From Panopea generosa (Eukaryota > Mollusca > Bivalvia > Adapedonta > Hiatellidae), in assembly GCA_029582155.1 (NCBI GenBank), contig CM055909.1, positions 19,670,798 through 19,734,797 of the forward strand: 64,000 bases of DNA, given 5' to 3'. Of the stretch, positions 1 to 64,000 are shown piece after piece. Position 1 is the stretch's first letter. Every line of letters begins with the position of its first letter. The notes beneath the pieces were generated by a model. The model searched no databases and was not told the origin of the DNA. It worked only from the letters and a program-made list of their open reading frames with translations. The position numbers were made by a program, and so were the translations under genes.

Positions 1-2329
1 AAGTTCATAACTAATAACTAATAAATGTTTCTGTGCCGCGTCTTCTGTCGGTGCTTTAGTTAAGTTCATTACTAATATATGTTTCTGTGCCGCCTCTTCT
101 GTCGGTGCTTCAGTTAAGTTGATTACTAATATATGTTTCTGTGCCGCGTCTTATGTCGGTGCTTCAGTTAAGTTAATAACTTATAACTAATATAATTTAT
201 GTTTCAGTGCCGCGTCTTCTGTCGGTGCTTCAGTTCAATTCATTACTTATATATGTTTCTGTGCCGCATCTTCTGTCGGTGCTTCAGTTAAGTTCATTTC
301 TAATATATGTTTCTGTGCCGCCTCTTCTGTCGGTGCTACAGTTAAGTTGATTACTAATATATGTTTCTGTGCCGCGTCTTCTGTCGGTGCTTCAGTTAAG
401 TTCATAACTATTAACTAATATATGTTTCTGTGCCGCGTCTTCTATCGGTGCTTCAGTTCAGTTCATTACTTATATATGTTTCTGTGCCGCGTCTTCTGTC
501 GGTGCTACAGTTCAGTTCATAACTAATATATGTTTCTGTGCCGCGTCTTCTGTCGGTGCTTCAGTTAAGTTCATAACTAATATATGTTTCTGTGCCGCGT
601 ATTCTGTCGGTGCTTCAGTTAAGTTCATTACTAATATATGTTTCTGTGCCGCGTCTTCTGTCGGTGCTTCAGTTAAGTTCATAACTAATATATGTTTCTG
701 TGCCGCGTATTCAGTCGGTGCTTCAGTTAAGTTCATAACTAATATATGTTTCTGTGCCGCGTCTTCTGTCGGTGCTTCAGTTAAGTTCATAACTAATATA
801 TGTTTCTGTGCCGCGTATTCTGTCGGTGCTTCAGTTAAGTTCATTACTAATATATGTTTCTGTGCCGCGTCTTCTGTCGGTGCTTCAGTTAAGTTCATAA
901 CTAATATATGTTTCTGTGCCGCGTATTCTGTCGGTGCTTCAGTTAAGTTCATAACTAATATATGTTTCTGTGCCGCGTCTTCTGTCGGTGCTTCAGTTAA
1001 GTTCATAACTAATATATGTTTCTGTGCCGCGTATTCTGTCGGTGCTTCAGTTAAGTTCATTACTAATATATGTTTCTGTGCCGCGTCTTCTGTCTGTGCT
1101 TCAGTTAAGTTCATAACTAATATATGTTTCTGTGCCGCGTATTCTGTCGGTGCTTCAGTTAAGTTCATAACTAATATATGTTTCTGTGCCGCGTTTTCTG
1201 TCGCTGCTTCAGTTAAGTTCATAACTAATAACTAATATATGTTTCTGTGCCGCGTATCCTGTCGGTGCTTCAGTAAAGTTCATTACTAATATATGTTTCT
1301 GTGCCGCGTCTTCTGTCGGTGCTTCAGTAAAGTTCATAACTAATATATGTTTCTGTGTCGCATCTTCTGTCGGAGCTTCAGTTAAGTTCATAACTTATAT
1401 ATATTTCTGTGCGGCGTCTTCCGTCGGTGCTTTAGTTAAGTTCATAACTAATTACTTATATATGTTTCTGTGCCGCGTCTTCTGTCGGTGCTTCAGTTAA
1501 GTTCATAACTTATAACTAATATATGTTTCTCTGCCGTGTCTTCTGTCGGTGCTTCAGTTCAATTCATTACTTATATATGTTTCTGTGCCGCATCTTCTGT
1601 CGGTGCTTCAGTTAAGTTCATTACTAATATATGTTTCTGTGCCGCCTCTTCTGTCAGTGCTTCAGTTAAGTTGATTACTAATATATGTTTCTGTGCCGCG
1701 TCTTCTGTCGGTGCTTCAGTTAAGTTCATAACTACTAACTAATATATGTTTCTGTGCGGCGTCTTCTGTCGGTGCTACAGTTCAGTTCATAACTAATATG
1801 TGTTTCCCTGCCGCGTCTTCTGTCTGTGCTTCAGTTAAGTTCATTACTACTATAAGTTTTTCTGCCGCGTCTTCTGTCGGTGCTTCAGTTAAGTTCATAA
1901 CTAATATATGCTTCTGTGCCGCGTATTCTGTTGGTGCTTCAGTTAAGTTCATAACTAATATATGTTTCTGTGCCGCGTCTTCTGTCGGTGCTTCAGTTTA
2001 GTTCATAACTAATAACTTATATTTGTTTCTGTGCCGCGACTTCTGTCGGTGCTTCAGTAAAGTTCATTACTAATATATGTTTCTGTGCCACGTCTTCTGT
2101 CGCAGCTTCAGTTAAGTTCATTACTAATATATGTTTCTGTGACTCGTCTTCTGTCGGTGCTTCAGTTAAGTTCATTACTAATATATGTTTCTGTGCCACG
2201 TCTTCTGTCGCAGCTTCAGTTAAGTTCATAACTTATATATATTTCTGTGCCGCGTCTTCTGTCGGTGCTTTAGTTAAGTTCATGTCTAATGACTTATATA
2301 TGTTTCTGTGCTGCGTCTTCTGTCGGTGC

Positions 2330-5300
2330 TTCAGTTAAGTTCATTAATTATATATGTTTCTGTGCCGCGTCTTCTGTCGGTGCTTCAGTTAATTTCATTA
2401 CTAATATATGTTTCTGTGACTCGTCTTCTGTCGGTGCTTCAGTTAAGTTCATTACTAATATGTGTTTCTGTGCCGCATCCATCTTCTGTCGGTGCTTCAG
2501 TTAAGTTCATAACTAATATATGTTTCTGTGCCGCGTCTTCTGTCGGTGCTTCAGTTAAGTTCATTACTAATATATGTTTCTGTGACTCGTCTTCTGTCGG
2601 TGCTTCAGTTAAGTTCATTACTAATATGTGTTTCTGTGCCGCATCCATCTTCTGTCGGTGCTTCAGTTAAGTTCATAACTAATATGTGTTTCCGTGCCGC
2701 ATCTTCTGTCGGTGCTTCAGTTAAGTTCATTACTTATATATGTTTCTGTGCCGCGTCTTCTGTCGGTGCTTCAGCTAACTTGATAACTAATATGTCTTTC
2801 TGTGCCGCGTCTGTGCCGCGTCTTCTGTCAGTGTTTCAGTTAAGTTCATAACTAATATATGTTTCTGTGCCGCGTCTTCTGTCGGTGCTTCAGTAAAGTT
2901 CATTACTAATATATGTTTCTGTGCCGCATCTTCTATCGGTGCTTCAGTTAAGTTCATAACTGATATATATTTCTGTGCCGCGTCTTCCGTCGGTGCTTTA
3001 GTTAAGTTCATAACTAATTACTTATATATGTTTCGGTGCCTCGTCTTCTGTCGGTGCTTCAGTTAAGTTCATAACTAATATATGTTTCCGTGCCGCGTCT
3101 TCTGTCGGTGCTTCAGTTAAGTTCATTACTAATGTATGTTTCTGTGCCACCTCTTCTGGCGTTGCTTCAGTTAAGTTCATTACTAATATATGTTTCCGTG
3201 CCGCATCTTCTGTCGGTGCTTCAGTTAAGTTCATAACTAATAACCAATATATGTTTCTGTGCCACGTCTTCTGTCGGTGCTTCAGTTAAGTTCATAACTA
3301 ATATATGTTTCTGTGCTGCGTCTTCTGTCGGTGCTTCAGTTAAGTTCATAACTAATATATGTTTCTGTGCTGCGTCTTCTGTCGGTGCTTCAGTTAAGAT
3401 CATAAATAGTATGTGTTTCCGTGCCGTGTCTTGTGTCGGTGCTGCAGTTAAACTCATAACTAATATGTTTCCGTGCTACGTCTTCTTTCGGTGTTTCAGT
3501 TAAGTTCATAACTAATAACTAATATATGTTTCTGTGCCGCGTCTTCAGTCGGTGCTTCAGTTAAGTTGATTACTTATATATGTTTCTGTGCCGCGTCTTC
3601 TGTCGAGGCTTCAGTTAAGTTCATAACTAATATGTGTTTCTGTGCCACGTCTTCTGTCGGTGCTTCATTTAAGTTCATAACTAATATGTGTTTCTGTGCC
3701 GCGTCTTCTGTCGGTGCTTCAGTTAAGGTCATAACTAATATGTGTTTCCATGGCGCGTCTTCTGCCTGTGCTTCAGTTAAGTTCATTACTAATATATGTT
3801 TCTGTGCCACATCTTCTGTAAGTGCTTCAGTTAGGTTCATTACTAATATATGTTTCTGTGCCGCGTCTTCTGTCGGTGCTTCAGTTAAGTACATGTGCCG
3901 CGTATTCTGTCGGTGCTTTAGTTAAGTTCATAACTAATAACTAATATATGTTTCTTTGCCGCGTCTTCTGTCGGTGCGTCAGTTAAGTTCATTACTTATA
4001 TATGTTTCTGTGCTGAGTCTTCTGTCGGTGCTTCAGTTAAGTTCATACCTAATATATGTTTCTGTGCTGCATCTTCTGTCGGTGCTTCAGTTAAGTTCAT
4101 AACTAATAACTATTATATGTTTCCATACCGCGTATTGTGTCGGTGCCTTAGTTAAGTTCATAACTAATAACTAATATATGTTTCTTTGCTGCTTCTTCTG
4201 TCGGTGCTTCAGTTAAGTTCATAACTAATAACTAATGTAAGTTTCTGTGCCGCATCTTCTGTCGGTGCTTCAGTTAAGTTCATTAATTATATATGTTTCT
4301 GTGCCGCGTCTTCTGTCGGTGCTTCAGTTAATTTCATTACTAATATATGTTTCTGTGACTCGTCTTCTGTCGGTGCTTCAGTTAAGTTCATTACTAATAT
4401 GTGTTTCTGTGCCGCATCCATCTTCTGTCGGTGCTTCAGTTAAGTTCATAACTAATATATGTTTCTGTGCCGCGTCTTCTGTCGGTGCTTCAGTTAAGTT
4501 CATTACTAATATATGTTTCTGTGACTCGTCTTCTGTCGGTGCTTCAGTTAAGTTCATTACTAATATGTGTTTCTGTGCCGCATCCATCTTCTGTCGGTGC
4601 TTCAGTTAAGTTCATAACTAATATGTGTTTCCGTGCCGCATCTTCTGTCGGTGCTTCAGTTAAGTTCATTACTTATATATGTTTCTGTGCCGCGTCTTCT
4701 GTCGGTGCTTCAGCTAACTTGATAACTAATATGTCTTTCTGTGCCGCGTCTGTGCCGCGTCTTCTGTCAGTATTTCAGTTAAGTTCATAACTAATATATG
4801 TTTCTGTGCCGCGTCTTCTGTCGGTGCTTCAGTAAAGTTCATTACTAATATATGTTTCTGTGCCGCATCTTCTATCGGTGCTTCAGTTAAGTTCATAACT
4901 GATATATATTTCTGTGCCGCGTCTTCCGTCGGTGCTTTAGTTAAGTTCATAACTAATTACTTATATATGTTTCGGTGCCTCGTCTTCTGTCGGTGCTTCA
5001 GTTAAGTTCATAACTAATATATGTTTCCGTGCCGCGTCTTCTGTCGGTGCTTCAGTTAAGTTCATTACTAATGTATGTTTCTGTGCCACCTCTTCTGTCG
5101 GTGCTTCAGTTAAGTTCATTACTAATATATGTTTCCGTGCCGCATCTTCTGTCGGTGCTTCAGTTAAGTTCATAACTAATAACCAATATATGTTTCTGTG
5201 CCACGTCTTCTGTCGGTGCTTCAGTTAAGTTCATAACTAATATATGTTTCTGTGCTGCGTCTTCTGTCGGTGCTTCAGTTAAGTTCATAACTAATATATG

Positions 5301-6207
5301 TTTCTGTGCTGCGTCTTTTGTCGGTGCTTCAGTTAAGATCATAAATAGTATGTGTTTCCGTGCCGTGTCTTGTGTCGGTGCTGCAGTTAAACTCATAACT
5401 AATATGTTTCCGTGCTACGTCTTCTTTCGGTGTTTCAGTTAAGTTCATAACTAATAACTAATATATGTTTCTGTGCCGCGTCTTCAGTCGGTGCTTCAGT
5501 TGAGTTGATTACTTATATATGTTTCTGTGCCGCGTCTTCTGTCGAGGCTTCAGTTAAGTTCATAACTAATATGTGTTTCTGTGCCACGTCTTCTGTCGGT
5601 GCTTCATTTAAGTTCACAACTAATATGTGTTTCTGTGCCACGTCTTCTGTCGGTGCTTCAGTTAAGGTCATAACTAATATGTGTTTCCATGCCGCGTCTT
5701 CTGCCTGTGCTTCAGTTAAGTTCATTACTAATTTATGTTTCTGTGCCACATCTTCTGTAAGTGCTTCAGTTAGGTTCATTACTAATATATGTTTCTGTGC
5801 CGCGTCTTCTGTCGGTGCTTCAGTTAAGTACATGTGCCGCGTATTCTGTCGGTGCTTTAGTTAAGTTCATAACTAATAACTAATATATGTTTCTTTGCCG
5901 CGTCTTCTGTCGGTGCGTCAGTTAAGTTCATTACTTATATATGTTTCTGTGCTGAGTCTTCTGTCGGTGCTTCAGTTAAGTTCATACCTAATATATGTTT
6001 CTGTGCTGCATCTTCTGTCGGTGCTTCAGTTAAGTTCATAACTAATAACTATTATATGTTTCCATACCGCGTATTGTGTCGGTGCCTTAGTTAAGTTCAT
6101 AACTAATAACTAATATATGTTTCTTCGCTGCTTCTTCTGTCGGTGCTTCAGTTAAGTTCATAACTAATAACTAATGTAAGTTTCTGTGCCGCATCTTCTG
6201 TCGGTGC
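2330..6207. repeat. Two-copy 1939-bp higher-order repeat within the 54-bp array
   Basis: Positions 2330-4268 and 4269-6207 are nearly identical, with a constant offset of 1939 bp. Rare unit variants recur in the same order in both copies, including a CCATCTTCTGTC insertion, GTGCCGCGTCTGTGCCGCG, and a TTAAGTACATGTGCCG unit. Only scattered substitutions separate the copies. This marks a recent duplication of about 36 units. Confidence 0.92.
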
Positions 6208-9200
6208 TTCAGTTAAGTTCATTACTAATATATGTTTCTTTGCTGCATCTTCTGTCGGTGCTTCAGTTAAATTCATTACTATTATATATATTTCTGTGTC
6301 GCGTCTTCTGTCGGTGCTTCAGTTAAATTGATTACTAATATATGTCTCTATGCCGCGTCTTCTGTCGGTGCTTCAGTTAAGTTCATAACTAATATATGTT
6401 TCTGTGCCGTGTCTTCAGTTAAGTTCATAACTAATATATGTTTCTGTGCTGCGTCTTCTGTCGGTGCTTCAGTTAAGTTCATAACTAATAACCAATATAT
6501 GTTTTTTGTGCCACGTCTTCTGTCGGTGCTTCAGTTAAGTTCATAAATAATATATGTTTCTGTGCCGCATCTTCTTTTGGTGCTTCAGTTAAGTTCATAA
6601 CTAATAATTAATATATGTTTCTGTGCCGCGTCTTATGTCGGTGCTTCAGTTAAGTTCATAACTAATATATGTTTCTGTGCCGTGTCTTCAGTTAAGTTCA
6701 TAACTAATATATATTTCTGTGGTGCGTCTTCTGTCGGTGCTTCAGTTAAGTTCATAACCAATATATGTTTTTGTGCCTCGTCTTCTGTCGGTGCTTCAGT
6801 TAAGTTCATAACTAATATATGTTTCTTTGCCGCATCTTCTGTCCGTGCTTCAGTTAAGTTCATTACTAATATATGTTTCTGTGCCGCATCTTCTGTCGGT
6901 GCTTCAGTTAAGTACATGTGCCGCGTCTTCTGTCGGTGCTTCAGTTAAGTTCATAACTAATAACTAATATATGTTTATGTGCCGCGTCTTCTGTCGGTGC
7001 TTCAGTTAAGTTCATTATTTATATATGTTTCTGTGCTGCGTCTTCTGTCGGTGCTTCAGTTAAGTTCATTACTAATATATGTTTCTGTGCCGCGTCTTTT
7101 GTCGGTGCTTCAGTTAAGTTCATAACTAATATGTGTTTCTGTGCCGTGTCTTCCGCGGTGCTCCAGTTAAGTTTATAACTAATATATGTTTCTTTGCTGC
7201 GTCTTCTGTTGTTGCTTCAGTTAAGTTCATTACTAATATATGTTTCTGTGCCGCGTCTTTTGTCGGTGCTTCAGTTAAGTTCATAACTAATATGTGTTTC
7301 TGTGCCATGTTTTTCGCGGTGCTCCAGTTAAGTTCATAACTAATATATGTTTCTTTGCCGCATCTTCTGTCGGTGCTTCAGTTAAGTTCATAACTAATAT
7401 ATGTTTCCGTGCCGCGTCTTCTGTCAGTGCTTCAGTTAAGTTCATTACCAATATATGTTTCTGTGTCGCGTCTTCTGTCGATGCTTCAGTTAAGTTCATT
7501 ACTAATGTATGTTTCTGTGCCGCCTCTTCTGTCGGTGCTTCAGTTAAATTGATTACTGATATATGTTTCCGTACTGCGTGTTGTGTCGGTGCTTTAGTTA
7601 AGTTCATAACTAATAACTAATATATGTTTCTTCGCCGCGTCTTCTGTCGGTGCTTCAGTTAAGTTCATAACTAATAACTAATGTATGTTTCTGTGCCGCA
7701 TCTTCTGTCGGTGCTTCAGTTCAGTTCATTACTATTATATGTTTCTGTGCTGCATCTTCTGTCGGTGCTTCAGTTAAGTTCATTACTATTATATATGTTT
7801 CTGTGCCACGTCTTCTGTCGGTGCTTCAGTTAAATTAATTACTAATATATGTTTCTGTGCCGCGTCTTCTGTCGGTGCTTCAGTTAAGTTCATAACTAAT
7901 ATATATTTCTTTGCAACGTCTTCTCTCGTTGCTTCATTTAAGTTCATAACTAATATATGTTTCTGTGCCGTGTCTTCAGTTAAGTTCATAACTAATAAAT
8001 GTTTCTGTGCTGCGTCTTCTGTCGGTGCTTCAGTTAAGTTCATAACTAATAACCAATATATGTTTTTGTGCCACATCTTCTGTCGGTGCTTCAGTTAAGT
8101 TCATAACTAATATATGTTTCTGTGCCGCGCCTTATGTCGGTGCTTCAATTAAGTTCATAACTAATATATGTTTCTGTGCCGTGTCTTCAGTTAAGTTCAT
8201 AACTAATATATGTTTCTGTACTGCGTCTTCTGTCGGTGCTTCAGTTAAGTTCATAACTAATATGTGTTTTGGTGCCGCGTCTTCTGTCGGTGGTTCAGTT
8301 AAGTTCATAACTAATATATGTTTCTTTGCCACATCTTCTGTCCTTGCTTCAGTTAAGTTCATTACTAATATATGTTTCTGTGCCGCGTCTTCTGTCGATG
8401 CTTCAGTTCAGTAGATGTGCCGCGTCTTCTGTCGGTGCTTTAGTTAAGTTCATAACTAATAACTAATATATGATTCTGTGCTGCGTCTTCTGTCGGTGCT
8501 TCAGTTAATTTCATTACTTATATATGTTTCTATGCTGCGTCTTCTGTCGGTGCTTCAGTTAAGTTCATTACTAATATATATTTCTATGCCGCGTCTTTTG
8601 TCGGTGCTTCAGTTAAGTTCATAACTAATATGTGTTTCTGTGCCGTGTCTTCCGCGGTGCTCCAGTTCAGTTCATAACTAATATATGTATCTTTGCCGCA
8701 TCTTCTGTCGGTGCTTCAGTTAAGATCAAAACTAATATTTGTTTCTGTGCCGCATTTTCTGTCGGTGCTTCAGTTAAGTTCATTACTAATATGTGTTTCT
8801 ATGCCGCGTTTTATGTTGGTGCTTCAGTTAAGTTCATTACTAATATGTGTTTCTATGCCGCGTTTTCTGTCGGTGCTTCAGTTAAGTTCATTACTAATAT
8901 ATGTTTCTGTGCCGCGTCTTCTGTCGGTGCTTCAGTTAATTTGATTACTAATATGTATTTCTGTGCCGTGTCTTCTGTCAGTGATTTGGTTAAGTTGATT
9001 ACTAATATATGTTTCTGTGCTGCGTCTTCTGTCGGTGCTTCAGTTCAGTTAATAACTAATATATGTTTCTGTGCTGCGTCTTCTGTCGGTGCTTCAGTTA
9101 AGTTCATCACTAATAACCAATATATGTTTTTGTGCCGCGTCTTCTTTCGGTGCTTCAGTTAAGTTCATATCTAATAACTAATATATGTTTCTGTGATGCG

Positions 9201-11439
9201 TCTTCTGTCGGTGCTTCAGTTAAGTTCATAACTAATATATGTTTCTGTGCCGTGTCTTCAGTTAAGTTCATAACTAATATATGTTTCTGTGCTCCGTCTT
9301 CTGTTGGTGCTTCAGTTAAATTCATAACTAATATATGTTTTTGTGCCGCGTCTTCTGTCGGTGCTTCAGTTAAGTTCATAACTAATATATGTTTCTTTGA
9401 TGCGTCTTCTGTTGGTGCTTCAGTTAAGTTCATAACTAATAACTTATGTATGTTTCTGTGCCGCATCTTCTGTCGGTGCTTCAGTTAAGTTCATTACTGA
9501 TATATGTTTCTATGCTGCATCTTCTTTCGGTGCTTCAGTTAAGTTCATTACTATTATATATGTTTCTGTGCCGCGTCTACTGTCGGTGCTTCAGTTCAAT
9601 TGATAACTAATATATGTTTCTGTGCCGCGTCTTCTGTCGGTGCTTCATTTAAGTTCATAACTAATATGTGTTTCTGTGCCGCGTCTTCTGTCGGTGCTTC
9701 AGTTAAGGTAATAACTAATATGTGTTTCCGTGCCACGTCTTCTGCCGGTGCTTCAGTTAAGTTCATAACTAATATATGTTTCTTTGCTGCATCTTCTGTC
9801 GGTGCTTCAGTTAAGTTCATTACTAATATATGTTTCTGTGCCGCATCTTCTGTCCGTGCTTCAGTTAAGTTCATTACTAATATATGTTTCTGTGCCGCGT
9901 CTTCTGTCGGTGCTTCAGTTAAGTACTTGTTCCGTGTCTTCTGTCGGTGCTTTAGATAAGTTCATAACTAATATATGTTTCTGTGCCACGTCTTCTGTCG
10001 GTGCTTCATTGAAGTTCATTACTTATATATGTTTCTGTGCTGCGTCTTCTGTTGGTGCTTCAGTTAAGTTCATTACTAATATATGTTTCTGTGCCGCGTC
10101 TTTTGTCGGTGCTTCAGTTAAGTTCATAACTAATATGTGTTTCTGTGCCGTGTCTTCCGCGGTGCTCCAGTTAAGTTCATTACTAATATATCTTTCTTTG
10201 CCGCATCTTCTGTCGGTGCTTCAGTTAAGTTCATAACTAATAACTAATATATGTTTCTGAGCCGCGTCTTCTGTCTGTGCTACAGTTAAGTTCATTACTT
10301 ATATGTGTTTCTGTGCCGCGTCTTCTGTCGCTGCTTCAGTTAAATTCATTACTAATATGTGTTTCTGTGCCGCGTCTTCTGTCGGTGCTTCAGTTAAGTT
10401 CATTACTTATAAGTATTTCTGTGCCGCGTCTTCTGTCGGTGCTTCAGTTAAGTTCATTGCTAATATATGTTTCTTTGCCGCGTCTTGTGTCGGTGCTTCA
10501 GTTAAGTTCATAACTAATAACTAATATATGTTTCTGTGCCGTGTCTTCTGTCGGTGCTTCAGTTAATTTGATTACTAATATGTATTTCTGTGCCGTGTCT
10601 TCTGTCAGTGATTTAGTTAAGTTGATTACTAATATATGTTTCTGTCCTGCGTCTTCTGCCGGTGCTTCAATTAAGTTAATATCTAATATATGTTTCTGTG
10701 CCGCATCTTCTATCGGTTCTTTAGTTAAGTTCATAACTAATAACTAATATATGTTTCTGTGCAGCGTCTTCTATCGGTGCTTCAGTTAAGTGCATTACTT
10801 GTATACGTTTTTGTGCTGCGTCTTCTGTCGGTGCTTCAGTTAAGTTCATAACTAATATGTGTTTCCATGCCGCGTCTTCTGTCAGCGCTTCAGTTAAGTT
10901 CATTACTAATATATGTTTTTGTGCGGCGTCTTCTGTCGATGCTTCAGTTAAGTTCATAACTAATATATGTTTCTGTGCCACGTCTTCTGTCGGTGCTTCA
11001 ATTAAGTTCATAACTTATATATGTTTCTGTACCGCATCTTGTGTCGGTGCTTCAGTTAAGTTCATAATTAATAACTAATGTATGTTTCTGTGCCGCATCT
11101 TCTCTCGGTGCTTCAGTTAATTTCATAACTAATAACTAATATATGTTTCTGTGCCGCGTCTTCTGTCGGTGCTTCAGTTAAGTTAATAACTAATAACTAA
11201 TATATGTTTCTTTGCCGCGTCTTCTGTCGGTTCTTCAGTTAATTTCATAACTAATAACTAATATATATTTCTGTGCCTCTTCTTCTGTCGGTGCTTCTGT
11301 TAAGTTCATAACTAATAACTAATATATGTTTCTTTGCCGCGTCTTCTGTCGGTGCTTCAGTTAAGTTAATAACTAATAACTAATATATATTTCTGTGCCA
11401 CTTCTTCTGTCGGTGCTTCTGTTAAGTTCATAACTAATC

Positions 11440-14400
11440 ACTAATATATGTTTCTGTGCCGCCTCTTCTGTCGGTGCTTCAGTTAAGTTCATAACTAATA
11501 TATGTTTCTGTGCGGTGTCTTCAGTTAAGTTCATGACTAATATATGTTTCTGTGCTGCGTTTTCTGTCGGTGCTTCAGTTAAGTTCATAACTAATATATG
11601 TTTTTGTGCCGCGTCTTCTGTCGGTGCTTCAGTTATGATCATAACTAATATATGTTTCTTTGTCGAGTCTTCTGTCGGTGCTTCAGTTAAGTTCATAACT
11701 AATAACTAATGTATGTTTCTGTGCCGCATCTTCTGTCGGTGCTTCAGTTAAGTTAATTACTAATATATGTTTCTGTGCTGCGTCTTCGGTCGGTGCTTCA
11801 CTTAAGTTCATTACTATTATATATATTTCTGTACCGCGTATTCTGTCGGTGCTTCAGTTAAATTGATTACTAATATATGTTTCTGTGCCGCGTCTTCTGT
11901 CGGTGCTTCAGTTAAGTTCATAACTAATATGTGTTACTGTGCCAGGTCTTCTGTCGGTGCTTCATTCAAGTTCATAACTAATATGAGTTTCTGTGCCGCG
12001 TCTTCTGTCGGTGCTTTAGTTAAGGTCATAACTAATATGTGTTTCCGTGCCGCATCTTCTACCGGTGCTTCATTTAAGTTCATTACTAATATATGTTTCT
12101 TTGCCGCATCTTCTGTCTGTGCTTCAGTTAAGTTCATTACTATTATATATATTTCTGTACCGCGTATTCTGTCGGTGCTTCAGTTAAATTGATTACTAAT
12201 ATATGTTTCTGTGCCGCGTCTTCTGTCGGTGCTTCAGTTAAGTTCATAACTAATATGTGTTACTGTGCCAGGTCTTCTGTCGGTGCTTCATTCAAGTTCA
12301 TAACTAATATGAGTTTCTTTGCCGCATCTTCTGTCTGTGCTTCAGTTAAGTTCATTACTATTATATGTTTCTGTGCCGCGTCTTCTGTCCGTGCTTCTGT
12401 TAAGTTCATTACTAATATATGTTTCTGTGCCGCGTCTTCTGTCGGTGCCTCAGTTAAGTACATGTGTCGCGTCTTCTGTTGGTTCTTTAGTTAAGTTCAT
12501 AACTAATAACTAATATATGTTTCTGTGCTGCGTCTTCTGTCGGTGCTTCAGTTAAGTTCATTACTTATATATATTTCTGTGCTGCGTCTTCTGTCGGTGC
12601 TTCAGTTAAGTTCATTACTAATATGTATTTCTGTGTCGCGTCTTTTGTCGGTGCTTCAGTTAAGTTCATAACTAATATGTGTTTCTGTGCCTTGTCTTCC
12701 GCGGTGCTTCAGTTAAGTTCATTACTAATATATGTTTCTTTGCCGAATCCTCTTTCGGTGCTTCAGTTAAGTTCATAACTAATAACTAATATCTGTTTCT
12801 GAGCCGCGTCTTTTGTCTATGCTTCAGTTAAGTTCATTACTTATATGTGTTTCTGTGCCGGGTCTTCTGTCGCTGCTTCAGTTAAGTTCATTACTTATAT
12901 GTGTTTCTGTCCCGCGTCTTTTGTCGGTGCTTCAGTTAAGTTCATAACTAATAACTAATATATGTTTCTGTGCCGCGTCTTCTGTCGGTGCTTCAGTTAA
13001 GTTCATAACTAATATATGTTTCTGTGCCGTGTCTTCTGTCGGTGCTTCAGTTAAGTTGATTACTAATATAAGTTTCAGTGCCGCGTCTTCTGTCGGTGCT
13101 TCAGTTAAGTTCATTACTAATATGTGTTTCTGAGCCGCGTCTTCTGTCGCTGCTTCAGTTAAGTTGATTACTAATATATGTTTCTGTGCCGCGTCTTTTG
13201 TTGGTGCTTCAGTTCAGTTCATTACTTATGTGTTTCTGTGCCGTGTCTTCTGTCGGTGCTTCAGTTAAGTTCATAACTAATATGTGTTTCTGTGTTGCGT
13301 CTTCTGTCAGTGCTTCAGTTAAGTTCATTACTAATAAATGTTTCTGTGCCGCATCTTCTTTCGATGCTTCAGTTAAGTTCATAACTAATATCTAATATAT
13401 GTTTCTGTGCCGCCTCTTCTGTCGGTGCTTCAGTTAAGTTCATAACTAATATATGTTTCTGTGCCGTGTCTTCAGTTAAGTTCATGACTAATATATGTTT
13501 CTGTGCTGCGTTTTCTGTCGGTGCTTCTGTTAAGTTCATAACAAATATATGTTTTTGTGCCGCGTCTTCTGTCGGTGCTTCAGTTAAGTTCATAACTAAT
13601 ATATGTTTTTTTGTCGAGTCTTCTTTCGGTGCTTCAGTTAAGTTCATAACTAATAACTAATGTATGTTTCTGTGCCGCATCTTCTGTCGGTGCTTCAGTT
13701 AAGTTAATTACTAATATATGTTTCTGTGCTGCGTCTTCTGTCGGTGCTTCTGTTAAGTTCATTACTATTATATATATTTCTGTGCCGCGTATTCTGTCAG
13801 TGCTTCAGTTAAATTGATTACTAATATATGTTTCTGTGCCGCGTCTTCTGTCGGTGCTTCAGTTAAGTTCATAACTAATATGTGTTACTGTGCCAGGTCT
13901 TCTGTCGGTGCTTCATTCAAGTTCATAACTAATATGTGTTTCTGTGCCGCGTCTTCTGTCGGTGCTTTAGTTAAGGTCATAACTAATATGTGTTTTCGTG
14001 CCGCATCTTCTACCGGTGCTTCAGTTAAGTTCATTACTAATATATGTTTCTTTGCCGCATCTTCTGTCTGTGCTTCAGTTAAGTTCATTACTAATATATG
14101 TTCATGTGCCGCGTCTTCAGTCCGTGCTTCAGTTCAGTTCATTACTAATATATGTTTCTGTGCCGCGTCTTCTGTCGGTGCCTCAGTTAAGTACATGTGT
14201 CGCGTCTTCTGTCGGTTCTTTAGTTAAGTTCATAACTAATAACTAATATATGTTTCTGTGCCGCGTCTTCTGTCGGTGCTTCAGTTAAGTTCATTACTTA
14301 TATATGTTTCTGTGCTGCGTTTTCTGTCGGTGCTTCAGTTAAGTTCATTACTAATATGTATTTCTGTGTCGCGTCTTTTGTCGGTGCTTCAGTTAAGTTC

Positions 14401-14640
14401 ATAACTAATATGTGTTTCTGTGCCTTGTCTTCCGCGGTCCTTCAGTTAAGTTCATTACTAATATATGTTTCTTTGCCGAATCCTCTGTCGGTGCTTCAGT
14501 TAAGTTCATAACTAATAAGTAATATCTGTTTCTGAGCCGCGTCTTCTGTCTATGCTTCAGTTAAGTTCATTACTTATATGTGTTTCTGTGCCGGGTCTTC
14601 TGTCGGTGCTTCAGTTAAGTTCATTACTAATATGTGTTTC
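11440..14640. repeat. Second higher-order repeat, about 1.95 kb offset, with a nested 326-bp duplication
   Basis: The stretch from about 11440 to 12900 matches 13391 to about 14640. The offset is 1951 bp at first and falls to 1733 bp after about 12500. The difference is explained partly by a nested tandem duplication of 326 bp in the left copy (units starting at 11863 and 12189) and partly by units missing from it. Shared markers are a 42-bp unit, GTGTTACTGTGCCAGG, and the CCTTGTCTTCCGCGG unit. Parts of the same marker order recur again from about 16890. Confidence 0.8.
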
Positions 14641-14930
14641 TGTGCCGCGTCTTCTGTCGGTGCTTCAGTTAAGTTCATAGCTAATAACTAATATATGTTT
14701 CTTTGCCGAATCCTCTGTCGGTGCTTCAGTTAAGTTCATAACTAATAAGTAATATCTGTTTCTGAGCCGCGTCTTCTGTCTATGCTTCAGTTAAGTTCAT
14801 TACTTATATGTGTTTCTGTCCCGCGTCTTCTGTCGGTGCTTCAGTTAAGTTCATTACTAATATGTGTTTCTGTGCCGCGTCTTCTGTCGGTGCTTCAGTT
14901 AAGTTCATAGCTAATAACTAATATATGTTT
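14471..14930. repeat. 230-bp tandem duplication in the 54-bp array
   Basis: The block starting CTTTGCCGAATCCTCTGTCG at 14471 recurs at 14701 with the same downstream variants, including AATAAGTAATATCTG and GTCTATGCTTCAG. This gives two copies of a four-unit block. Confidence 0.8.
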
Positions 14931-15198
14931 CTGTGCCGCGTCTTCTGTCGGTGCTTCAGTTATGTTCATAACTAATATATGTTTCTGTGCCGCATCTTTT
15001 GTCGGTGCTTCAGTTAAGTTCATTACTAATATATGTTTTTGTGCCGCGTCTTCTGTCGGTGCTTCAGTTAAGTTCAAAACTAATATGTGTTTCTGTGCCG
15101 CGTATTCTGTCGGTGCTTCAGTTAAGTTCATTACTAATATATGTTTCTTTGCCGCGTGTTGTGTCGGTGCTTCAGTTAAGTTCATAACTAATAACTAA

Positions 15199-15752
15199 TA
15201 TATGTTTCTGTGCCGCGTCTTCTGTCGGTGCTTCAGTTAATTTGATTACTAATATGTATTTCTGTGCCGTGTCTTCTGTCAGTGATTTAGTTAAGTTGAT
15301 TACTAATATATGTTTCTGTGCTGCGTCTTCTGTCGGTGCTTCAGTTAAGTTCAAAACTAATATATGTTTCTGTGCCGCGTATTCTGTCGGTGCTTCAGTT
15401 AAGTTCATTACTAATATATGTTTTTTTGCCACGTGTTGTGTCGGTGCTTCAGTTAAGTTCATAACTAATAACTAATATATGTTTCTGTGCCGCGTCTTCT
15501 GTCGGTGCTTCAGTTAATTTGATTACTAATATGTATTTCTGTGCCGTGTCTTCTGTCAGTGATTTAGTTAAGTTGATTACTAATATATGTTTCTGTGCTG
15601 CGTCTTCTGTCGGTGCTTCAATTAAGTTCATAACTAATATATGTTTCTGTGCCGTGTCTTCTGTCGTTGCTTCAGTTAAGTTCATAACTTATATGTGTTT
15701 CCGTACCGCGTCTTGTGTCGGTTCTTTAGTTAAGTTCATAACTAATAACTAA
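15199..15752. repeat. 277-bp tandem duplication in the 54-bp array
   Basis: The block containing TAATTTGATTACTAATATGT and the odd unit TCAGTGATTTAGTTAAG occurs at 15199-15475 and again at 15476-15752. A diverged relative of the same block lies near 10541. Confidence 0.75.
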
Positions 15753-17769
15753 TATATGTTTCTGTGCCGCGTCTTCTATCGGTTCTTTAGTTAAGTTCAT
15801 AACTAATAACTAATATATGTTTCTGTGCAGCTTCTTCTATCGGTGCTTCAGTTAAGTTCATTACTTCTATACGTTTCTGTGCTGTGTCTTCTGTCGGTGC
15901 TTCAGTTCAGTTCATAACTAATATGTCTTTCCGTGCCGCGTCTTCTGTCGGAGCTTCAGTTAAGTTCATTACTAATATATGTTTCTGTGCCGCGTCTTCT
16001 GTTGGTGCTTCAGTTAAGTTCATAACTAATATATGTTTCTGTGCCGCGTCTTCTGTCGATGCTTCAGTTAAGTTCATAACTAATATATGTTTCTGTGCCG
16101 CTTCTTTTGTCGGTGCTTCAGTTTAGTTCATAACTTATATATGTTTCCTTACCGCGTCTTGTGTCGGTGCTTTAGTTAAGTTCATAACTAATAACTAATA
16201 TATGTTTCTTTGCTGCGTCTTCTGTCGGTGCTTCAGTTAAGTTCATCAGTAATAACTAATGTATATTTCTGTGCCGCATCTTCTGTCGGTGCTTCAGTTA
16301 AATTCATTACTAATATATGTTTCTGTGCTGCGTCTTCTGTCGGTGCTTCAGTTAAGTTCATTACTATTATATATGTTTCTGTGCCGCATCTTCTGTCAGT
16401 GCTTCAGTTAAATTGATTACTAATATATGTTTCTGTGCCGCGTCTTCTGTCGGTGCTTCAGTAAGGTCATAACTAATATGTGTTTCTGTGCGCGTCTTCT
16501 GCCGGTGCTTCATTTAAGTTCATTACTAATATATGTTTCTTTGCCGCATCTTCTGTCGGTGCTTCAGTTAAGTTCATTACTAATATATGTTTCTGTGCCG
16601 CGTCTTCTGTCCGTGCTTCAGTTAAGTTCATTACTAATATATGATTAGTTCAATACTAATATATGTTTCTGGGCCGCGTCTTCTGTCCGTGCTTCAGTTA
16701 AGTTCATTACTAATATATGATTCTGTGCAACGTCTTCTGTCGGTGCTTCAGTTAAGTTCCTAACTAATATATGTTTCTGTGCCGCCTCTTCTGTCAGTGC
16801 TTCAGTTAAGTTCATAACTAATATATGTTTCTGTGCCGCCTCTTCTGTCGGTGCTTCAGTTAAGTTCATAACTAATATATGTTTCTGTGCCGTGTCTTCA
16901 GTTAAGTTCATGACTAATATATGTTTCTGTGCTGCGTTTTCTGTCGGTGCTTCAGTTAAGTTCATAACTAATATATGTGTTTGTGCCGCGTCTTCTGTCG
17001 GTGCTTCAGTTAAGTTCATAACTAATATATATTTCTTTGACGTGTCTTCTGTCGGTGCTTCAGTTGAGTTCATAACTAATAACTAATGTATGTTTCTGTG
17101 CCGCATCTTCTGTCAGTGCTTCAGTTAAGTTCATTACTATTATAAATGTTTCTGTGCCGCGTCTTCTGTCGGTGCTTCAGTTAAATTGATTACTAATATA
17201 TGTTTCTGTGCCGCGTCTTCTGTCGGTGCTTCAGTAAGGTCATAACTAATATGTGTTTCCGTGCCGCGTCTCCTGCCGGTGCTTCAGTTAAGTTCATTAC
17301 TAATATATGTTTCTTTGCCGCATCTTCTGTCGGTGCTTCAGTTAAGTTCATTACTAATATATGTTTCTGTGCCGCGTATTCTGTCCGTGCTTCAGTTAAG
17401 TTCATTACTAATATATGATTCTGTGCAGCGTCTTCTGTCAGTGCTTCATTTAGGTTATAACTTATAACTAATATATGTTTCTGTTCCGCGTCTTCTGTCG
17501 GTGCTTCAGTTAAGTTCATTACTTATATATGTTTCTGTGCTGCGTCTTCTGTCGGTGCATCAGTTAACTTCATTACTAATATATGTTTCTGTGCCGCGTC
17601 TTTTGTCGGTGCTTCAGTTAAGTTCATAACTATTATGTGTTTCTGTGCCGCGTCTTCCGCGGTGCTTCAGTTAAGTTCATTACTAATATATGTTTTTTTG
17701 CCGCGTCTTCTGTCGGTGCTTCAGTTAAGTTCATAACTAATAACTAATATATGTTTCTGGGCCGCGTCT

Positions 17770-18650
17770 TCTGTCGGTGCTTCAGTTAAGTTAATTACTA
17801 ATATATGTTTCTGTGCCGCGTCTTCTGTCTGCGCTTCAGTTAAGTTCATTACTTATATGTGTTTTTGTGCCACGTCTTCTGTCGCTGCTTCAGTTAAGTT
17901 CATTACTAATATGTGTTTCTGTGCCGCGTCTTCTGTCTGTGCTTCAGTTAAGTTCATAACTAATATCTGTTGCTGTGCCTTTTCTTCTGTCGGTGCTTCA
18001 GTTAAGTTCATTGCTAATATATGTTCCTTTGCAGCATCTTCTGTCGGTGCTTCAGTTAAGTTCATAACTAATAACTAATATATGTTTCTGTGCCGCGTCT
18101 TCTGTCGGTGCTTCAGTTATATTCATAACTAATATATGTTTCTGTGCAGTGTCTTCTGTCGTGCTTCAGTTAAGTTCATAACTAATATGTGTTTCTGTGC
18201 CGCGTCTTCTGTCGGTGCTTCAGTTAAGTTAATTACTAATATATGTTTCTGTGCCGCGTCTTCTGTCTGCGCTTCAGTTAAGTTCATTACTTATATGTGT
18301 TTTTGTGCCACGTCTTCTGTCGCTGCTTCAGTTAAGTTCATTACTAATATGTGTTTCTGTGCCGCGTCTTCTGTCTGTGCTTCAGTTAAGTTCATAACTA
18401 ATATCTGTTGCTGTGCCTTTTCTTCTGTCGGTGCTTCAGTTAAGTTCATTGCTAATATATGTTCCTTTGCAGCATCTTCTGTCGGTGCTTCAGTTAAGTT
18501 CATAACTAATAACTAATATATGTTTCTGTGCCGCGTCTTCTGTCGGTGCTTCAGTTATATTCATAACTAATATATGTTTCTGTGCAGTGTCTTCTGTCGT
18601 GCTTCAGTTAAGTTCATAACTAATATGTGTTTCTGTGCCGCGTCTTCTGT
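17770..18650. repeat. 438-bp tandem duplication in the 54-bp array
   Basis: Positions 17770-18207 and 18208-18645 are almost identical at a 438-bp offset. Both carry the rare units ATCTGTTGCTGTGCCTTTTC, TATGTTCCTTTGCAGCATC and CAGTGTCTTCTGTCGTGC. Confidence 0.9.
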
Positions 18651-19399
18651 CGGTTCTTCAGTTAAGTTCTTAACTAATATATGTTTCTGTAACCCGTCTT
18701 CTGTCGTTGCTTCAGTTAAGTTCATAACTTATATGTGTTTCCGTACCGCGTCTTGTGTCGGTTCTTTAGTTAAGTTCATAACTAATAACTAATATATCTT
18801 TCTGTGCCGCGTCACTTATCGGTTCTTTAGTTAATTTCATAACTAATAACTAATATATGTTTCTGTGCTGCGTCACTTATCGGTTCTTTAGTTAAGTTCA
18901 TAACTAATAACTAATATATGTTTCTGTGCCGCGTCTTCTGTCGGTGCTTCAGTTAAGTTCATTACTTATATATGTTTCTGTTCCGCGTCTTCTGTCGGTG
19001 CTTCAGTAAGGTCATAACTAATATGTGTTTCCATGCCGCGTCTTCTGTTGGTGCTTCAGTTAAGTTCATTACTAATATATGTTTCTTTGCCGCATCTTCT
19101 GTCGGTGCTTCAGTTAAGTTCATTACTAATATATGTTTCTGTGCCGCGTCTTCTGTCGGTGCTTCAGTTAAGTTGATTACTAATATATGTTTCTGTGCCG
19201 CGTCTTCTGTCGGTGCTTCAGTTAAGTTCATAACTAATATATGTTTCTGTGCCACGTCTTCTCTCGGTGCTTCATTTAAGTTCATAACTAATATTTATTT
19301 CAGTGCCGCGTCTTGTGTCGGTGCTTCAGTTAAGTTCATAACTTATATCTGTTTCCGTGCAGAGTCTTGTGTCGGTGCTTTAGTTCAGTTCATAACTAA

Positions 19400-19870
19400 T
19401 ATATGTTTCCCTGCCAAGTCCTGTGTCGGTGCTACTAACAGAAGTTTCTGTGCCGAGTCTTGTTTCATTGCTTTAGTTAAGATCTTAACTAATATATGTT
19501 TCTGTGCAGAGTCTGTGTCGTTGCTTTAGATAAGTTCATAACTAATGTATGTTTCTGTGACGCGTCTTGTGTCGGTGCTTCAGTTAAGTTCATAACTAAT
19601 ATGTGTTTCCGTGCCTAGTCTTGTGTCGGTGCTTTAGTTCATTTCATTACTAATATATGTTTCCGTGCCGAGTCCTGTGTTGGTGCTACTAACAGAAGTT
19701 TCTGTGCCGAGTCTTGTGTCGGTGCTTTAGTTAGTTTCATAACTAATAGAAGTTTTTGTGCCTTGTCTATGTCGGTTCTCAGTTAAGTTCATACCTAATA
19801 GAAGTTCCGTGCCGAGTCTGTGTCGGTTCGCAGTTAAGTTCATTACTAACATAAGTTTCTGTGCTGAGTC
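19400..19870. repeat. Decayed right edge of the 54-bp array
   Basis: Units here are strongly diverged and shortened, for example GTGCCGAGTCCTGTGTCGG with ACTAACAGAAGTTTC. They grade into unique sequence at about 19870. Low similarity at the edge and high similarity inside is what unequal exchange predicts. Confidence 0.8.
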
Positions 19871-20555
19871 TGCCTTACGGTAGGAACTGTATTTTTTGTG
19901 TGACAATTAATGATAATCGCGACAATCTGTTAATGGATGTGAGAAAACATGAACAGCTGAAGATACAGTGTGCAGGAACTGCTGGTATAGACCATTAAAT
20001 TTTTATAAGTTCAAGAGGTAAATTTTGTCGTAGGCTGTACCCGGTTTTTGCGTAAACGTAGACAAGTTTCTAATTTCATGCATTTTGTAAACATCCAGTT
20101 ATTTCAATAAATTGCAATTGATAACGTCACGTGTTAATGCAACTGTTGAAGTACTACACCAAATCGTAACTATACAGCTTCAGTAAAATTTTAATATAGA
20201 AATGATGATTGATAATGGAAAATATGATTATCCAAGTTGAAATTGATTAATTGAATGTTCAGTGTCATTTTTATGCCATCGACATCTAACATATGATCAG
20301 TGGTGCTTGAATCTCATAATCAAAGAGAGGTTAGTGCCTTATTTCACTAAGTTATGCTCGCGGTGCTTCAATTTCTCCTTTACCGCACGTCTGTAATTTG
20401 TGTAAAGTTTACTGCATAAGCTTAAATGCAGAGAACCTCGGCGATCTCCAGTATAGTCGCAGTATATACACTGTAAATTGTGTATTGGCGCGTGTTGTCA
20501 CATTGTTCAAAAAGTGTTATTGGACTCTGCGATGCTTAATTGCTTTGAATTACAA
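19871..20555. other. AT-rich unique sequence, no supported gene
   Basis: No motif, repeat or convincing splice-bounded frame was found. The open frame at 20398-20640 has no recognisable domain and runs into the short repeat that follows. Confidence 0.5.
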
Positions 20556-20559
20556 TCGT

Positions 20560-20680
20560 TTCGTAACCTGGTCGATTCGTACCCAATCCCTGACATTTCA
20601 TACCTTAGCCCTGGTTGATTCGTACCCTAGCCTTAGTTGATGTGTACCCTAACCCTGATCAATTCGTAGCCTTGATAATT
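20560..20680. repeat. Degenerate 22-bp tandem repeat
   Basis: About five diverged copies of GATTCGTACCCTAGCCCTGG follow one another with a 20-23 bp period. Confidence 0.65.
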
Positions 20681-20861
20681 TTCCATACTCATCTATTGAT
20701 TATTTTATTCTAGAACAGTAAATGTTGATCAATATAATGTATGTTACATATCCCTTGTAACTTAAAGTAGCAGTGCATTCATTCTCAAGTTTGAGCTGTT
20801 TTTTTATATCTTCAGCTAAAATTATAACACAATACATAATTATATACATATGGTTCCTGGT

Positions 20862-20948
20862 GTTGAGTACATCTTTATGGTGTAATGTAGCACGCTTTTC
20901 TATATGAAAAGAGCTCCAGGTTCAAGTCCTGGTGAAGACCTCAACACT
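20862..20948 (+). repeat. tRNA-like sequence (SINE head or tRNA relic)
   Basis: An A-box-like TGGTGTAATGTAGCACG is followed by a CTTTT/AAAAG anticodon-like stem and a perfect T-arm (CCAGG, loop TTCAAGT, CCTGG). The flanking GTGTTGAG and CTCAACAC can pair as an acceptor stem. However, seven extra bases lie between the T-arm and the 3' half of that stem, so I do not call a working tRNA gene. Confidence 0.4.
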
Positions 20949-20949
20949 T

Positions 20950-22740
20950 TCAATCATTGTACAGCATAAACACTTAATTCTATCAGGCATAACTATTACA
21001 TGAATGCTTATTCTGTATAATATACTTTTCACAGACATTGAACTAGCCTAACGTTTCTCATCAACTGTCATGAAAAGTCAAAATTGTTCTATTTGTCCTG
21101 AAATGTACATGCCCCAAATTACAGATCAAAACAATTTTACTACCTTCATTTCATTATTTCAAAACATATTTGCATTGCATAGTAAGAAGCCTCCAACAGA
21201 TAACCTTAATTGGAATTGAACCAACATCTTCCATCTCAAAGACGGATGTACTTCATTGTACTATAAGGATGCATCTTGGAGCTACAATTGTACAATCGAA
21301 AAGATTGAAATGTCATGGTTTGTGTGTAAATCTCTACGTTGACTATTACATGTTTCGTATATTTTTTTCTAATGTGAAATGTTAAATTACAACACATCTA
21401 GATAATATACAATGCATACTGTAAAACTATAAAAAGTAGCTGTCACACTATGTCTGTTCCCTGCTGTTCGTACTTGGAAATGAAAACAACATCTCCAAAT
21501 AAATACCTTTTCTTTTTAATATTGAACTTTTTCTTTTATTATGCTGTTCAATTTATAATTTCATTATAGTTATAATTTGACATTTGAGAAAAAAAACAGT
21601 GGATTGGAAAAAAAGGTTTTATACAGGTTTTGTAGTTAAAGTTTTCTAAATATTTACACAGTCACATACAGTCAGTAGACTTTATTCTTTCAATCTATTT
21701 TTCCGTACAATGATTATTTATATTGTGAAATATACACATATTTAGAATTTAGAATTGAAAGAACATGAGAAAAATACAAGCAGTTTCAGATGATGTTGAT
21801 GTCTACAAATAATTAAATGTAACATTAATTATTTAAATCAATATAGATAATACTGCATAGTCTTTCTTTGAGATAACATATAGTATACAAGTATGTAACA
21901 TACAACATATATGTCTTTGATGAATATTATTTAGTTTTTTTTTCAACGCACTGAGGTTGGGTTTTTGTTTCACCAATACTTTCTCTGAATTACTGTCTTA
22001 ATTGATTTTAGAATGGTGGTTCGTCTATTCTGTAACCAGTGGGACTTAAATGTACTGTAATTCTACATAATCCAGTGCAAAAATACGGTTACCTAGAATA
22101 TATTTCTGTTTTGTGGTTTTTGTCTGTTAATTTAAAGAGCAAACTTTCCTTGCTAGTAATTTTTTTTTAATATAATTGTAAGAACAAACTTAAAGAACCT
22201 GGAAAGTTTGCCTCTTATTAATTTACAAATATGAAAATGTTATATCAGAAATTTTGTATAAACTACATAATAATTTGTATTTTTTACTTCTGATTTTGTT
22301 AAACTTTTACAATGAAATAAAAAATTACAAAACAATATCAGCTTTTAAATATATTGTGAAATTAAAAAAATGCAATGGTTATTATAAGCCAGTACAGCAT
22401 TGTTAAACTATCTACTATACTTTGTATAATAACTTACAGAATATCTATATTCATTTAGGTCAAAACAATGTCGTCATCACAACGAAATGGTATATGGCGC
22501 ACTTTATGATCTTGGTCATTGAAAATGATTCAATTACAGCTATATATTTTGACTGATAGAGCGGTTACCATTGTCAAATTATTAACAACTATGACAGGGA
22601 GACAATGTGACCTTTCTAAGCAAAAGGGTTAGACCAGTGCAAAAAAGAATAGCGTTTTCTTTGATATAGACTGTTTAAGTAACCCAACGAAAATTGAAAT
22701 AACTTGATATTCAAAGTGTAGTATTTGGTGTAGAATTCCA
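20950..22740. other. AT-rich sequence, nothing supported
   Basis: This stretch has many A/T runs and no clear tandem repeat. The frame at 21170-21385 looks like chance. Confidence 0.5.
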
Positions 22741-22751
22741 GAGACAGCAGG

Positions 22752-23010
22752 GCCCGATTAGCTCAGTCGTTAGCGCGTCTGACTATCAATCCAGGGGTCG
22801 TGAGTTTGAATCCCTGCACGGTCTGATTCTCCGTGATGGTTCATATACGACATTACTTTTCATTTTCATTTGTCTCTCACTGCTGATTCAAGTGGGAAAT
22901 TTATCAGTTACTTACGGAGATGGGGTGTGCTCGAGTACTGGTTAACCTTCCAGTATCCCAGGAAACAGTGGTTAGGTTAACTAGACATAGAAATATCCAT
23001 GTACCGAGAC
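22752..23010 (+). mobile_element. tRNA-derived SINE, family A
   Basis: The head has an A box (TAGCTCAGTCGTTAGCGCG) and a B-box-like AGTTTGAATCC. The body contains CTGATTCAAGTGGGAAATTT, CAGTTACTTACGGAGA and AGTGGTTAGGTTAACT. The same body occurs in reverse at 29540-29768. Its GTGGGAAA...CAGTTACTT core is also shared with the family B copies at 27652, 48336 and 60748. The 3' boundary is uncertain. Confidence 0.85.
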
Positions 23011-23525
23011 AAATATACAGCCAGTCTTGGACTAATTATTACCTTTTACAAGGGTTTAACAATACCATAGACTAGATCTACATGCTTATAAAGAAATTTA
23101 TGCATTTATCGTAATGAAAACAAAAACACAAATATTCACTACAGTATCTTTCATCATCGTCTTTGGCAGAAGTATGAACCTTTGAAGCATCTTTGTTCAC
23201 ATAGCAGGCAGTTTTTTCCCTTTTCACACAATTGGGTAACCTGGTCTTCCATTAACGCATTAATAAGAAAAAGCTGGAAAATCAAACTTTTCCTCCCGAG
23301 CTCGTACGTAAAACCGCTACTGTATCATGTACGTTATACAGAATTTTTAATGCACTTATTTGATTTGCACTTAAATCAAAACATATATTTAAACATGATT
23401 TGGTATTGGCCATATTCCAAATCGCCTTCAAATGGTCGTAAATTTCGTTATATATATATGTTTCCAGGGCCGCCATTTGCCTTCTACAATCTAACGGTCT
23501 CTAAGTAAACACTACATTGTAACAC
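23011..23525 (+). other. Upstream flank or 5' UTR of the LINE
   Basis: This stretch lies between the SINE and the LINE reading frame. The open frame at 23182-23508 is in a different phase and has no nucleic-acid-binding ORF1 features that I can recognise. The true 5' end of the LINE cannot be placed. Confidence 0.4.
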
Positions 23526-24560
23526 ATGGTCACACATTATGTACCTAGTTATGAACAATTGAACATTTTAACCTGGAATATTGGTGGACTTAGAAAATAT
23601 GTGGACGATTTGTTATTTAAACAATATTTACAAACATATGATATTGTAGGACTTGTTGAAACGTGGAGTAGCTTTAAAGGCGAATATGATTTGTTTTTAC
23701 AGCAGTTCACTCATTTTGATTGTATAAGACAGAAACTTGGTAATGCAATTCGAAACAGTGGTGGGGTTAGTGTATTTGTAAAAAATACTTTAACTAAATC
23801 TGGTTTAATTAGGCAAATATTCCCAGAGTTTTCAAATTGCATTGTTTTATATATTAAATCTAGCGTTTTTCATTTCATGAAGGATATTTTATTATACCTT
23901 GCTTATGTCTCACCCGAAGGATCACCCACTTATAATGCAAATGAGAAAAATGGTATAGTTTTGTTAGAAAATAATATTTCAATGTTAAAAAATGTATATC
24001 CAGAATGCTATTTATATATTTCTGGGGACATGAACGCCCGAACTTTGAATTTGCTTGATTTCATTCCTGATGGTACTTTAGATCATATGTATACATTTTC
24101 GGTTGACTATGACACAGACACGTTCGACTTGCCGCGAAATAATAAGGATACAGATAGGTACAATCTATTCGGTAAATCACTTGTAGAGCTTTGTTGCACT
24201 CATAGTGTGCATATTATAAATGGCCGGCTACATGGGGATACATCTGGGAACTTTACGTGTATTGCAAATGATGGCCATAGTGTTGTCGACTACCATATCG
24301 CTTCTTCGGAATTATTCCCGATTATTTCAGATTTTAATATTGAAGAACGTGATAATTCCGATCATTTCCCAGTATATGCCCAACTTACGTTAAAGTGCAA
24401 TCAAACAGAACAGGTCGAATGCGACGGAGAAAATCGCTCGCAAGAATTCGAATTCTTCGAGCAATATAAATGGAGAGATAGTCTACGTGAAGATTTTATT
24501 CGGTCGTTTAGAATAAATTTGGAATTAAAGTATAATGAAATTACTGCTTTAATCGGTTAG
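23526..24560 (+). CDS. LINE ORF2 N-terminal part: AP-like endonuclease
   Basis: This 344-residue frame ends at a TAG that interrupts a longer frame. The endonuclease/exonuclease/phosphatase motifs appear in order: TWNIGG (Asn18), GLVETW (Glu45), SGDMNARTLN (Asp168, Asn170), VVDYHIAS and NSDHFPV (Asp279, His280). All expected catalytic residues are present. In such elements this domain nicks the target DNA to prime reverse transcription. The ATG at 23526 is the first Met ahead of the domain and sits ten residues before the first motif, so it is a credible start. Translation would stop before the reverse transcriptase unless the TAG is read through or is a sequencing error. Confidence 0.9.
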   Translation: MVTHYVPSYEQLNILTWNIGGLRKYVDDLLFKQYLQTYDIVGLVETWSSFKGEYDLFLQQFTHFDCIRQKLGNAIRNSGGVSVFVKNTLTKSGLIRQIFPEFSNCIVLYIKSSVFHFMKDILLYLAYVSPEGSPTYNANEKNGIVLLENNISMLKNVYPECYLYISGDMNARTLNLLDFIPDGTLDHMYTFSVDYDTDTFDLPRNNKDTDRYNLFGKSLVELCCTHSVHIINGRLHGDTSGNFTCIANDGHSVVDYHIASSELFPIISDFNIEERDNSDHFPVYAQLTLKCNQTEQVECDGENRSQEFEFFEQYKWRDSLREDFIRSFRINLELKYNEITALIG

Positions 24561-24617
24561 AATGTAAACGATGCGGTATTAATCATACTTGACCTCTATA
24601 AACAGTCGGCCAAAACT

Positions 24618-27002
24618 ATGCGTTCGTTACCGAAAGCATCGTCTGCTACAAATATACAACCTTTATGGTGGGATAGTGAGTGCAACGAAGCAAAACATTA
24701 TAAATATTCATTGTTAAGACGATTTTGCTGGACAAATAGTGCAACGGATTTTAACAACTATAAAGCTGCTCGTAATACATTTAAGTATATTTGTACGACA
24801 AAAAAGTTAAAGCTACAATTTGATCGGCGGCAAAGCCTCATTAATGCACGAAACGATCCGAAAAGTTTCTGGAAATTAATTAAATTACAAAACTTGAATA
24901 ATACGGCAATAACGGGAACTGGGCGGATACATGTAGAAGATTGGTTAACGTACTTTAAAAGTCTTTTATTTAAAGAAGGTCAGCCGCCTGCTTCAGATAT
25001 AAACTTGCATGATTTTCAAAATAATGATGATATGGATATTTTATTGAATGCACCGATTTCAAACGAGGAAATAAACCGAAGCATAGCTAAACTTAAAACA
25101 GGGAAATCCTTCGGAAATGATGGGATAGGAACACAGTTTTACAAACACACTTGCGATTTCATAGTGCCCATACTGCATATATTATTCAATAAAATATTAG
25201 ACTCTGGTGAATTTCCAGCCATATGGTGCGATAGCATTATAGTTCCTATTTTCAAATCGGGTTCGAGGGACGATCCATCAAATTACAGGGGGATATCTTT
25301 AATTAATATAATGTATAAGATCTTCTCAAGCATAATTAATGACAGAATTACTAAATGGTCGGAGCAGTTTGAAATTATCGATGAAGCCCAGGCGGGGTTT
25401 AGGGCGGGTTACTCGGTTATAGATAACATGTTCAATTTGCAAAGTATGGTCCAGAAATATATTTCGAAACCAGGTGGTAGGTTCAATGTACTATACGTAG
25501 ATTTTCAGAAAGCGTTTGATTCTCTAGTTCACTTTAAACTATTTTCAAGCCTTCTGAAGAAAGGCATCAACGGTAAGCTTGTGCATGTGTTAATATCTAT
25601 GTATTCGAACATCCAGTCATATGTTAGGGTTGGAGACAAGTTTACTAAGCCATTTAAATGCAATATTGGAGCGAGACAAGGTGATTTAAATTCGCCTATA
25701 ATTTTTAGTCTTTACATAAATGACCTTTGTACCCACCTCAGAGAGAAATGTCATAATGGAATATTTATTACTAATGATATACCAGATATTCTTTGCTTAC
25801 TTTTTGCGGACGACGTAGCTAACTGTGCGGACACAGCAAGGAACTTACAAATACAGCTCAACGCAATTTCTGAATTTTGTGATAACACGGGCATGCAGGT
25901 TAACATCAAGAAAACTGAAATAATAGTATTTAGAAATGGCGGTCCACTGCGAAATTATGAAAATTGGTCCTTTAATGGAAATAATGTAAACACGACATCT
26001 GTATATAAATATATGGGATTACTTTTTACACCTAAACTCTCATGGACATCTGCTAAGTGTAAATTGGCTGCACAGGCTAGGAAGACAATATTTTCTATTA
26101 AAGGATATCAGAGGACATTTGGAAGTTTTATGCATAAAGATATATTTAAATTATTTGATTCGATGGTAGTGCCAATACTCACATTTGGTTCGGAAATCTG
26201 GGGACATGAATACGCCGACAAGATAGAACAAATACAAGTGCAATTTTGTAAATATTTTCTAGGTATTAATTCTACTGTTAATAATTCTGTAGCTCTTGGA
26301 GAGTGCGGGAGACTTCCACTATGTGTAATATATTATACCAAGTGCATAAAATACTGGTGTAAATTGCTTCAAATGTCCAACAATCGCTTTCCTAAGAACT
26401 GTTACAAAATGTTGAAATCTCTAGACGATATTGGTAGAAAAACTTGGGCCACAAACGTTAAAACATTATTGTATAGGTATGGGTTTGGGTATGTGTGGCT
26501 AGCACAAGATGTTGGTGACATTAACCTATTTGTCTTAACATTTAAACGAAGGATCTCAGATTGTATGACGCAAACTTGGCATGATGATATAATCAACTCA
26601 CCCAGGTGTGATACATATAAACATATTAAATCCTTATTAAATCCTGAAAGATATTTAAACATTGACCTTTCCTTCAATCTCAAACGATCATTTGCACGTT
26701 TTAGATGCTCCTCTCACAGACTAAATATTGAAATTGGTCGACATTTTAACATTGAAAGAGAAAATAGAATATGTTTATTTTGTTTCTTAAATTCCAATAT
26801 AATGGTGATAGAAAACGAATACCATGTATTTTTTAATTGTTCTAAGTATACTCATGTTAGAGAAACACATCTGTATAATTGGTATATAGGGCATTCAGAA
26901 CATGCAGATTTTTATCGATTGCTTCAAAGCGAGAATCCAGAGACTATTAGAAAAATTGCTCTTTTTATAACAAAACTGTTTGAAATTATAGATAAAACAT
27001 AG
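24618..27002 (+). CDS. LINE ORF2 C-terminal part: reverse transcriptase
   Basis: These 794 residues are in the same frame as the endonuclease, and the frame is already open from 24561. The RT motifs are NYRGISLIN (about 222-230), QAGFRAGYS, VDFQKAFDSL (catalytic Asp295), GARQGDLNSP (351-360), LLFADDVA (Asp398 and Asp399) and VNIKKTEIIVF. FADD replaces the common YADD, which is usual among LINEs. RQGDLNSP departs from the more common RQGCxLSP. A CxxC...HxxxxC cluster near residues 705-740 (CLFC, then HVFFNC) matches the C-terminal Cys/His motif of many animal LINEs. I see no RNase H domain. The Met at 24618 is probably internal. Confidence 0.93.
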   Translation: MRSLPKASSATNIQPLWWDSECNEAKHYKYSLLRRFCWTNSATDFNNYKAARNTFKYICTTKKLKLQFDRRQSLINARNDPKSFWKLIKLQNLNNTAITGTGRIHVEDWLTYFKSLLFKEGQPPASDINLHDFQNNDDMDILLNAPISNEEINRSIAKLKTGKSFGNDGIGTQFYKHTCDFIVPILHILFNKILDSGEFPAIWCDSIIVPIFKSGSRDDPSNYRGISLINIMYKIFSSIINDRITKWSEQFEIIDEAQAGFRAGYSVIDNMFNLQSMVQKYISKPGGRFNVLYVDFQKAFDSLVHFKLFSSLLKKGINGKLVHVLISMYSNIQSYVRVGDKFTKPFKCNIGARQGDLNSPIIFSLYINDLCTHLREKCHNGIFITNDIPDILCLLFADDVANCADTARNLQIQLNAISEFCDNTGMQVNIKKTEIIVFRNGGPLRNYENWSFNGNNVNTTSVYKYMGLLFTPKLSWTSAKCKLAAQARKTIFSIKGYQRTFGSFMHKDIFKLFDSMVVPILTFGSEIWGHEYADKIEQIQVQFCKYFLGINSTVNNSVALGECGRLPLCVIYYTKCIKYWCKLLQMSNNRFPKNCYKMLKSLDDIGRKTWATNVKTLLYRYGFGYVWLAQDVGDINLFVLTFKRRISDCMTQTWHDDIINSPRCDTYKHIKSLLNPERYLNIDLSFNLKRSFARFRCSSHRLNIEIGRHFNIERENRICLFCFLNSNIMVIENEYHVFFNCSKYTHVRETHLYNWYIGHSEHADFYRLLQSENPETIRKIALFITKLFEIIDKT

Positions 27003-27127
27003 TTCCACATTATATACTGTACCAGTTTTCAGACACTTCAAATGTATATTTAATATATTGTAACACAACTTTGTAAAACATCAATGATCAATAATTACTG
27101 TTGTATTTTGGGCCGGAGGCCTTTATT

Positions 27128-27175
27128 TACTCAATAAAACATCTTGTATCTTGTATCTATCTTGTATCTTGTAAA
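27128..27175 (+). repeat. LINE 3' simple-repeat tail
   Basis: After ACTCAATAAAACATC there are several imperfect copies of TTGTATC. A small GGCC-GGA-GGCC stem lies just upstream. Tails of this kind arise at the 3' end of non-LTR elements during target-primed reverse transcription. Confidence 0.75.
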
Positions 27176-27179
27176 TACA

Positions 27180-27650
27180 TTGTATTTACTTGGCCAAACA
27201 ACACCACGCGGCCAGTGAGCGGAGCGATAGAAGTTCTCTTTTGACTGCCCATTAAGGGGATTTTGGTCAAACTGTTAATTCTGTAGAGGGGATTTCGAAC
27301 ACTAGGCTATTTTTGATTTCGTCTATTGAAACAATTTTTAAAAAAAAAACTTTTATTGAAGAACGGGAGCGTAGAATGGCTCTGGTGCGTTTTGTTGTAT
27401 ATATGAGACATACTTAAACACATTTTGAACCTACCATTTTCTTTTTGGAATTTGTGAAAAACAATTGCCTCTGAAACTTATGTGTGTAGGCCCGGACCTT
27501 TACACCTATAAGCTACACTAATGAAATACCAAATACTGTGATAACGATCGACGAGCAAATAGCTGTAAAAACTAATGCTACATATAAAGGCTACATTGGA
27601 AACACAGAACGCAAATAAGCAAATATCGGACTCCGTTTTGTTGAATCTGT
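27180..27650. other. No gene seen
   Basis: Unique AT-rich flank of the LINE. I see no supported feature. Confidence 0.4.
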
Positions 27651-27651
27651 T

Positions 27652-27792
27652 CATAAGTGAGAAAATTTCCAGTTACTTGCGGTGTGACGGAATTCTACTC
27701 GGTCTGAGGTCTCCCTCTACCAGTAAAATTTGATATGCCACATATAATCTGAAATGTGTTGAAAATGGCGTTAAACCCCATACAAAAATAAC
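27652..27792 (+). mobile_element. SINE family B, headless fragment
   Basis: It contains CATAAGTGAGAAAATTTCCAG, TTACTTGCGGTGTGACGG, TGATATGCCACATATAAT and the 3' motif GAAAATGGCGTTAAACCCC. The same order is found at 48336-48605, and a shorter piece at 60748. The tRNA-like head is missing. Confidence 0.8.
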
Positions 27793-27852
27793 TTTTCTCG
27801 AGCAACACAGACTGTGTTCTATGATTGCGAGGAATCAGATATAATAACATTT

Positions 27853-27998
27853 CAACGCTGAGTCACAAGGCGGACGCACCGTGGAAACAGCCAGCCAATA
27901 CAGACGCAGCGTGCAAAACGGCCGATTTCAACTCTGAGTCACAAGGCGGGGAAACAGCCAGCCAATACGGACGCAGCGTGCAAAACGGCCGATTTTGT
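27853..27998. repeat. Tandem duplication of a 67-76 bp GC-richer unit
   Basis: Two copies, at about 27853-27928 and 27929-27996, share GAGTCACAAGGCGG, GGAAACAGCCAGCCAATAC and GCGTGCAAAACGGCCGATTT. The second copy lacks 9 bp. The open frame across it (27825-28013) is a by-product. Confidence 0.85.
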
Positions 27999-28379
27999 AT
28001 CGACGTAGATTGATTAAAATATGTTATAGATGCATAAAGTAAATCGACACATTAATTGACACGAAGAATGGCATGTCCGACCACCATGTAGTAAATCATT
28101 CAAATATATTTTAGACTCAATATTTTGTAAATAAGTATGCAGGCATTAGAAAAATATTACACTCAGTGTATGTTACAATGAGGAACTTTAAAATCATTCA
28201 GTTTTATTTATTAAACATTGATAAATGATTGCCCATTTGACGAAAAAAGATGTCCGATTACTGCAATGTATGTTTCATCATTTGTTTGTTTTTAAACAAA
28301 TGTGTCAACAAACTTTTTAGACATATCTTGTACAACACCTTGTACATACATGTAATGAACATACATATAAACTTTAGCA
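27999..28379. other. No gene seen
   Basis: AT-rich sequence. The overlapping open frames on both strands from 28250 on run into the minisatellite and have no domain. Confidence 0.4.
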
Positions 28380-28850
28380 AACATAGAGGTGAAATATCTA
28401 TTAAGATACATAGTACAGACTTTAACATTACATACATATATGAGCATACACTACATACATGCATGCACACACACAAGCATGCACACATGAGCAAACATAC
28501 AATTGAACTACCTGGTTACTTCAAAATGAACAGACATACATACACGAACATACATAGAGGTGAAATACCTATCTACTTATCTGCCTACTACAGACTTGAA
28601 TATACATACATACTTGAACATACATACAGGTGAAATACCTCTCTACTTAGATATAACTACAGACATGAGCAGACATGCATACTTGAACATAAATACAGGT
28701 AAAATACCTCTCTACTTAGATATACACTACAGACATGAACATACATACGTTCTTGAACATACATACAGGTGAAATACCTCTCTACTTAGATATAACACCA
28801 GACATGAGCAGACATGCATACTTGAACACAAATACAGGTAAAATACCTCT
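28380..28850. repeat. About 69-bp minisatellite
   Basis: Five to six copies are anchored on CAGGTGAAATACCTCTCTAC. The anchors at 28627, 28696, 28766 and 28835 are spaced 69, 70 and 69 bp. Earlier copies near 28387 and 28557 are more diverged. Confidence 0.88.
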
Positions 28851-29130
28851 ACTGTTACATACCTTGCATATGGCACGTCACATGACAGACCTATACTGCT
28901 GCAATTACCTTATATATGGCACGTCACACAGCAGACCTATACTGTTACATACCTTGTATATGGCACGTCACACAGCAGACCTATACTGTTACATACCTTG
29001 TATGTGGCACGTCACACAGCAGACCTATACTGTTATATACCTTGTATATGGCACGTCACATGGCAGACCTATACTGTTACATACCTTGTATTTGGCACGT
29101 CACATGGCAGACCTATACTGTTGCAGTAGG
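28850..29130. repeat. 44-bp minisatellite
   Basis: Six copies contain CAGACCTATACTGTTACATA and TATGGCACGTCACA. CAGACC falls at 28886, 28932, 28976, 29020, 29064 and 29108, so the last five copies are exactly 44 bp apart. Confidence 0.93.
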
Positions 29131-29535
29131 TAACAGAGTATCTGGCTGCTACATGCACTACTGATGTCATTGTCTCTGTAATTACTTCCCACATCTGATT
29201 ATTCATACCGTTACAGTTCTTCAACGCTGAATAATTATGAAAAAGGATATAATATTTTTGTAATTTATAAATCTTTTTGAATATTTCATTATATGATTTA
29301 TATACACAACTGTATACTTGAATGAACGTTGTGCATACATTGTATCTGTATTTTTTATGTATTAGCTTTTATTGTGAGGGAAACATGCATTTGGTGATTC
29401 TTTTTTAACTTGATGTCTCAATGAACAATTAACAAGAATACAGGGAGATTCTTGCTCCAGAGCAATTAAACTTGTCAAGTGCTTTATTTTGTAGTTGTTT
29501 ACCCAAAGATGGCGAATATTTATCATATTTCTGTC
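29131..29535. other. No gene seen
   Basis: Unique AT-rich sequence with no supported feature. Confidence 0.4.
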
Positions 29536-29539
29536 TGAT

Positions 29540-29768
29540 GATCAGTTAACCTAACCACTCTTTCCAGGGATCCTGGAACTTAACCAGTAATGAAACGTAT
29601 CTCCAAGTAACTGATAACTTTCCCACTTGAATCAGCAGTGAGATATGAATGACAATGAGATGCAATGTCATATATCAGTCATCACGTAAATTGTGGCCGA
29701 GCTGGGATTTGAACGTGTGACACCTGTATTGATAGTCAGATGCACTACTTACTGAGCAAACAGGGCCT
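29540..29768 (-). mobile_element. tRNA-derived SINE, family A (minus strand)
   Basis: On the minus strand the head reads TTTGCTCAGTAAGTAGTGC (A box) then ACGTTCAAATCCC (B box). The body matches the copy at 22752: CTGCTGATTCAAGTGGGAAA, TCAGTTACTT and GTGGTTAGGTTAACT. Confidence 0.88.
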
Positions 29769-29916
29769 GGCTTGAAAGATTAACATAATGTTTACTTTGT
29801 TTGAGGACAAATTTACTAGACAGCATTTCAATTTGTTCCCTATTGACGAATGTGAAGATTTTTGCTTGGCATGTACACTTGAATTCACTATAAATAACAA
29901 TTATTGTTTACTTCAT

Positions 29917-30050
29917 ATTGTATACCAGTCCTGCTATATTGTATACCAGTCCAGCTATATTGTTACCAGTCCTGCTACATTGTATACTAGTCCAGCTATA
30001 TTGTATACCTGTCCTGCTACATTGTATACCAGTCCAGCTATATTGTAACT
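29917..30050. repeat. 21-bp minisatellite
   Basis: Six copies alternate ATTGTATACCAGTCCTGCTA and ATTGTATACCAGTCCAGCTA. The 21-bp period keeps the frame at 29788-30048 open, but that frame is not a gene. Confidence 0.9.
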
Positions 30051-30437
30051 ATCAGTATCTTATTCCCACTATGTTTGTGCCACAATAAGACCAATGGTAC
30101 ATTGCCAATTTGACATTTATCAGGCAGTTTAGAGAATTTTGGCCAAGTATTTAAAAGAATAAGGAGCTAAACACAGAAAACATAGCGTGCCTGTGACATG
30201 GTGGAGATATATTTATACTTGCAGTGTGCAACACAATAATAATATGGTAGTACACACAGCAACAACAATTTCTCAATTTGGACTGAGCTACCTGCTCAAT
30301 ATATATTGTTGGTTTGATTTGTGAAAAAATAAAAATTCATGTGAGTAACACTATAACTGTATTAAAATATAAATTTATTTTTAAAATTGGTAAAAAGCAT
30401 CTCATTATCATCAATTAATATAATCTGAATGGTTTGG
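30051..30437. other. No gene seen
   Basis: Unique AT-rich sequence left of the putative EnSpm element. The outer end of that element could lie in here, but I cannot place it. Confidence 0.4.
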
Positions 30438-30630
30438 TATGTCAAATCAACCAACATGTTACAAAATCAATATCTAAATTAGAGTGGTAAACTTAAAATG
30501 AAATCCCCATTATGAAAATAGGTAGCACTTAAATACTGCTTGACAGCCTTCACATGGCTATTGATCCTTTTTCTAAGTTGAAATATTTTTTATTATGCGT
30601 AAAACAGTCAAATGGATCAAATCAAAATCC
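30438..30630 (+). repeat. Left inverted repeat of the putative EnSpm element
   Basis: The strongest core is AGAGTGGTAAACTT followed by AAATGAAATCCCCATT, with one base between them. It matches the reverse complement of the right repeat over 31 positions with one difference. Weaker similarity continues inward through TTTCTAAGTTGAAA and GGATCAAATCAAAAT. Confidence 0.75.
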
Positions 30631-30639
30631 AAAGGAAAA

Positions 30640-31000
30640 TGCAGGTGCTAAAGTACACACAAGGTCAAATAGTACAATTTTATATGTTTCAAGAGCCGTA
30701 ATTCTGTCATTAATTCTACAATTTGGCCAGTTCAAGACCTTGTCCGAGATATTATGCTTATATAATTAATGTGTAAGTTTGCAGAGGACACAATGAAAAA
30801 TGCAGGTACTTCTAAAAATGCACACAAGGTCAAATAGTGCAATTTTTTAAGCTTCACTCTGATTTTAATAATCCAATTTGACCAGTTTAAGAACTTGTCT
30901 GAGATATTATGGTTAAATAACTACTGTTTAAGTTTGGGAAGGATAAAATTAAAAATGTGGGTACTAGAGTGCACACAAGATCAAAGAGTCAATAGGTCAT
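30640..31000. repeat. Diverged 150-165 bp tandem repeat
   Basis: The phrases GCAGGTGCTAAAGTACACAC, AAGGTCAAATAGT, TTTGRCCAGTT and TTGTCYGAGATATTATG recur with steps of 165 and 151 bp (anchors at 30660, 30825 and 30976). A further partial copy is at 32045-32160. It sits just inside the left inverted repeat. The frame 30554-30769 is a by-product. Confidence 0.75.
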
Positions 31001-32044
31001 CCGTTACTATTTTGAAATACGGTTAAGACAAAAGGATGCACTTTCCATTGACATCTATATATATATATATTTTTGCATATATGGTCGCTCATTTAAATGG
31101 TGACCAGATAGATTCAATACAGAGACTGGCTATATGAAACTGCAAAATATGTAGTTAGAATCATTTCACCACTGATACTTGAGGTGGGAAGACCGGTAAG
31201 AGAGGGTGGCGATATTTGAAGTGAAGGACTTGATGCATCCAGATGCATGTATTTATATCAACAAGAAATATGGATTTTGATAGCCTACAACTGGGATATG
31301 TACTATAAATACACATTGTTCAGTGTGACGACTCATCACCATGCTGTGTTATTGATGACGTCAACGGGTGTTCTATTTCACTGTCTCTACAATATGGATG
31401 ACTAAAATATAAGACGCAAAAAATGCTCAACAATGTTAACAGTGGCTTTCAATATGCTGACCTCGTATATTGATTGGACAAACACTGTTTCAAAGGACAC
31501 AAGAGAAGATTCGAAGCTATTGGAAAGAAATGTTGTGTTGTTCCATGTCTATATTGCCACTGGTTCTCAGGGTTACACGTTTTTAGTTTATTTATAAAAA
31601 AAGAGGTTAATCATGTTTAAGCTCACACACTTACAAGTATATCTAACTTTACAATTCTTAATTTTACATGCAATTTGTCTGAACTTCTTTGATTTTGTAG
31701 AGATTGATGCGATTACACACGACATGTTGAGTCATAATTTTATTTCATAACACTATCAAATATATTTTTCATCACAATATGTTTCTGCTTGAATTTTTGA
31801 TTAGACAAAAAAGTAAAAATAAAATCTAGCATATCTGAAGATGCTGACACTCCTATACTCTATAAATTAATACAAAGTAGTACTTAACTTGTATTTTGTA
31901 TTATTGATATTGCAAGTTTCGTCAAGATCAAATTATGTTTAGTTGCATCAAATTGATTATGATTATTATATATTTGTTAACCATTATGAATTTAATATGT
32001 AGTTTAATGAGATTAAAAGTTGAAGTGTCAAAAACAAAAAAAGC
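31001..32044. other. No gene seen
   Basis: AT-rich sequence with a short TA run near 31055-31070. No supported feature. Confidence 0.4.
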
Positions 32045-32160
32045 TCAAATAGTTCAATTTTAGTTCAAGAACTTGTCTAAGATATTTTGGTTATATAACT
32101 ATTATGTAAGTTTGGTAAAGAGCCAAAGAAAAGTGCAGGTGCTAGAGTAAACACAACAAA
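32045..32160 (+). repeat. Isolated copy of the 150-165 bp repeat
   Basis: It carries AGTTCAAGAACTTGTCTAAG, GTAAGTTTGGTAAAG and GTGCAGGTGCTAGAGTAAAC, in the same order as the cluster at 30640-31000. Confidence 0.65.
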
Positions 32161-32700
32161 AAGTTCACAATGGAAGACGGACACAGGGTAATTAGGTGAG
32201 ATTAAGTCACAGATGGACAGATTTGCTAGGTAAAGTTTTTCATCAAAACTGATTTACAAAGGTTAGTAACTGATTGACACAAGATATGACCTTGGCACTG
32301 TTGCAAGGCAATCAACTCATTCCTTTTCTTCTCAACCTGAAAATAAGTGGAACATTTTTTGCACATTTGGCTAAATTGAAATTATTACGGAACAATATGA
32401 TAAAATCTATATGAAATGTTAAATAACTGTTATGGAAGCAGATTTACACAAGCTTCTAAAGATTTTTTCTGTATCGTTTCCACATACTTTGTTAAACGTA
32501 TGACTTTATGCTTTATTGTTAAATGTATGCTTAATATATGTAGTTATGTTTAAACTAAGTGAAACATTCAGCATATAATAATAAAGAAGCAAAGAAATGA
32601 ATATATGGAATGTAAATTAAACGCCTATCTTCTTCTTGAAGGGTTTTGGGAGGCAAAGTGCTCTAAAATGCTGTATCAAAATCACAAACATCCCATACAG
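32161..32700. other. No gene seen
   Basis: AT-rich sequence. The open frames around 32605-32814 on both strands overlap the paired-motif cluster and have no domain. Confidence 0.4.
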
Positions 32701-33105
32701 ATGAAACCCTTTGCAATATATTTGCGAAATAAGTTTAGAATGTATTCCTTTAAGCTTATCATTTGCACTATATTTGCAGATGCTTTTCCAGAATAAGCCG
32801 CAAATACATTGCAAACATCAATATATCTTGCAAAGGGTTTGCAAATGATAACTTAGATAATGAAATTAGCCGCAAATACTTCGCAAACACCAACTTAGTT
32901 TATTTAGATAATTGCAAAGGCAATGCAAAGGGTAACTTATGATTTTAGTGCTTGCAAATATTTTGCAAACACTAACTCAATTCTTATTACACTATATTGA
33001 AAACATAAATTGATGGACTTTGAAATAAATTAAGCCGCAAAGAGTTCGCAAACAATTACTTTAATACATAAATGCTGCAAATATATTGCAAATAGTAATT
33101 TTGCT
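32700..33105. promoter_or_regulatory. Cluster of nine paired GCAAA motifs, 11 bp apart
   Basis: Nine pairs of GCAAA-like pentamers occur, each pair exactly 11 bp apart, one helical turn. The G positions are 32713/32724, 32765/32776, 32800/32811, 32830/32841, 32872/32883, 32914/32925, 32954/32965, 33037/33048 and 33077/33088. From 32872 on, the pairs recur about every 41 bp, and a degenerate pair lies in the one gap near 32990. The pairs are better conserved than the DNA between them. Arrays of short motifs bound by element-encoded protein are known from En/Spm, so a binding region is my inference. The cluster lies just beyond the transposase 3' end. Confidence 0.6.
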
Positions 33106-33432
33106 TATTTTCATCTTTATCATTATATACTGAATGTTGACGGAAACTAAAAATGTGTTATTTTTGCATATCATAAATGGACTACTGTAATATGCACCCC
33201 AAACAAAAGAAAATACTAGTATTAGTTTACAGATACTTTTAAAAGTCTGGATATAAATGTATGAAAATCATTACATTTTTTAGGGTGGATGGTTAGACTA
33301 CACTCAAATTAAAATTAGATCTAAAAACTTTATCTGGATCTGCACTATCAATCAATGGTTTATTAAATAAAGTATCATTCTTTCTCAATATCATCAGTTG
33401 GTGTAAAGGCATAGCATTCATCCAAACCTAGT
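33106..33432. other. 3' flank of the transposase remnant
   Basis: AT-rich sequence with no supported feature. Confidence 0.4.
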
Positions 33433-33870
33433 TCAACATAATATACTAATTTGGCAATAACATCGGCTGGATTCACAGCTTTGCAGGTATAAAACTGATT
33501 TAGCAGGCTTTACAGCATAGACAAAATCCATCATGGCAACTGGTCCTACTAGTGACGCAGAATTTGGCTGTAATTCAGGTGCACTCTCACATATCCAAAC
33601 CATTACACCAAAGTCTTTTGGTGAATCTTTACATTTCTTTGATACACGACAGCAATCATGGCCACAGAAAGTTTGATATGCAAAAGCGTACTGAATAAAT
33701 GCAACTGCATTTCCCTCATTCTCACTCAGTAGCACTGTGTAACTATTTCTTTTAGTTACTCTTCTGTAGGCAACAGTGTGGTAAAGAACATTCTTCACTT
33801 TAAATCAGAAGAACTGTTCGACTTCATTAAATTTGAACCTTTATATGAGTAAATAGCATCTTTCTCTTCT

Positions 33871-34899
33871 TTAGTTATTTTTAGTATATGAGGTCAACCA
33901 AAAAAAAATTTCCTCTGAAATTTGATGTCTTGTTCTCGGTCCATTGCCTCTAGTATGGGTCATCTTATGATAAATATGCAATCCCTGTTTGTTGTGCAAC
34001 AAATTTTCATTATAAGACATTTTCTGAAGTAATGAGCTGGCATTTGCAATCTGCATTTCAAAATTTTGCGACCCGTGAAACAGTTTCCTGCGATCTCCAT
34101 TTAGGTCTTTATAGAAAAAGCATGAAAATGTCCATAGTGGCACGTGGTTCTTAACGCAAGATGGTAAATGTAAAAGTTGATGAATGTTAAATGTGCACTT
34201 GCTTTCTAAATACAGAGATGGCACTCTCAGACAGAAATGTTGCAGTAATAATGTAGAATTTTTCAGATCATCACTTGTAATAGCTGATTTCAGAAGCAGG
34301 TAAATGCCATTAACTAAAAGCATTGCATGATTTAAATACACATTTGGCAAAATATATTTCATAACTGGAAACAGGCAATATAACAGCCAAATTCTATATT
34401 CAGAGGCTTTGTATTTATTTCCGTATACTTCTAGGCTTCTTCGAATCCGCTTGACAAAATCTGGAGGAGCTATTGACTTTCTTTTATTGTCACATTGTTT
34501 AACCATCTTTAAATAACTCCACGGGTATTTTGAGAAAGGTTTACCAAACCACAATGTAATGAGCAACTGCACCACACCAAGGAGCACAGCATGCATGTAG
34601 TCAACTGCAGTACCCAAAATATTGAACTTTGGTAGAATTAACCCCCAACTCATTGCAATAACACCGTTTACATTGTGTTTAGCTCTCTTTTGAATTTCTA
34701 GATGTTGCGTTGCACACACTGCATTTTTCCTGGTTTCACAATGTGTTCGAACAGCATCATGTCCAAGTTTATTGACATTTGCTTCAATGAAGGGATAAAT
34801 CCTTGCATGGCCTTTACCAGACGCAACAGCTTTCCTTTCTCTGTGCAATAACCACATCCACTTTCTCCATTGAACTGTGTAAAACCTTGAAACATGCAT
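33871..34899 (-). CDS. Transposase fragment, core and C-terminal part (Transposase_21)
   Basis: This is the longest intact piece of the remnant, at 342 residues. The first 25 or so residues are probably off-frame relative to the family. From AVASGKGHARIYPF on, the sequence fits. It includes LPKFNILGTAVDYMHAVLLG, whose Asp-x-Met-His corresponds to the conserved DxMH of tnp2 proteins, then KASEYRIWLLYCLFPV, FNIHQLLHL and PLWTFSCFFYKDLNGD, all typical of animal members. It ends at a stop at 33871, and the family similarity resumes in another frame at 33798-33433. The role in an intact element would be cutting and joining DNA at the transposon ends. Confidence 0.85.
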   Translation of the reverse strand: MHVSRFYTVQWRKWMWLLHRERKAVASGKGHARIYPFIEANVNKLGHDAVRTHCETRKNAVCATQHLEIQKRAKHNVNGVIAMSWGLILPKFNILGTAVDYMHAVLLGVVQLLITLWFGKPFSKYPWSYLKMVKQCDNKRKSIAPPDFVKRIRRSLEVYGNKYKASEYRIWLLYCLFPVMKYILPNVYLNHAMLLVNGIYLLLKSAITSDDLKNSTLLLQHFCLRVPSLYLESKCTFNIHQLLHLPSCVKNHVPLWTFSCFFYKDLNGDRRKLFHGSQNFEMQIANASSLLQKMSYNENLLHNKQGLHIYHKMTHTRGNGPRTRHQISEEIFFWLTSYTKNN

Positions 34900-35033
34900 C
34901 TTGCTGGAGCGTCAAGGCATACACTTAGCAGAATTGCTCTTACAATGACATCTTGTTCATCCACTCTTACTGATATACCATTGTTGAAAGTATCAAACAA
35001 CTCTTCCGAAAATGGACGCAAAAAGGTAGTCAT
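34698..35033 (-). CDS. Transposase fragment, middle part (Transposase_21)
   Basis: This frame starts MTTFLRPFSEELFDTFNNG and contains CLDAPARCMFQGFTQFNG followed by GCGYC. In the tnp2 family this is the stretch with the second catalytic Asp (here in CLDAPA) and a Cys pair. Upstream, the same frame continues through a TGA near 35066 into the NTDG motif. Downstream the family sequence moves to the next frame (33871-34899), so the last 60 or so residues of this frame are off-frame. It is a piece of the larger remnant, not a separate gene. Confidence 0.8.
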   Translation of the reverse strand: MTTFLRPFSEELFDTFNNGISVRVDEQDVIVRAILLSVCLDAPARCMFQGFTQFNGESGCGYCTEKGKLLRLVKAMQGFIPSLKQMSINLDMMLFEHIVKPGKMQCVQRNI

Positions 35034-35878
35034 CTTCGGTTTTGTTGAACTGAACCACAGCCCTCACGTCCTCACGTCCCTCGAAAAACGAACTTTTGGA
35101 GGTAGTTCATTGATAGTGAGGTATATTGGCCAGACACTAACATTTGACGACTTGAGTATGGCTACACCATCTGTATTCATTTGAAATGAAATGTTATTTG
35201 GGTTAAAAAGAAACTCTCCTTCCCTAAATAACTCATAATATAGAGCTCCGTCATAAATGTCTTCTATCCCTGATGGATTTCTGTTGAACCTGTGATTTAA
35301 AATTGCTTGAAATTCTTCTTTCTGGAAAAGTGTTTGTATTTGTTACTGGCAAGGTATTTGCAGAAAGTATGGAATATTTTTCCCACATCCACTACACACT
35401 TCAGTTTCAATTGGTGGATTGTCAGCACAAATATATTGTGTACAGAAATTACAGTAATAATGGACAATTTTTTTCTGCATCATGATTTCCAAAATATTTC
35501 CCAATTTGTTTAACTGAAGATTTACATTTGTTTGACTGAGTGCAAATGAAACTGATTATTTCTAACAAATCACTGAATGCAGTGTAGGTCAACGAGTGCC
35601 TGATGGCATGTCATTAAGAGTATCATAGTCTCAGAAACAGTCATTGCAGCATTTGAATATAACAGATCATCATCATCATCAGTTTCATCTATTGAACTAT
35701 TGCGTTCAAAATCTTCATCATTATCTGAACAACTACTGGTTTCGTCAAAATTTGACTCGCTTATATCATCATCACTTAAGTCACTTATTTCAGTTTGTTC
35801 CAGATCTGGAATTAAAACTAGTTCTAGTTGACAGTCTGGGTTTAAGAGCCATTTAAATATATCTGCATCCCTTGACAA

Positions 35879-37061
35879 ATCTCATTTTCTGACTCACTAG
35901 AAGTTAAACGATTTGTGTTGCAGCAATTTGTGATAATCTGTTAAAAAATGCAGTAAAATACCAAAATCAGGGAATTTTTTATTCAACAATTAATATTGTA
36001 CAAAAACTGTTTGAAAATGACCGATTGTTCCAGTAACTCATTTTCAAAAAAAGAGCTTTACTCAAGTTTTTTTGTTAATTTTATTTTTTGTTAATATTAA
36101 AAGATTTTATTTGAAAAGTTAGAAATGAAAATGGTAACTAAAAGTACAGTTGTACATGTATCAGACCATATGAGGATCAGCTGTCACTCAATCATTTCTG
36201 ATGAAATACAGAGAAATTTAGCTGATATGAAATACTATAATAAAGAGCATGGTTACCTTTTGTTTTTGCTCTCAGAGTCCTTAAAGTTCACATACAGCAA
36301 TTGTCTGAGGCAGCAAATGAATCCCACCATGAACGTTTTCAAACATGTACCTGCAGAGATATATAAACAAATCCAAAGCTGTATTTTACCATTCAAATGG
36401 CTTTATTAATATGTACTCAAAGAATAATTTTAAAAAGTGTACAAATATTGCTTGCAATAATCAAATGTATGTAATACGCAACACGAGTGACATGTATGGT
36501 TACTTGCAAATATCTTCCAAAACGCAAATCAAAACTAAGCAACTTGCCACAAGGGTGATGTCAATCGCGAAAACTAATGACATAAATATATTCAGCCATC
36601 TACATGTTAGTTGATATAGTTATATGCCTTACTTAACTCAATAACAAAATCAATAAGCTTATTTTCACCTCCCCACACAATAATTGATCTGAGTTACGTA
36701 ATTAATCTAGATAAAACTGCGGTAATGCACCAGATCCAATACGTTTCAACTTGTTTACAGATTCTCGTTGATTTTTGTGCATTTGATTCGGTAACAATAA
36801 CATGCATGTTATAAATCGGTAAAAGATAAAAACTAGTTACCTGAAATTTAAGAGAGAAGTACCAGCGCCGTATGTTTTTAAGCTGTCAAAAGTAGACGTT
36901 AGAGACATTTATAATGAAATATCTTTTGTTTATTTTCCTCGTTTTCCAATCTTGCGAGATTAGGATTAAATTTAATAACCTGTCACAATTACCAGTCACG
37001 TTAAAATTTTAATTGATGATTTTTTTTATTATCTTAAACATGTATTTATCACAAAACAGTT
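35879..37061. other. Spacer between the divergent transposase and spliced gene
   Basis: This is about 1.2 kb of AT-rich DNA between the 5' ends of the two genes, so it could hold both promoters. The frames at 36125-36409 and 36345-36614 are not recognisable and overlap each other. No TATA box or other element is convincing. Confidence 0.4.
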
Positions 37062-37085
37062 TCAAGGAAAGACCTTCTACAAAAG

Positions 37086-40000
37086 ATGAATGAGCTACAA
37101 GCACTTAAGTTGAAGACGAGAGAAGTTGCATTAGCTAAAGGTAGAAACTTATATTGTATTGGACTATTGGTTAACCATTTTGATTTGTTCTGATTGTGTA
37201 ACTAAGTATGTTTCGACTGACTGGGACAGCGGAGACCTTTTTAAAAATAATGACAGTTGTTTCATTTCAGAGGTTTTGGGCTCTTAGTTATATAAACATA
37301 GAAATTCAATGAGATTTTTTTTACTTGCACAGGGTATCCCCTTACATCTGGGCTATAACTGTCCACTCAGAAAAATAGCCACAGGGCAGGGATGATAATT
37401 AGTGCAATCCATTAAATTATAAGCCTGAGGTCATGGGTTTAGTTTCAGGTTTCTGATAAGAATGCTTCTTCAAACAACACTCAACTTGTGAGTACTAGTT
37501 TAATCACTTTTCATATAAGCTCTGAGCTTACATTGTAAATTAATCAATAAGTATAACCAAGGTACATGTAACCTCTTGGTACAAATGTTTTTAATCTTTT
37601 TAGGTACTAGCAAAGAACTTGCAAATGATTTAGATTGTGATCAGAGTTCACCTTCTAAAGATAATACAGAACCTAAGAAAGGTATTATATTTATATGTAT
37701 TGCTATAGCATATGACGCCTTTTTTTATTGAAAGCTGTTGGACCAACATTGAAATAATAATTGTTTGTTACTCCTGATCCTAGGATGAATCTATCCCACA
37801 TTTATTCAAGGTATATAAGAAACAAAATTCTATAATGGTTCAATGAAGGAGCTAACAGTAACATTACAAAAGTAAATATAGTTGGTTAATAAACAAGATG
37901 ATATTTGAAATAATATATGAATGAAATCTGTTAATTAATATGTTGATAGTAAATGGAATTTAAAAGCCACAGAATTGTGCTGGTTGCAGGCTTTACTATA
38001 TATTTTGTTTCCTTTAGACACAACAAAAAGACGCAGTACAAAAAGTTTTCAGGACACAATCAAAAACAAAAATACCAACAAGACAACAGTAACATCCCTG
38101 AGTACAATAACAAGTAGGTTTTACTCTATATATATATCTACAGCTAAGATACATAATTTTGAGATTGTATTTCCATCAGAATCTCTTAATGAGCTCTGTC
38201 TATACAGTAACAGCATTTAGAGGATAGTTGTAGGCCTGGTCGTCCTGGTGTCAGTATAATGTGACTGGGTGGGTTAACATACCATGTGTCTGCTGCATGA
38301 TACTCCAGTGTGACAGCGCTCAGAATACTGTCTCAAGTAGACATCGTCACGATATGACTGAACACCATACAACAACTGTCTATACAGAATATAGCTTGAC
38401 TTTCGAAGACGAGGGAAGCTAATGTACCCAACTTGGTGTCGTTTTTAATCTGTCTCAATGCTACATTAGCAGCAGCATGATAGCCTGAATTCATGATAAA
38501 TAGCATCGGGCCTTCATACATTTAAGGTACAGTTACATGGACTATTGGGACCATGAAAAAATGTTTATAATATGGAATACAAAAAATGTATGTTTTATGA
38601 ATCTATTGTTTCAATTCATTTTGACAATATAGAAATGTTTTTATCTAAAATAGTGTGGGGTGATTAAATAATGAATGTTGCGTTAATTTAGTCTTTGTTC
38701 TTTATATCAGATGAAGACGTTGATAAGAACATAAGTGCTTATTTTGGACTCAAGGCAATGTCATTGGACCAGGAAAACAAACTCAAGCTGCCACAAAATC
38801 CATCTGACATGCACACACTTCAAAGTACATCAAAACACACCCCGTCAAACAAGCATACCCCACAAAGTACCCCAAATCACAAACCATCGAGCACGCATAC
38901 CCATGAAAGAACTTCGAAACATACACTTCAAGATACACCAAAGCACCTACCATCATCAAACAAGCAAACACCACAAAGTTCTTCAAAATGCACACCATCT
39001 CACACACATACACTTCCAGGTACACCAAACAACACATTGTCATCAAACAAGCATACACCACAAAATTCATCAAAACACACACCACCAAACAATCATATAC
39101 ATGAAAATATTACAAAACGCACCCCATTAAACATGTACACAAAGAAACATGTCACACCTCGGTCTTCAGGGGTAAAAAGGCCATTGTCAAAAAAATATAT
39201 TGACAGCGACACTTCTGACAGTGATGTAGACAATACAGATGAACCAATTTCATCATCAACACCAATTGCACAAACAATACTATGTGCCACCTTTCTTACA
39301 CCACACTCAAAAAAGTATCTCCACCTCAATCTGCAAAATACATAGACTTTACAGATAGCGATGAAGATCACACACCAGTATCTCCACACATTAGTGACAT
39401 AGCAGACTCTTCAGACAGTGACAACAGCATGCATGAACATACTTTGACACCATAACTTCCTTCACAGCATTTTACATCACATTTACACAACCCACTCACT
39501 AACCAAACAGCTGGCAAATGTCCCCGGGCTGTGCCCATAGCGCCGTTATGTACCCAGGTGGCATGTGTTAATTTACGAAAGAGAAAACCAGGTGTTAAAG
39601 GAACAGATAGGGTTATTGAGATCAAATAACACAAGACTTCAGCGAGAAATCAAAGGTGGGACATTATAACCATCTAAATGTATCTATTTATGATTTTGAA
39701 ATATTTTAAATAGCTGAACTAGTTAGTAAGTGGGTAACGTGTCTGGCTGTTAAGCCAGGGTCTCGAGTTTTAATCCCTGTCTAACCAATTTCTTTGAAGT
39801 GATGATTATTCCTGAAACCCATAAAATAAACATTCATTTTAAATATACATTTTAAAACCAGGAGAATTGATTCAGATCACTTGGTATTAACTTTTATATA
39901 AACAAATAGTAAATTATTTAAATTCTTGCAAACAGGTATATATTTTTCCATTCTTAGAAACATAATTGCTGTTCTTTGTATGTCCCACTTCGTTTAAAGA

Positions 40001-40429
40001 AAGAACCCAGTATATGCCTGTCAATTTGTTAGTTGGAGATTTTAAAAAATGGTTTCCAATCCAGAACTCCTGAAGGGGTCTGTAATTAATATTATTTAAT
40101 AATAGTTTGTGTGTACCTTTATAATTATAAAAAACATTGATCAGAAACCATTATTTTTTACCAGTAATAAGTTGAAAAGGCTAGAGTTCCTGTGAAACTT
40201 GACACTGACATATATTAAACTGGATCTGCATTAATGTTGCCAGGCATATATCTAGTTTTAACATTTTTCTATTTTATTCAATGTGTTATATTTTTGTATC
40301 AGAATACCAAAATACTTAATATGATTTCTTCTTGTAGATCTAAGATCAGCATCTGAAGTGGCAACACCAAGTACTAGTACTCCCCAACCAGGAATATACT
40401 ATGACCGGCAGATACCCAGAGAAAACAAG
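37086..40429 (+). CDS. Spliced gene of unknown function beside the transposase
   Basis: Predicted exons are 37086 (ATG; exon may begin near 37062)-37140, 37604-37681, 38018-38113, 38711-39314 or longer, 39558-39655 and 40338-40429. All have GT/AG borders, and the first three introns and the last join in consistent phase 1. The start reads MNELQALKLKTREVALAKG. Exon 4 is rich in Ser, Thr, His, Lys and Pro (KHTP-type repeats), then acidic (DSDTSDSDVDNTD). Exon 5 reads YERENQVLKEQIGLLRSNN, a likely coiled coil. Exon 6 ends IPRENK and no later exon is certain. I recognise no enzyme domain. A CACTA second-ORF, DNA-binding or regulatory protein is a guess from context. The 3' end is missing or undetected, and exon 4 has a frame problem (see 38711-39450). 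Confidence 0.55.
38205..38420 (+). mobile_element. SINE family D fragment in an intron
   Basis: It contains CATTTAGAGGATAGTTGT, GGTGTCAGTATAATGTGACT, GGGTGGG, GATACTCCAGTGTGACAGCG and ATACTGTCTCAAGTAGACA. The same series occurs, reversed, at 46620-46865 with a tRNA-like head. This copy has no head. It lies in the predicted intron 38114-38710. Confidence 0.8.
38711..39450 (+). CDS. Large disordered exon of the spliced gene, with a frame break
   Basis: After the acceptor TTTATATCAG the frame reads EDVDKNISAYFGLKAMSLDQ, then about 120 residues of low-complexity repeats such as SKHTPSNKHTP and PSSNKQTPQSS, then KRPLSKKYIDSDTSDSD. This frame ends in a stop at 39343-39345. However, one base off, from the A6 run at 39309-39314, a very similar acidic sequence continues (KYIDFTDSDEDHTPVS, ADSSDSDNSMHEH) to a TAA at 39449-39451. 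So the exon either carries a one-base deletion in the A run, or the second part is an intron (GTATCT donor at 39315, CCCAG acceptor at 39557). The bias against hydrophobic residues suggests a disordered nuclear protein. Confidence 0.5.
39716..39795 (+). repeat. tRNA-like sequence, SINE head relic
   Basis: TAGTTAGTAAGTGGGTAACG (A-box-like) is followed by a CTGGC/CCAG anticodon-like stem and GAGTTTTAATCCC (B-box-like). The B box is off consensus. It lies in the predicted intron 39656-40337. Confidence 0.5.
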
Positions 40430-40679
40430 GTAATTTTAAGTAAAAGGGATATGACTGCATTTTCTCTGAATAGAAGATAAAGATAGCAGTATGCAAAAAC
40501 TAGATATACTCAGAGACCCAGGTTACAAAATTTAAAATTGGCTAAAACATTTTTTGACTGCCAAAATAATATATTAAAAAGGCCTGCTAACTTGCGCTAG
40601 GTTCCACTAGAATAGATTTCCTGCTTAAAATAGCAACATATTTTGTGACATATTAAATGAGTCGCCCGACTTTCATTTT

Positions 40680-40855
40680 GATTTCAATTTGATCCTTATA
40701 TATTATGTTTACACTTAGTAAAAAACGTTTCATCTTAGAAAGAGTCGGAATGACAATGCGAAGGTTATCAAACGTTTTAAGTACTGTCTAGAATGGGGAT
40801 TTCATTTCAAGTTTACCACTCTGATTTGTCACGTTTTGGTGGATTTGACACACTA
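40680..40855 (-). repeat. Right inverted repeat of the putative EnSpm element
   Basis: This is the reverse complement of the left repeat at 30438-30630. The best block is GGATTTCATTTCAAGTTTAC followed by CACTCT (about 40798-40823). Weaker similarity continues through ATCTTAGAAAGAG and ATTTGATCC toward 40680. Confidence 0.75.
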
Positions 40856-41234
40856 TACTTTTGACAAAAATGTTGTCAACGTTGAAGTAAAGTTTCGTAT
40901 TTGTGAATTAATATCAATCAAGATTAAACATATTTATTCACAAATTGTATGCAATTACATTTAAAAATATCACATTAGTTAAAGAGATTGTTTGTATCCA
41001 ACTTCATATAAATTTTATGATTTCTCAGATCCAAATAAATTGGGTATAGGTTTAAGAATGCATCCCCACAAGGATGTTTATTGGAGTATACATTATCAAT
41101 GGAGACCTCTATACAGGCAATGTATATAGAGAAGACGTTGCTACCAACACTTGCAAAATTAAAAAAAAACTGAAACAGTACACTGGGATACTTTTATGGA
41201 AAAAAAATTGAAAAAAAAAATGATCATAAACAAG
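40856..41234. other. No gene seen
   Basis: AT-rich flank with A-runs near 41160 and 41200. No supported feature. Confidence 0.4.
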
Positions 41235-41305
41235 CTCGAACTCGCGACATTTGGGTTGACAATTCAAACCGTTAGCACTACGCTATCGAAACAGACAGTA
41301 GTACA
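41235..41305 (-). repeat. tRNA-like sequence on the minus strand
   Basis: The minus strand reads GATAGCGTAGTGCTAACGG (A box) and GCGAGTTCGAGCTTG (B box). It resembles a SINE head. No body was identified. Confidence 0.55.
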
Positions 41306-41448
41306 ACACACTTTATATTGATATATAGTTTATTTTATAGTTTATGTAATAGATAAAAAATGCTATCATACAACAAATACCACTAATACGGAAGATTCCA
41401 TCTAAAAATAGAATGACGTATTTTCAAAATAGCTGATTCGGTTTATAA

Positions 41449-41662
41449 GAACAATAATAATAATAATTAAAGATTACAGTACTAATAATAATAATAATCA
41501 TAATAATAAATAAATAATAATAATCACGAAAATAATAATGATAATAATAATATTAATATTAATGATTACAATAATAATAATCAGAATAAGTACAAAGACT
41601 ATCATAACAAAAACAATAAAAATAATAATAATATTAATGATTACAATTATAATAATATATAT
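41449..41662. repeat. AAT-rich microsatellite
   Basis: This is interrupted AATAATAAT sequence. Open frames of Ile, Met and Asn on both strands here (such as 41498-41710 and 41538-41888) follow from it and are not genes. Confidence 0.9.
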
Positions 41663-43823
41663 GGCACCAGGTGCTTTGGGTGAAGGGTGGAGGCACCATT
41701 CACAACACATTACAGGTTATATATGTTACCAGGTGCTTTGGGTGAAGGGTGGAGGCACCATTCACAACACATTACAGGTTATATATGTTACCAGGTGCTG
41801 TGGGTGGAAAGTGGAGGCACTATTGACAACACATTACAGGTTATATATGGCCCAAGGTGCTGTGGGTGAAAGGTGGATGCACCATTGACAACACATTACA
41901 GGTTATATATGGCCCAAGGTGCTGTGGGTGGAAAGTGCAGGCACCATTGACAACACATTACAGGTTATAATGGTCCGAGGTGCTGTGGGTGGATGATGGA
42001 GGCACCATTGACAACACATTACAGGTTATATATGTCACCTGGTGCTTTGGGTGGAAAGTTGAGGCACCATTCACAACACATTACAGGTTATATATGTCAC
42101 CAGGTGCTGTTTGTGGAAAGTGGAGGCACCATTCACAACACATTACAGGTTATATATGTCACCATGTGCTGTGGGTGGAAAGTGGAGGCACCATTGACAA
42201 CACATTACAGGTAATATGTGGCCCCAGGTGCTGTGGGTTGAGGATGGAAGCACCATTGACAACACATTACAGGTTATATATGGCACCAGGTGCTGTGGGT
42301 GGAGGATGGAGGCACCATTGACAACACATTACAGGTTATATATGGCACCAGGTGCTGTCGGTGGAGGGTGGAGGCACCATTGACAACACATTACAGGTTA
42401 TATTTGTCACCAGGTGATGTGGGTGGAGGATGGAGGCACCGTTCACAACACATTAAAGGTTATATATGGCACCAGGTGCTGTGGGTGGAGGGAGGAGGCA
42501 CCATTGACAACACATTACAGGTTATATATGGTCCCAGGTGCTGTCGGTGGAGGGTGGAGGCACCATTGACAACACATTACAGGTTATATTTGTCACCAGG
42601 TGATGTGGGTGGAAAGTGGTGGCACCATTGACAACACATTACAGGTTATATATGGCCCAAGGTGCTGTGGGTGGAAGGTGGATCCACCATTGACAACACA
42701 TTACATGTTATATATGGCCCAAGGTGCTGCGGGTGGAGGATGGAGGCACCATTGACAACACATTACAGGTTATATATGGCACCAGGTGCTGTGGGTGAAG
42801 GATGGAGGCACCATTGACAACACATTACAGGTTATATATGGTCCCAGGTGCTGTGGGTGGAGGGTGGAGGCACCATTGACAACACATTACAGGTTATATA
42901 TGTCACCAGGTGATGTGGGTGGAAAGTGGTGGCACCATTGACAACACTTTACAGGTTATATATGGCCCAAGGTGCTGTGGGTTTAAGGTGGATCCACCAT
43001 TGACAACACATTACATGTTATATATGGCCCAAGGTGCTGTGGGTGGAGGATGGAGGCACCATTGTCAACACATTACAGGTTATATATGGCACCAGGTGCT
43101 GCGGGTGGAGGATGGAGGCAATATTGACAACACATTACAGGTTATATATGTCACCAGGTACTGTGAGTGGAAAGTGGAGGCACCATTGACAACACATTAC
43201 AGGTTATATATGGCCCCAGGTCTTGTGGGTGGAGGATGGAGGCACCATTGACAACACATTACAGGTTATATATGACACCAGGTGCTGTGGGTGAAGGATG
43301 GAGGCACCGTTCACAACACATTAAAGGTTATATATGGCACCAGGTGCTGTAGGTGGAGGGTGGAGGCACCATTGACAACTTATTACAGGTTATATATGGT
43401 CCCAGGTGCTGTCGGCGGAGGTCGGAGGCACCATTGACAACACATTAAAGGTTATATATGGCACCAGGTACTGTGAGTGGAGGGTGGAGGCACCATTGAC
43501 AACACATTACAGTTGATATATGGTCCCAGGTGCTGTCGGTGGAGGGTGGAGGCACCAATGACAACACATTACAGGTTATATATGGTCCCAGGTGCTGTCG
43601 TTGGAGGGTGGAGGCACCATTGACAACATATTAAAAGTTATATGTGGCACCAGGTGCTGTCGGTGGAGGGTGGAGGCACCGTTCACAATACATTACAGCT
43701 TATATACGGCACTAAGTGCTGTGGTTGGAGGGTGGAAGCACCATTGACAACACATTACAGGCTATATATAGCACCATGTGCTGTGGGTGGAGGGTTGAGG
43801 CACCATTCACAATATATAACCTG
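41663..43823. repeat. 62-bp minisatellite array
   Basis: About 35 copies of a 62-bp unit contain GGAGGCACCATTGACAACAC, ATTACAGGTTATATATGGC and CCAGGTGCTGTGGGTGG. As 62 is not divisible by 3, each frame cycles over three units (186 bp), giving open frames with three alternating peptides. Multi-unit blocks recur at 186 bp (about 42355 and 42541) and 310 bp (42601 and 42911). Confidence 0.96.
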
Positions 43824-43825
43824 CT

Positions 43826-44335
43826 GGCGAAAATACCAGAAATGAATAATTGTCGTTAAACTATTTGGAATTGCGAAAAAGCAATCTACTCAACCCGTGT
43901 TTTGTTGCATTTTGGACCAGCATATGATTATTATTATTTTTATTATTATTATTTTTATTATTATTATTATTATTATTGTTCTTACCTTTGTTGTTGTTGT
44001 AATCATTCATATTATTATTATTAATTTCGTAATTATTATATCCGCATGTGCTTAGTATTGGTTCTACTCATAAAATCTTTTCGCGAGTCTAAGTTATAAT
44101 AACCTGTTTCGCAATAAAAGTAAAATAAGTAAGTTTAAATAAACATCAAGACCAGCGGGCGAAAATACCAGAAATGAATAATTGTCATTAAACTATTTGG
44201 AATTGCCAAACGCAATCTAGTCAACCCGTGTTTTGTTGCATTTTGGACCAGCATATTATTATTATTATTTTTATTATTATTATTATTATTATTATCATTA
44301 TTATTATTATTATAATTGTTCTTACCTTTATTATA

Positions 44336-44374
<39 letters not shown>

Positions 44375-44490
44375 GCTGTTGTTGTTGTTGTAATCATTAA
44401 TATTATTATTATTATTTTCGTTATTTTTTTTTTTATTTTTTTTTGTTATTATTATTATTATTGTTATTGTTATAAATATAAATATTATTC
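43826..44490. repeat. 332-bp tandem duplication with TTA/TTG microsatellites
   Basis: GAAAATACCAGAAATGAATA, AACTATTTGGAATTG and CAACCCGTGTTTTGTTGC occur from 43829 and again from 44161. Both are followed by CATAT(G)ATTATTATT runs and TTGTTCTTACCTTT. The second copy has a greatly expanded TTG run at about 44340-44390. Confidence 0.88.
44090..44145 (+). repeat. SINE 3'-end-like sequence
   Basis: ATAACCTGTTTCGCAATAAA then GTAAAATAAGTAAG resembles the 3' ends of the SINEs at 47040, 47650 and 48570. No head or body was seen. Confidence 0.45.
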
Positions 44491-44570
44491 TTGTGATCAT
44501 TAATATTATTATTATTATTACTATTTTTTATTTTTTTGTTTTTATTTTTATTATTATTATGATTATTTTT
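44258..44570. repeat. Compound TTA/TTG/TTATT microsatellite
   Basis: Runs of TTATTA, TTGTTG and TTTTTATT follow one another. Long poly-Ile/Val and poly-Asn frames here are not genes. Confidence 0.92.
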
Positions 44571-45075
44571 AACGAACGATAACTCGGCGAACGAGATTGC
44601 ATTAATGTGTAGAAAATCGCAATTGATAGGTGAAAAAGGGTGAGCTTGTCTGGACACATTTTGAGGAATTAGTCAGTGAAAGATTTTATTTTCATTTTTA
44701 TTTTTAAAAATTTGATGTTTTATATACAAAAAAATCTATATATTATTTTTTATGAAAATAAAACGTTCGGGGCTGCAAACATTAGGGATGGGCGGGGATG
44801 ATAATCTAGCAATTTATTTATTATGGCCTATAAACAACCCGGCCCAGCTATCTTGGTTAGCTGTTTTTATCAGGGTTGAGGTGAGGTATTGTACAATACA
44901 AACGTATTTACCACAACTTAGTAAATTGTATAAATAGATACAGAGATTTTCATAAAACGTCCAATTAAAACTATTTGATACCGGTATGTGTAAATGGTTA
45001 TACTTTAAACCTGAATATTGAGAAATACACTCCATTTCAAGAAGACAGATACATATAAACATGACTTAATCACTT
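44571..45075. other. No gene seen
   Basis: AT-rich sequence. The overlapping frames at 44752-44937 and 44814-45062 on opposite strands have no domain. Confidence 0.4.
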
Positions 45076-46430
45076 AAACCTGCGACCTCAGCATTGACAG
45101 GTACATAATGAAGATATAAGCGACCATGTGACCACGGATGACACTAAACCTTAACTGCGACCTCAACGGTGACAGGTATGTAATCAAAATATATGCGACC
45201 GGCCACGGAGGACACTTAACCTAACCTGCGACCTCAGCGGTGACAGGTACGTAATCAAGGTATCAGCGACCGGCTACGGAGGACACTTAACCTAACCTGC
45301 GACTTCAGCGGTGACAGGTGCATAATCAAGAAATTTGCGACCGGCCACGGAGGACACTTTACCTTACCTGCGACCTCAGCGGTGACATGTACGTAATCAA
45401 GATATCAGCGACCGGCCACGGAGGACACTTAACCTAACCTGCGACCTCAGCGGTGACAGGTGCGTAATCAAGATATTTGCGACCAGCCACGAAGGACACT
45501 AAACATAACCTGCGACCTCAGCGGTGACAGGTGCGTAATCAAGATATTTGCGACCGGCCACGGAGGACACTAAACATAACCTGCGACTTCAGCGGTGACA
45601 GGTACATAATCAAGATATTTGCGACCGGCCACGGAGGACACTAAACATAACCTGCGACCTCAGCGGTGACAGGTACGTAATCAATATATAAGCGACCGGC
45701 CAGAGAGGACACTAAACCTAACATGCGACGTCAGTGGTGACGGTACGTAATCAAGATATCAGCGACCGGCTCAACCTAACCTGCGACCTCAGCAGTGAAA
45801 GGTACGTAATCAAGATATCAGCGACCGGCCACGGAGGACACTAAACCTAACCTGCAACCTCAACAGTGACAGGTACATAATCAAGATATAAGCGACCGGC
45901 CACGTATGACACTAAACCTAATCTGCGACCTCAGCAGTGACAGGTACGTAATCAAGATATCAGCGACAATTTGGCCACGGAGGACACTAAATCTAACTTG
46001 CGACCTCAACAATGACAGGTACGTAATCAAGATATCAGCGGCCGGCCATGGAGAACACTAAACATAACCTGCAATCTCAGCAGTGACAGGTACGTAATCA
46101 AGATATAAGCGACCGGCCACGTAGGACACTTAACCTAACCTGCGACCTCAGCGGTGACAGGTACGTTATCGAAATACCAGCGACCGGCTACGGGAGACAC
46201 TAAACCTTACATGCGAGCTTAGCAGTGACAGGTACGTAATTAAGATATCAGCGACCGGCCACGGAGGACACTAAACCTAACCTGCGACATCAGCAGTGAC
46301 AGGTACGTAATCAAGATATCAGCGACCGGCCACGGAGGACACTAAACCTAACCTGCGACATCAGTAGTGACAAGTACGTAATCAACATATCAGCGACCGA
46401 CCACGGAGGACACTAAACCTAAATCGTAGT
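45076..46430. repeat. 71-bp minisatellite array, GC-richer
   Basis: About 19 copies of a unit contain CGACCTCAGCGGTGACAGGT, ACGTAATCAAGATATCAGCG and ACCGGCCACGGAGGACAC. Anchors at 45229 and 45300 give a 71-bp step. The unit has several CpGs, unlike its AT-rich surroundings. Copies near the left edge and near 45770 are diverged or shortened. Confidence 0.95.
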
Positions 46431-46615
46431 CTACTTGACGTCAATGGTGAAATGATAATTATACATGTTGACAGAGAGAAATTCTGCAAAGCTAATATTA
46501 TTGTACTGCTTTTTGTCTTGATATTTTACTAATATTCAAATAAAGAGGAAAACGTTTATGTTACTTTTGTTGTAGATGTTTAGCGACACTTTAAAAAGGT
46601 CATTATTATCACGAT
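46431..46615. other. No gene seen
   Basis: Short AT-rich spacer. Confidence 0.4.
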
Positions 46616-46619
46616 TGTG

Positions 46620-46865
46620 CCTGCTTGAGACAGAATTTTAGGCGCTGCCACACCGGAGTATCGTGATTCAGACCCCACCCAGTCACCTTATACTGACACC
46701 GGGCCCACAAAACATAGAACTATCCTCTAAATGTTGAGCGCCAAGCGAGGAAGCTTCTAGTTCCAGTGTTAAAGTCTTTGATATGATCCAGTCGGGGATC
46801 GAACCGACGACCTTCCGTATGCGAGGCGAACACTACCCAATGATCACCGCTGCGGTTCATGAACA
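46620..46865 (-). mobile_element. tRNA-derived SINE, family D (minus strand)
   Basis: On the minus strand the head reads GGTGATCATTGGGTAGTG (A box), then GGTCGTCGGTTCGATCCCCG (B box). The body has ATTTAGAGGATAGTTC, GGTGTCAGTATAAGGTGACT, GATACTCCGGTGTGGCAGCG and CTGTCTCAAGCAGG. It matches the fragment at 38205-38420. Confidence 0.9.
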
Positions 46866-47039
46866 GTTAGACAAAGCGATATATGTATATATTGTTTAAG
46901 AAACATAATACTAGTATGTAAGTGTTTATTAATTTAAATCACAGTAGAATAAATATTTTTTGAAAATAATCCGGCACTAGTCCAGTTAAAATGTAAATAA
47001 TATTACGAGAATTCTTTAAACTTATTTATTTTACATCGA
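46866..47039. other. No gene seen
   Basis: AT-rich spacer between SINEs. Confidence 0.35.
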
Positions 47040-47165
47040 TGTAAAACAAGTTATAACTTCCAAGAATAAGCATAAGCGGATAAAATGTCTTGCTCAATGA
47101 CACCAAACTTAGTTATGGCGGAGGATCGAACCCACGACCCTCCTATCCTGAATCTGATGTTATAT
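47040..47165 (-). mobile_element. SINE family C (minus strand)
   Basis: The minus strand carries the head remnant GGGTCGTGGGTTCGATCC, then TTTGGTGTCATTGAGCAAG, and ends in AACTTGTTTTACATCGATGT and AAAATAAATAAG. The same 3' end occurs at 47650-47870. Confidence 0.75.
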
Positions 47166-47269
47166 GGAATCACGTTACTCGTTAATGGGTCATAAAATAT
47201 GTTTCAATTTTATGTGGGAAATGTATTTTAGTCTTGCATTGACACATAAGACAAGTTAAGGAAATCAGT

Positions 47270-47330
47270 CGAACACGGACCGCCCGTTCGACAACCCTTA
47301 GCGCTAACCATTACACCACGTAAGCATAAT
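47270..47330 (-). repeat. tRNA-like SINE head (minus strand)
   Basis: The minus strand reads GTGGTGTAATGGTTAGCGC, a perfect A box, then GGTCCGTGTTCGACT. It has no recognisable body. Confidence 0.7.
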
Positions 47331-47649
47331 AAAATTCCAACGGTATAATTATGTTTATAAACCTATCATTACTAGAGCTGAGTTTATGTCCAAGATGTCT
47401 GGTATTTATCTCCGAGCTTAATTAAGATAATCGGCGAGATGTTCCGATGATGTGAAACTGTAGTTAGATTGACAAAAAAATAAAGGTGGAAATTTGCAAA
47501 CACGAAATTCAAACCTGTTTTACGTAGGTTGATTTACACTGCAAATTCACACACTATGTTTTAAAAGCGTTTAACTTGAAAAGGGACAGAGTCTTAACAC
47601 TTAAATTGTAGATAATTGTTCTATACCATTCTATATTTACACTGCCCAC
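47331..47649. other. No gene seen
   Basis: AT-rich spacer between SINEs. Confidence 0.35.
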
Positions 47650-47870
47650 AGTTGATTAGTTGAAACTAATTTATTTTACTGCGATTGTGAAACAAATTCT
47701 AACAACTTATACAAAGCACGCTCGAAGTCTTCCTGGGTATAACCAGTACTAACCATACGCGGGGAAAGAATCTCACTTAAGGACACCACACATAGCACTA
47801 AGGGCGATCGAACCCACAACCCTACTATTCTGGGTTTGATGCAGGCTAACACTGGACCTCGCGCTTCACT
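47650..47870 (-). mobile_element. SINE family C (minus strand), longer copy
   Basis: The minus strand reads a tRNA-like head (GGTCCAGTGTTAGCCTGC, then GGGTTGTGGGTTCGATCG), the body (GGTGTCCTTAAGTGAGATTC, ACCCAGGAAGACTTCGAGCG) and the end TTTGTTTCACAATCGCAGTA. The copies at 47040 and 51140 share parts of this. Confidence 0.82.
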
Positions 47871-48335
47871 TACAGTTTATTAAATTTCTTCATTTGTTTA
47901 ATATGCATTCTGTTTTCCCTTTTTTTCTACTGTGGTTTAAACATATCTTAATTCACATAATAAGCAAATGGGTTGGGCCACAAATTCTACGACATTTGTT
48001 GGGGCCGTGCTGCTGTAAATAGATCAAGCGTAAATACCTTTGCATATCAAAATATAAAATAAATACTAAATATTTTTAAGTTGTATTTGTTTTCAGATTT
48101 ATGGGTTTTGAGCAATTACTAAAATATATCATTGCTATGTTATTTTTTATAAAACACCCCAGTATCAAATTTGCAAAATTGGAGTGCGTGATCCAGTTAT
48201 AAATAATCGCACCCAGAGTGGTGGATTAGACCGACCCAAAAACCTTGTGTTGTGTTCCTAAGACTCATCACCCATATACGCTTACTACATATTTTACCCT
48301 GGAAAACATCTGTATACATTGTCATAGGGTCCAAT
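47871..48335. other. No gene seen
   Basis: AT-rich sequence with no supported feature. Confidence 0.4.
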
Positions 48336-48605
48336 GTGGCCGACGGGTCTTAGGCACCGTCTCAACATCACTTACCTCTCACCTCTAAGGTTCGAGTCCC
48401 GCTCGCTACAAAACCTTTATGTGAGAAAGTTTGCCAGTTACTTGCGGAAGGAAGGTGGTTCAACTCAGCTTGAGTGAGGTTTTTCTGCACCAAAAAGACT
48501 GGATATGCCATAATATTATTTAACATGGAATGTGTTTAAAATGGCGATAAACCTCATTAAAATACTCTGTAATAACCCGTTTCACAATCGAAATAAAGTT
48601 TTATA
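48336..48605 (+). mobile_element. tRNA-derived SINE, family B, best copy
   Basis: The head has GGGTCTTAGGCACCGTCTC and B box AAGGTTCGAGTCCCGC. The body has CTTTATGTGAGAAAGTTTGC, CAGTTACTTGCGGAAGGAAG, ACTGGATATGCCATAATATT and AAAATGGCGATAAACC. The end, AATAACCCGTTTCACAATCG, resembles the end of family C. Confidence 0.88.
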
Positions 48606-50335
48606 ATGTGTCGTATCGAATAGTTGTTGTTATAATTAGTTCACTCTTTTGAATATACGCGTTTGTTGAACCGTAAAATTCACAGAAACGAATTCTTCAC
48701 ACCTGTGAAAGTTCGTGCGAATTCTTAACATTTGTGTTACAAATACGTGCGAATATGTCACAAAGCGAACTGTAACATAATAATACGTTTGACTTTTTTT
48801 GTCACTTTTTGGTACGAACATATTTTACACAGCAAGCTTACAGTTTATCGCTTATATCAATGTTATGTTACAATCTAGCGGCCACATTTTTCAAATATTA
48901 TTGACACACCGTATAACAAATATATACATGATTGACTTAAATATCTCAAAAGTACAATTATGGGTAAGATCGTACCAGTATGACCAGATTTATAGTTCTT
49001 GATTAAGCAAAACTTCCATACTCTACCATAGTAGAGTGTATTGATCATTCTGAGTCATATTTGGATATAATGTGAATGTTTGTAAAATATTGGCCAAGTT
49101 GGAGTTCTGGTCAGATCAACTTCGTAACATCAGCGTTATTTCCTTTCATTTTGCAAGAAAATGAATTTGATATTTTTAACACTATAGTGGCTCTATTTCA
49201 ATATCAATCTTAATAATATTTGGATATAATTTATATGATTATACAAAGTCGACTATGTTGTTATTGTCATCGATTTAGCAAACGTGTAATATTGCATTTG
49301 GTCAAGTGAAACTTTTGCTTAGATAGGATCATTAAAAGCAGAGTCACGTGCCCCTGATTAAGATTTAGAAATATGTTGGATAGCGGCAAACCTAGAGTAA
49401 ATCATATGACCCAAAACCATAGTGTATGCTGTCACTTGGAAATGTTGAGTTTGTGCGGTCATTTGTGAGTAACGAAACGAGAGATTGTTGTCTTGTCGTC
49501 CATCGGCTCTCCTGAATAGACACACGCTGATAAAATCGTCAGATTTAAAAACTAATACCCCCCCCCCCCCCCCTCCCCCAACCAAAAACGTTGCAAGTAG
49601 ACACGAATAGTAGATAATAGAGTTCTAGAAGTACTGAGATATCAATAAATCCGAAAATAGACTTAGAATACAGTGAAATCATCGATTATGCGTACATAAA
49701 GCGAAAATCTGTACGGTCACTTGTATGCTTTCTGTACGATCGTTTGCCTAAGTTTCTGAGTTTCTTTGTACAACCATTGTAGAATATAGCGAGTTAAACA
49801 AATTATTTATAACCGGTTAATCGCTAAATCTGTAACCTGATGGTTACCCGATTAATCATGGTTTCAACATTATTCCGCACCGGCACTGTCTTGTATGATT
49901 TAATTTCCGCCGGGTTAAAATGAAACTGTAGAAAACATAGTTTATAAGTAATTATTTTCTGTATAATTTGTTATCGAATACAACCCTGACAAAATAATTG
50001 GCATCTTTTATTCTTTGCAATTTCTTTGCTGATAAAATATTTGAATCACGCTAAACTAGGACTGTCGTCTCAACCACTAAATATCTACAATAACGTAGGT
50101 AATTAACCCTCACATGTAACCAATATAATGAACAGTTTCAAATTTATAGACGTACGAGATCTCGTACATAACGGAAAGACCACACCTAACTTGCTTATTT
50201 AACGAACACAACTTAATATAAAAAAGAAATATATATTTAAATGAAAATTTAAATAAAAATATGCTCACATATAACCAATACAATGAACGGCCTAAACTTA
50301 ATATAGTTATGTCCAAAGTAATTATGTAGACAAAC
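48606..50335. other. No gene seen
   Basis: Unique AT-rich sequence. Open frames here (48636-48821 minus, 48799-49002 plus, 49358-49585 minus, 50110-50316 minus) have no recognisable domain, and the third crosses a poly-C tract. Confidence 0.4.
49559..49580. repeat. Poly-C tract
   Basis: About 15 C, then CTCCCCC. The minus strand is G-rich and could form a four-stranded structure. Confidence 0.85.
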
Positions 50336-50357
50336 TACATTGTTTTAACGAACTCTT

Positions 50358-50501
50358 TTTGGCCTGGAATACTCGGCTATGCGGCTGTGGAACCAGCTAC
50401 CATAGCACCTGGCAACAGCGTCAAACTTGGAGGCATTCAAAAAGGAAGGGGTTGATGCAGTATTAATACCCCACACTGTACGCGGTTTTATTTCTTTTTA
50501 A
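50358..50501 (+). pseudogene. LINE relic: C-terminal end of a reverse-transcriptase protein
   Basis: The frame reads MRLWNQLP, then a stop at 50403-50405, then HLATASNLEAFKKEGVDAV and ends at TAA 50499-50501. RLWNxLPxxLxxAxxLExFK is the usual C-terminal end of many animal LINE proteins of the CR1/jockey type. It is not the same family as the LINE at 23526, which ends differently. Only this end survives, as expected of a heavily 5'-truncated insert. Confidence 0.75.
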
Positions 50502-51139
50502 ACTGCAATACTTGTTTGCGCCTCACATTATTCTTGTACAGTCACACATGTAAGACGATCAATTTTATAGTACTAGTATGCTGTTAACTATACTGAGAAA
50601 CTCCAGTTCTGCTGTAGCTTAGTGTGTGTATGTGTGTATACTTCTCAGTTAAGTATAGTATATCTTTGTTATAGAGTTAACAGTAGGCTAACGACACTAA
50701 ATACGAGTTAGTTTTATTATAGATTCCTATCTAATTATTAAAACCGAGGGTTTACTGGGGACTTTGACCCACGGTCTATTTTTTATGATTTTAGCCGTAT
50801 CTATACAGATATTTCATCAACCTATTATTGGATATAGATGAAAATTTTGGTTAGAGTTATTTAGCAGGTTAAAGGTTTAGAGTTGGTACATATTTCACCA
50901 GCCTATCAGTGAACGTGAATTAAACTTCACATCTGTTCACCATCATCAAGGAAACTCAATAGAGACAATAATGATAACTCGTGATTGCATTTTGGCAGAC
51001 TTAGCGCCCTTTTAGGCTTACATAGTCGTTTTACAAATAAGGTCAGTTTGTGATCCTCTCTCAAATTTGTTAAATTAATGACCCAAGGGGCAAAATCGGC
51101 CCGCCCTAATCGGTCAATTTTTTGTTTATTCTTATTATT
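50502..51139. other. No gene seen
   Basis: AT-rich sequence. A short GTGTGTATGTGTGTATA run lies near 50623. Confidence 0.4.
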
Positions 51140-51318
51140 TTAGCTCGATTGCGATTACAGCTAAGACCTTATATAAACAGCTCTCGTGTCCGCTTCCTGG
51201 GTAGAACAAGCACTGAGTGTTATTTTATGACAGGCATCGGGTCAAGCTGGGAGATTGAACCCGCAACCGCTGGCGTTAGCGGACAACTCTCAACCAATTA
51301 CACTACCGCCCCCACTAA
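51140..51318 (-). mobile_element. tRNA-derived SINE, family C (minus strand)
   Basis: The minus strand reads GGCGGTAGTGTAATTGGTTG (A box), GCGGTTGCGGGTTCAATC (B box), TCTACCCAGGAAGCGGACAC and AATCGCAATCGAGCTAAAAT. The last two align with the 47650 copy. The frame 51122-51379 on the other strand is a by-product. Confidence 0.82.
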
Positions 51319-51625
51319 CATGACGATCAGATATAAATGTTTGCATCTCAAAAACAAAGTTGATTTTTTTTTTATTTAAATATAAAAATAATTATTTCTT
51401 CGTTTTTTTATGAAAGGGTATCCAGCTGTGATAAACTGTGTATGCTGGTACAATATTATTCCAACTATAGATCCACGTTCATGAACTGGTACCGATGTGA
51501 AGTGTATATATTGTATATATAAAATACTGAAACAAAGTGGAAAGATATCCAGCATTGATAAACTGTATGTGTTGGCACATTTCTGTAGATCCAGTAACAA
51601 GAACATATAATATTGCATTTAGAAT
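51319..51625. repeat. Weak two-copy repeat beside the AT satellite
   Basis: TATCCAGCTGTGATAAACTG (51419) and TATCCAGCATTGATAAACTG (51547) are 128 bp apart, each followed by a related stretch with TAGATCCA. Confidence 0.5.
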
Positions 51626-54600
51626 ATACTTAATTTTCTTTTACTATTGTTTATTGTTCTAATTAATCTCATATAATTATATGAAATATTTATTTGTAAT
51701 ATACTTAAATTTTCTTGACAATTGATTTGATTAACTTAATATGATTATATAAAATATATACTTAGAATATACTTAAATTTTAGTTTATAATAGATAATTG
51801 TTTTATTCAAAATCATAGGAATATATCAAATATATATTTGAAATAAACTTAAATTTTATTTTACAAAGCTAATTGTTTTAATTCAATTCAAAAGATTATA
51901 TAAAGTACTAAGTTACAATGTAATTGATGTTTATTTTACAATGGCTAATTATGTTAATCAATTTTATATATTTATATAAAATATGTATTTTGAATAGAAT
52001 TATTTTTTTATTTTTTAATTGATTACTGTTTTAATCAATTTTATATTTTTATATAAAATATATATTTGGAATATACTTAAATCTTATTTTATAATAGCCA
52101 ATTGTTTTATTTAATTTCATATGATTATATAAAATATGTATTTGGAATATACTTAATTATTATTTTACAATTGTCAATTGTTTTATCTAATTTGATATGA
52201 TTATATAAATATGTATTTGGAATTTGCTTAATTATTATTTTACAATTGCCAATTGTTTGAATCAATTTGATATGATTATATAAAATATGTACTTGTAATA
52301 TACTTAATTATAATTTTACAATAGCTAATTGTATTTATTAATTTCATATGATTATATAATATATTTGTTTGGAATTTACCTAAATTTTATTTTACAATTG
52401 CTAATTGATTCAATTACTTTCATATAATTATATAAAATATTAATTTGGAATGTTCTTAATTTTTATTTTACAATTGTCAATTGTTTTATCTAATTTGATA
52501 TGATTATATAAATATGTATTTGGAATTTACTTAATTATTATTTTACAATTGCCAATTGTTTAAATCAATTTGATATGATTATATAAAATATAATTACTAA
52601 TACAATTGCTAATTGATTCAATTACTTTCATATAATTATATAAAATATTAATTTGGAATGTTCTTAATTTTTATTTTGAGTTAATTAATTTCATGTAAAT
52701 ATATAAAAGATGTATGTTGAATATACTTTAATTTTATTTTACAATTGGTTAATTGAATTATTTTATTTCATATGTTTATATAAAATAAGTATTTGTTATA
52801 TACTTAAATTTTATTTCACTAATCTAATTGTTTATATTAAATTCATATAATTATGTAAAGTATTTATTTACAATATAATTATTTTTTATTTTACAATTGC
52901 TAATTGTGTTAATTAATTTCATATGGTCATATAAAACATGCATTTGGATATACATACATTTTGTTTTACAATTGCTAATCGTTTTAATTAATTTTATATT
53001 ATTATATAAAATATATATTTGGAATATTCTTAATTTTTAGTTTACAACTGCTAATTGGCTTAAATAATTTCATATGATTATATAAAAAATGTATTCGAAA
53101 TAAACTTAATTTTTATTAATTGTTATTTTATAATTGCTAATTATTTTAATTAATTTGATATTATTATATAAACTACATTTTTGGAATATTCCTCATTTTT
53201 AGTTTACAATTGCCAATTGTTTTAAATAATTTCATATGATTATTTAAAATATGTAATTGGAATATAATTTAATTTTATTTTACAATTACTAATTTATTTA
53301 TTTAATTTCATATGATTATATATAATTTATATTTGCAATTTATTTAATTTTTATTTTACAAATGCTTTTTACGTTTATTAATTTGATATCATTATAAAAA
53401 TATGTATTTGGAATATACTTAAATTTTATTTTACAACTGCTAATTGGTCTTAATTTATTTCATATAATTATATAAAATATGTATTTGAAATATAATTTAA
53501 TCTTAATTTACAATTGCTTATTGTTTCAATTAATTTCAAATAATTATATGAAATATATATTTAGAATATGCTTTAATTTTAATTTACATGTGCTAATTGT
53601 TTTAATTTCATATTAATATACAAAATAGACATTTGGATAAACTGAAATTTTATTTGACAATTGTTAATTGTTTTCTTTAATTTCATATAATTACATTAAA
53701 AATTCATTTTAAATATAGTTAATTTTTATTTCACAATTGCTTATTGGGTTAATGAATTTCATATAATTACATAAAATGTTTAATTTGAACGTACTTAATT
53801 TTTACTTAACAATTGCTAATTGTATTAATTAATTTCATATGGATATATAAAATATGCATTTATATATACAAAAATTTTATTTTTCAATTGCTAGTGGTTT
53901 TAATTATTTTTTTTTTTTTGTTTATTGTATAAAATATATATTTGGAATATCATTAATGTTTAGTTTATAATTGCTAATTATTTTAAATAAGTTCATATGA
54001 TTATATAAAATATGTATTTGGAATATACTTAATTATTATTTTACAAAAGCCAATTGATTTATTTAATTTCATATCATTACATAAATATGTATTTGGAATA
54101 AACTTAATTATTATTTTGCAATTTTATATTGTTTTAATCAATTTGAAATGATTATATAAAATATGTATTTGGAATATACTTAATTATTATTTTACAATTG
54201 TTTATAGTATTTATTAATTTCATATAATTACATAAAATATTTATTTGGAATATACCTACATTTTATTTTACAATTGCTAATCGTTTTAATTACTTTCATA
54301 TAATTATCTAAACTATTAATTTGGACTATTCTTAATTTTTATTTTACAATTGGTAATTGTGTTAATTTATTTCATATAAATATATAAAATATGTATTTAG
54401 AATATATTTTATTTTTTTTTATTTTACAATTACTGTCGAATTGTTCAATTTCATATGATAATATCAACTATGTATTTGGAATATACTTATTATTTTTTTT
54501 ACTATTCTAATTGTTTTAATTAAATCCATGTAATCATATAAAATATATATTGGAATATACTTAAACTTTCTATGACAACTGCTAATTGTTTAATTTTATT

Positions 54601-57195
54601 TCATATGATTATATAAAATAAAGATTTGGAATATACTTAATTTTTATTTCATAATTGTTAATGTTTTAAATAATTTCAAATGAATATATCAAATTTATAT
54701 TTGGAATTTTACTTTATAATTGCTTATTGAAATATTTAATTTCATATGATTATATAAAATAAAAATTTGAAAGATGATTTAATTTTATTTTATATTATAA
54801 TTATATTTTGCAATTGCTAATTGACTTAATTAATTTCAAATAATTATATAAAATATATATTTGGAATACACTTTAATTTTACTAATTATCATTGCTAATT
54901 GTTTTATTTAATTTGATTTGATTATATCAATTATTTTTTTGAAATATACCGAATTTTTATTAATTTTTATTTTACAATTGCCAATTATTTTAATTAATTT
55001 CATGTGATCATATCAAATATTTATTTGGAAAACACTTATTTTTTATTTTACAATTGCTAATAAGTTTAATTAGATTGATATAGTCATATAAATATTTATT
55101 AAGAATATACTTTAATTTCATTTTACAATTTTAATTTTGTTAATAAATTCATATAATTATATAAAATACATATTAAGAATATATTTAAATTTTATTTTAC
55201 AATTGCTAATTGTTCTAATTAATTTCATATAATTATATAAAATATTTATTTGGAATATTCTTAATTTTTATTGTAAAATTGGTAATTGTGTTAATTAATT
55301 TCATATCAATATATAAAATATATATTTGGAATATACTTAAATATTATTTCGTATTTGGAATATGCTTTAATTTTAGTTTTCAATTGCTAATTGTTTTAAT
55401 TTTTTTCATATTATTACATAAAAAAATATGTATTTTGAAAATATTTAAAAAAATAATTTACAATTGCTTATTGTTTTAATTTCATATAATTACATAAAGT
55501 ATTTTTTTATATTTATTATAATTGATAATTGCTAATTGTTTTAATAAATTTCCTATGACTATATAAAATACGTATTTGGTATATACTTTATTATTATTTT
55601 ACAATTGCAAATTGATTCACTAATTTGAAATGATTATATCAAATATTGATTTGAAATATACTGATTTTTTTTTAATTTCTATTTTACAATTACCAATTGT
55701 TTTAATTAATTTCATATGATTATATCAAATATTTATTTGAATGCACTTAATTTTCATTTTACAATTGCTTATAAGTTTAGTTAATTTTATATAATCCTAT
55801 AAAATATTTGTAAAGAGTATACTTTAAATTTAGTTTATAAATGCTCATTGACTTAATTCATTTCAAATATTATATAATATATATATTTGGAATATATTTT
55901 AATTTTATATTAATATACAAAATATGCGTTTTGATGTACTTATATTTTATTTTACTATTGCTAATTGTTTTATTTAATTTCATATAATTACATTAAATAT
56001 TTATTTTGAATCTTCTAAATTTTTACTTCACAATTGCTTTTTGTGTTAATTATTTTCATATAATTATATATAATGTTTATTTCCAATATACTTAATTTTT
56101 ATTTAATAATTGCTTATTGGGATAATGAATTTCATATGATTATATAAAATATTTATTTGGAATATACTTATTTTTTCATTAATTTTTTATTGAATAATTG
56201 CTTTTTGTGTTAATTAATTTCATAAAATTATATGAAATACATATATTTGCAATATACTGTTATTTTATTTTACAATTACTAATTGCTTTATTTTATTTCA
56301 TATGCTTATATTAAATATTTATTTGGAATATGCTTAAATTTTATTTTAAAATTGCTAACTGTTTTTAATAATTTCATAAAATTATACAAAATGTTTATTT
56401 GGAAGATTCTTAATTTTTATTTTATAATTGGTAATTGTGTTAATTAATTTCATGTAAATATATAATATATATATTTAGAATATTCTAATTGTTTTTATTT
56501 ATATCTTATTATTACATAAAAATATGTATTTGTAAAATACTTTAATTTTATTTTACAATTTTAAATTGTTTTATTTTTTTTTATTAATATACAAAATATG
56601 GATTTGGATATACTTTATTTTTATTTTACAATTGCTTAATGTTTTAATTAATTTCATATGGTTATATAAAACATGTATTTGGAGTATACTTGAATTTATT
56701 TTACAGTTGCTAATTGGTTTAATTCATTTCTTAGAATTATATATAATATTTATTTGGAGTTTTCTTAATTTTTATTTGACAATTGCTATTTGTGTTAATT
56801 AATTTCATATAATTATATAAAATATATATATGTTTGCAATATACTGTAATTTTATTTTACAAGCACTAATTGATTTATTTTATTTCATATGATTATATAA
56901 AATATACATTTGGAATAAGCTTAAATTCTATTTTAAAATTGCTAATTGTTTTTAATAATTTCATAAAATTATATAAAATATTTATTTGGAAGATTCCTAA
57001 TTTTTATCTTACAAGTGGTAATTGTGTTAATTAATTTTATGTAAATATTTTAAAAAATATATTTTGAATATTCTAATTGTTTTTTATTTATTTCTTATCA
57101 TTACATAAAAAATATGTATTTGTTAAATACTTTAATTTTATTTTACAATTTTTAATTGTTTTGATTTTTTATTAATATACAAAATATGGATTTGG
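51626..57195. repeat. AT-rich satellite, about 76-bp unit
   Basis: About 73 diverged copies of a unit read roughly TTTGGAATATACTTAATTTT, TATTTTACAATTGCTAATTG, TTTTAATTAATTTCATATGA and TTATATAAAATATG. CAATTG and CATATG are short palindromes in most units. Copies differ by many substitutions and small indels, so this array is older than the 54-bp one. A block of about 303 bp (four units) is duplicated near 52171 and 52474. Open frames inside it are chance. Confidence 0.95.
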
Positions 57196-57204
57196 ATATA
57201 CCTT

Positions 57205-57830
57205 ATAGTCTGATATTATGTTGTCAACAGGTGCATCATTTACAGGCACAAGTTTGATATTATGTTGTCAACCGGTGCATCACTAGCTGTCACAATAGTC
57301 TGATACTATGTTGTCAACCTGTGCATCATTAGCTGTCACAATAGTCTGATACTATGTTGTCAATCGGTGCATCACTAGTTGTCACAATAGTCTGATACTA
57401 TGTTGTCAACCGATGCATCACTAGCTGTCACAATAGTCCGGTGCATCACTAGCTGTCACAATAGTCTGATACTGTGTTGTCAACCGATGCATCTCTAGCT
57501 GTCACAATAGTATGATACTATGTTGTCAACCGGTGCATCACAATAGTCTGATACTATGTTGTCAACCAATGCATCACTTTGTGGCCTAATAGTCTGATAC
57601 TATGTTGTCAACCGTGCTTCATTAACTGGCACAAGTTTGATACTATGTTGTCAACCGGTGCATCACTAACTGACACAAGTATGATACTATGTTGTCAACC
57701 GGTGCATCACTAACTGACACAAATTTGATACTATGTTGTCAACCGGTGCATCACTAACTGAAACAAGTTTGATACTATGTTGTCAACCGGTGCATCACTA
57801 ACTGACACAAGTTTGACACTATGTTGTCAG
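57205..57830. repeat. 43-46 bp minisatellite
   Basis: About 13 copies of CTGATACTATGTTGTCAACC, GGTGCATCACTAGCTGTCAC and AATAGT. Later copies change to TAACTGACACAAG and are a few bases shorter, so two subfamilies lie side by side. Confidence 0.94.
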
Positions 57831-58290
57831 ACAAACAACCTTAGCGAGACCAGCTACCCGGCCGGATCAACAACCTGCGTATGACCAGCAACTATAATCA
57901 GACAAACAACCTTAGCGAGACCAGCAACCCGGTCGGATCAACAACCTACGTATGACCAGCAACCATAATCAGACAAACAACCTTAGCGAGACCAGCAACA
58001 CGACCGGATCAACAACCTGCGTATGACCAGCAACCATAATCAGACAAATTACCTAAGCGAGACCAGCAACTAGGCCGGATCAACAACCTGCGTATGACCA
58101 GCAACCATAATCAGACAAACAACCTTAGCGAGACCAGCAACCCAGTCGGATCAACAACCTGCGTATGACCAGCAACCATAATCAGACAAACAACCTTAGC
58201 GAGACCACCAACCCGTGCCAGATCAACAACCTGCGTATGACCAGCAACCATAATCAGACAAACAACCTTAACGAGACAAGCAACCTGTGC
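57828..58290. repeat. 71-bp minisatellite, second type
   Basis: Six and a half copies contain CAGACAAACAACCTTAGCGA, GACCAGCAACCCGGCCGGAT, CAACAACCTGCGTATGACCA and GCAACCATAAT (steps of 71 bp, for example 57828 and 57899). It is unrelated in sequence to the 71-bp array at 45076. The frames at 58111-58341 and 58165-58401 are by-products. Confidence 0.95.
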
Positions 58291-58375
58291 CGGATCCCCA
58301 ACTGGAAATTTGAATCGCCTTCTAGTGTATTGCAGGAACAACGCGGAAATGGTGTTTTTTATTGTTATTTATTAT

Positions 58376-58690
58376 ATAGAGAATACCATGTTTGTGTCTG
58401 ATATTATCAACTTCATTAGGTGAGGCTCAGAAAAAAACGGACGAGGCTCTGCCAAGTCTTTGTTGTTTTCTTGCCGAACCTGATGAAGTTGATAATATCA
58501 GACACCAACATGATATTATCTTATCATGTCAATATTTCTAATTCGTCTTTTTAATAATGAAAATCAGCATCAAACTTTTGGACGCCAGTTGTAGAGATTC
58601 CGTCCAGGTAAAAATGTATAATTATACATAATGACGTCATGTGCCTGATAAACTTACATTGACATGATGGACCTATGTTTATCAGGCTTT
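58376..58690 (+). mobile_element. Double-hairpin repeat element, copy 1
   Basis: First hairpin: arms at 58385-58421 and 58478-58514 pair at 34 of 37 positions around a 56-nt loop. Second hairpin: GCCTGATAAAC at 58642 pairs perfectly with GTTTATCAGGC at 58677. TGACGTCA, a CRE-like palindrome, lies just before it. The whole layout recurs at 62745-63033. It has no coding capacity. Non-autonomous DNA element is my best reading; target duplications were not found. Confidence 0.7.
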
Positions 58691-59447
58691 ATGAGGTTTA
58701 TGAAAGAAGTGAATTAATTGTCATGATACAATGTTATTCTATTAAATAAATATAAATCAGCGATTTAAAAAACAACCTTAATCCCTAACTGTCAACTGGT
58801 TTGTAGTTGGCGAGTTGCGTCTATTACCCAACTGGGCGTTTCGAATCGCCTTCTGGTGAGTATACTCGGTATATTGAAGAACCAACCCGGCGTGTTCATT
58901 CGGACCACCTGGCCAATTATCCTATTAACTGGAAATTGTGGATGTTCTGATGAATAAACTCAATGTATTGAATCAACAAAGCGGGGCTGCAGTTTTTTTG
59001 TAAAATAAAATATCGATTTAAAAAAAAATCCGAATCCCCAACTGGCAACTGGTTCGAGCCGAATCCCCAACTGGACGTTTTGAATCCCCTTCTGGTGAGT
59101 ATACTCGGTATATTGAAGAACCAACCCGGAATTTGTGTGTTATTTTATTATTATAAACTGTTTTCTATTGAATTGATTTGTTAAAAAAATATAGCGATTT
59201 AAAGATCCGAATTCCAACTGGTTGGTCGTTCCGAAGCGCCTTCTGGTGAATATACTCGATATATTGAAGAAACTACACGGCACTGGTGTGTTCATTATTA
59301 TTTAGCCCGTGTGGATCCGGCTAAGAATAGAATCACTGCCGATCTCTGCAGAGGAGAAGGAATCCTCCGAATGGGTGTCATGTTTATTTGATCATTTTTG
59401 TCATGTTCACTATTGTGGTTAAATTATCAATCCCTGTGTGGTTTCAG

Positions 59448-59557
59448 GGAGCCGTATGAGTGATGGCAAGAATAGGACCATTATGTATCATGCATGCCGT
59501 AGGAAGCGACAATTTGAGTAATACGACAGCATTTGATGAAACTCTGGAGTTCTGCAG
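59448..59557 (+). other. Possible exon, weak
   Basis: GTGTGGTTTCAG before 59448 and CTGCAG/GTATCA after 59557 look like splice sites. An ATG at 59463 opens MARIGPLCIMHAVGSDNLSN for 31 codons to the donor. It has no known domain and no partner exon was identified, so this could be chance. Confidence 0.25.
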
Positions 59558-60260
59558 GTATCAAGGTTCTAGGTTCATTCTGCATATTCATTTGTTGATG
59601 TATTTTTTTTTAAATCTGTATGTTAATTTGTTATTTTTTGTCCATGTAGAGTGAACCTGGAATCTTATTTTCTGTTGGCGTCGAATAACCTTTAATGTGT
59701 TGGTACGCCGTAAAACCCTATTTATTAATTCAGTCATTCTTTATTGTTATAAAATGTTTTTATATTGAATTAATTTGTAAAAAATAAAACAGCGATTTAA
59801 AAACAATCCGAATCCCCAACTGGCAACTGGTTGAATCCGTAACTGGGCGTTTCGAATCGCCTTCTGGCGAGTATATGGAAGTGTGTTCATTCGGATCACC
59901 TCCCTAATTATCCTTATACCGAAGGATGACGGAATTGGTCGAGTATGTACGATTTTGGTGTGTTTTTTTTTATTGTAATAAACAGTTTTTCGAATGAATT
60001 CAATTCAACAGAAAAACAGTTTAAAATAATAATAATAATAAAGACCCCCGTGCCGCGTTGTTTCTTCAATATACCGAGTATACTCACCAGAATGCGATCC
60101 CAACTACCAACTAGTTGAATTAATTTAGGAAAAATAGTTTACAACAATAAAAAACGCCATTGCCGCGTTGTTTCTTCAATACAATGAGTATATCGACCAG
60201 AAGGCGATTCAAAGCTGACCCCAACTACCAACCAGCTGCCAGTCGGGGATTCGGATAATC

Positions 60261-60574
60261 AGTTTTTAATTGGTTATATTTTTAAACATAAACTTGGATA
60301 AATTATGTAAATTAAATCTGGACTATGAAAACGAATGCAAATCCCCACCTGGCAACTGGCCGGTAGTTGTTTATTCGGATATCCAACTATCAACTGTCAA
60401 CTACCTACTAACTTTACACTCATCGTATAAGTCGCTATCTCAGGGTCACTTGATTGTGATAAGTTTATTTATCGTCGCTTCCGGTTTCCTATATGGGCGG
60501 CGACTCCAGAAGAGTATTAGTGAATTTAGATTTTTGGAGGATAGTGCAGAGATACAGAAGACCCTTTTGTAGCG
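60261..60574. other. No recognised gene; partial module sequence
   Basis: A 100-residue frame (60270-60572) has no recognisable domain. CAAATCCCCACCTGGCAACT at about 60338 is part of the neighbouring module family. Confidence 0.4.
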
Positions 60575-60745
60575 TTCCTGGTACTTTTACAACCCGGTGT
60601 TATGCACCGATACATGGGACCTCGATTTTTATTTAAGTCTCATCCGAAAGACTGAGAAGTATTTTTAACTAGAGGAACAGAGGATCAAACATGCGACCTC
60701 TGGGTTCGATGTGCAAGGCCTTAATCACCGGACCAGTAATTCGCT
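60575..60745 (-). mobile_element. tRNA-derived SINE, family E (minus strand)
   Basis: The minus strand reads TGGTCCGGTGATTAAGGCC (A box), GGTCGCATGTTTGATCCTC (B box), then TCAGTCTTTCGGATGAGAC and CGAGGTCCCATGTATCGGTG. The GATGAGACxTTAAA...GAGGTCCC arrangement is common in invertebrate SINE bodies. Confidence 0.72.
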
Positions 60746-60747
60746 CT

Positions 60748-60885
60748 AAGGGTCGCTGAGATCGTTAGATCGAGTCAAGTTTGATTCAAAACCTTTATGT
60801 GAGAAAGTTGACACGTTACTGGCGGAAGGACGGCGGTTCTACTCAGAGTCAGAGGTGTTCAGCAGAAGACTTTAGAGTAGAGGAA
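60748..60885 (+). mobile_element. SINE family B, partial
   Basis: TTTATGTGAGAAAGTTGACA, CGTTACTGGCGGAAGGACGG and TTCTACTCAG align with the copies at 27652 and 48336. It abuts the family E copy. Confidence 0.75.
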
Positions 60886-62744
60886 GACGTCTTTTGATAT
60901 TTTACAATACCGATTTGAGATATAAAAAAATCAACTCGGTTGTTTTTTTTTTTTTGTAATTCTAATTTGAAGCCGTTTTTTTTTGCTAGTATTTTCAGAA
61001 TGTGTCGTTCGTCGTAATTTTTGCATTTGTAAATTCATACAACCGACGAATGTACGTAGTGATATATGTTTCTATTATGTTCATAAGGAAAAACTCAACT
61101 GAAGTAAAACATACACGATTTTACTGTTATAAATCGTGACGTCAAAAAGACCGAACATGGCCATGTTTACGACGTCACATATAAATATATGTTATATTTA
61201 CCGCAGAAAAAAGTACATATTCACATTGGAAATGATTTCTAGTTTCAGTATGTACTGTACTAAATAAACTGATTTCGAAAATAATTTAACAGGTATAGTC
61301 CTCTTTAAATGAGAATGAATTTGTAAGTGACCTATGTACAGTCATTTCACTGACTGTGATAATTTTGATGGTGATGATGATAATGATGATACATATGGGT
61401 ATTGTGTTGACACACGGATAATATACAATGACGTTGATCAGGATGATAATGCTGGTGATATATACGAGTATTAGTTTAAACATATTTTATTTCAACATGA
61501 AATGGGGTTGGGCAACAAGTTCTTTCAACATTAGGTTCGGCCCGTCCCCTATATACGAGTAGTATGTCGATGTAGGTGACAATGTATAATGTTTGGGATA
61601 ACGGGAAAAAGATACAAAACGAGCGAAATGGGCCAGTAAAATGTTTTGAAGTTAACACCAAATTAGCTGCAGGTATATAGCTGAAACTTCTGTTAATATA
61701 TTCTATTGATTACATAATTATACAAGTAATATACATATTAAAATGTAACATATTTCTATCATTATCCAGTCAGATGAAGACTGTATACGAACTATTGGAA
61801 CTTCTAGCAATATGTATTACAGACACATATATATATATATACATTTATATAAATAGTAAACTATTTTTTAGATCTTTTATAAGTTATGGATAGAAGTTCC
61901 GAATTCTGTGATTGAATAAGAACGTGCTGTTGATTAAAAATGCAATAAGACACATTTTTCTCAAGTTGTATAATGATCACTGTATTACTTTTTGAATGAG
62001 TTTTTTTTTCATTTTGTCTTAATAATATAGTTGTATTATTTCTGAAGCTATGCTAGATACCGGCATAGGTGAGATCAATAATGTTTTAGCTGTTTTGAAC
62101 ATCCCACCTCTACACCACAGATTGTTTAAAGAAATAGAGAGGGAGATTGGTTCGTGCTTTGAACTGGTAGCAGAGAAGTCGTGCGATAAAGCAATTCGAG
62201 AAGAGATGGAAGCAGTCGACCGGCTGTAACCAGTCACGTTCTTCGTTAGTTTAAAAAGTTGAAAAATCACTATATATGATTTATTTTCGCGGAATTTCAA
62301 TGACGCGTATAAATGCAAAATAATTTTGACAGGGATGCAACATTACCTAATATCTAATAAAAAATCAACTGACCTAAGTTTTGTTCCGTTATCGGAATGA
62401 CATTGAAATGATAATGAATTACAATTCTCCCTAACCAACCAGCAGTTTATAAAATGTACACAAACGTGTTCATAAGACAGGTAGAAATAAGAATCAAGCC
62501 GTTATTTCTATTTTATATGCGTACAAGATATAAATATGAATAATGAACCGGCGGGCGTGCCGATAGTTGTATGTAGTTATAATATTAAAATATGCAGATT
62601 TGTAACAAACGGCGATTTGGCATATATGTTGCAGGTTTGTTTATTGTTTGACTTATACTTAGCTCACGTTTTATATTATGGTTTAAGATATTGTACGCTT
62701 CTTCTTACCAGGGCTATTGGGTGGCTCTACGTCTTTTCTGTTAA
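60886..62744. other. No gene seen
   Basis: AT-rich sequence. The frames at 61286-61483, 61476-61661 and 62019-62318 (minus) and 62536-62748 (plus) are unrecognised. A GATGATGATAATGATGAT stretch lies near 61370. Confidence 0.4.
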
Positions 62745-63033
62745 ATAGAGAATACCATGTAAGTGTCTGACATTATCAACTTCACCAGATGAGGATTACA
62801 AAAAAGCCGAGTCCTTGTTTTTTTTCATGCCGAAATTCATAAAGTTGATAATGTAAGACACTAAAATGGTATTTTGTTTGGCATCATGCCAATATTTTGT
62901 TTAATTAGTTTTTATTCATTTTCATTAGGGTTAGAATCAGTTCCATCCAGGTCAAAATGTATAATTTCACAAAATGACTTCATGTGCCTGATTAACTTGC
63001 ATTGACGTGATAAACTTATGTTTATCAGGAAGA
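62745..63033 (+). mobile_element. Double-hairpin repeat element, copy 2
   Basis: It begins AGAGAATACCATGT like copy 1. Arms at about 62753-62781 and 62842-62870 pair at 26 of 29 positions. Later, TGCCTGATTAAC pairs with GTTTATCAGG with one mismatch. The middle stretch (CATCCAGGTCAAAATGTATA) also matches copy 1. Confidence 0.7.
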
Positions 63034-63073
63034 CATTTTATCAACAGAAATAAAATTAGGTGATTTATTTTCA

Positions 63074-63112
63074 CCCCGCCGCTACCCCCCCCCCCCCTCC
63101 CCCCACCCCCCA
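63074..63112. repeat. C-rich tract
   Basis: Runs of C are broken by single T or A bases. The minus strand has several G runs and could form a four-stranded structure. Confidence 0.85.
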
Positions 63113-63210
63113 TCTCATCCCCTCATCACCGCCGACAAAATATCCAGAGTCTGCTTATATTATACATTGATGTAATTGATAAGCATATTATTTTTAAACG
63201 TTTGTCATAG

Positions 63211-63450
63211 GAAAACGAAATACACAAACTACCACCGGGAAAATTCACGACTAAGAACAAGAAATACGAAAATAATAAGTGGGAATCACTGGTTATTTTA
63301 CAGAATACAGTCAACACACAAGAACGACGACATCAGCTTGAGCAAGAGAGATGCTATGAACAGACGACACATGAAACATCGTATGAAGCCGGTGTCGATC
63401 ATATGGGTGAAATAGATGAAGCGGATGTAAAGAAAATTGCACAACATTGA
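63211..63450 (+). CDS. Probable terminal coding exon, unknown protein
   Basis: After the acceptor TTTGTCATAG, a frame of 79 codons runs without interruption to TGA at 63448-63450. It starts ENEIHKLPPGKFTTKNKK, continues through NTQERRHQLEQERCYEQ, and ends ADVKKIAQH. It is hydrophilic, charged and rich in Glu, Gln and Lys, with tyrosines (KKYEN, RCYEQ, TSYEAG). That would suit a cytoplasmic tail or a flexible C-terminus, but I do not recognise it. There is no ATG at the start, as expected of a last exon. An AATAAA follows at 63559. Upstream exons were not identified. The chance of an 80-codon open stretch in AT-rich DNA is low but not negligible. Confidence 0.5.
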   Translation, partial: ENEIHKLPPGKFTTKNKKYENNKWESLVILQNTVNTQERRHQLEQERCYEQTTHETSYEAGVDHMGEIDEADVKKIAQH

Positions 63451-63558
63451 AGTAGATTCGCATATAATATTTGATTTGGAAATAACAGGGCTTGGTTTGT
63501 ATTATTGAAGATGTTAATAATGGAACTATCATTTCGTGAATTGATTAATACGATAATG

Positions 63559-63564
63559 AATAAA
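63559..63564 (+). terminator. Possible polyadenylation signal AATAAA
   Basis: It lies about 110 bp after the stop of the candidate terminal exon. The motif is common in AT-rich DNA, so support comes only from position. Confidence 0.35.
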
Positions 63565-63679
63565 TGAGTGCAACCTTTTTAATTTTTTCATTTATTAGCA
63601 TTATTGATAAGTTATAATATATACACACACTATATATCGCACTTATACATTTAGTTGCATTCCTTAGCGTATAGCCGGG

Positions 63680-63850
63680 CCCAAAAAGCTAAGTTGGTAG
63701 CATGTCTGATTTTCATTCCAGGGGTCGTGAGTTCGAATCCCCGCCTGGCAACAGCCTCCGTAATGATTGGTGACATTGTGTCGCATTATCATTCGTCTGT
63801 CACCGCTGGTTCTAGATTAGCTTAAACATAGTAACAGATAAATAACATCA
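63680..63850 (+). mobile_element. tRNA-derived SINE, family A-like
   Basis: The head reads AAGCTAAGTTGGTAGCATG (A box) and GTGAGTTCGAATCCCC (B box), with CATTCCAGGGGTCGTGAG as in the 22752 copy. The body starts similarly (TCCGTAATGATTGGTGACAT, CATTCGTCTGTCACCGCTGG) but soon diverges or is truncated. Confidence 0.82.
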
Positions 63851-64000
63851 CATGATAATACATATTTATATATAACACGCAAATGGATTGAACTACAAGT
63901 TATAACAACATTAGTTACAGTTCTCTCAATATCAACAATGTATATCGGAATGAAATGTAATAACATTCATAATATAGGTTATAATCTTAAATGAATACTA
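63851..64000. other. No gene seen
   Basis: AT-rich right edge of the window. Confidence 0.35.

Follow-up and report, generated by a model that had tools for sequence, protein, structure and literature searches.

The locus raises the question of whether a decayed transposase, a spliced-looking open frame on the opposite strand and a pair of inverted repeats are parts of a single mobile element. The initial annotation of the window (the whole 64,000-nucleotide stretch of Panopea generosa DNA analysed here) had described a 10.4-kb EnSpm/CACTA-like element, in which a minus-strand tnp2 transposase and a multi-exon plus-strand gene lie head to head between long inverted repeats. We recovered each of these parts (Table 1): a broken tnp2 of the animal type, repeats that face each other around it and an open, splice-consistent partner frame pointing away from the transposase. 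What did not carry over with the same firmness is the status of the repeats as termini, since they show neither a convincing target-site duplication nor correctly oriented CACTA or CCC ends. Our best explanation, to which we assign about even odds (a probability near 0.5), is a decayed animal transposon of the CACTA-related (EnSpm/TRC) kind, most likely a unit of about 10.4 kb with inverted repeats of ~190 bp, tnp2 and a divergent TNPA-like partner.

Table 1. Features of the candidate element, in window coordinates
Feature	Positions	Strand	Remarks
Left inverted repeat, candidate left terminus	30432..30638	+	Aligned to the reverse complement of 40671-40858
Two partly overlapping repeat-unit copies, inner edge of left inverted repeat	30630..30993	+	74% and 77% identity
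Probable tnp2 C-terminal piece, 123 aa	33433..33804	-	Frame of the 346-aa piece, stops between; putative assignment
tnp2 continued in a different frame, 346 aa	33871..34911	-	Box A from 34605; no Pfam match alone
tnp2, cysteine-rich (CXXC) stretch and Transposase_21 core	34698..35459	-	PF02992, stops read as X
Probable tnp2 N-terminal piece, acidic, 103 aa	35570..35881	-	Third frame; putative assignment
Partner exon 1	37086..37140	+	Starts with ATG; GT donor, phase 1
Partner exon 2	37604..37681	+	AG/GT, phase 1
Partner exon 3	38018..38113	+	AG/GT, phase 1
Partner exon 4	38711..39345	+	Ser/Thr/His/Pro-rich repeats; stop codon 39343-39345
Candidate later exon, coiled-coil-like	39583..39655	+	Start undefined; past the exon 4 stop and further stops
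Candidate last exon	40338..40429	+	Open frame joined to 39583-39655
Right inverted repeat, candidate right terminus	40671..40858	-	Aligned to the left inverted repeat

A broken transposase of the animal type

Translated with X in place of its in-frame stops, the minus-strand frame matched the Pfam family Transposase_21 at 39.9 bits (cut-off 28.6) in a single stretch covering positions 22-163 of the 213 in the profile, or approximately 34809-35216 of the window. Scored as separate open pieces, the same region reached 26.2 and 13.9 bits, both under the cut-off. A second family, DUF1258, overlaps the stretch just below its own threshold (32.3 versus 33.1 bits). The downstream 346-aa piece has no related solved structure by sequence at E values up to 1, and it carries the decapeptide VDYMHAVLLG, which is the sole match to the box A pattern L/V/I-D-X-L/M-H-X3-L-G when all six frames of the window (127,996 residues) are searched. 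In the available text of DeMarco and colleagues (PMC1636069), box A is present in eumetazoan transposases and in three of four fungal ones and is absent from those of flowering plants. The strict published pattern of Motif I (D-G ... W-P-I/L/V) is unmatched in tnp2; relaxed here so that M and L are also allowed, it matches ISFQMNTDGVAILKSSNVSVWPI. The CXXC motif is also present, and two Asp residues are spaced 86 residues apart, versus 80 in PMC1636069.

Further probable pieces of the gene lie on both sides of this core. Searches of Pfam gave no family above cut-off for the probable C-terminal piece and no match for the probable N-terminal piece. A Sec23_BS hit on the C-terminal piece (19.1 bits at E 0.0021, or E 0.022 when the stops were read through) fell below its cut-off of 33.5 and was rejected. 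For all four tnp2 pieces examined by codon score, the proper frame came out best, with a margin of at least about 0.2 over the five wrong ones. Because the Transposase_21 match occurs together with the motifs of the animal TRC (Transposon Related to CACTA) proteins, the sequence supports an EnSpm/CACTA-like transposase, as initially annotated, and its placement among the published animal members of the superfamily.

The initial annotation did not mention that the gene is disrupted. One stop codon (35064-35066) lies inside the Transposase_21 match and another (35343-35345) upstream of it, within the sub-threshold DUF1258 match. In addition, the box A continuation is in a different frame, and the probable terminal pieces use a third frame or are separated by stops. 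Introns could be the source of some of these frame changes; an intron hardly accounts for the stop at 35064-35066, because the domain match continues across it. The intact transposase frame of an autonomous, active transposon is absent. Judged from the copy as read, tnp2 is a pseudogene from which a full transposase could not be made, and the stops and frame changes indicate that this member of a known animal superfamily is dead. We also observed a smaller inverted repeat (32563-32614 / 33082-33138) with arms of ~34 nt at 85% identity, enclosing approximately 500 bases in which GCAAATA/TTTGCAAA motifs are frequent; the interval 32563-33138 is perhaps a small nested element. Elsewhere in the window, a possible Mutator-like transposase remnant lies on the plus strand at 62047-62211 (PF20700, 25.8 bits with a cut-off of 26.5).

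Inverted repeats around the two genes

The inverted repeats aligned at 79% identity over 186 bases, gaps left out, with a K2P distance of 0.25 and a local alignment score of 149. In blastn the pair gave 73.9% identity over 165 columns with gaps (91.5 bits). The alignment contains a core of 31 nt with one mismatch, as initially annotated. Arms matched without gaps measured 36 nt (94% identity), 34 nt (79%) and 25 nt (84%). Both tnp2 and the partner frame lie between the repeats, and no third copy of the core was detected in the window by blastn at E values up to 0.01. At its inner edge, the left repeat runs into repeat-unit copies (Table 1), which have a further relative at 32048-32156.

As a chance control, we scored 579 random segment pairs drawn from the window outside its satellites. 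Their mean score was 34, and 574 of them scored 64 or less; the remaining five scored 102, 124, 172, 172 and 172, so that three of the 579 exceeded the score of the candidate termini. The high control scores could stem from further inverted pairs of dispersed repeats that the window contains. Comparison of the window with itself, after the tandem arrays had been masked by hand to leave 32,170 unmasked bases, revealed an inverted pair at 22751-22982 / 29544-29767 (232 aligned columns, 77.6%) that outscores the candidate termini with 174 bits versus 91.5 and has a further relative at 63673-63815. Another inverted pair, 38211-38343 / 46618-46736, scored slightly lower than the termini, at 86.9 bits. 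The inverted repeats are real, yet they are no proof of transposon ends, because the window holds these other inverted pairs of dispersed repeats.

The terminal sequences weigh against transposon ends. The aligned ends start with GTTTGGTATG and GTATAGTGTG, neither of which begins with CCC or with a correctly oriented CACTA. Near the right end, the plus strand does read CACTA at 40851-40855, but the motif points outward, the reverse of a CACTA...TAGTG arrangement, and has no counterpart at the left end. Among 31 registers we found one 2-bp match (AA) and one 3-bp match (TGA), approximately the level expected by chance and no convincing target-site duplication. In plant En/Spm elements, TNPA binds repeated subterminal motifs. 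A search limited to exact matches in this decayed copy found no motif of at least 9 bases present two or more times in each of the subterminal kilobases, and the only 8-mers present at least twice at both ends were three AT-rich ones. The lack of a shared subterminal motif speaks against an array of TNPA-like binding sites, at least for a copy as decayed as this one. We treat the inverted repeats as putative termini.

These observations bear on an alternative in which tnp2 is left over from a smaller TRC/EnSpm element whose short termini are lost or unseen, the inverted repeats are an unrelated dispersed pair and the plus-strand frame belongs to neither. Such an element would suit the published sizes: in the available text of PMC1636069, the three TRCs with described terminal inverted repeats (TIRs) have TIRs of 10-54 bp and lengths of approximately 4.5-9.2 kb. 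The higher-scoring inverted pair, its dispersed relative and the nearly equal second pair fit this alternative as well, as do ends that carry neither CCC nor a correctly oriented CACTA nor a convincing duplication. The uniqueness of the repeat core in the window and the enclosure of both genes between the arms argue against it, and we regard a smaller element as possible but doubtful.

Other repeats and genes were seen in the window. A satellite with a 54-bp unit (353.7 copies over 19.4 kb, 82% matches), followed by diverged copies of longer period, occupies 17-19872. The 232-bp dispersed repeats at 22751-22982 / 29544-29767 flank an unrelated LINE-type element (23523-27002), in which an endonuclease frame (23523-24560; PF03372, 32.2 bits) is followed directly after its stop by a reverse-transcriptase frame (24561-27002; PF00078, 104.6 bits). 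A tRNA-Gln on the minus strand (21201-21270) was recognized by both Rfam (54 bits) and ARAGORN, and a tRNA-Tyr (20871-20940) was called by ARAGORN only. On the far side of the locus, an extremely AT-rich region (51720-57086; GC ~0.14 in 52001-56000) consists of diverged tandem units of 76 bp and longer. Dense related direct and inverted repeats fill 58372-60292 and 62741-63029, with self-complementary stretches at 58378-58521 and 62751-62873.

The divergent partner frame

The partner begins approximately 1.2 kb from the tnp2 pieces (35881 to 37086) and is transcribed, if at all, in the opposite direction. Exons 1-4, which we picked by eye with the initial annotation as a guide, are joined by three GT-AG introns, all in phase 1 and with pyrimidine-rich acceptors, into a frame of 287 residues from the ATG. 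This frame terminates at the end of exon 4, at a stop that the initial annotation had not mentioned, and its apparent continuation lies in other frames or past stops. Downstream, the best heptad register of the coiled-coil-like stretch places hydrophobic residues at five of eight a/d positions; the candidate last exon, when left unspliced at 40429, stays open until a stop at 40478-40480. Thus, the partner looks damaged too, or its model is incomplete. One intron contains a dispersed repeat (38211-38358) with an inverted relative at 46599-46736.

Tandem units of ~42, 45 and 87 bp extend over most of 38821-39084 in exon 4, which suggests that the plus-strand frame could be a CACACC-rich minisatellite, poor in stops and open in appearance only, to which splice sites were fitted by eye. 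This explanation concerns the partner alone and overlaps with that of a smaller element. The codon scores, trained on the LINE frames of the window, are equivocal and lend it some weight: 38713-39282 scored 0.001, versus -0.044 for the best wrong frame, and 38714-39340 tied with an antisense frame at -0.036. Against it, none of 500 first-order Markov sequences modelled on either of two local stretches reached the 217 codons open in exon 4, although this null drops the tandem repeats, and three phase-1 GT-AG introns with pyrimidine-rich acceptors follow one another. We find a spurious frame unlikely, and the partner may be a real gene.

Alternatively, the same exons could be those of an ordinary host gene, with the tnp2 element inserted within it or next to it. 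The multi-exon structure and the phase-1 introns agree with such a gene, as does the good donor at 40429 of the last candidate exon, after which we recognized no further exon before the right repeat. Conversely, no Pfam domain was detected at E values up to 5 in the three plus frames of 36500-41400, stops read as X, and the stop that closes exon 4, with later open stretches in other frames or past stops, is unlike a conserved host gene. Both strands of 46400-51300, beyond the largely tandem arrays of 41400-46400, gave no Pfam match above cut-off either. The host-gene explanation is, in our judgment, quite improbable. A BEN domain might have been anticipated downstream of the coiled coil; the plus frames of 36500-41400 contain no match to it, and the titles and abstract openings searched yielded no transposon of this kind with a BEN domain.

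A possible two-gene element and its known relatives

Several observations would favor a single unit, namely the inverted repeats that flank both genes and the absence of a third core copy from the window. Both genes look decayed, which also fits one dead element whose arms have diverged to the K2P distance given above. The points against it are the weak duplication, ends without CCC or CACTA, the long arms, the higher-scoring rival pair, the missing subterminal motif, a partner without Pfam domains and its equivocal codon score. A divergent pair within one element is possible, and the partner is plausible as a gene of the element with a TNPA-like role; inverted pairs of dispersed repeats turn up often enough in the window that the link between the two genes is an inferred one.

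Should the ~10.4-kb unit be genuine, it would have been a cut-and-paste DNA transposon bounded by its ~190-bp inverted repeats, at which the tnp2 protein encoded on the minus strand would have cut. The divergent partner would supply a small DNA-binding or bridging protein similar to the plant accessory protein TNPA. Plant TNPA brings the transposon ends together, and the partner, which is acidic and in part coiled-coil-like, could have helped to join the ends in the same manner. The 1.2 kb between the two genes would then serve as a two-way promoter. Beyond this copy, we only tentatively propose a CACTA-related animal lineage with ~190-bp inverted repeats that lack CACTA or CCC, and with tnp2 and a divergent, spliced, repeat-rich coiled-coil accessory gene sharing a central promoter. 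As it stands, the locus holds a single dead member of a superfamily already in print and is mostly ordinary. If the partner travels with tnp2, it would represent an animal CACTA accessory gene arranged unlike those of plant En/Spm and SmTRC1, and the repeated origin of a two-protein strategy would become testable.

The suggestion in the initial annotation of an undescribed animal lineage is not supported, because animal CACTA-related elements with this domain are already in print (PMC1636069; PMC4298943, in their available text). The titles and abstract openings searched, which cover few subscription papers, contained no divergent two-gene animal CACTA element, and the available text of PMC13155389 merely cites the SmTRC1 paper. 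Pattern searches for relatives in viral and prokaryote contigs returned matches (15 + 5 viral, 5 prokaryote), none of which was confirmed by tblastn with single-protein queries, which find close relatives only.

The closest comparison is with SmTRC1 of Schistosoma mansoni and the other animal EnSpm elements. As far as the available text of PMC1636069 describes them, these share with the present locus the Transposase_21 domain, box A, a motif-I-like block (matched here only in relaxed form), the CXXC motif and two spaced Asp residues, as well as tandem repeats inside the element and inverted repeats around it. The ends differ. The TRC TIRs measure 10, 27 and 54 bp (PMC1636069) and that of the Hydra EnSpm element ‘Spongebob’ (EnSpm-4N1_HM in Repbase) 17 bp (PMC4298943, in the portion describing this element), versus arms of ~190-207 bp here, and the TRC lengths fall short of the 10.4 kb between the ends of the present repeats. 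‘Spongebob’ starts with CCC and makes a 2-bp duplication (PMC4298943), and DeMarco and colleagues reported CCC ends in S. mansoni, Tribolium and Aedes elements, which they offered as a suggestion from three species (PMC1636069); the present ends have no CCC start and no clear duplication. The 2-bp target-site duplication itself accompanied only 7 of 14 SmTRC1 copies in that text (PMC1636069). The source of additional proteins differs too: SmTRC1 and maize Spm (TnpA-D) produce theirs by alternative splicing of element transcripts (PMC1636069, as available), in contrast to the candidate second gene on the opposite strand here.

Plant En/Spm, with TNPA and TNPD, resembles the locus in combining a tnp2-type transposase with a second, spliced protein that is not a transposase (PMC1636069, in the text available). 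Its termini carry CACTA, and its subterminal regions carry repeated motifs, whereas the present ends have no correctly oriented CACTA and no repeated subterminal motif. Two opposed genes in one DNA transposon are familiar from PIF/Harbinger, which uses another transposase family. The RAG1L/RAG2L elements, described as carrying two convergent genes in the accessible part of PMC7204232, likewise provide a precedent for a gene pair on opposite strands of one cut-and-paste element, with a transposase of a different family from the tnp2 found here.
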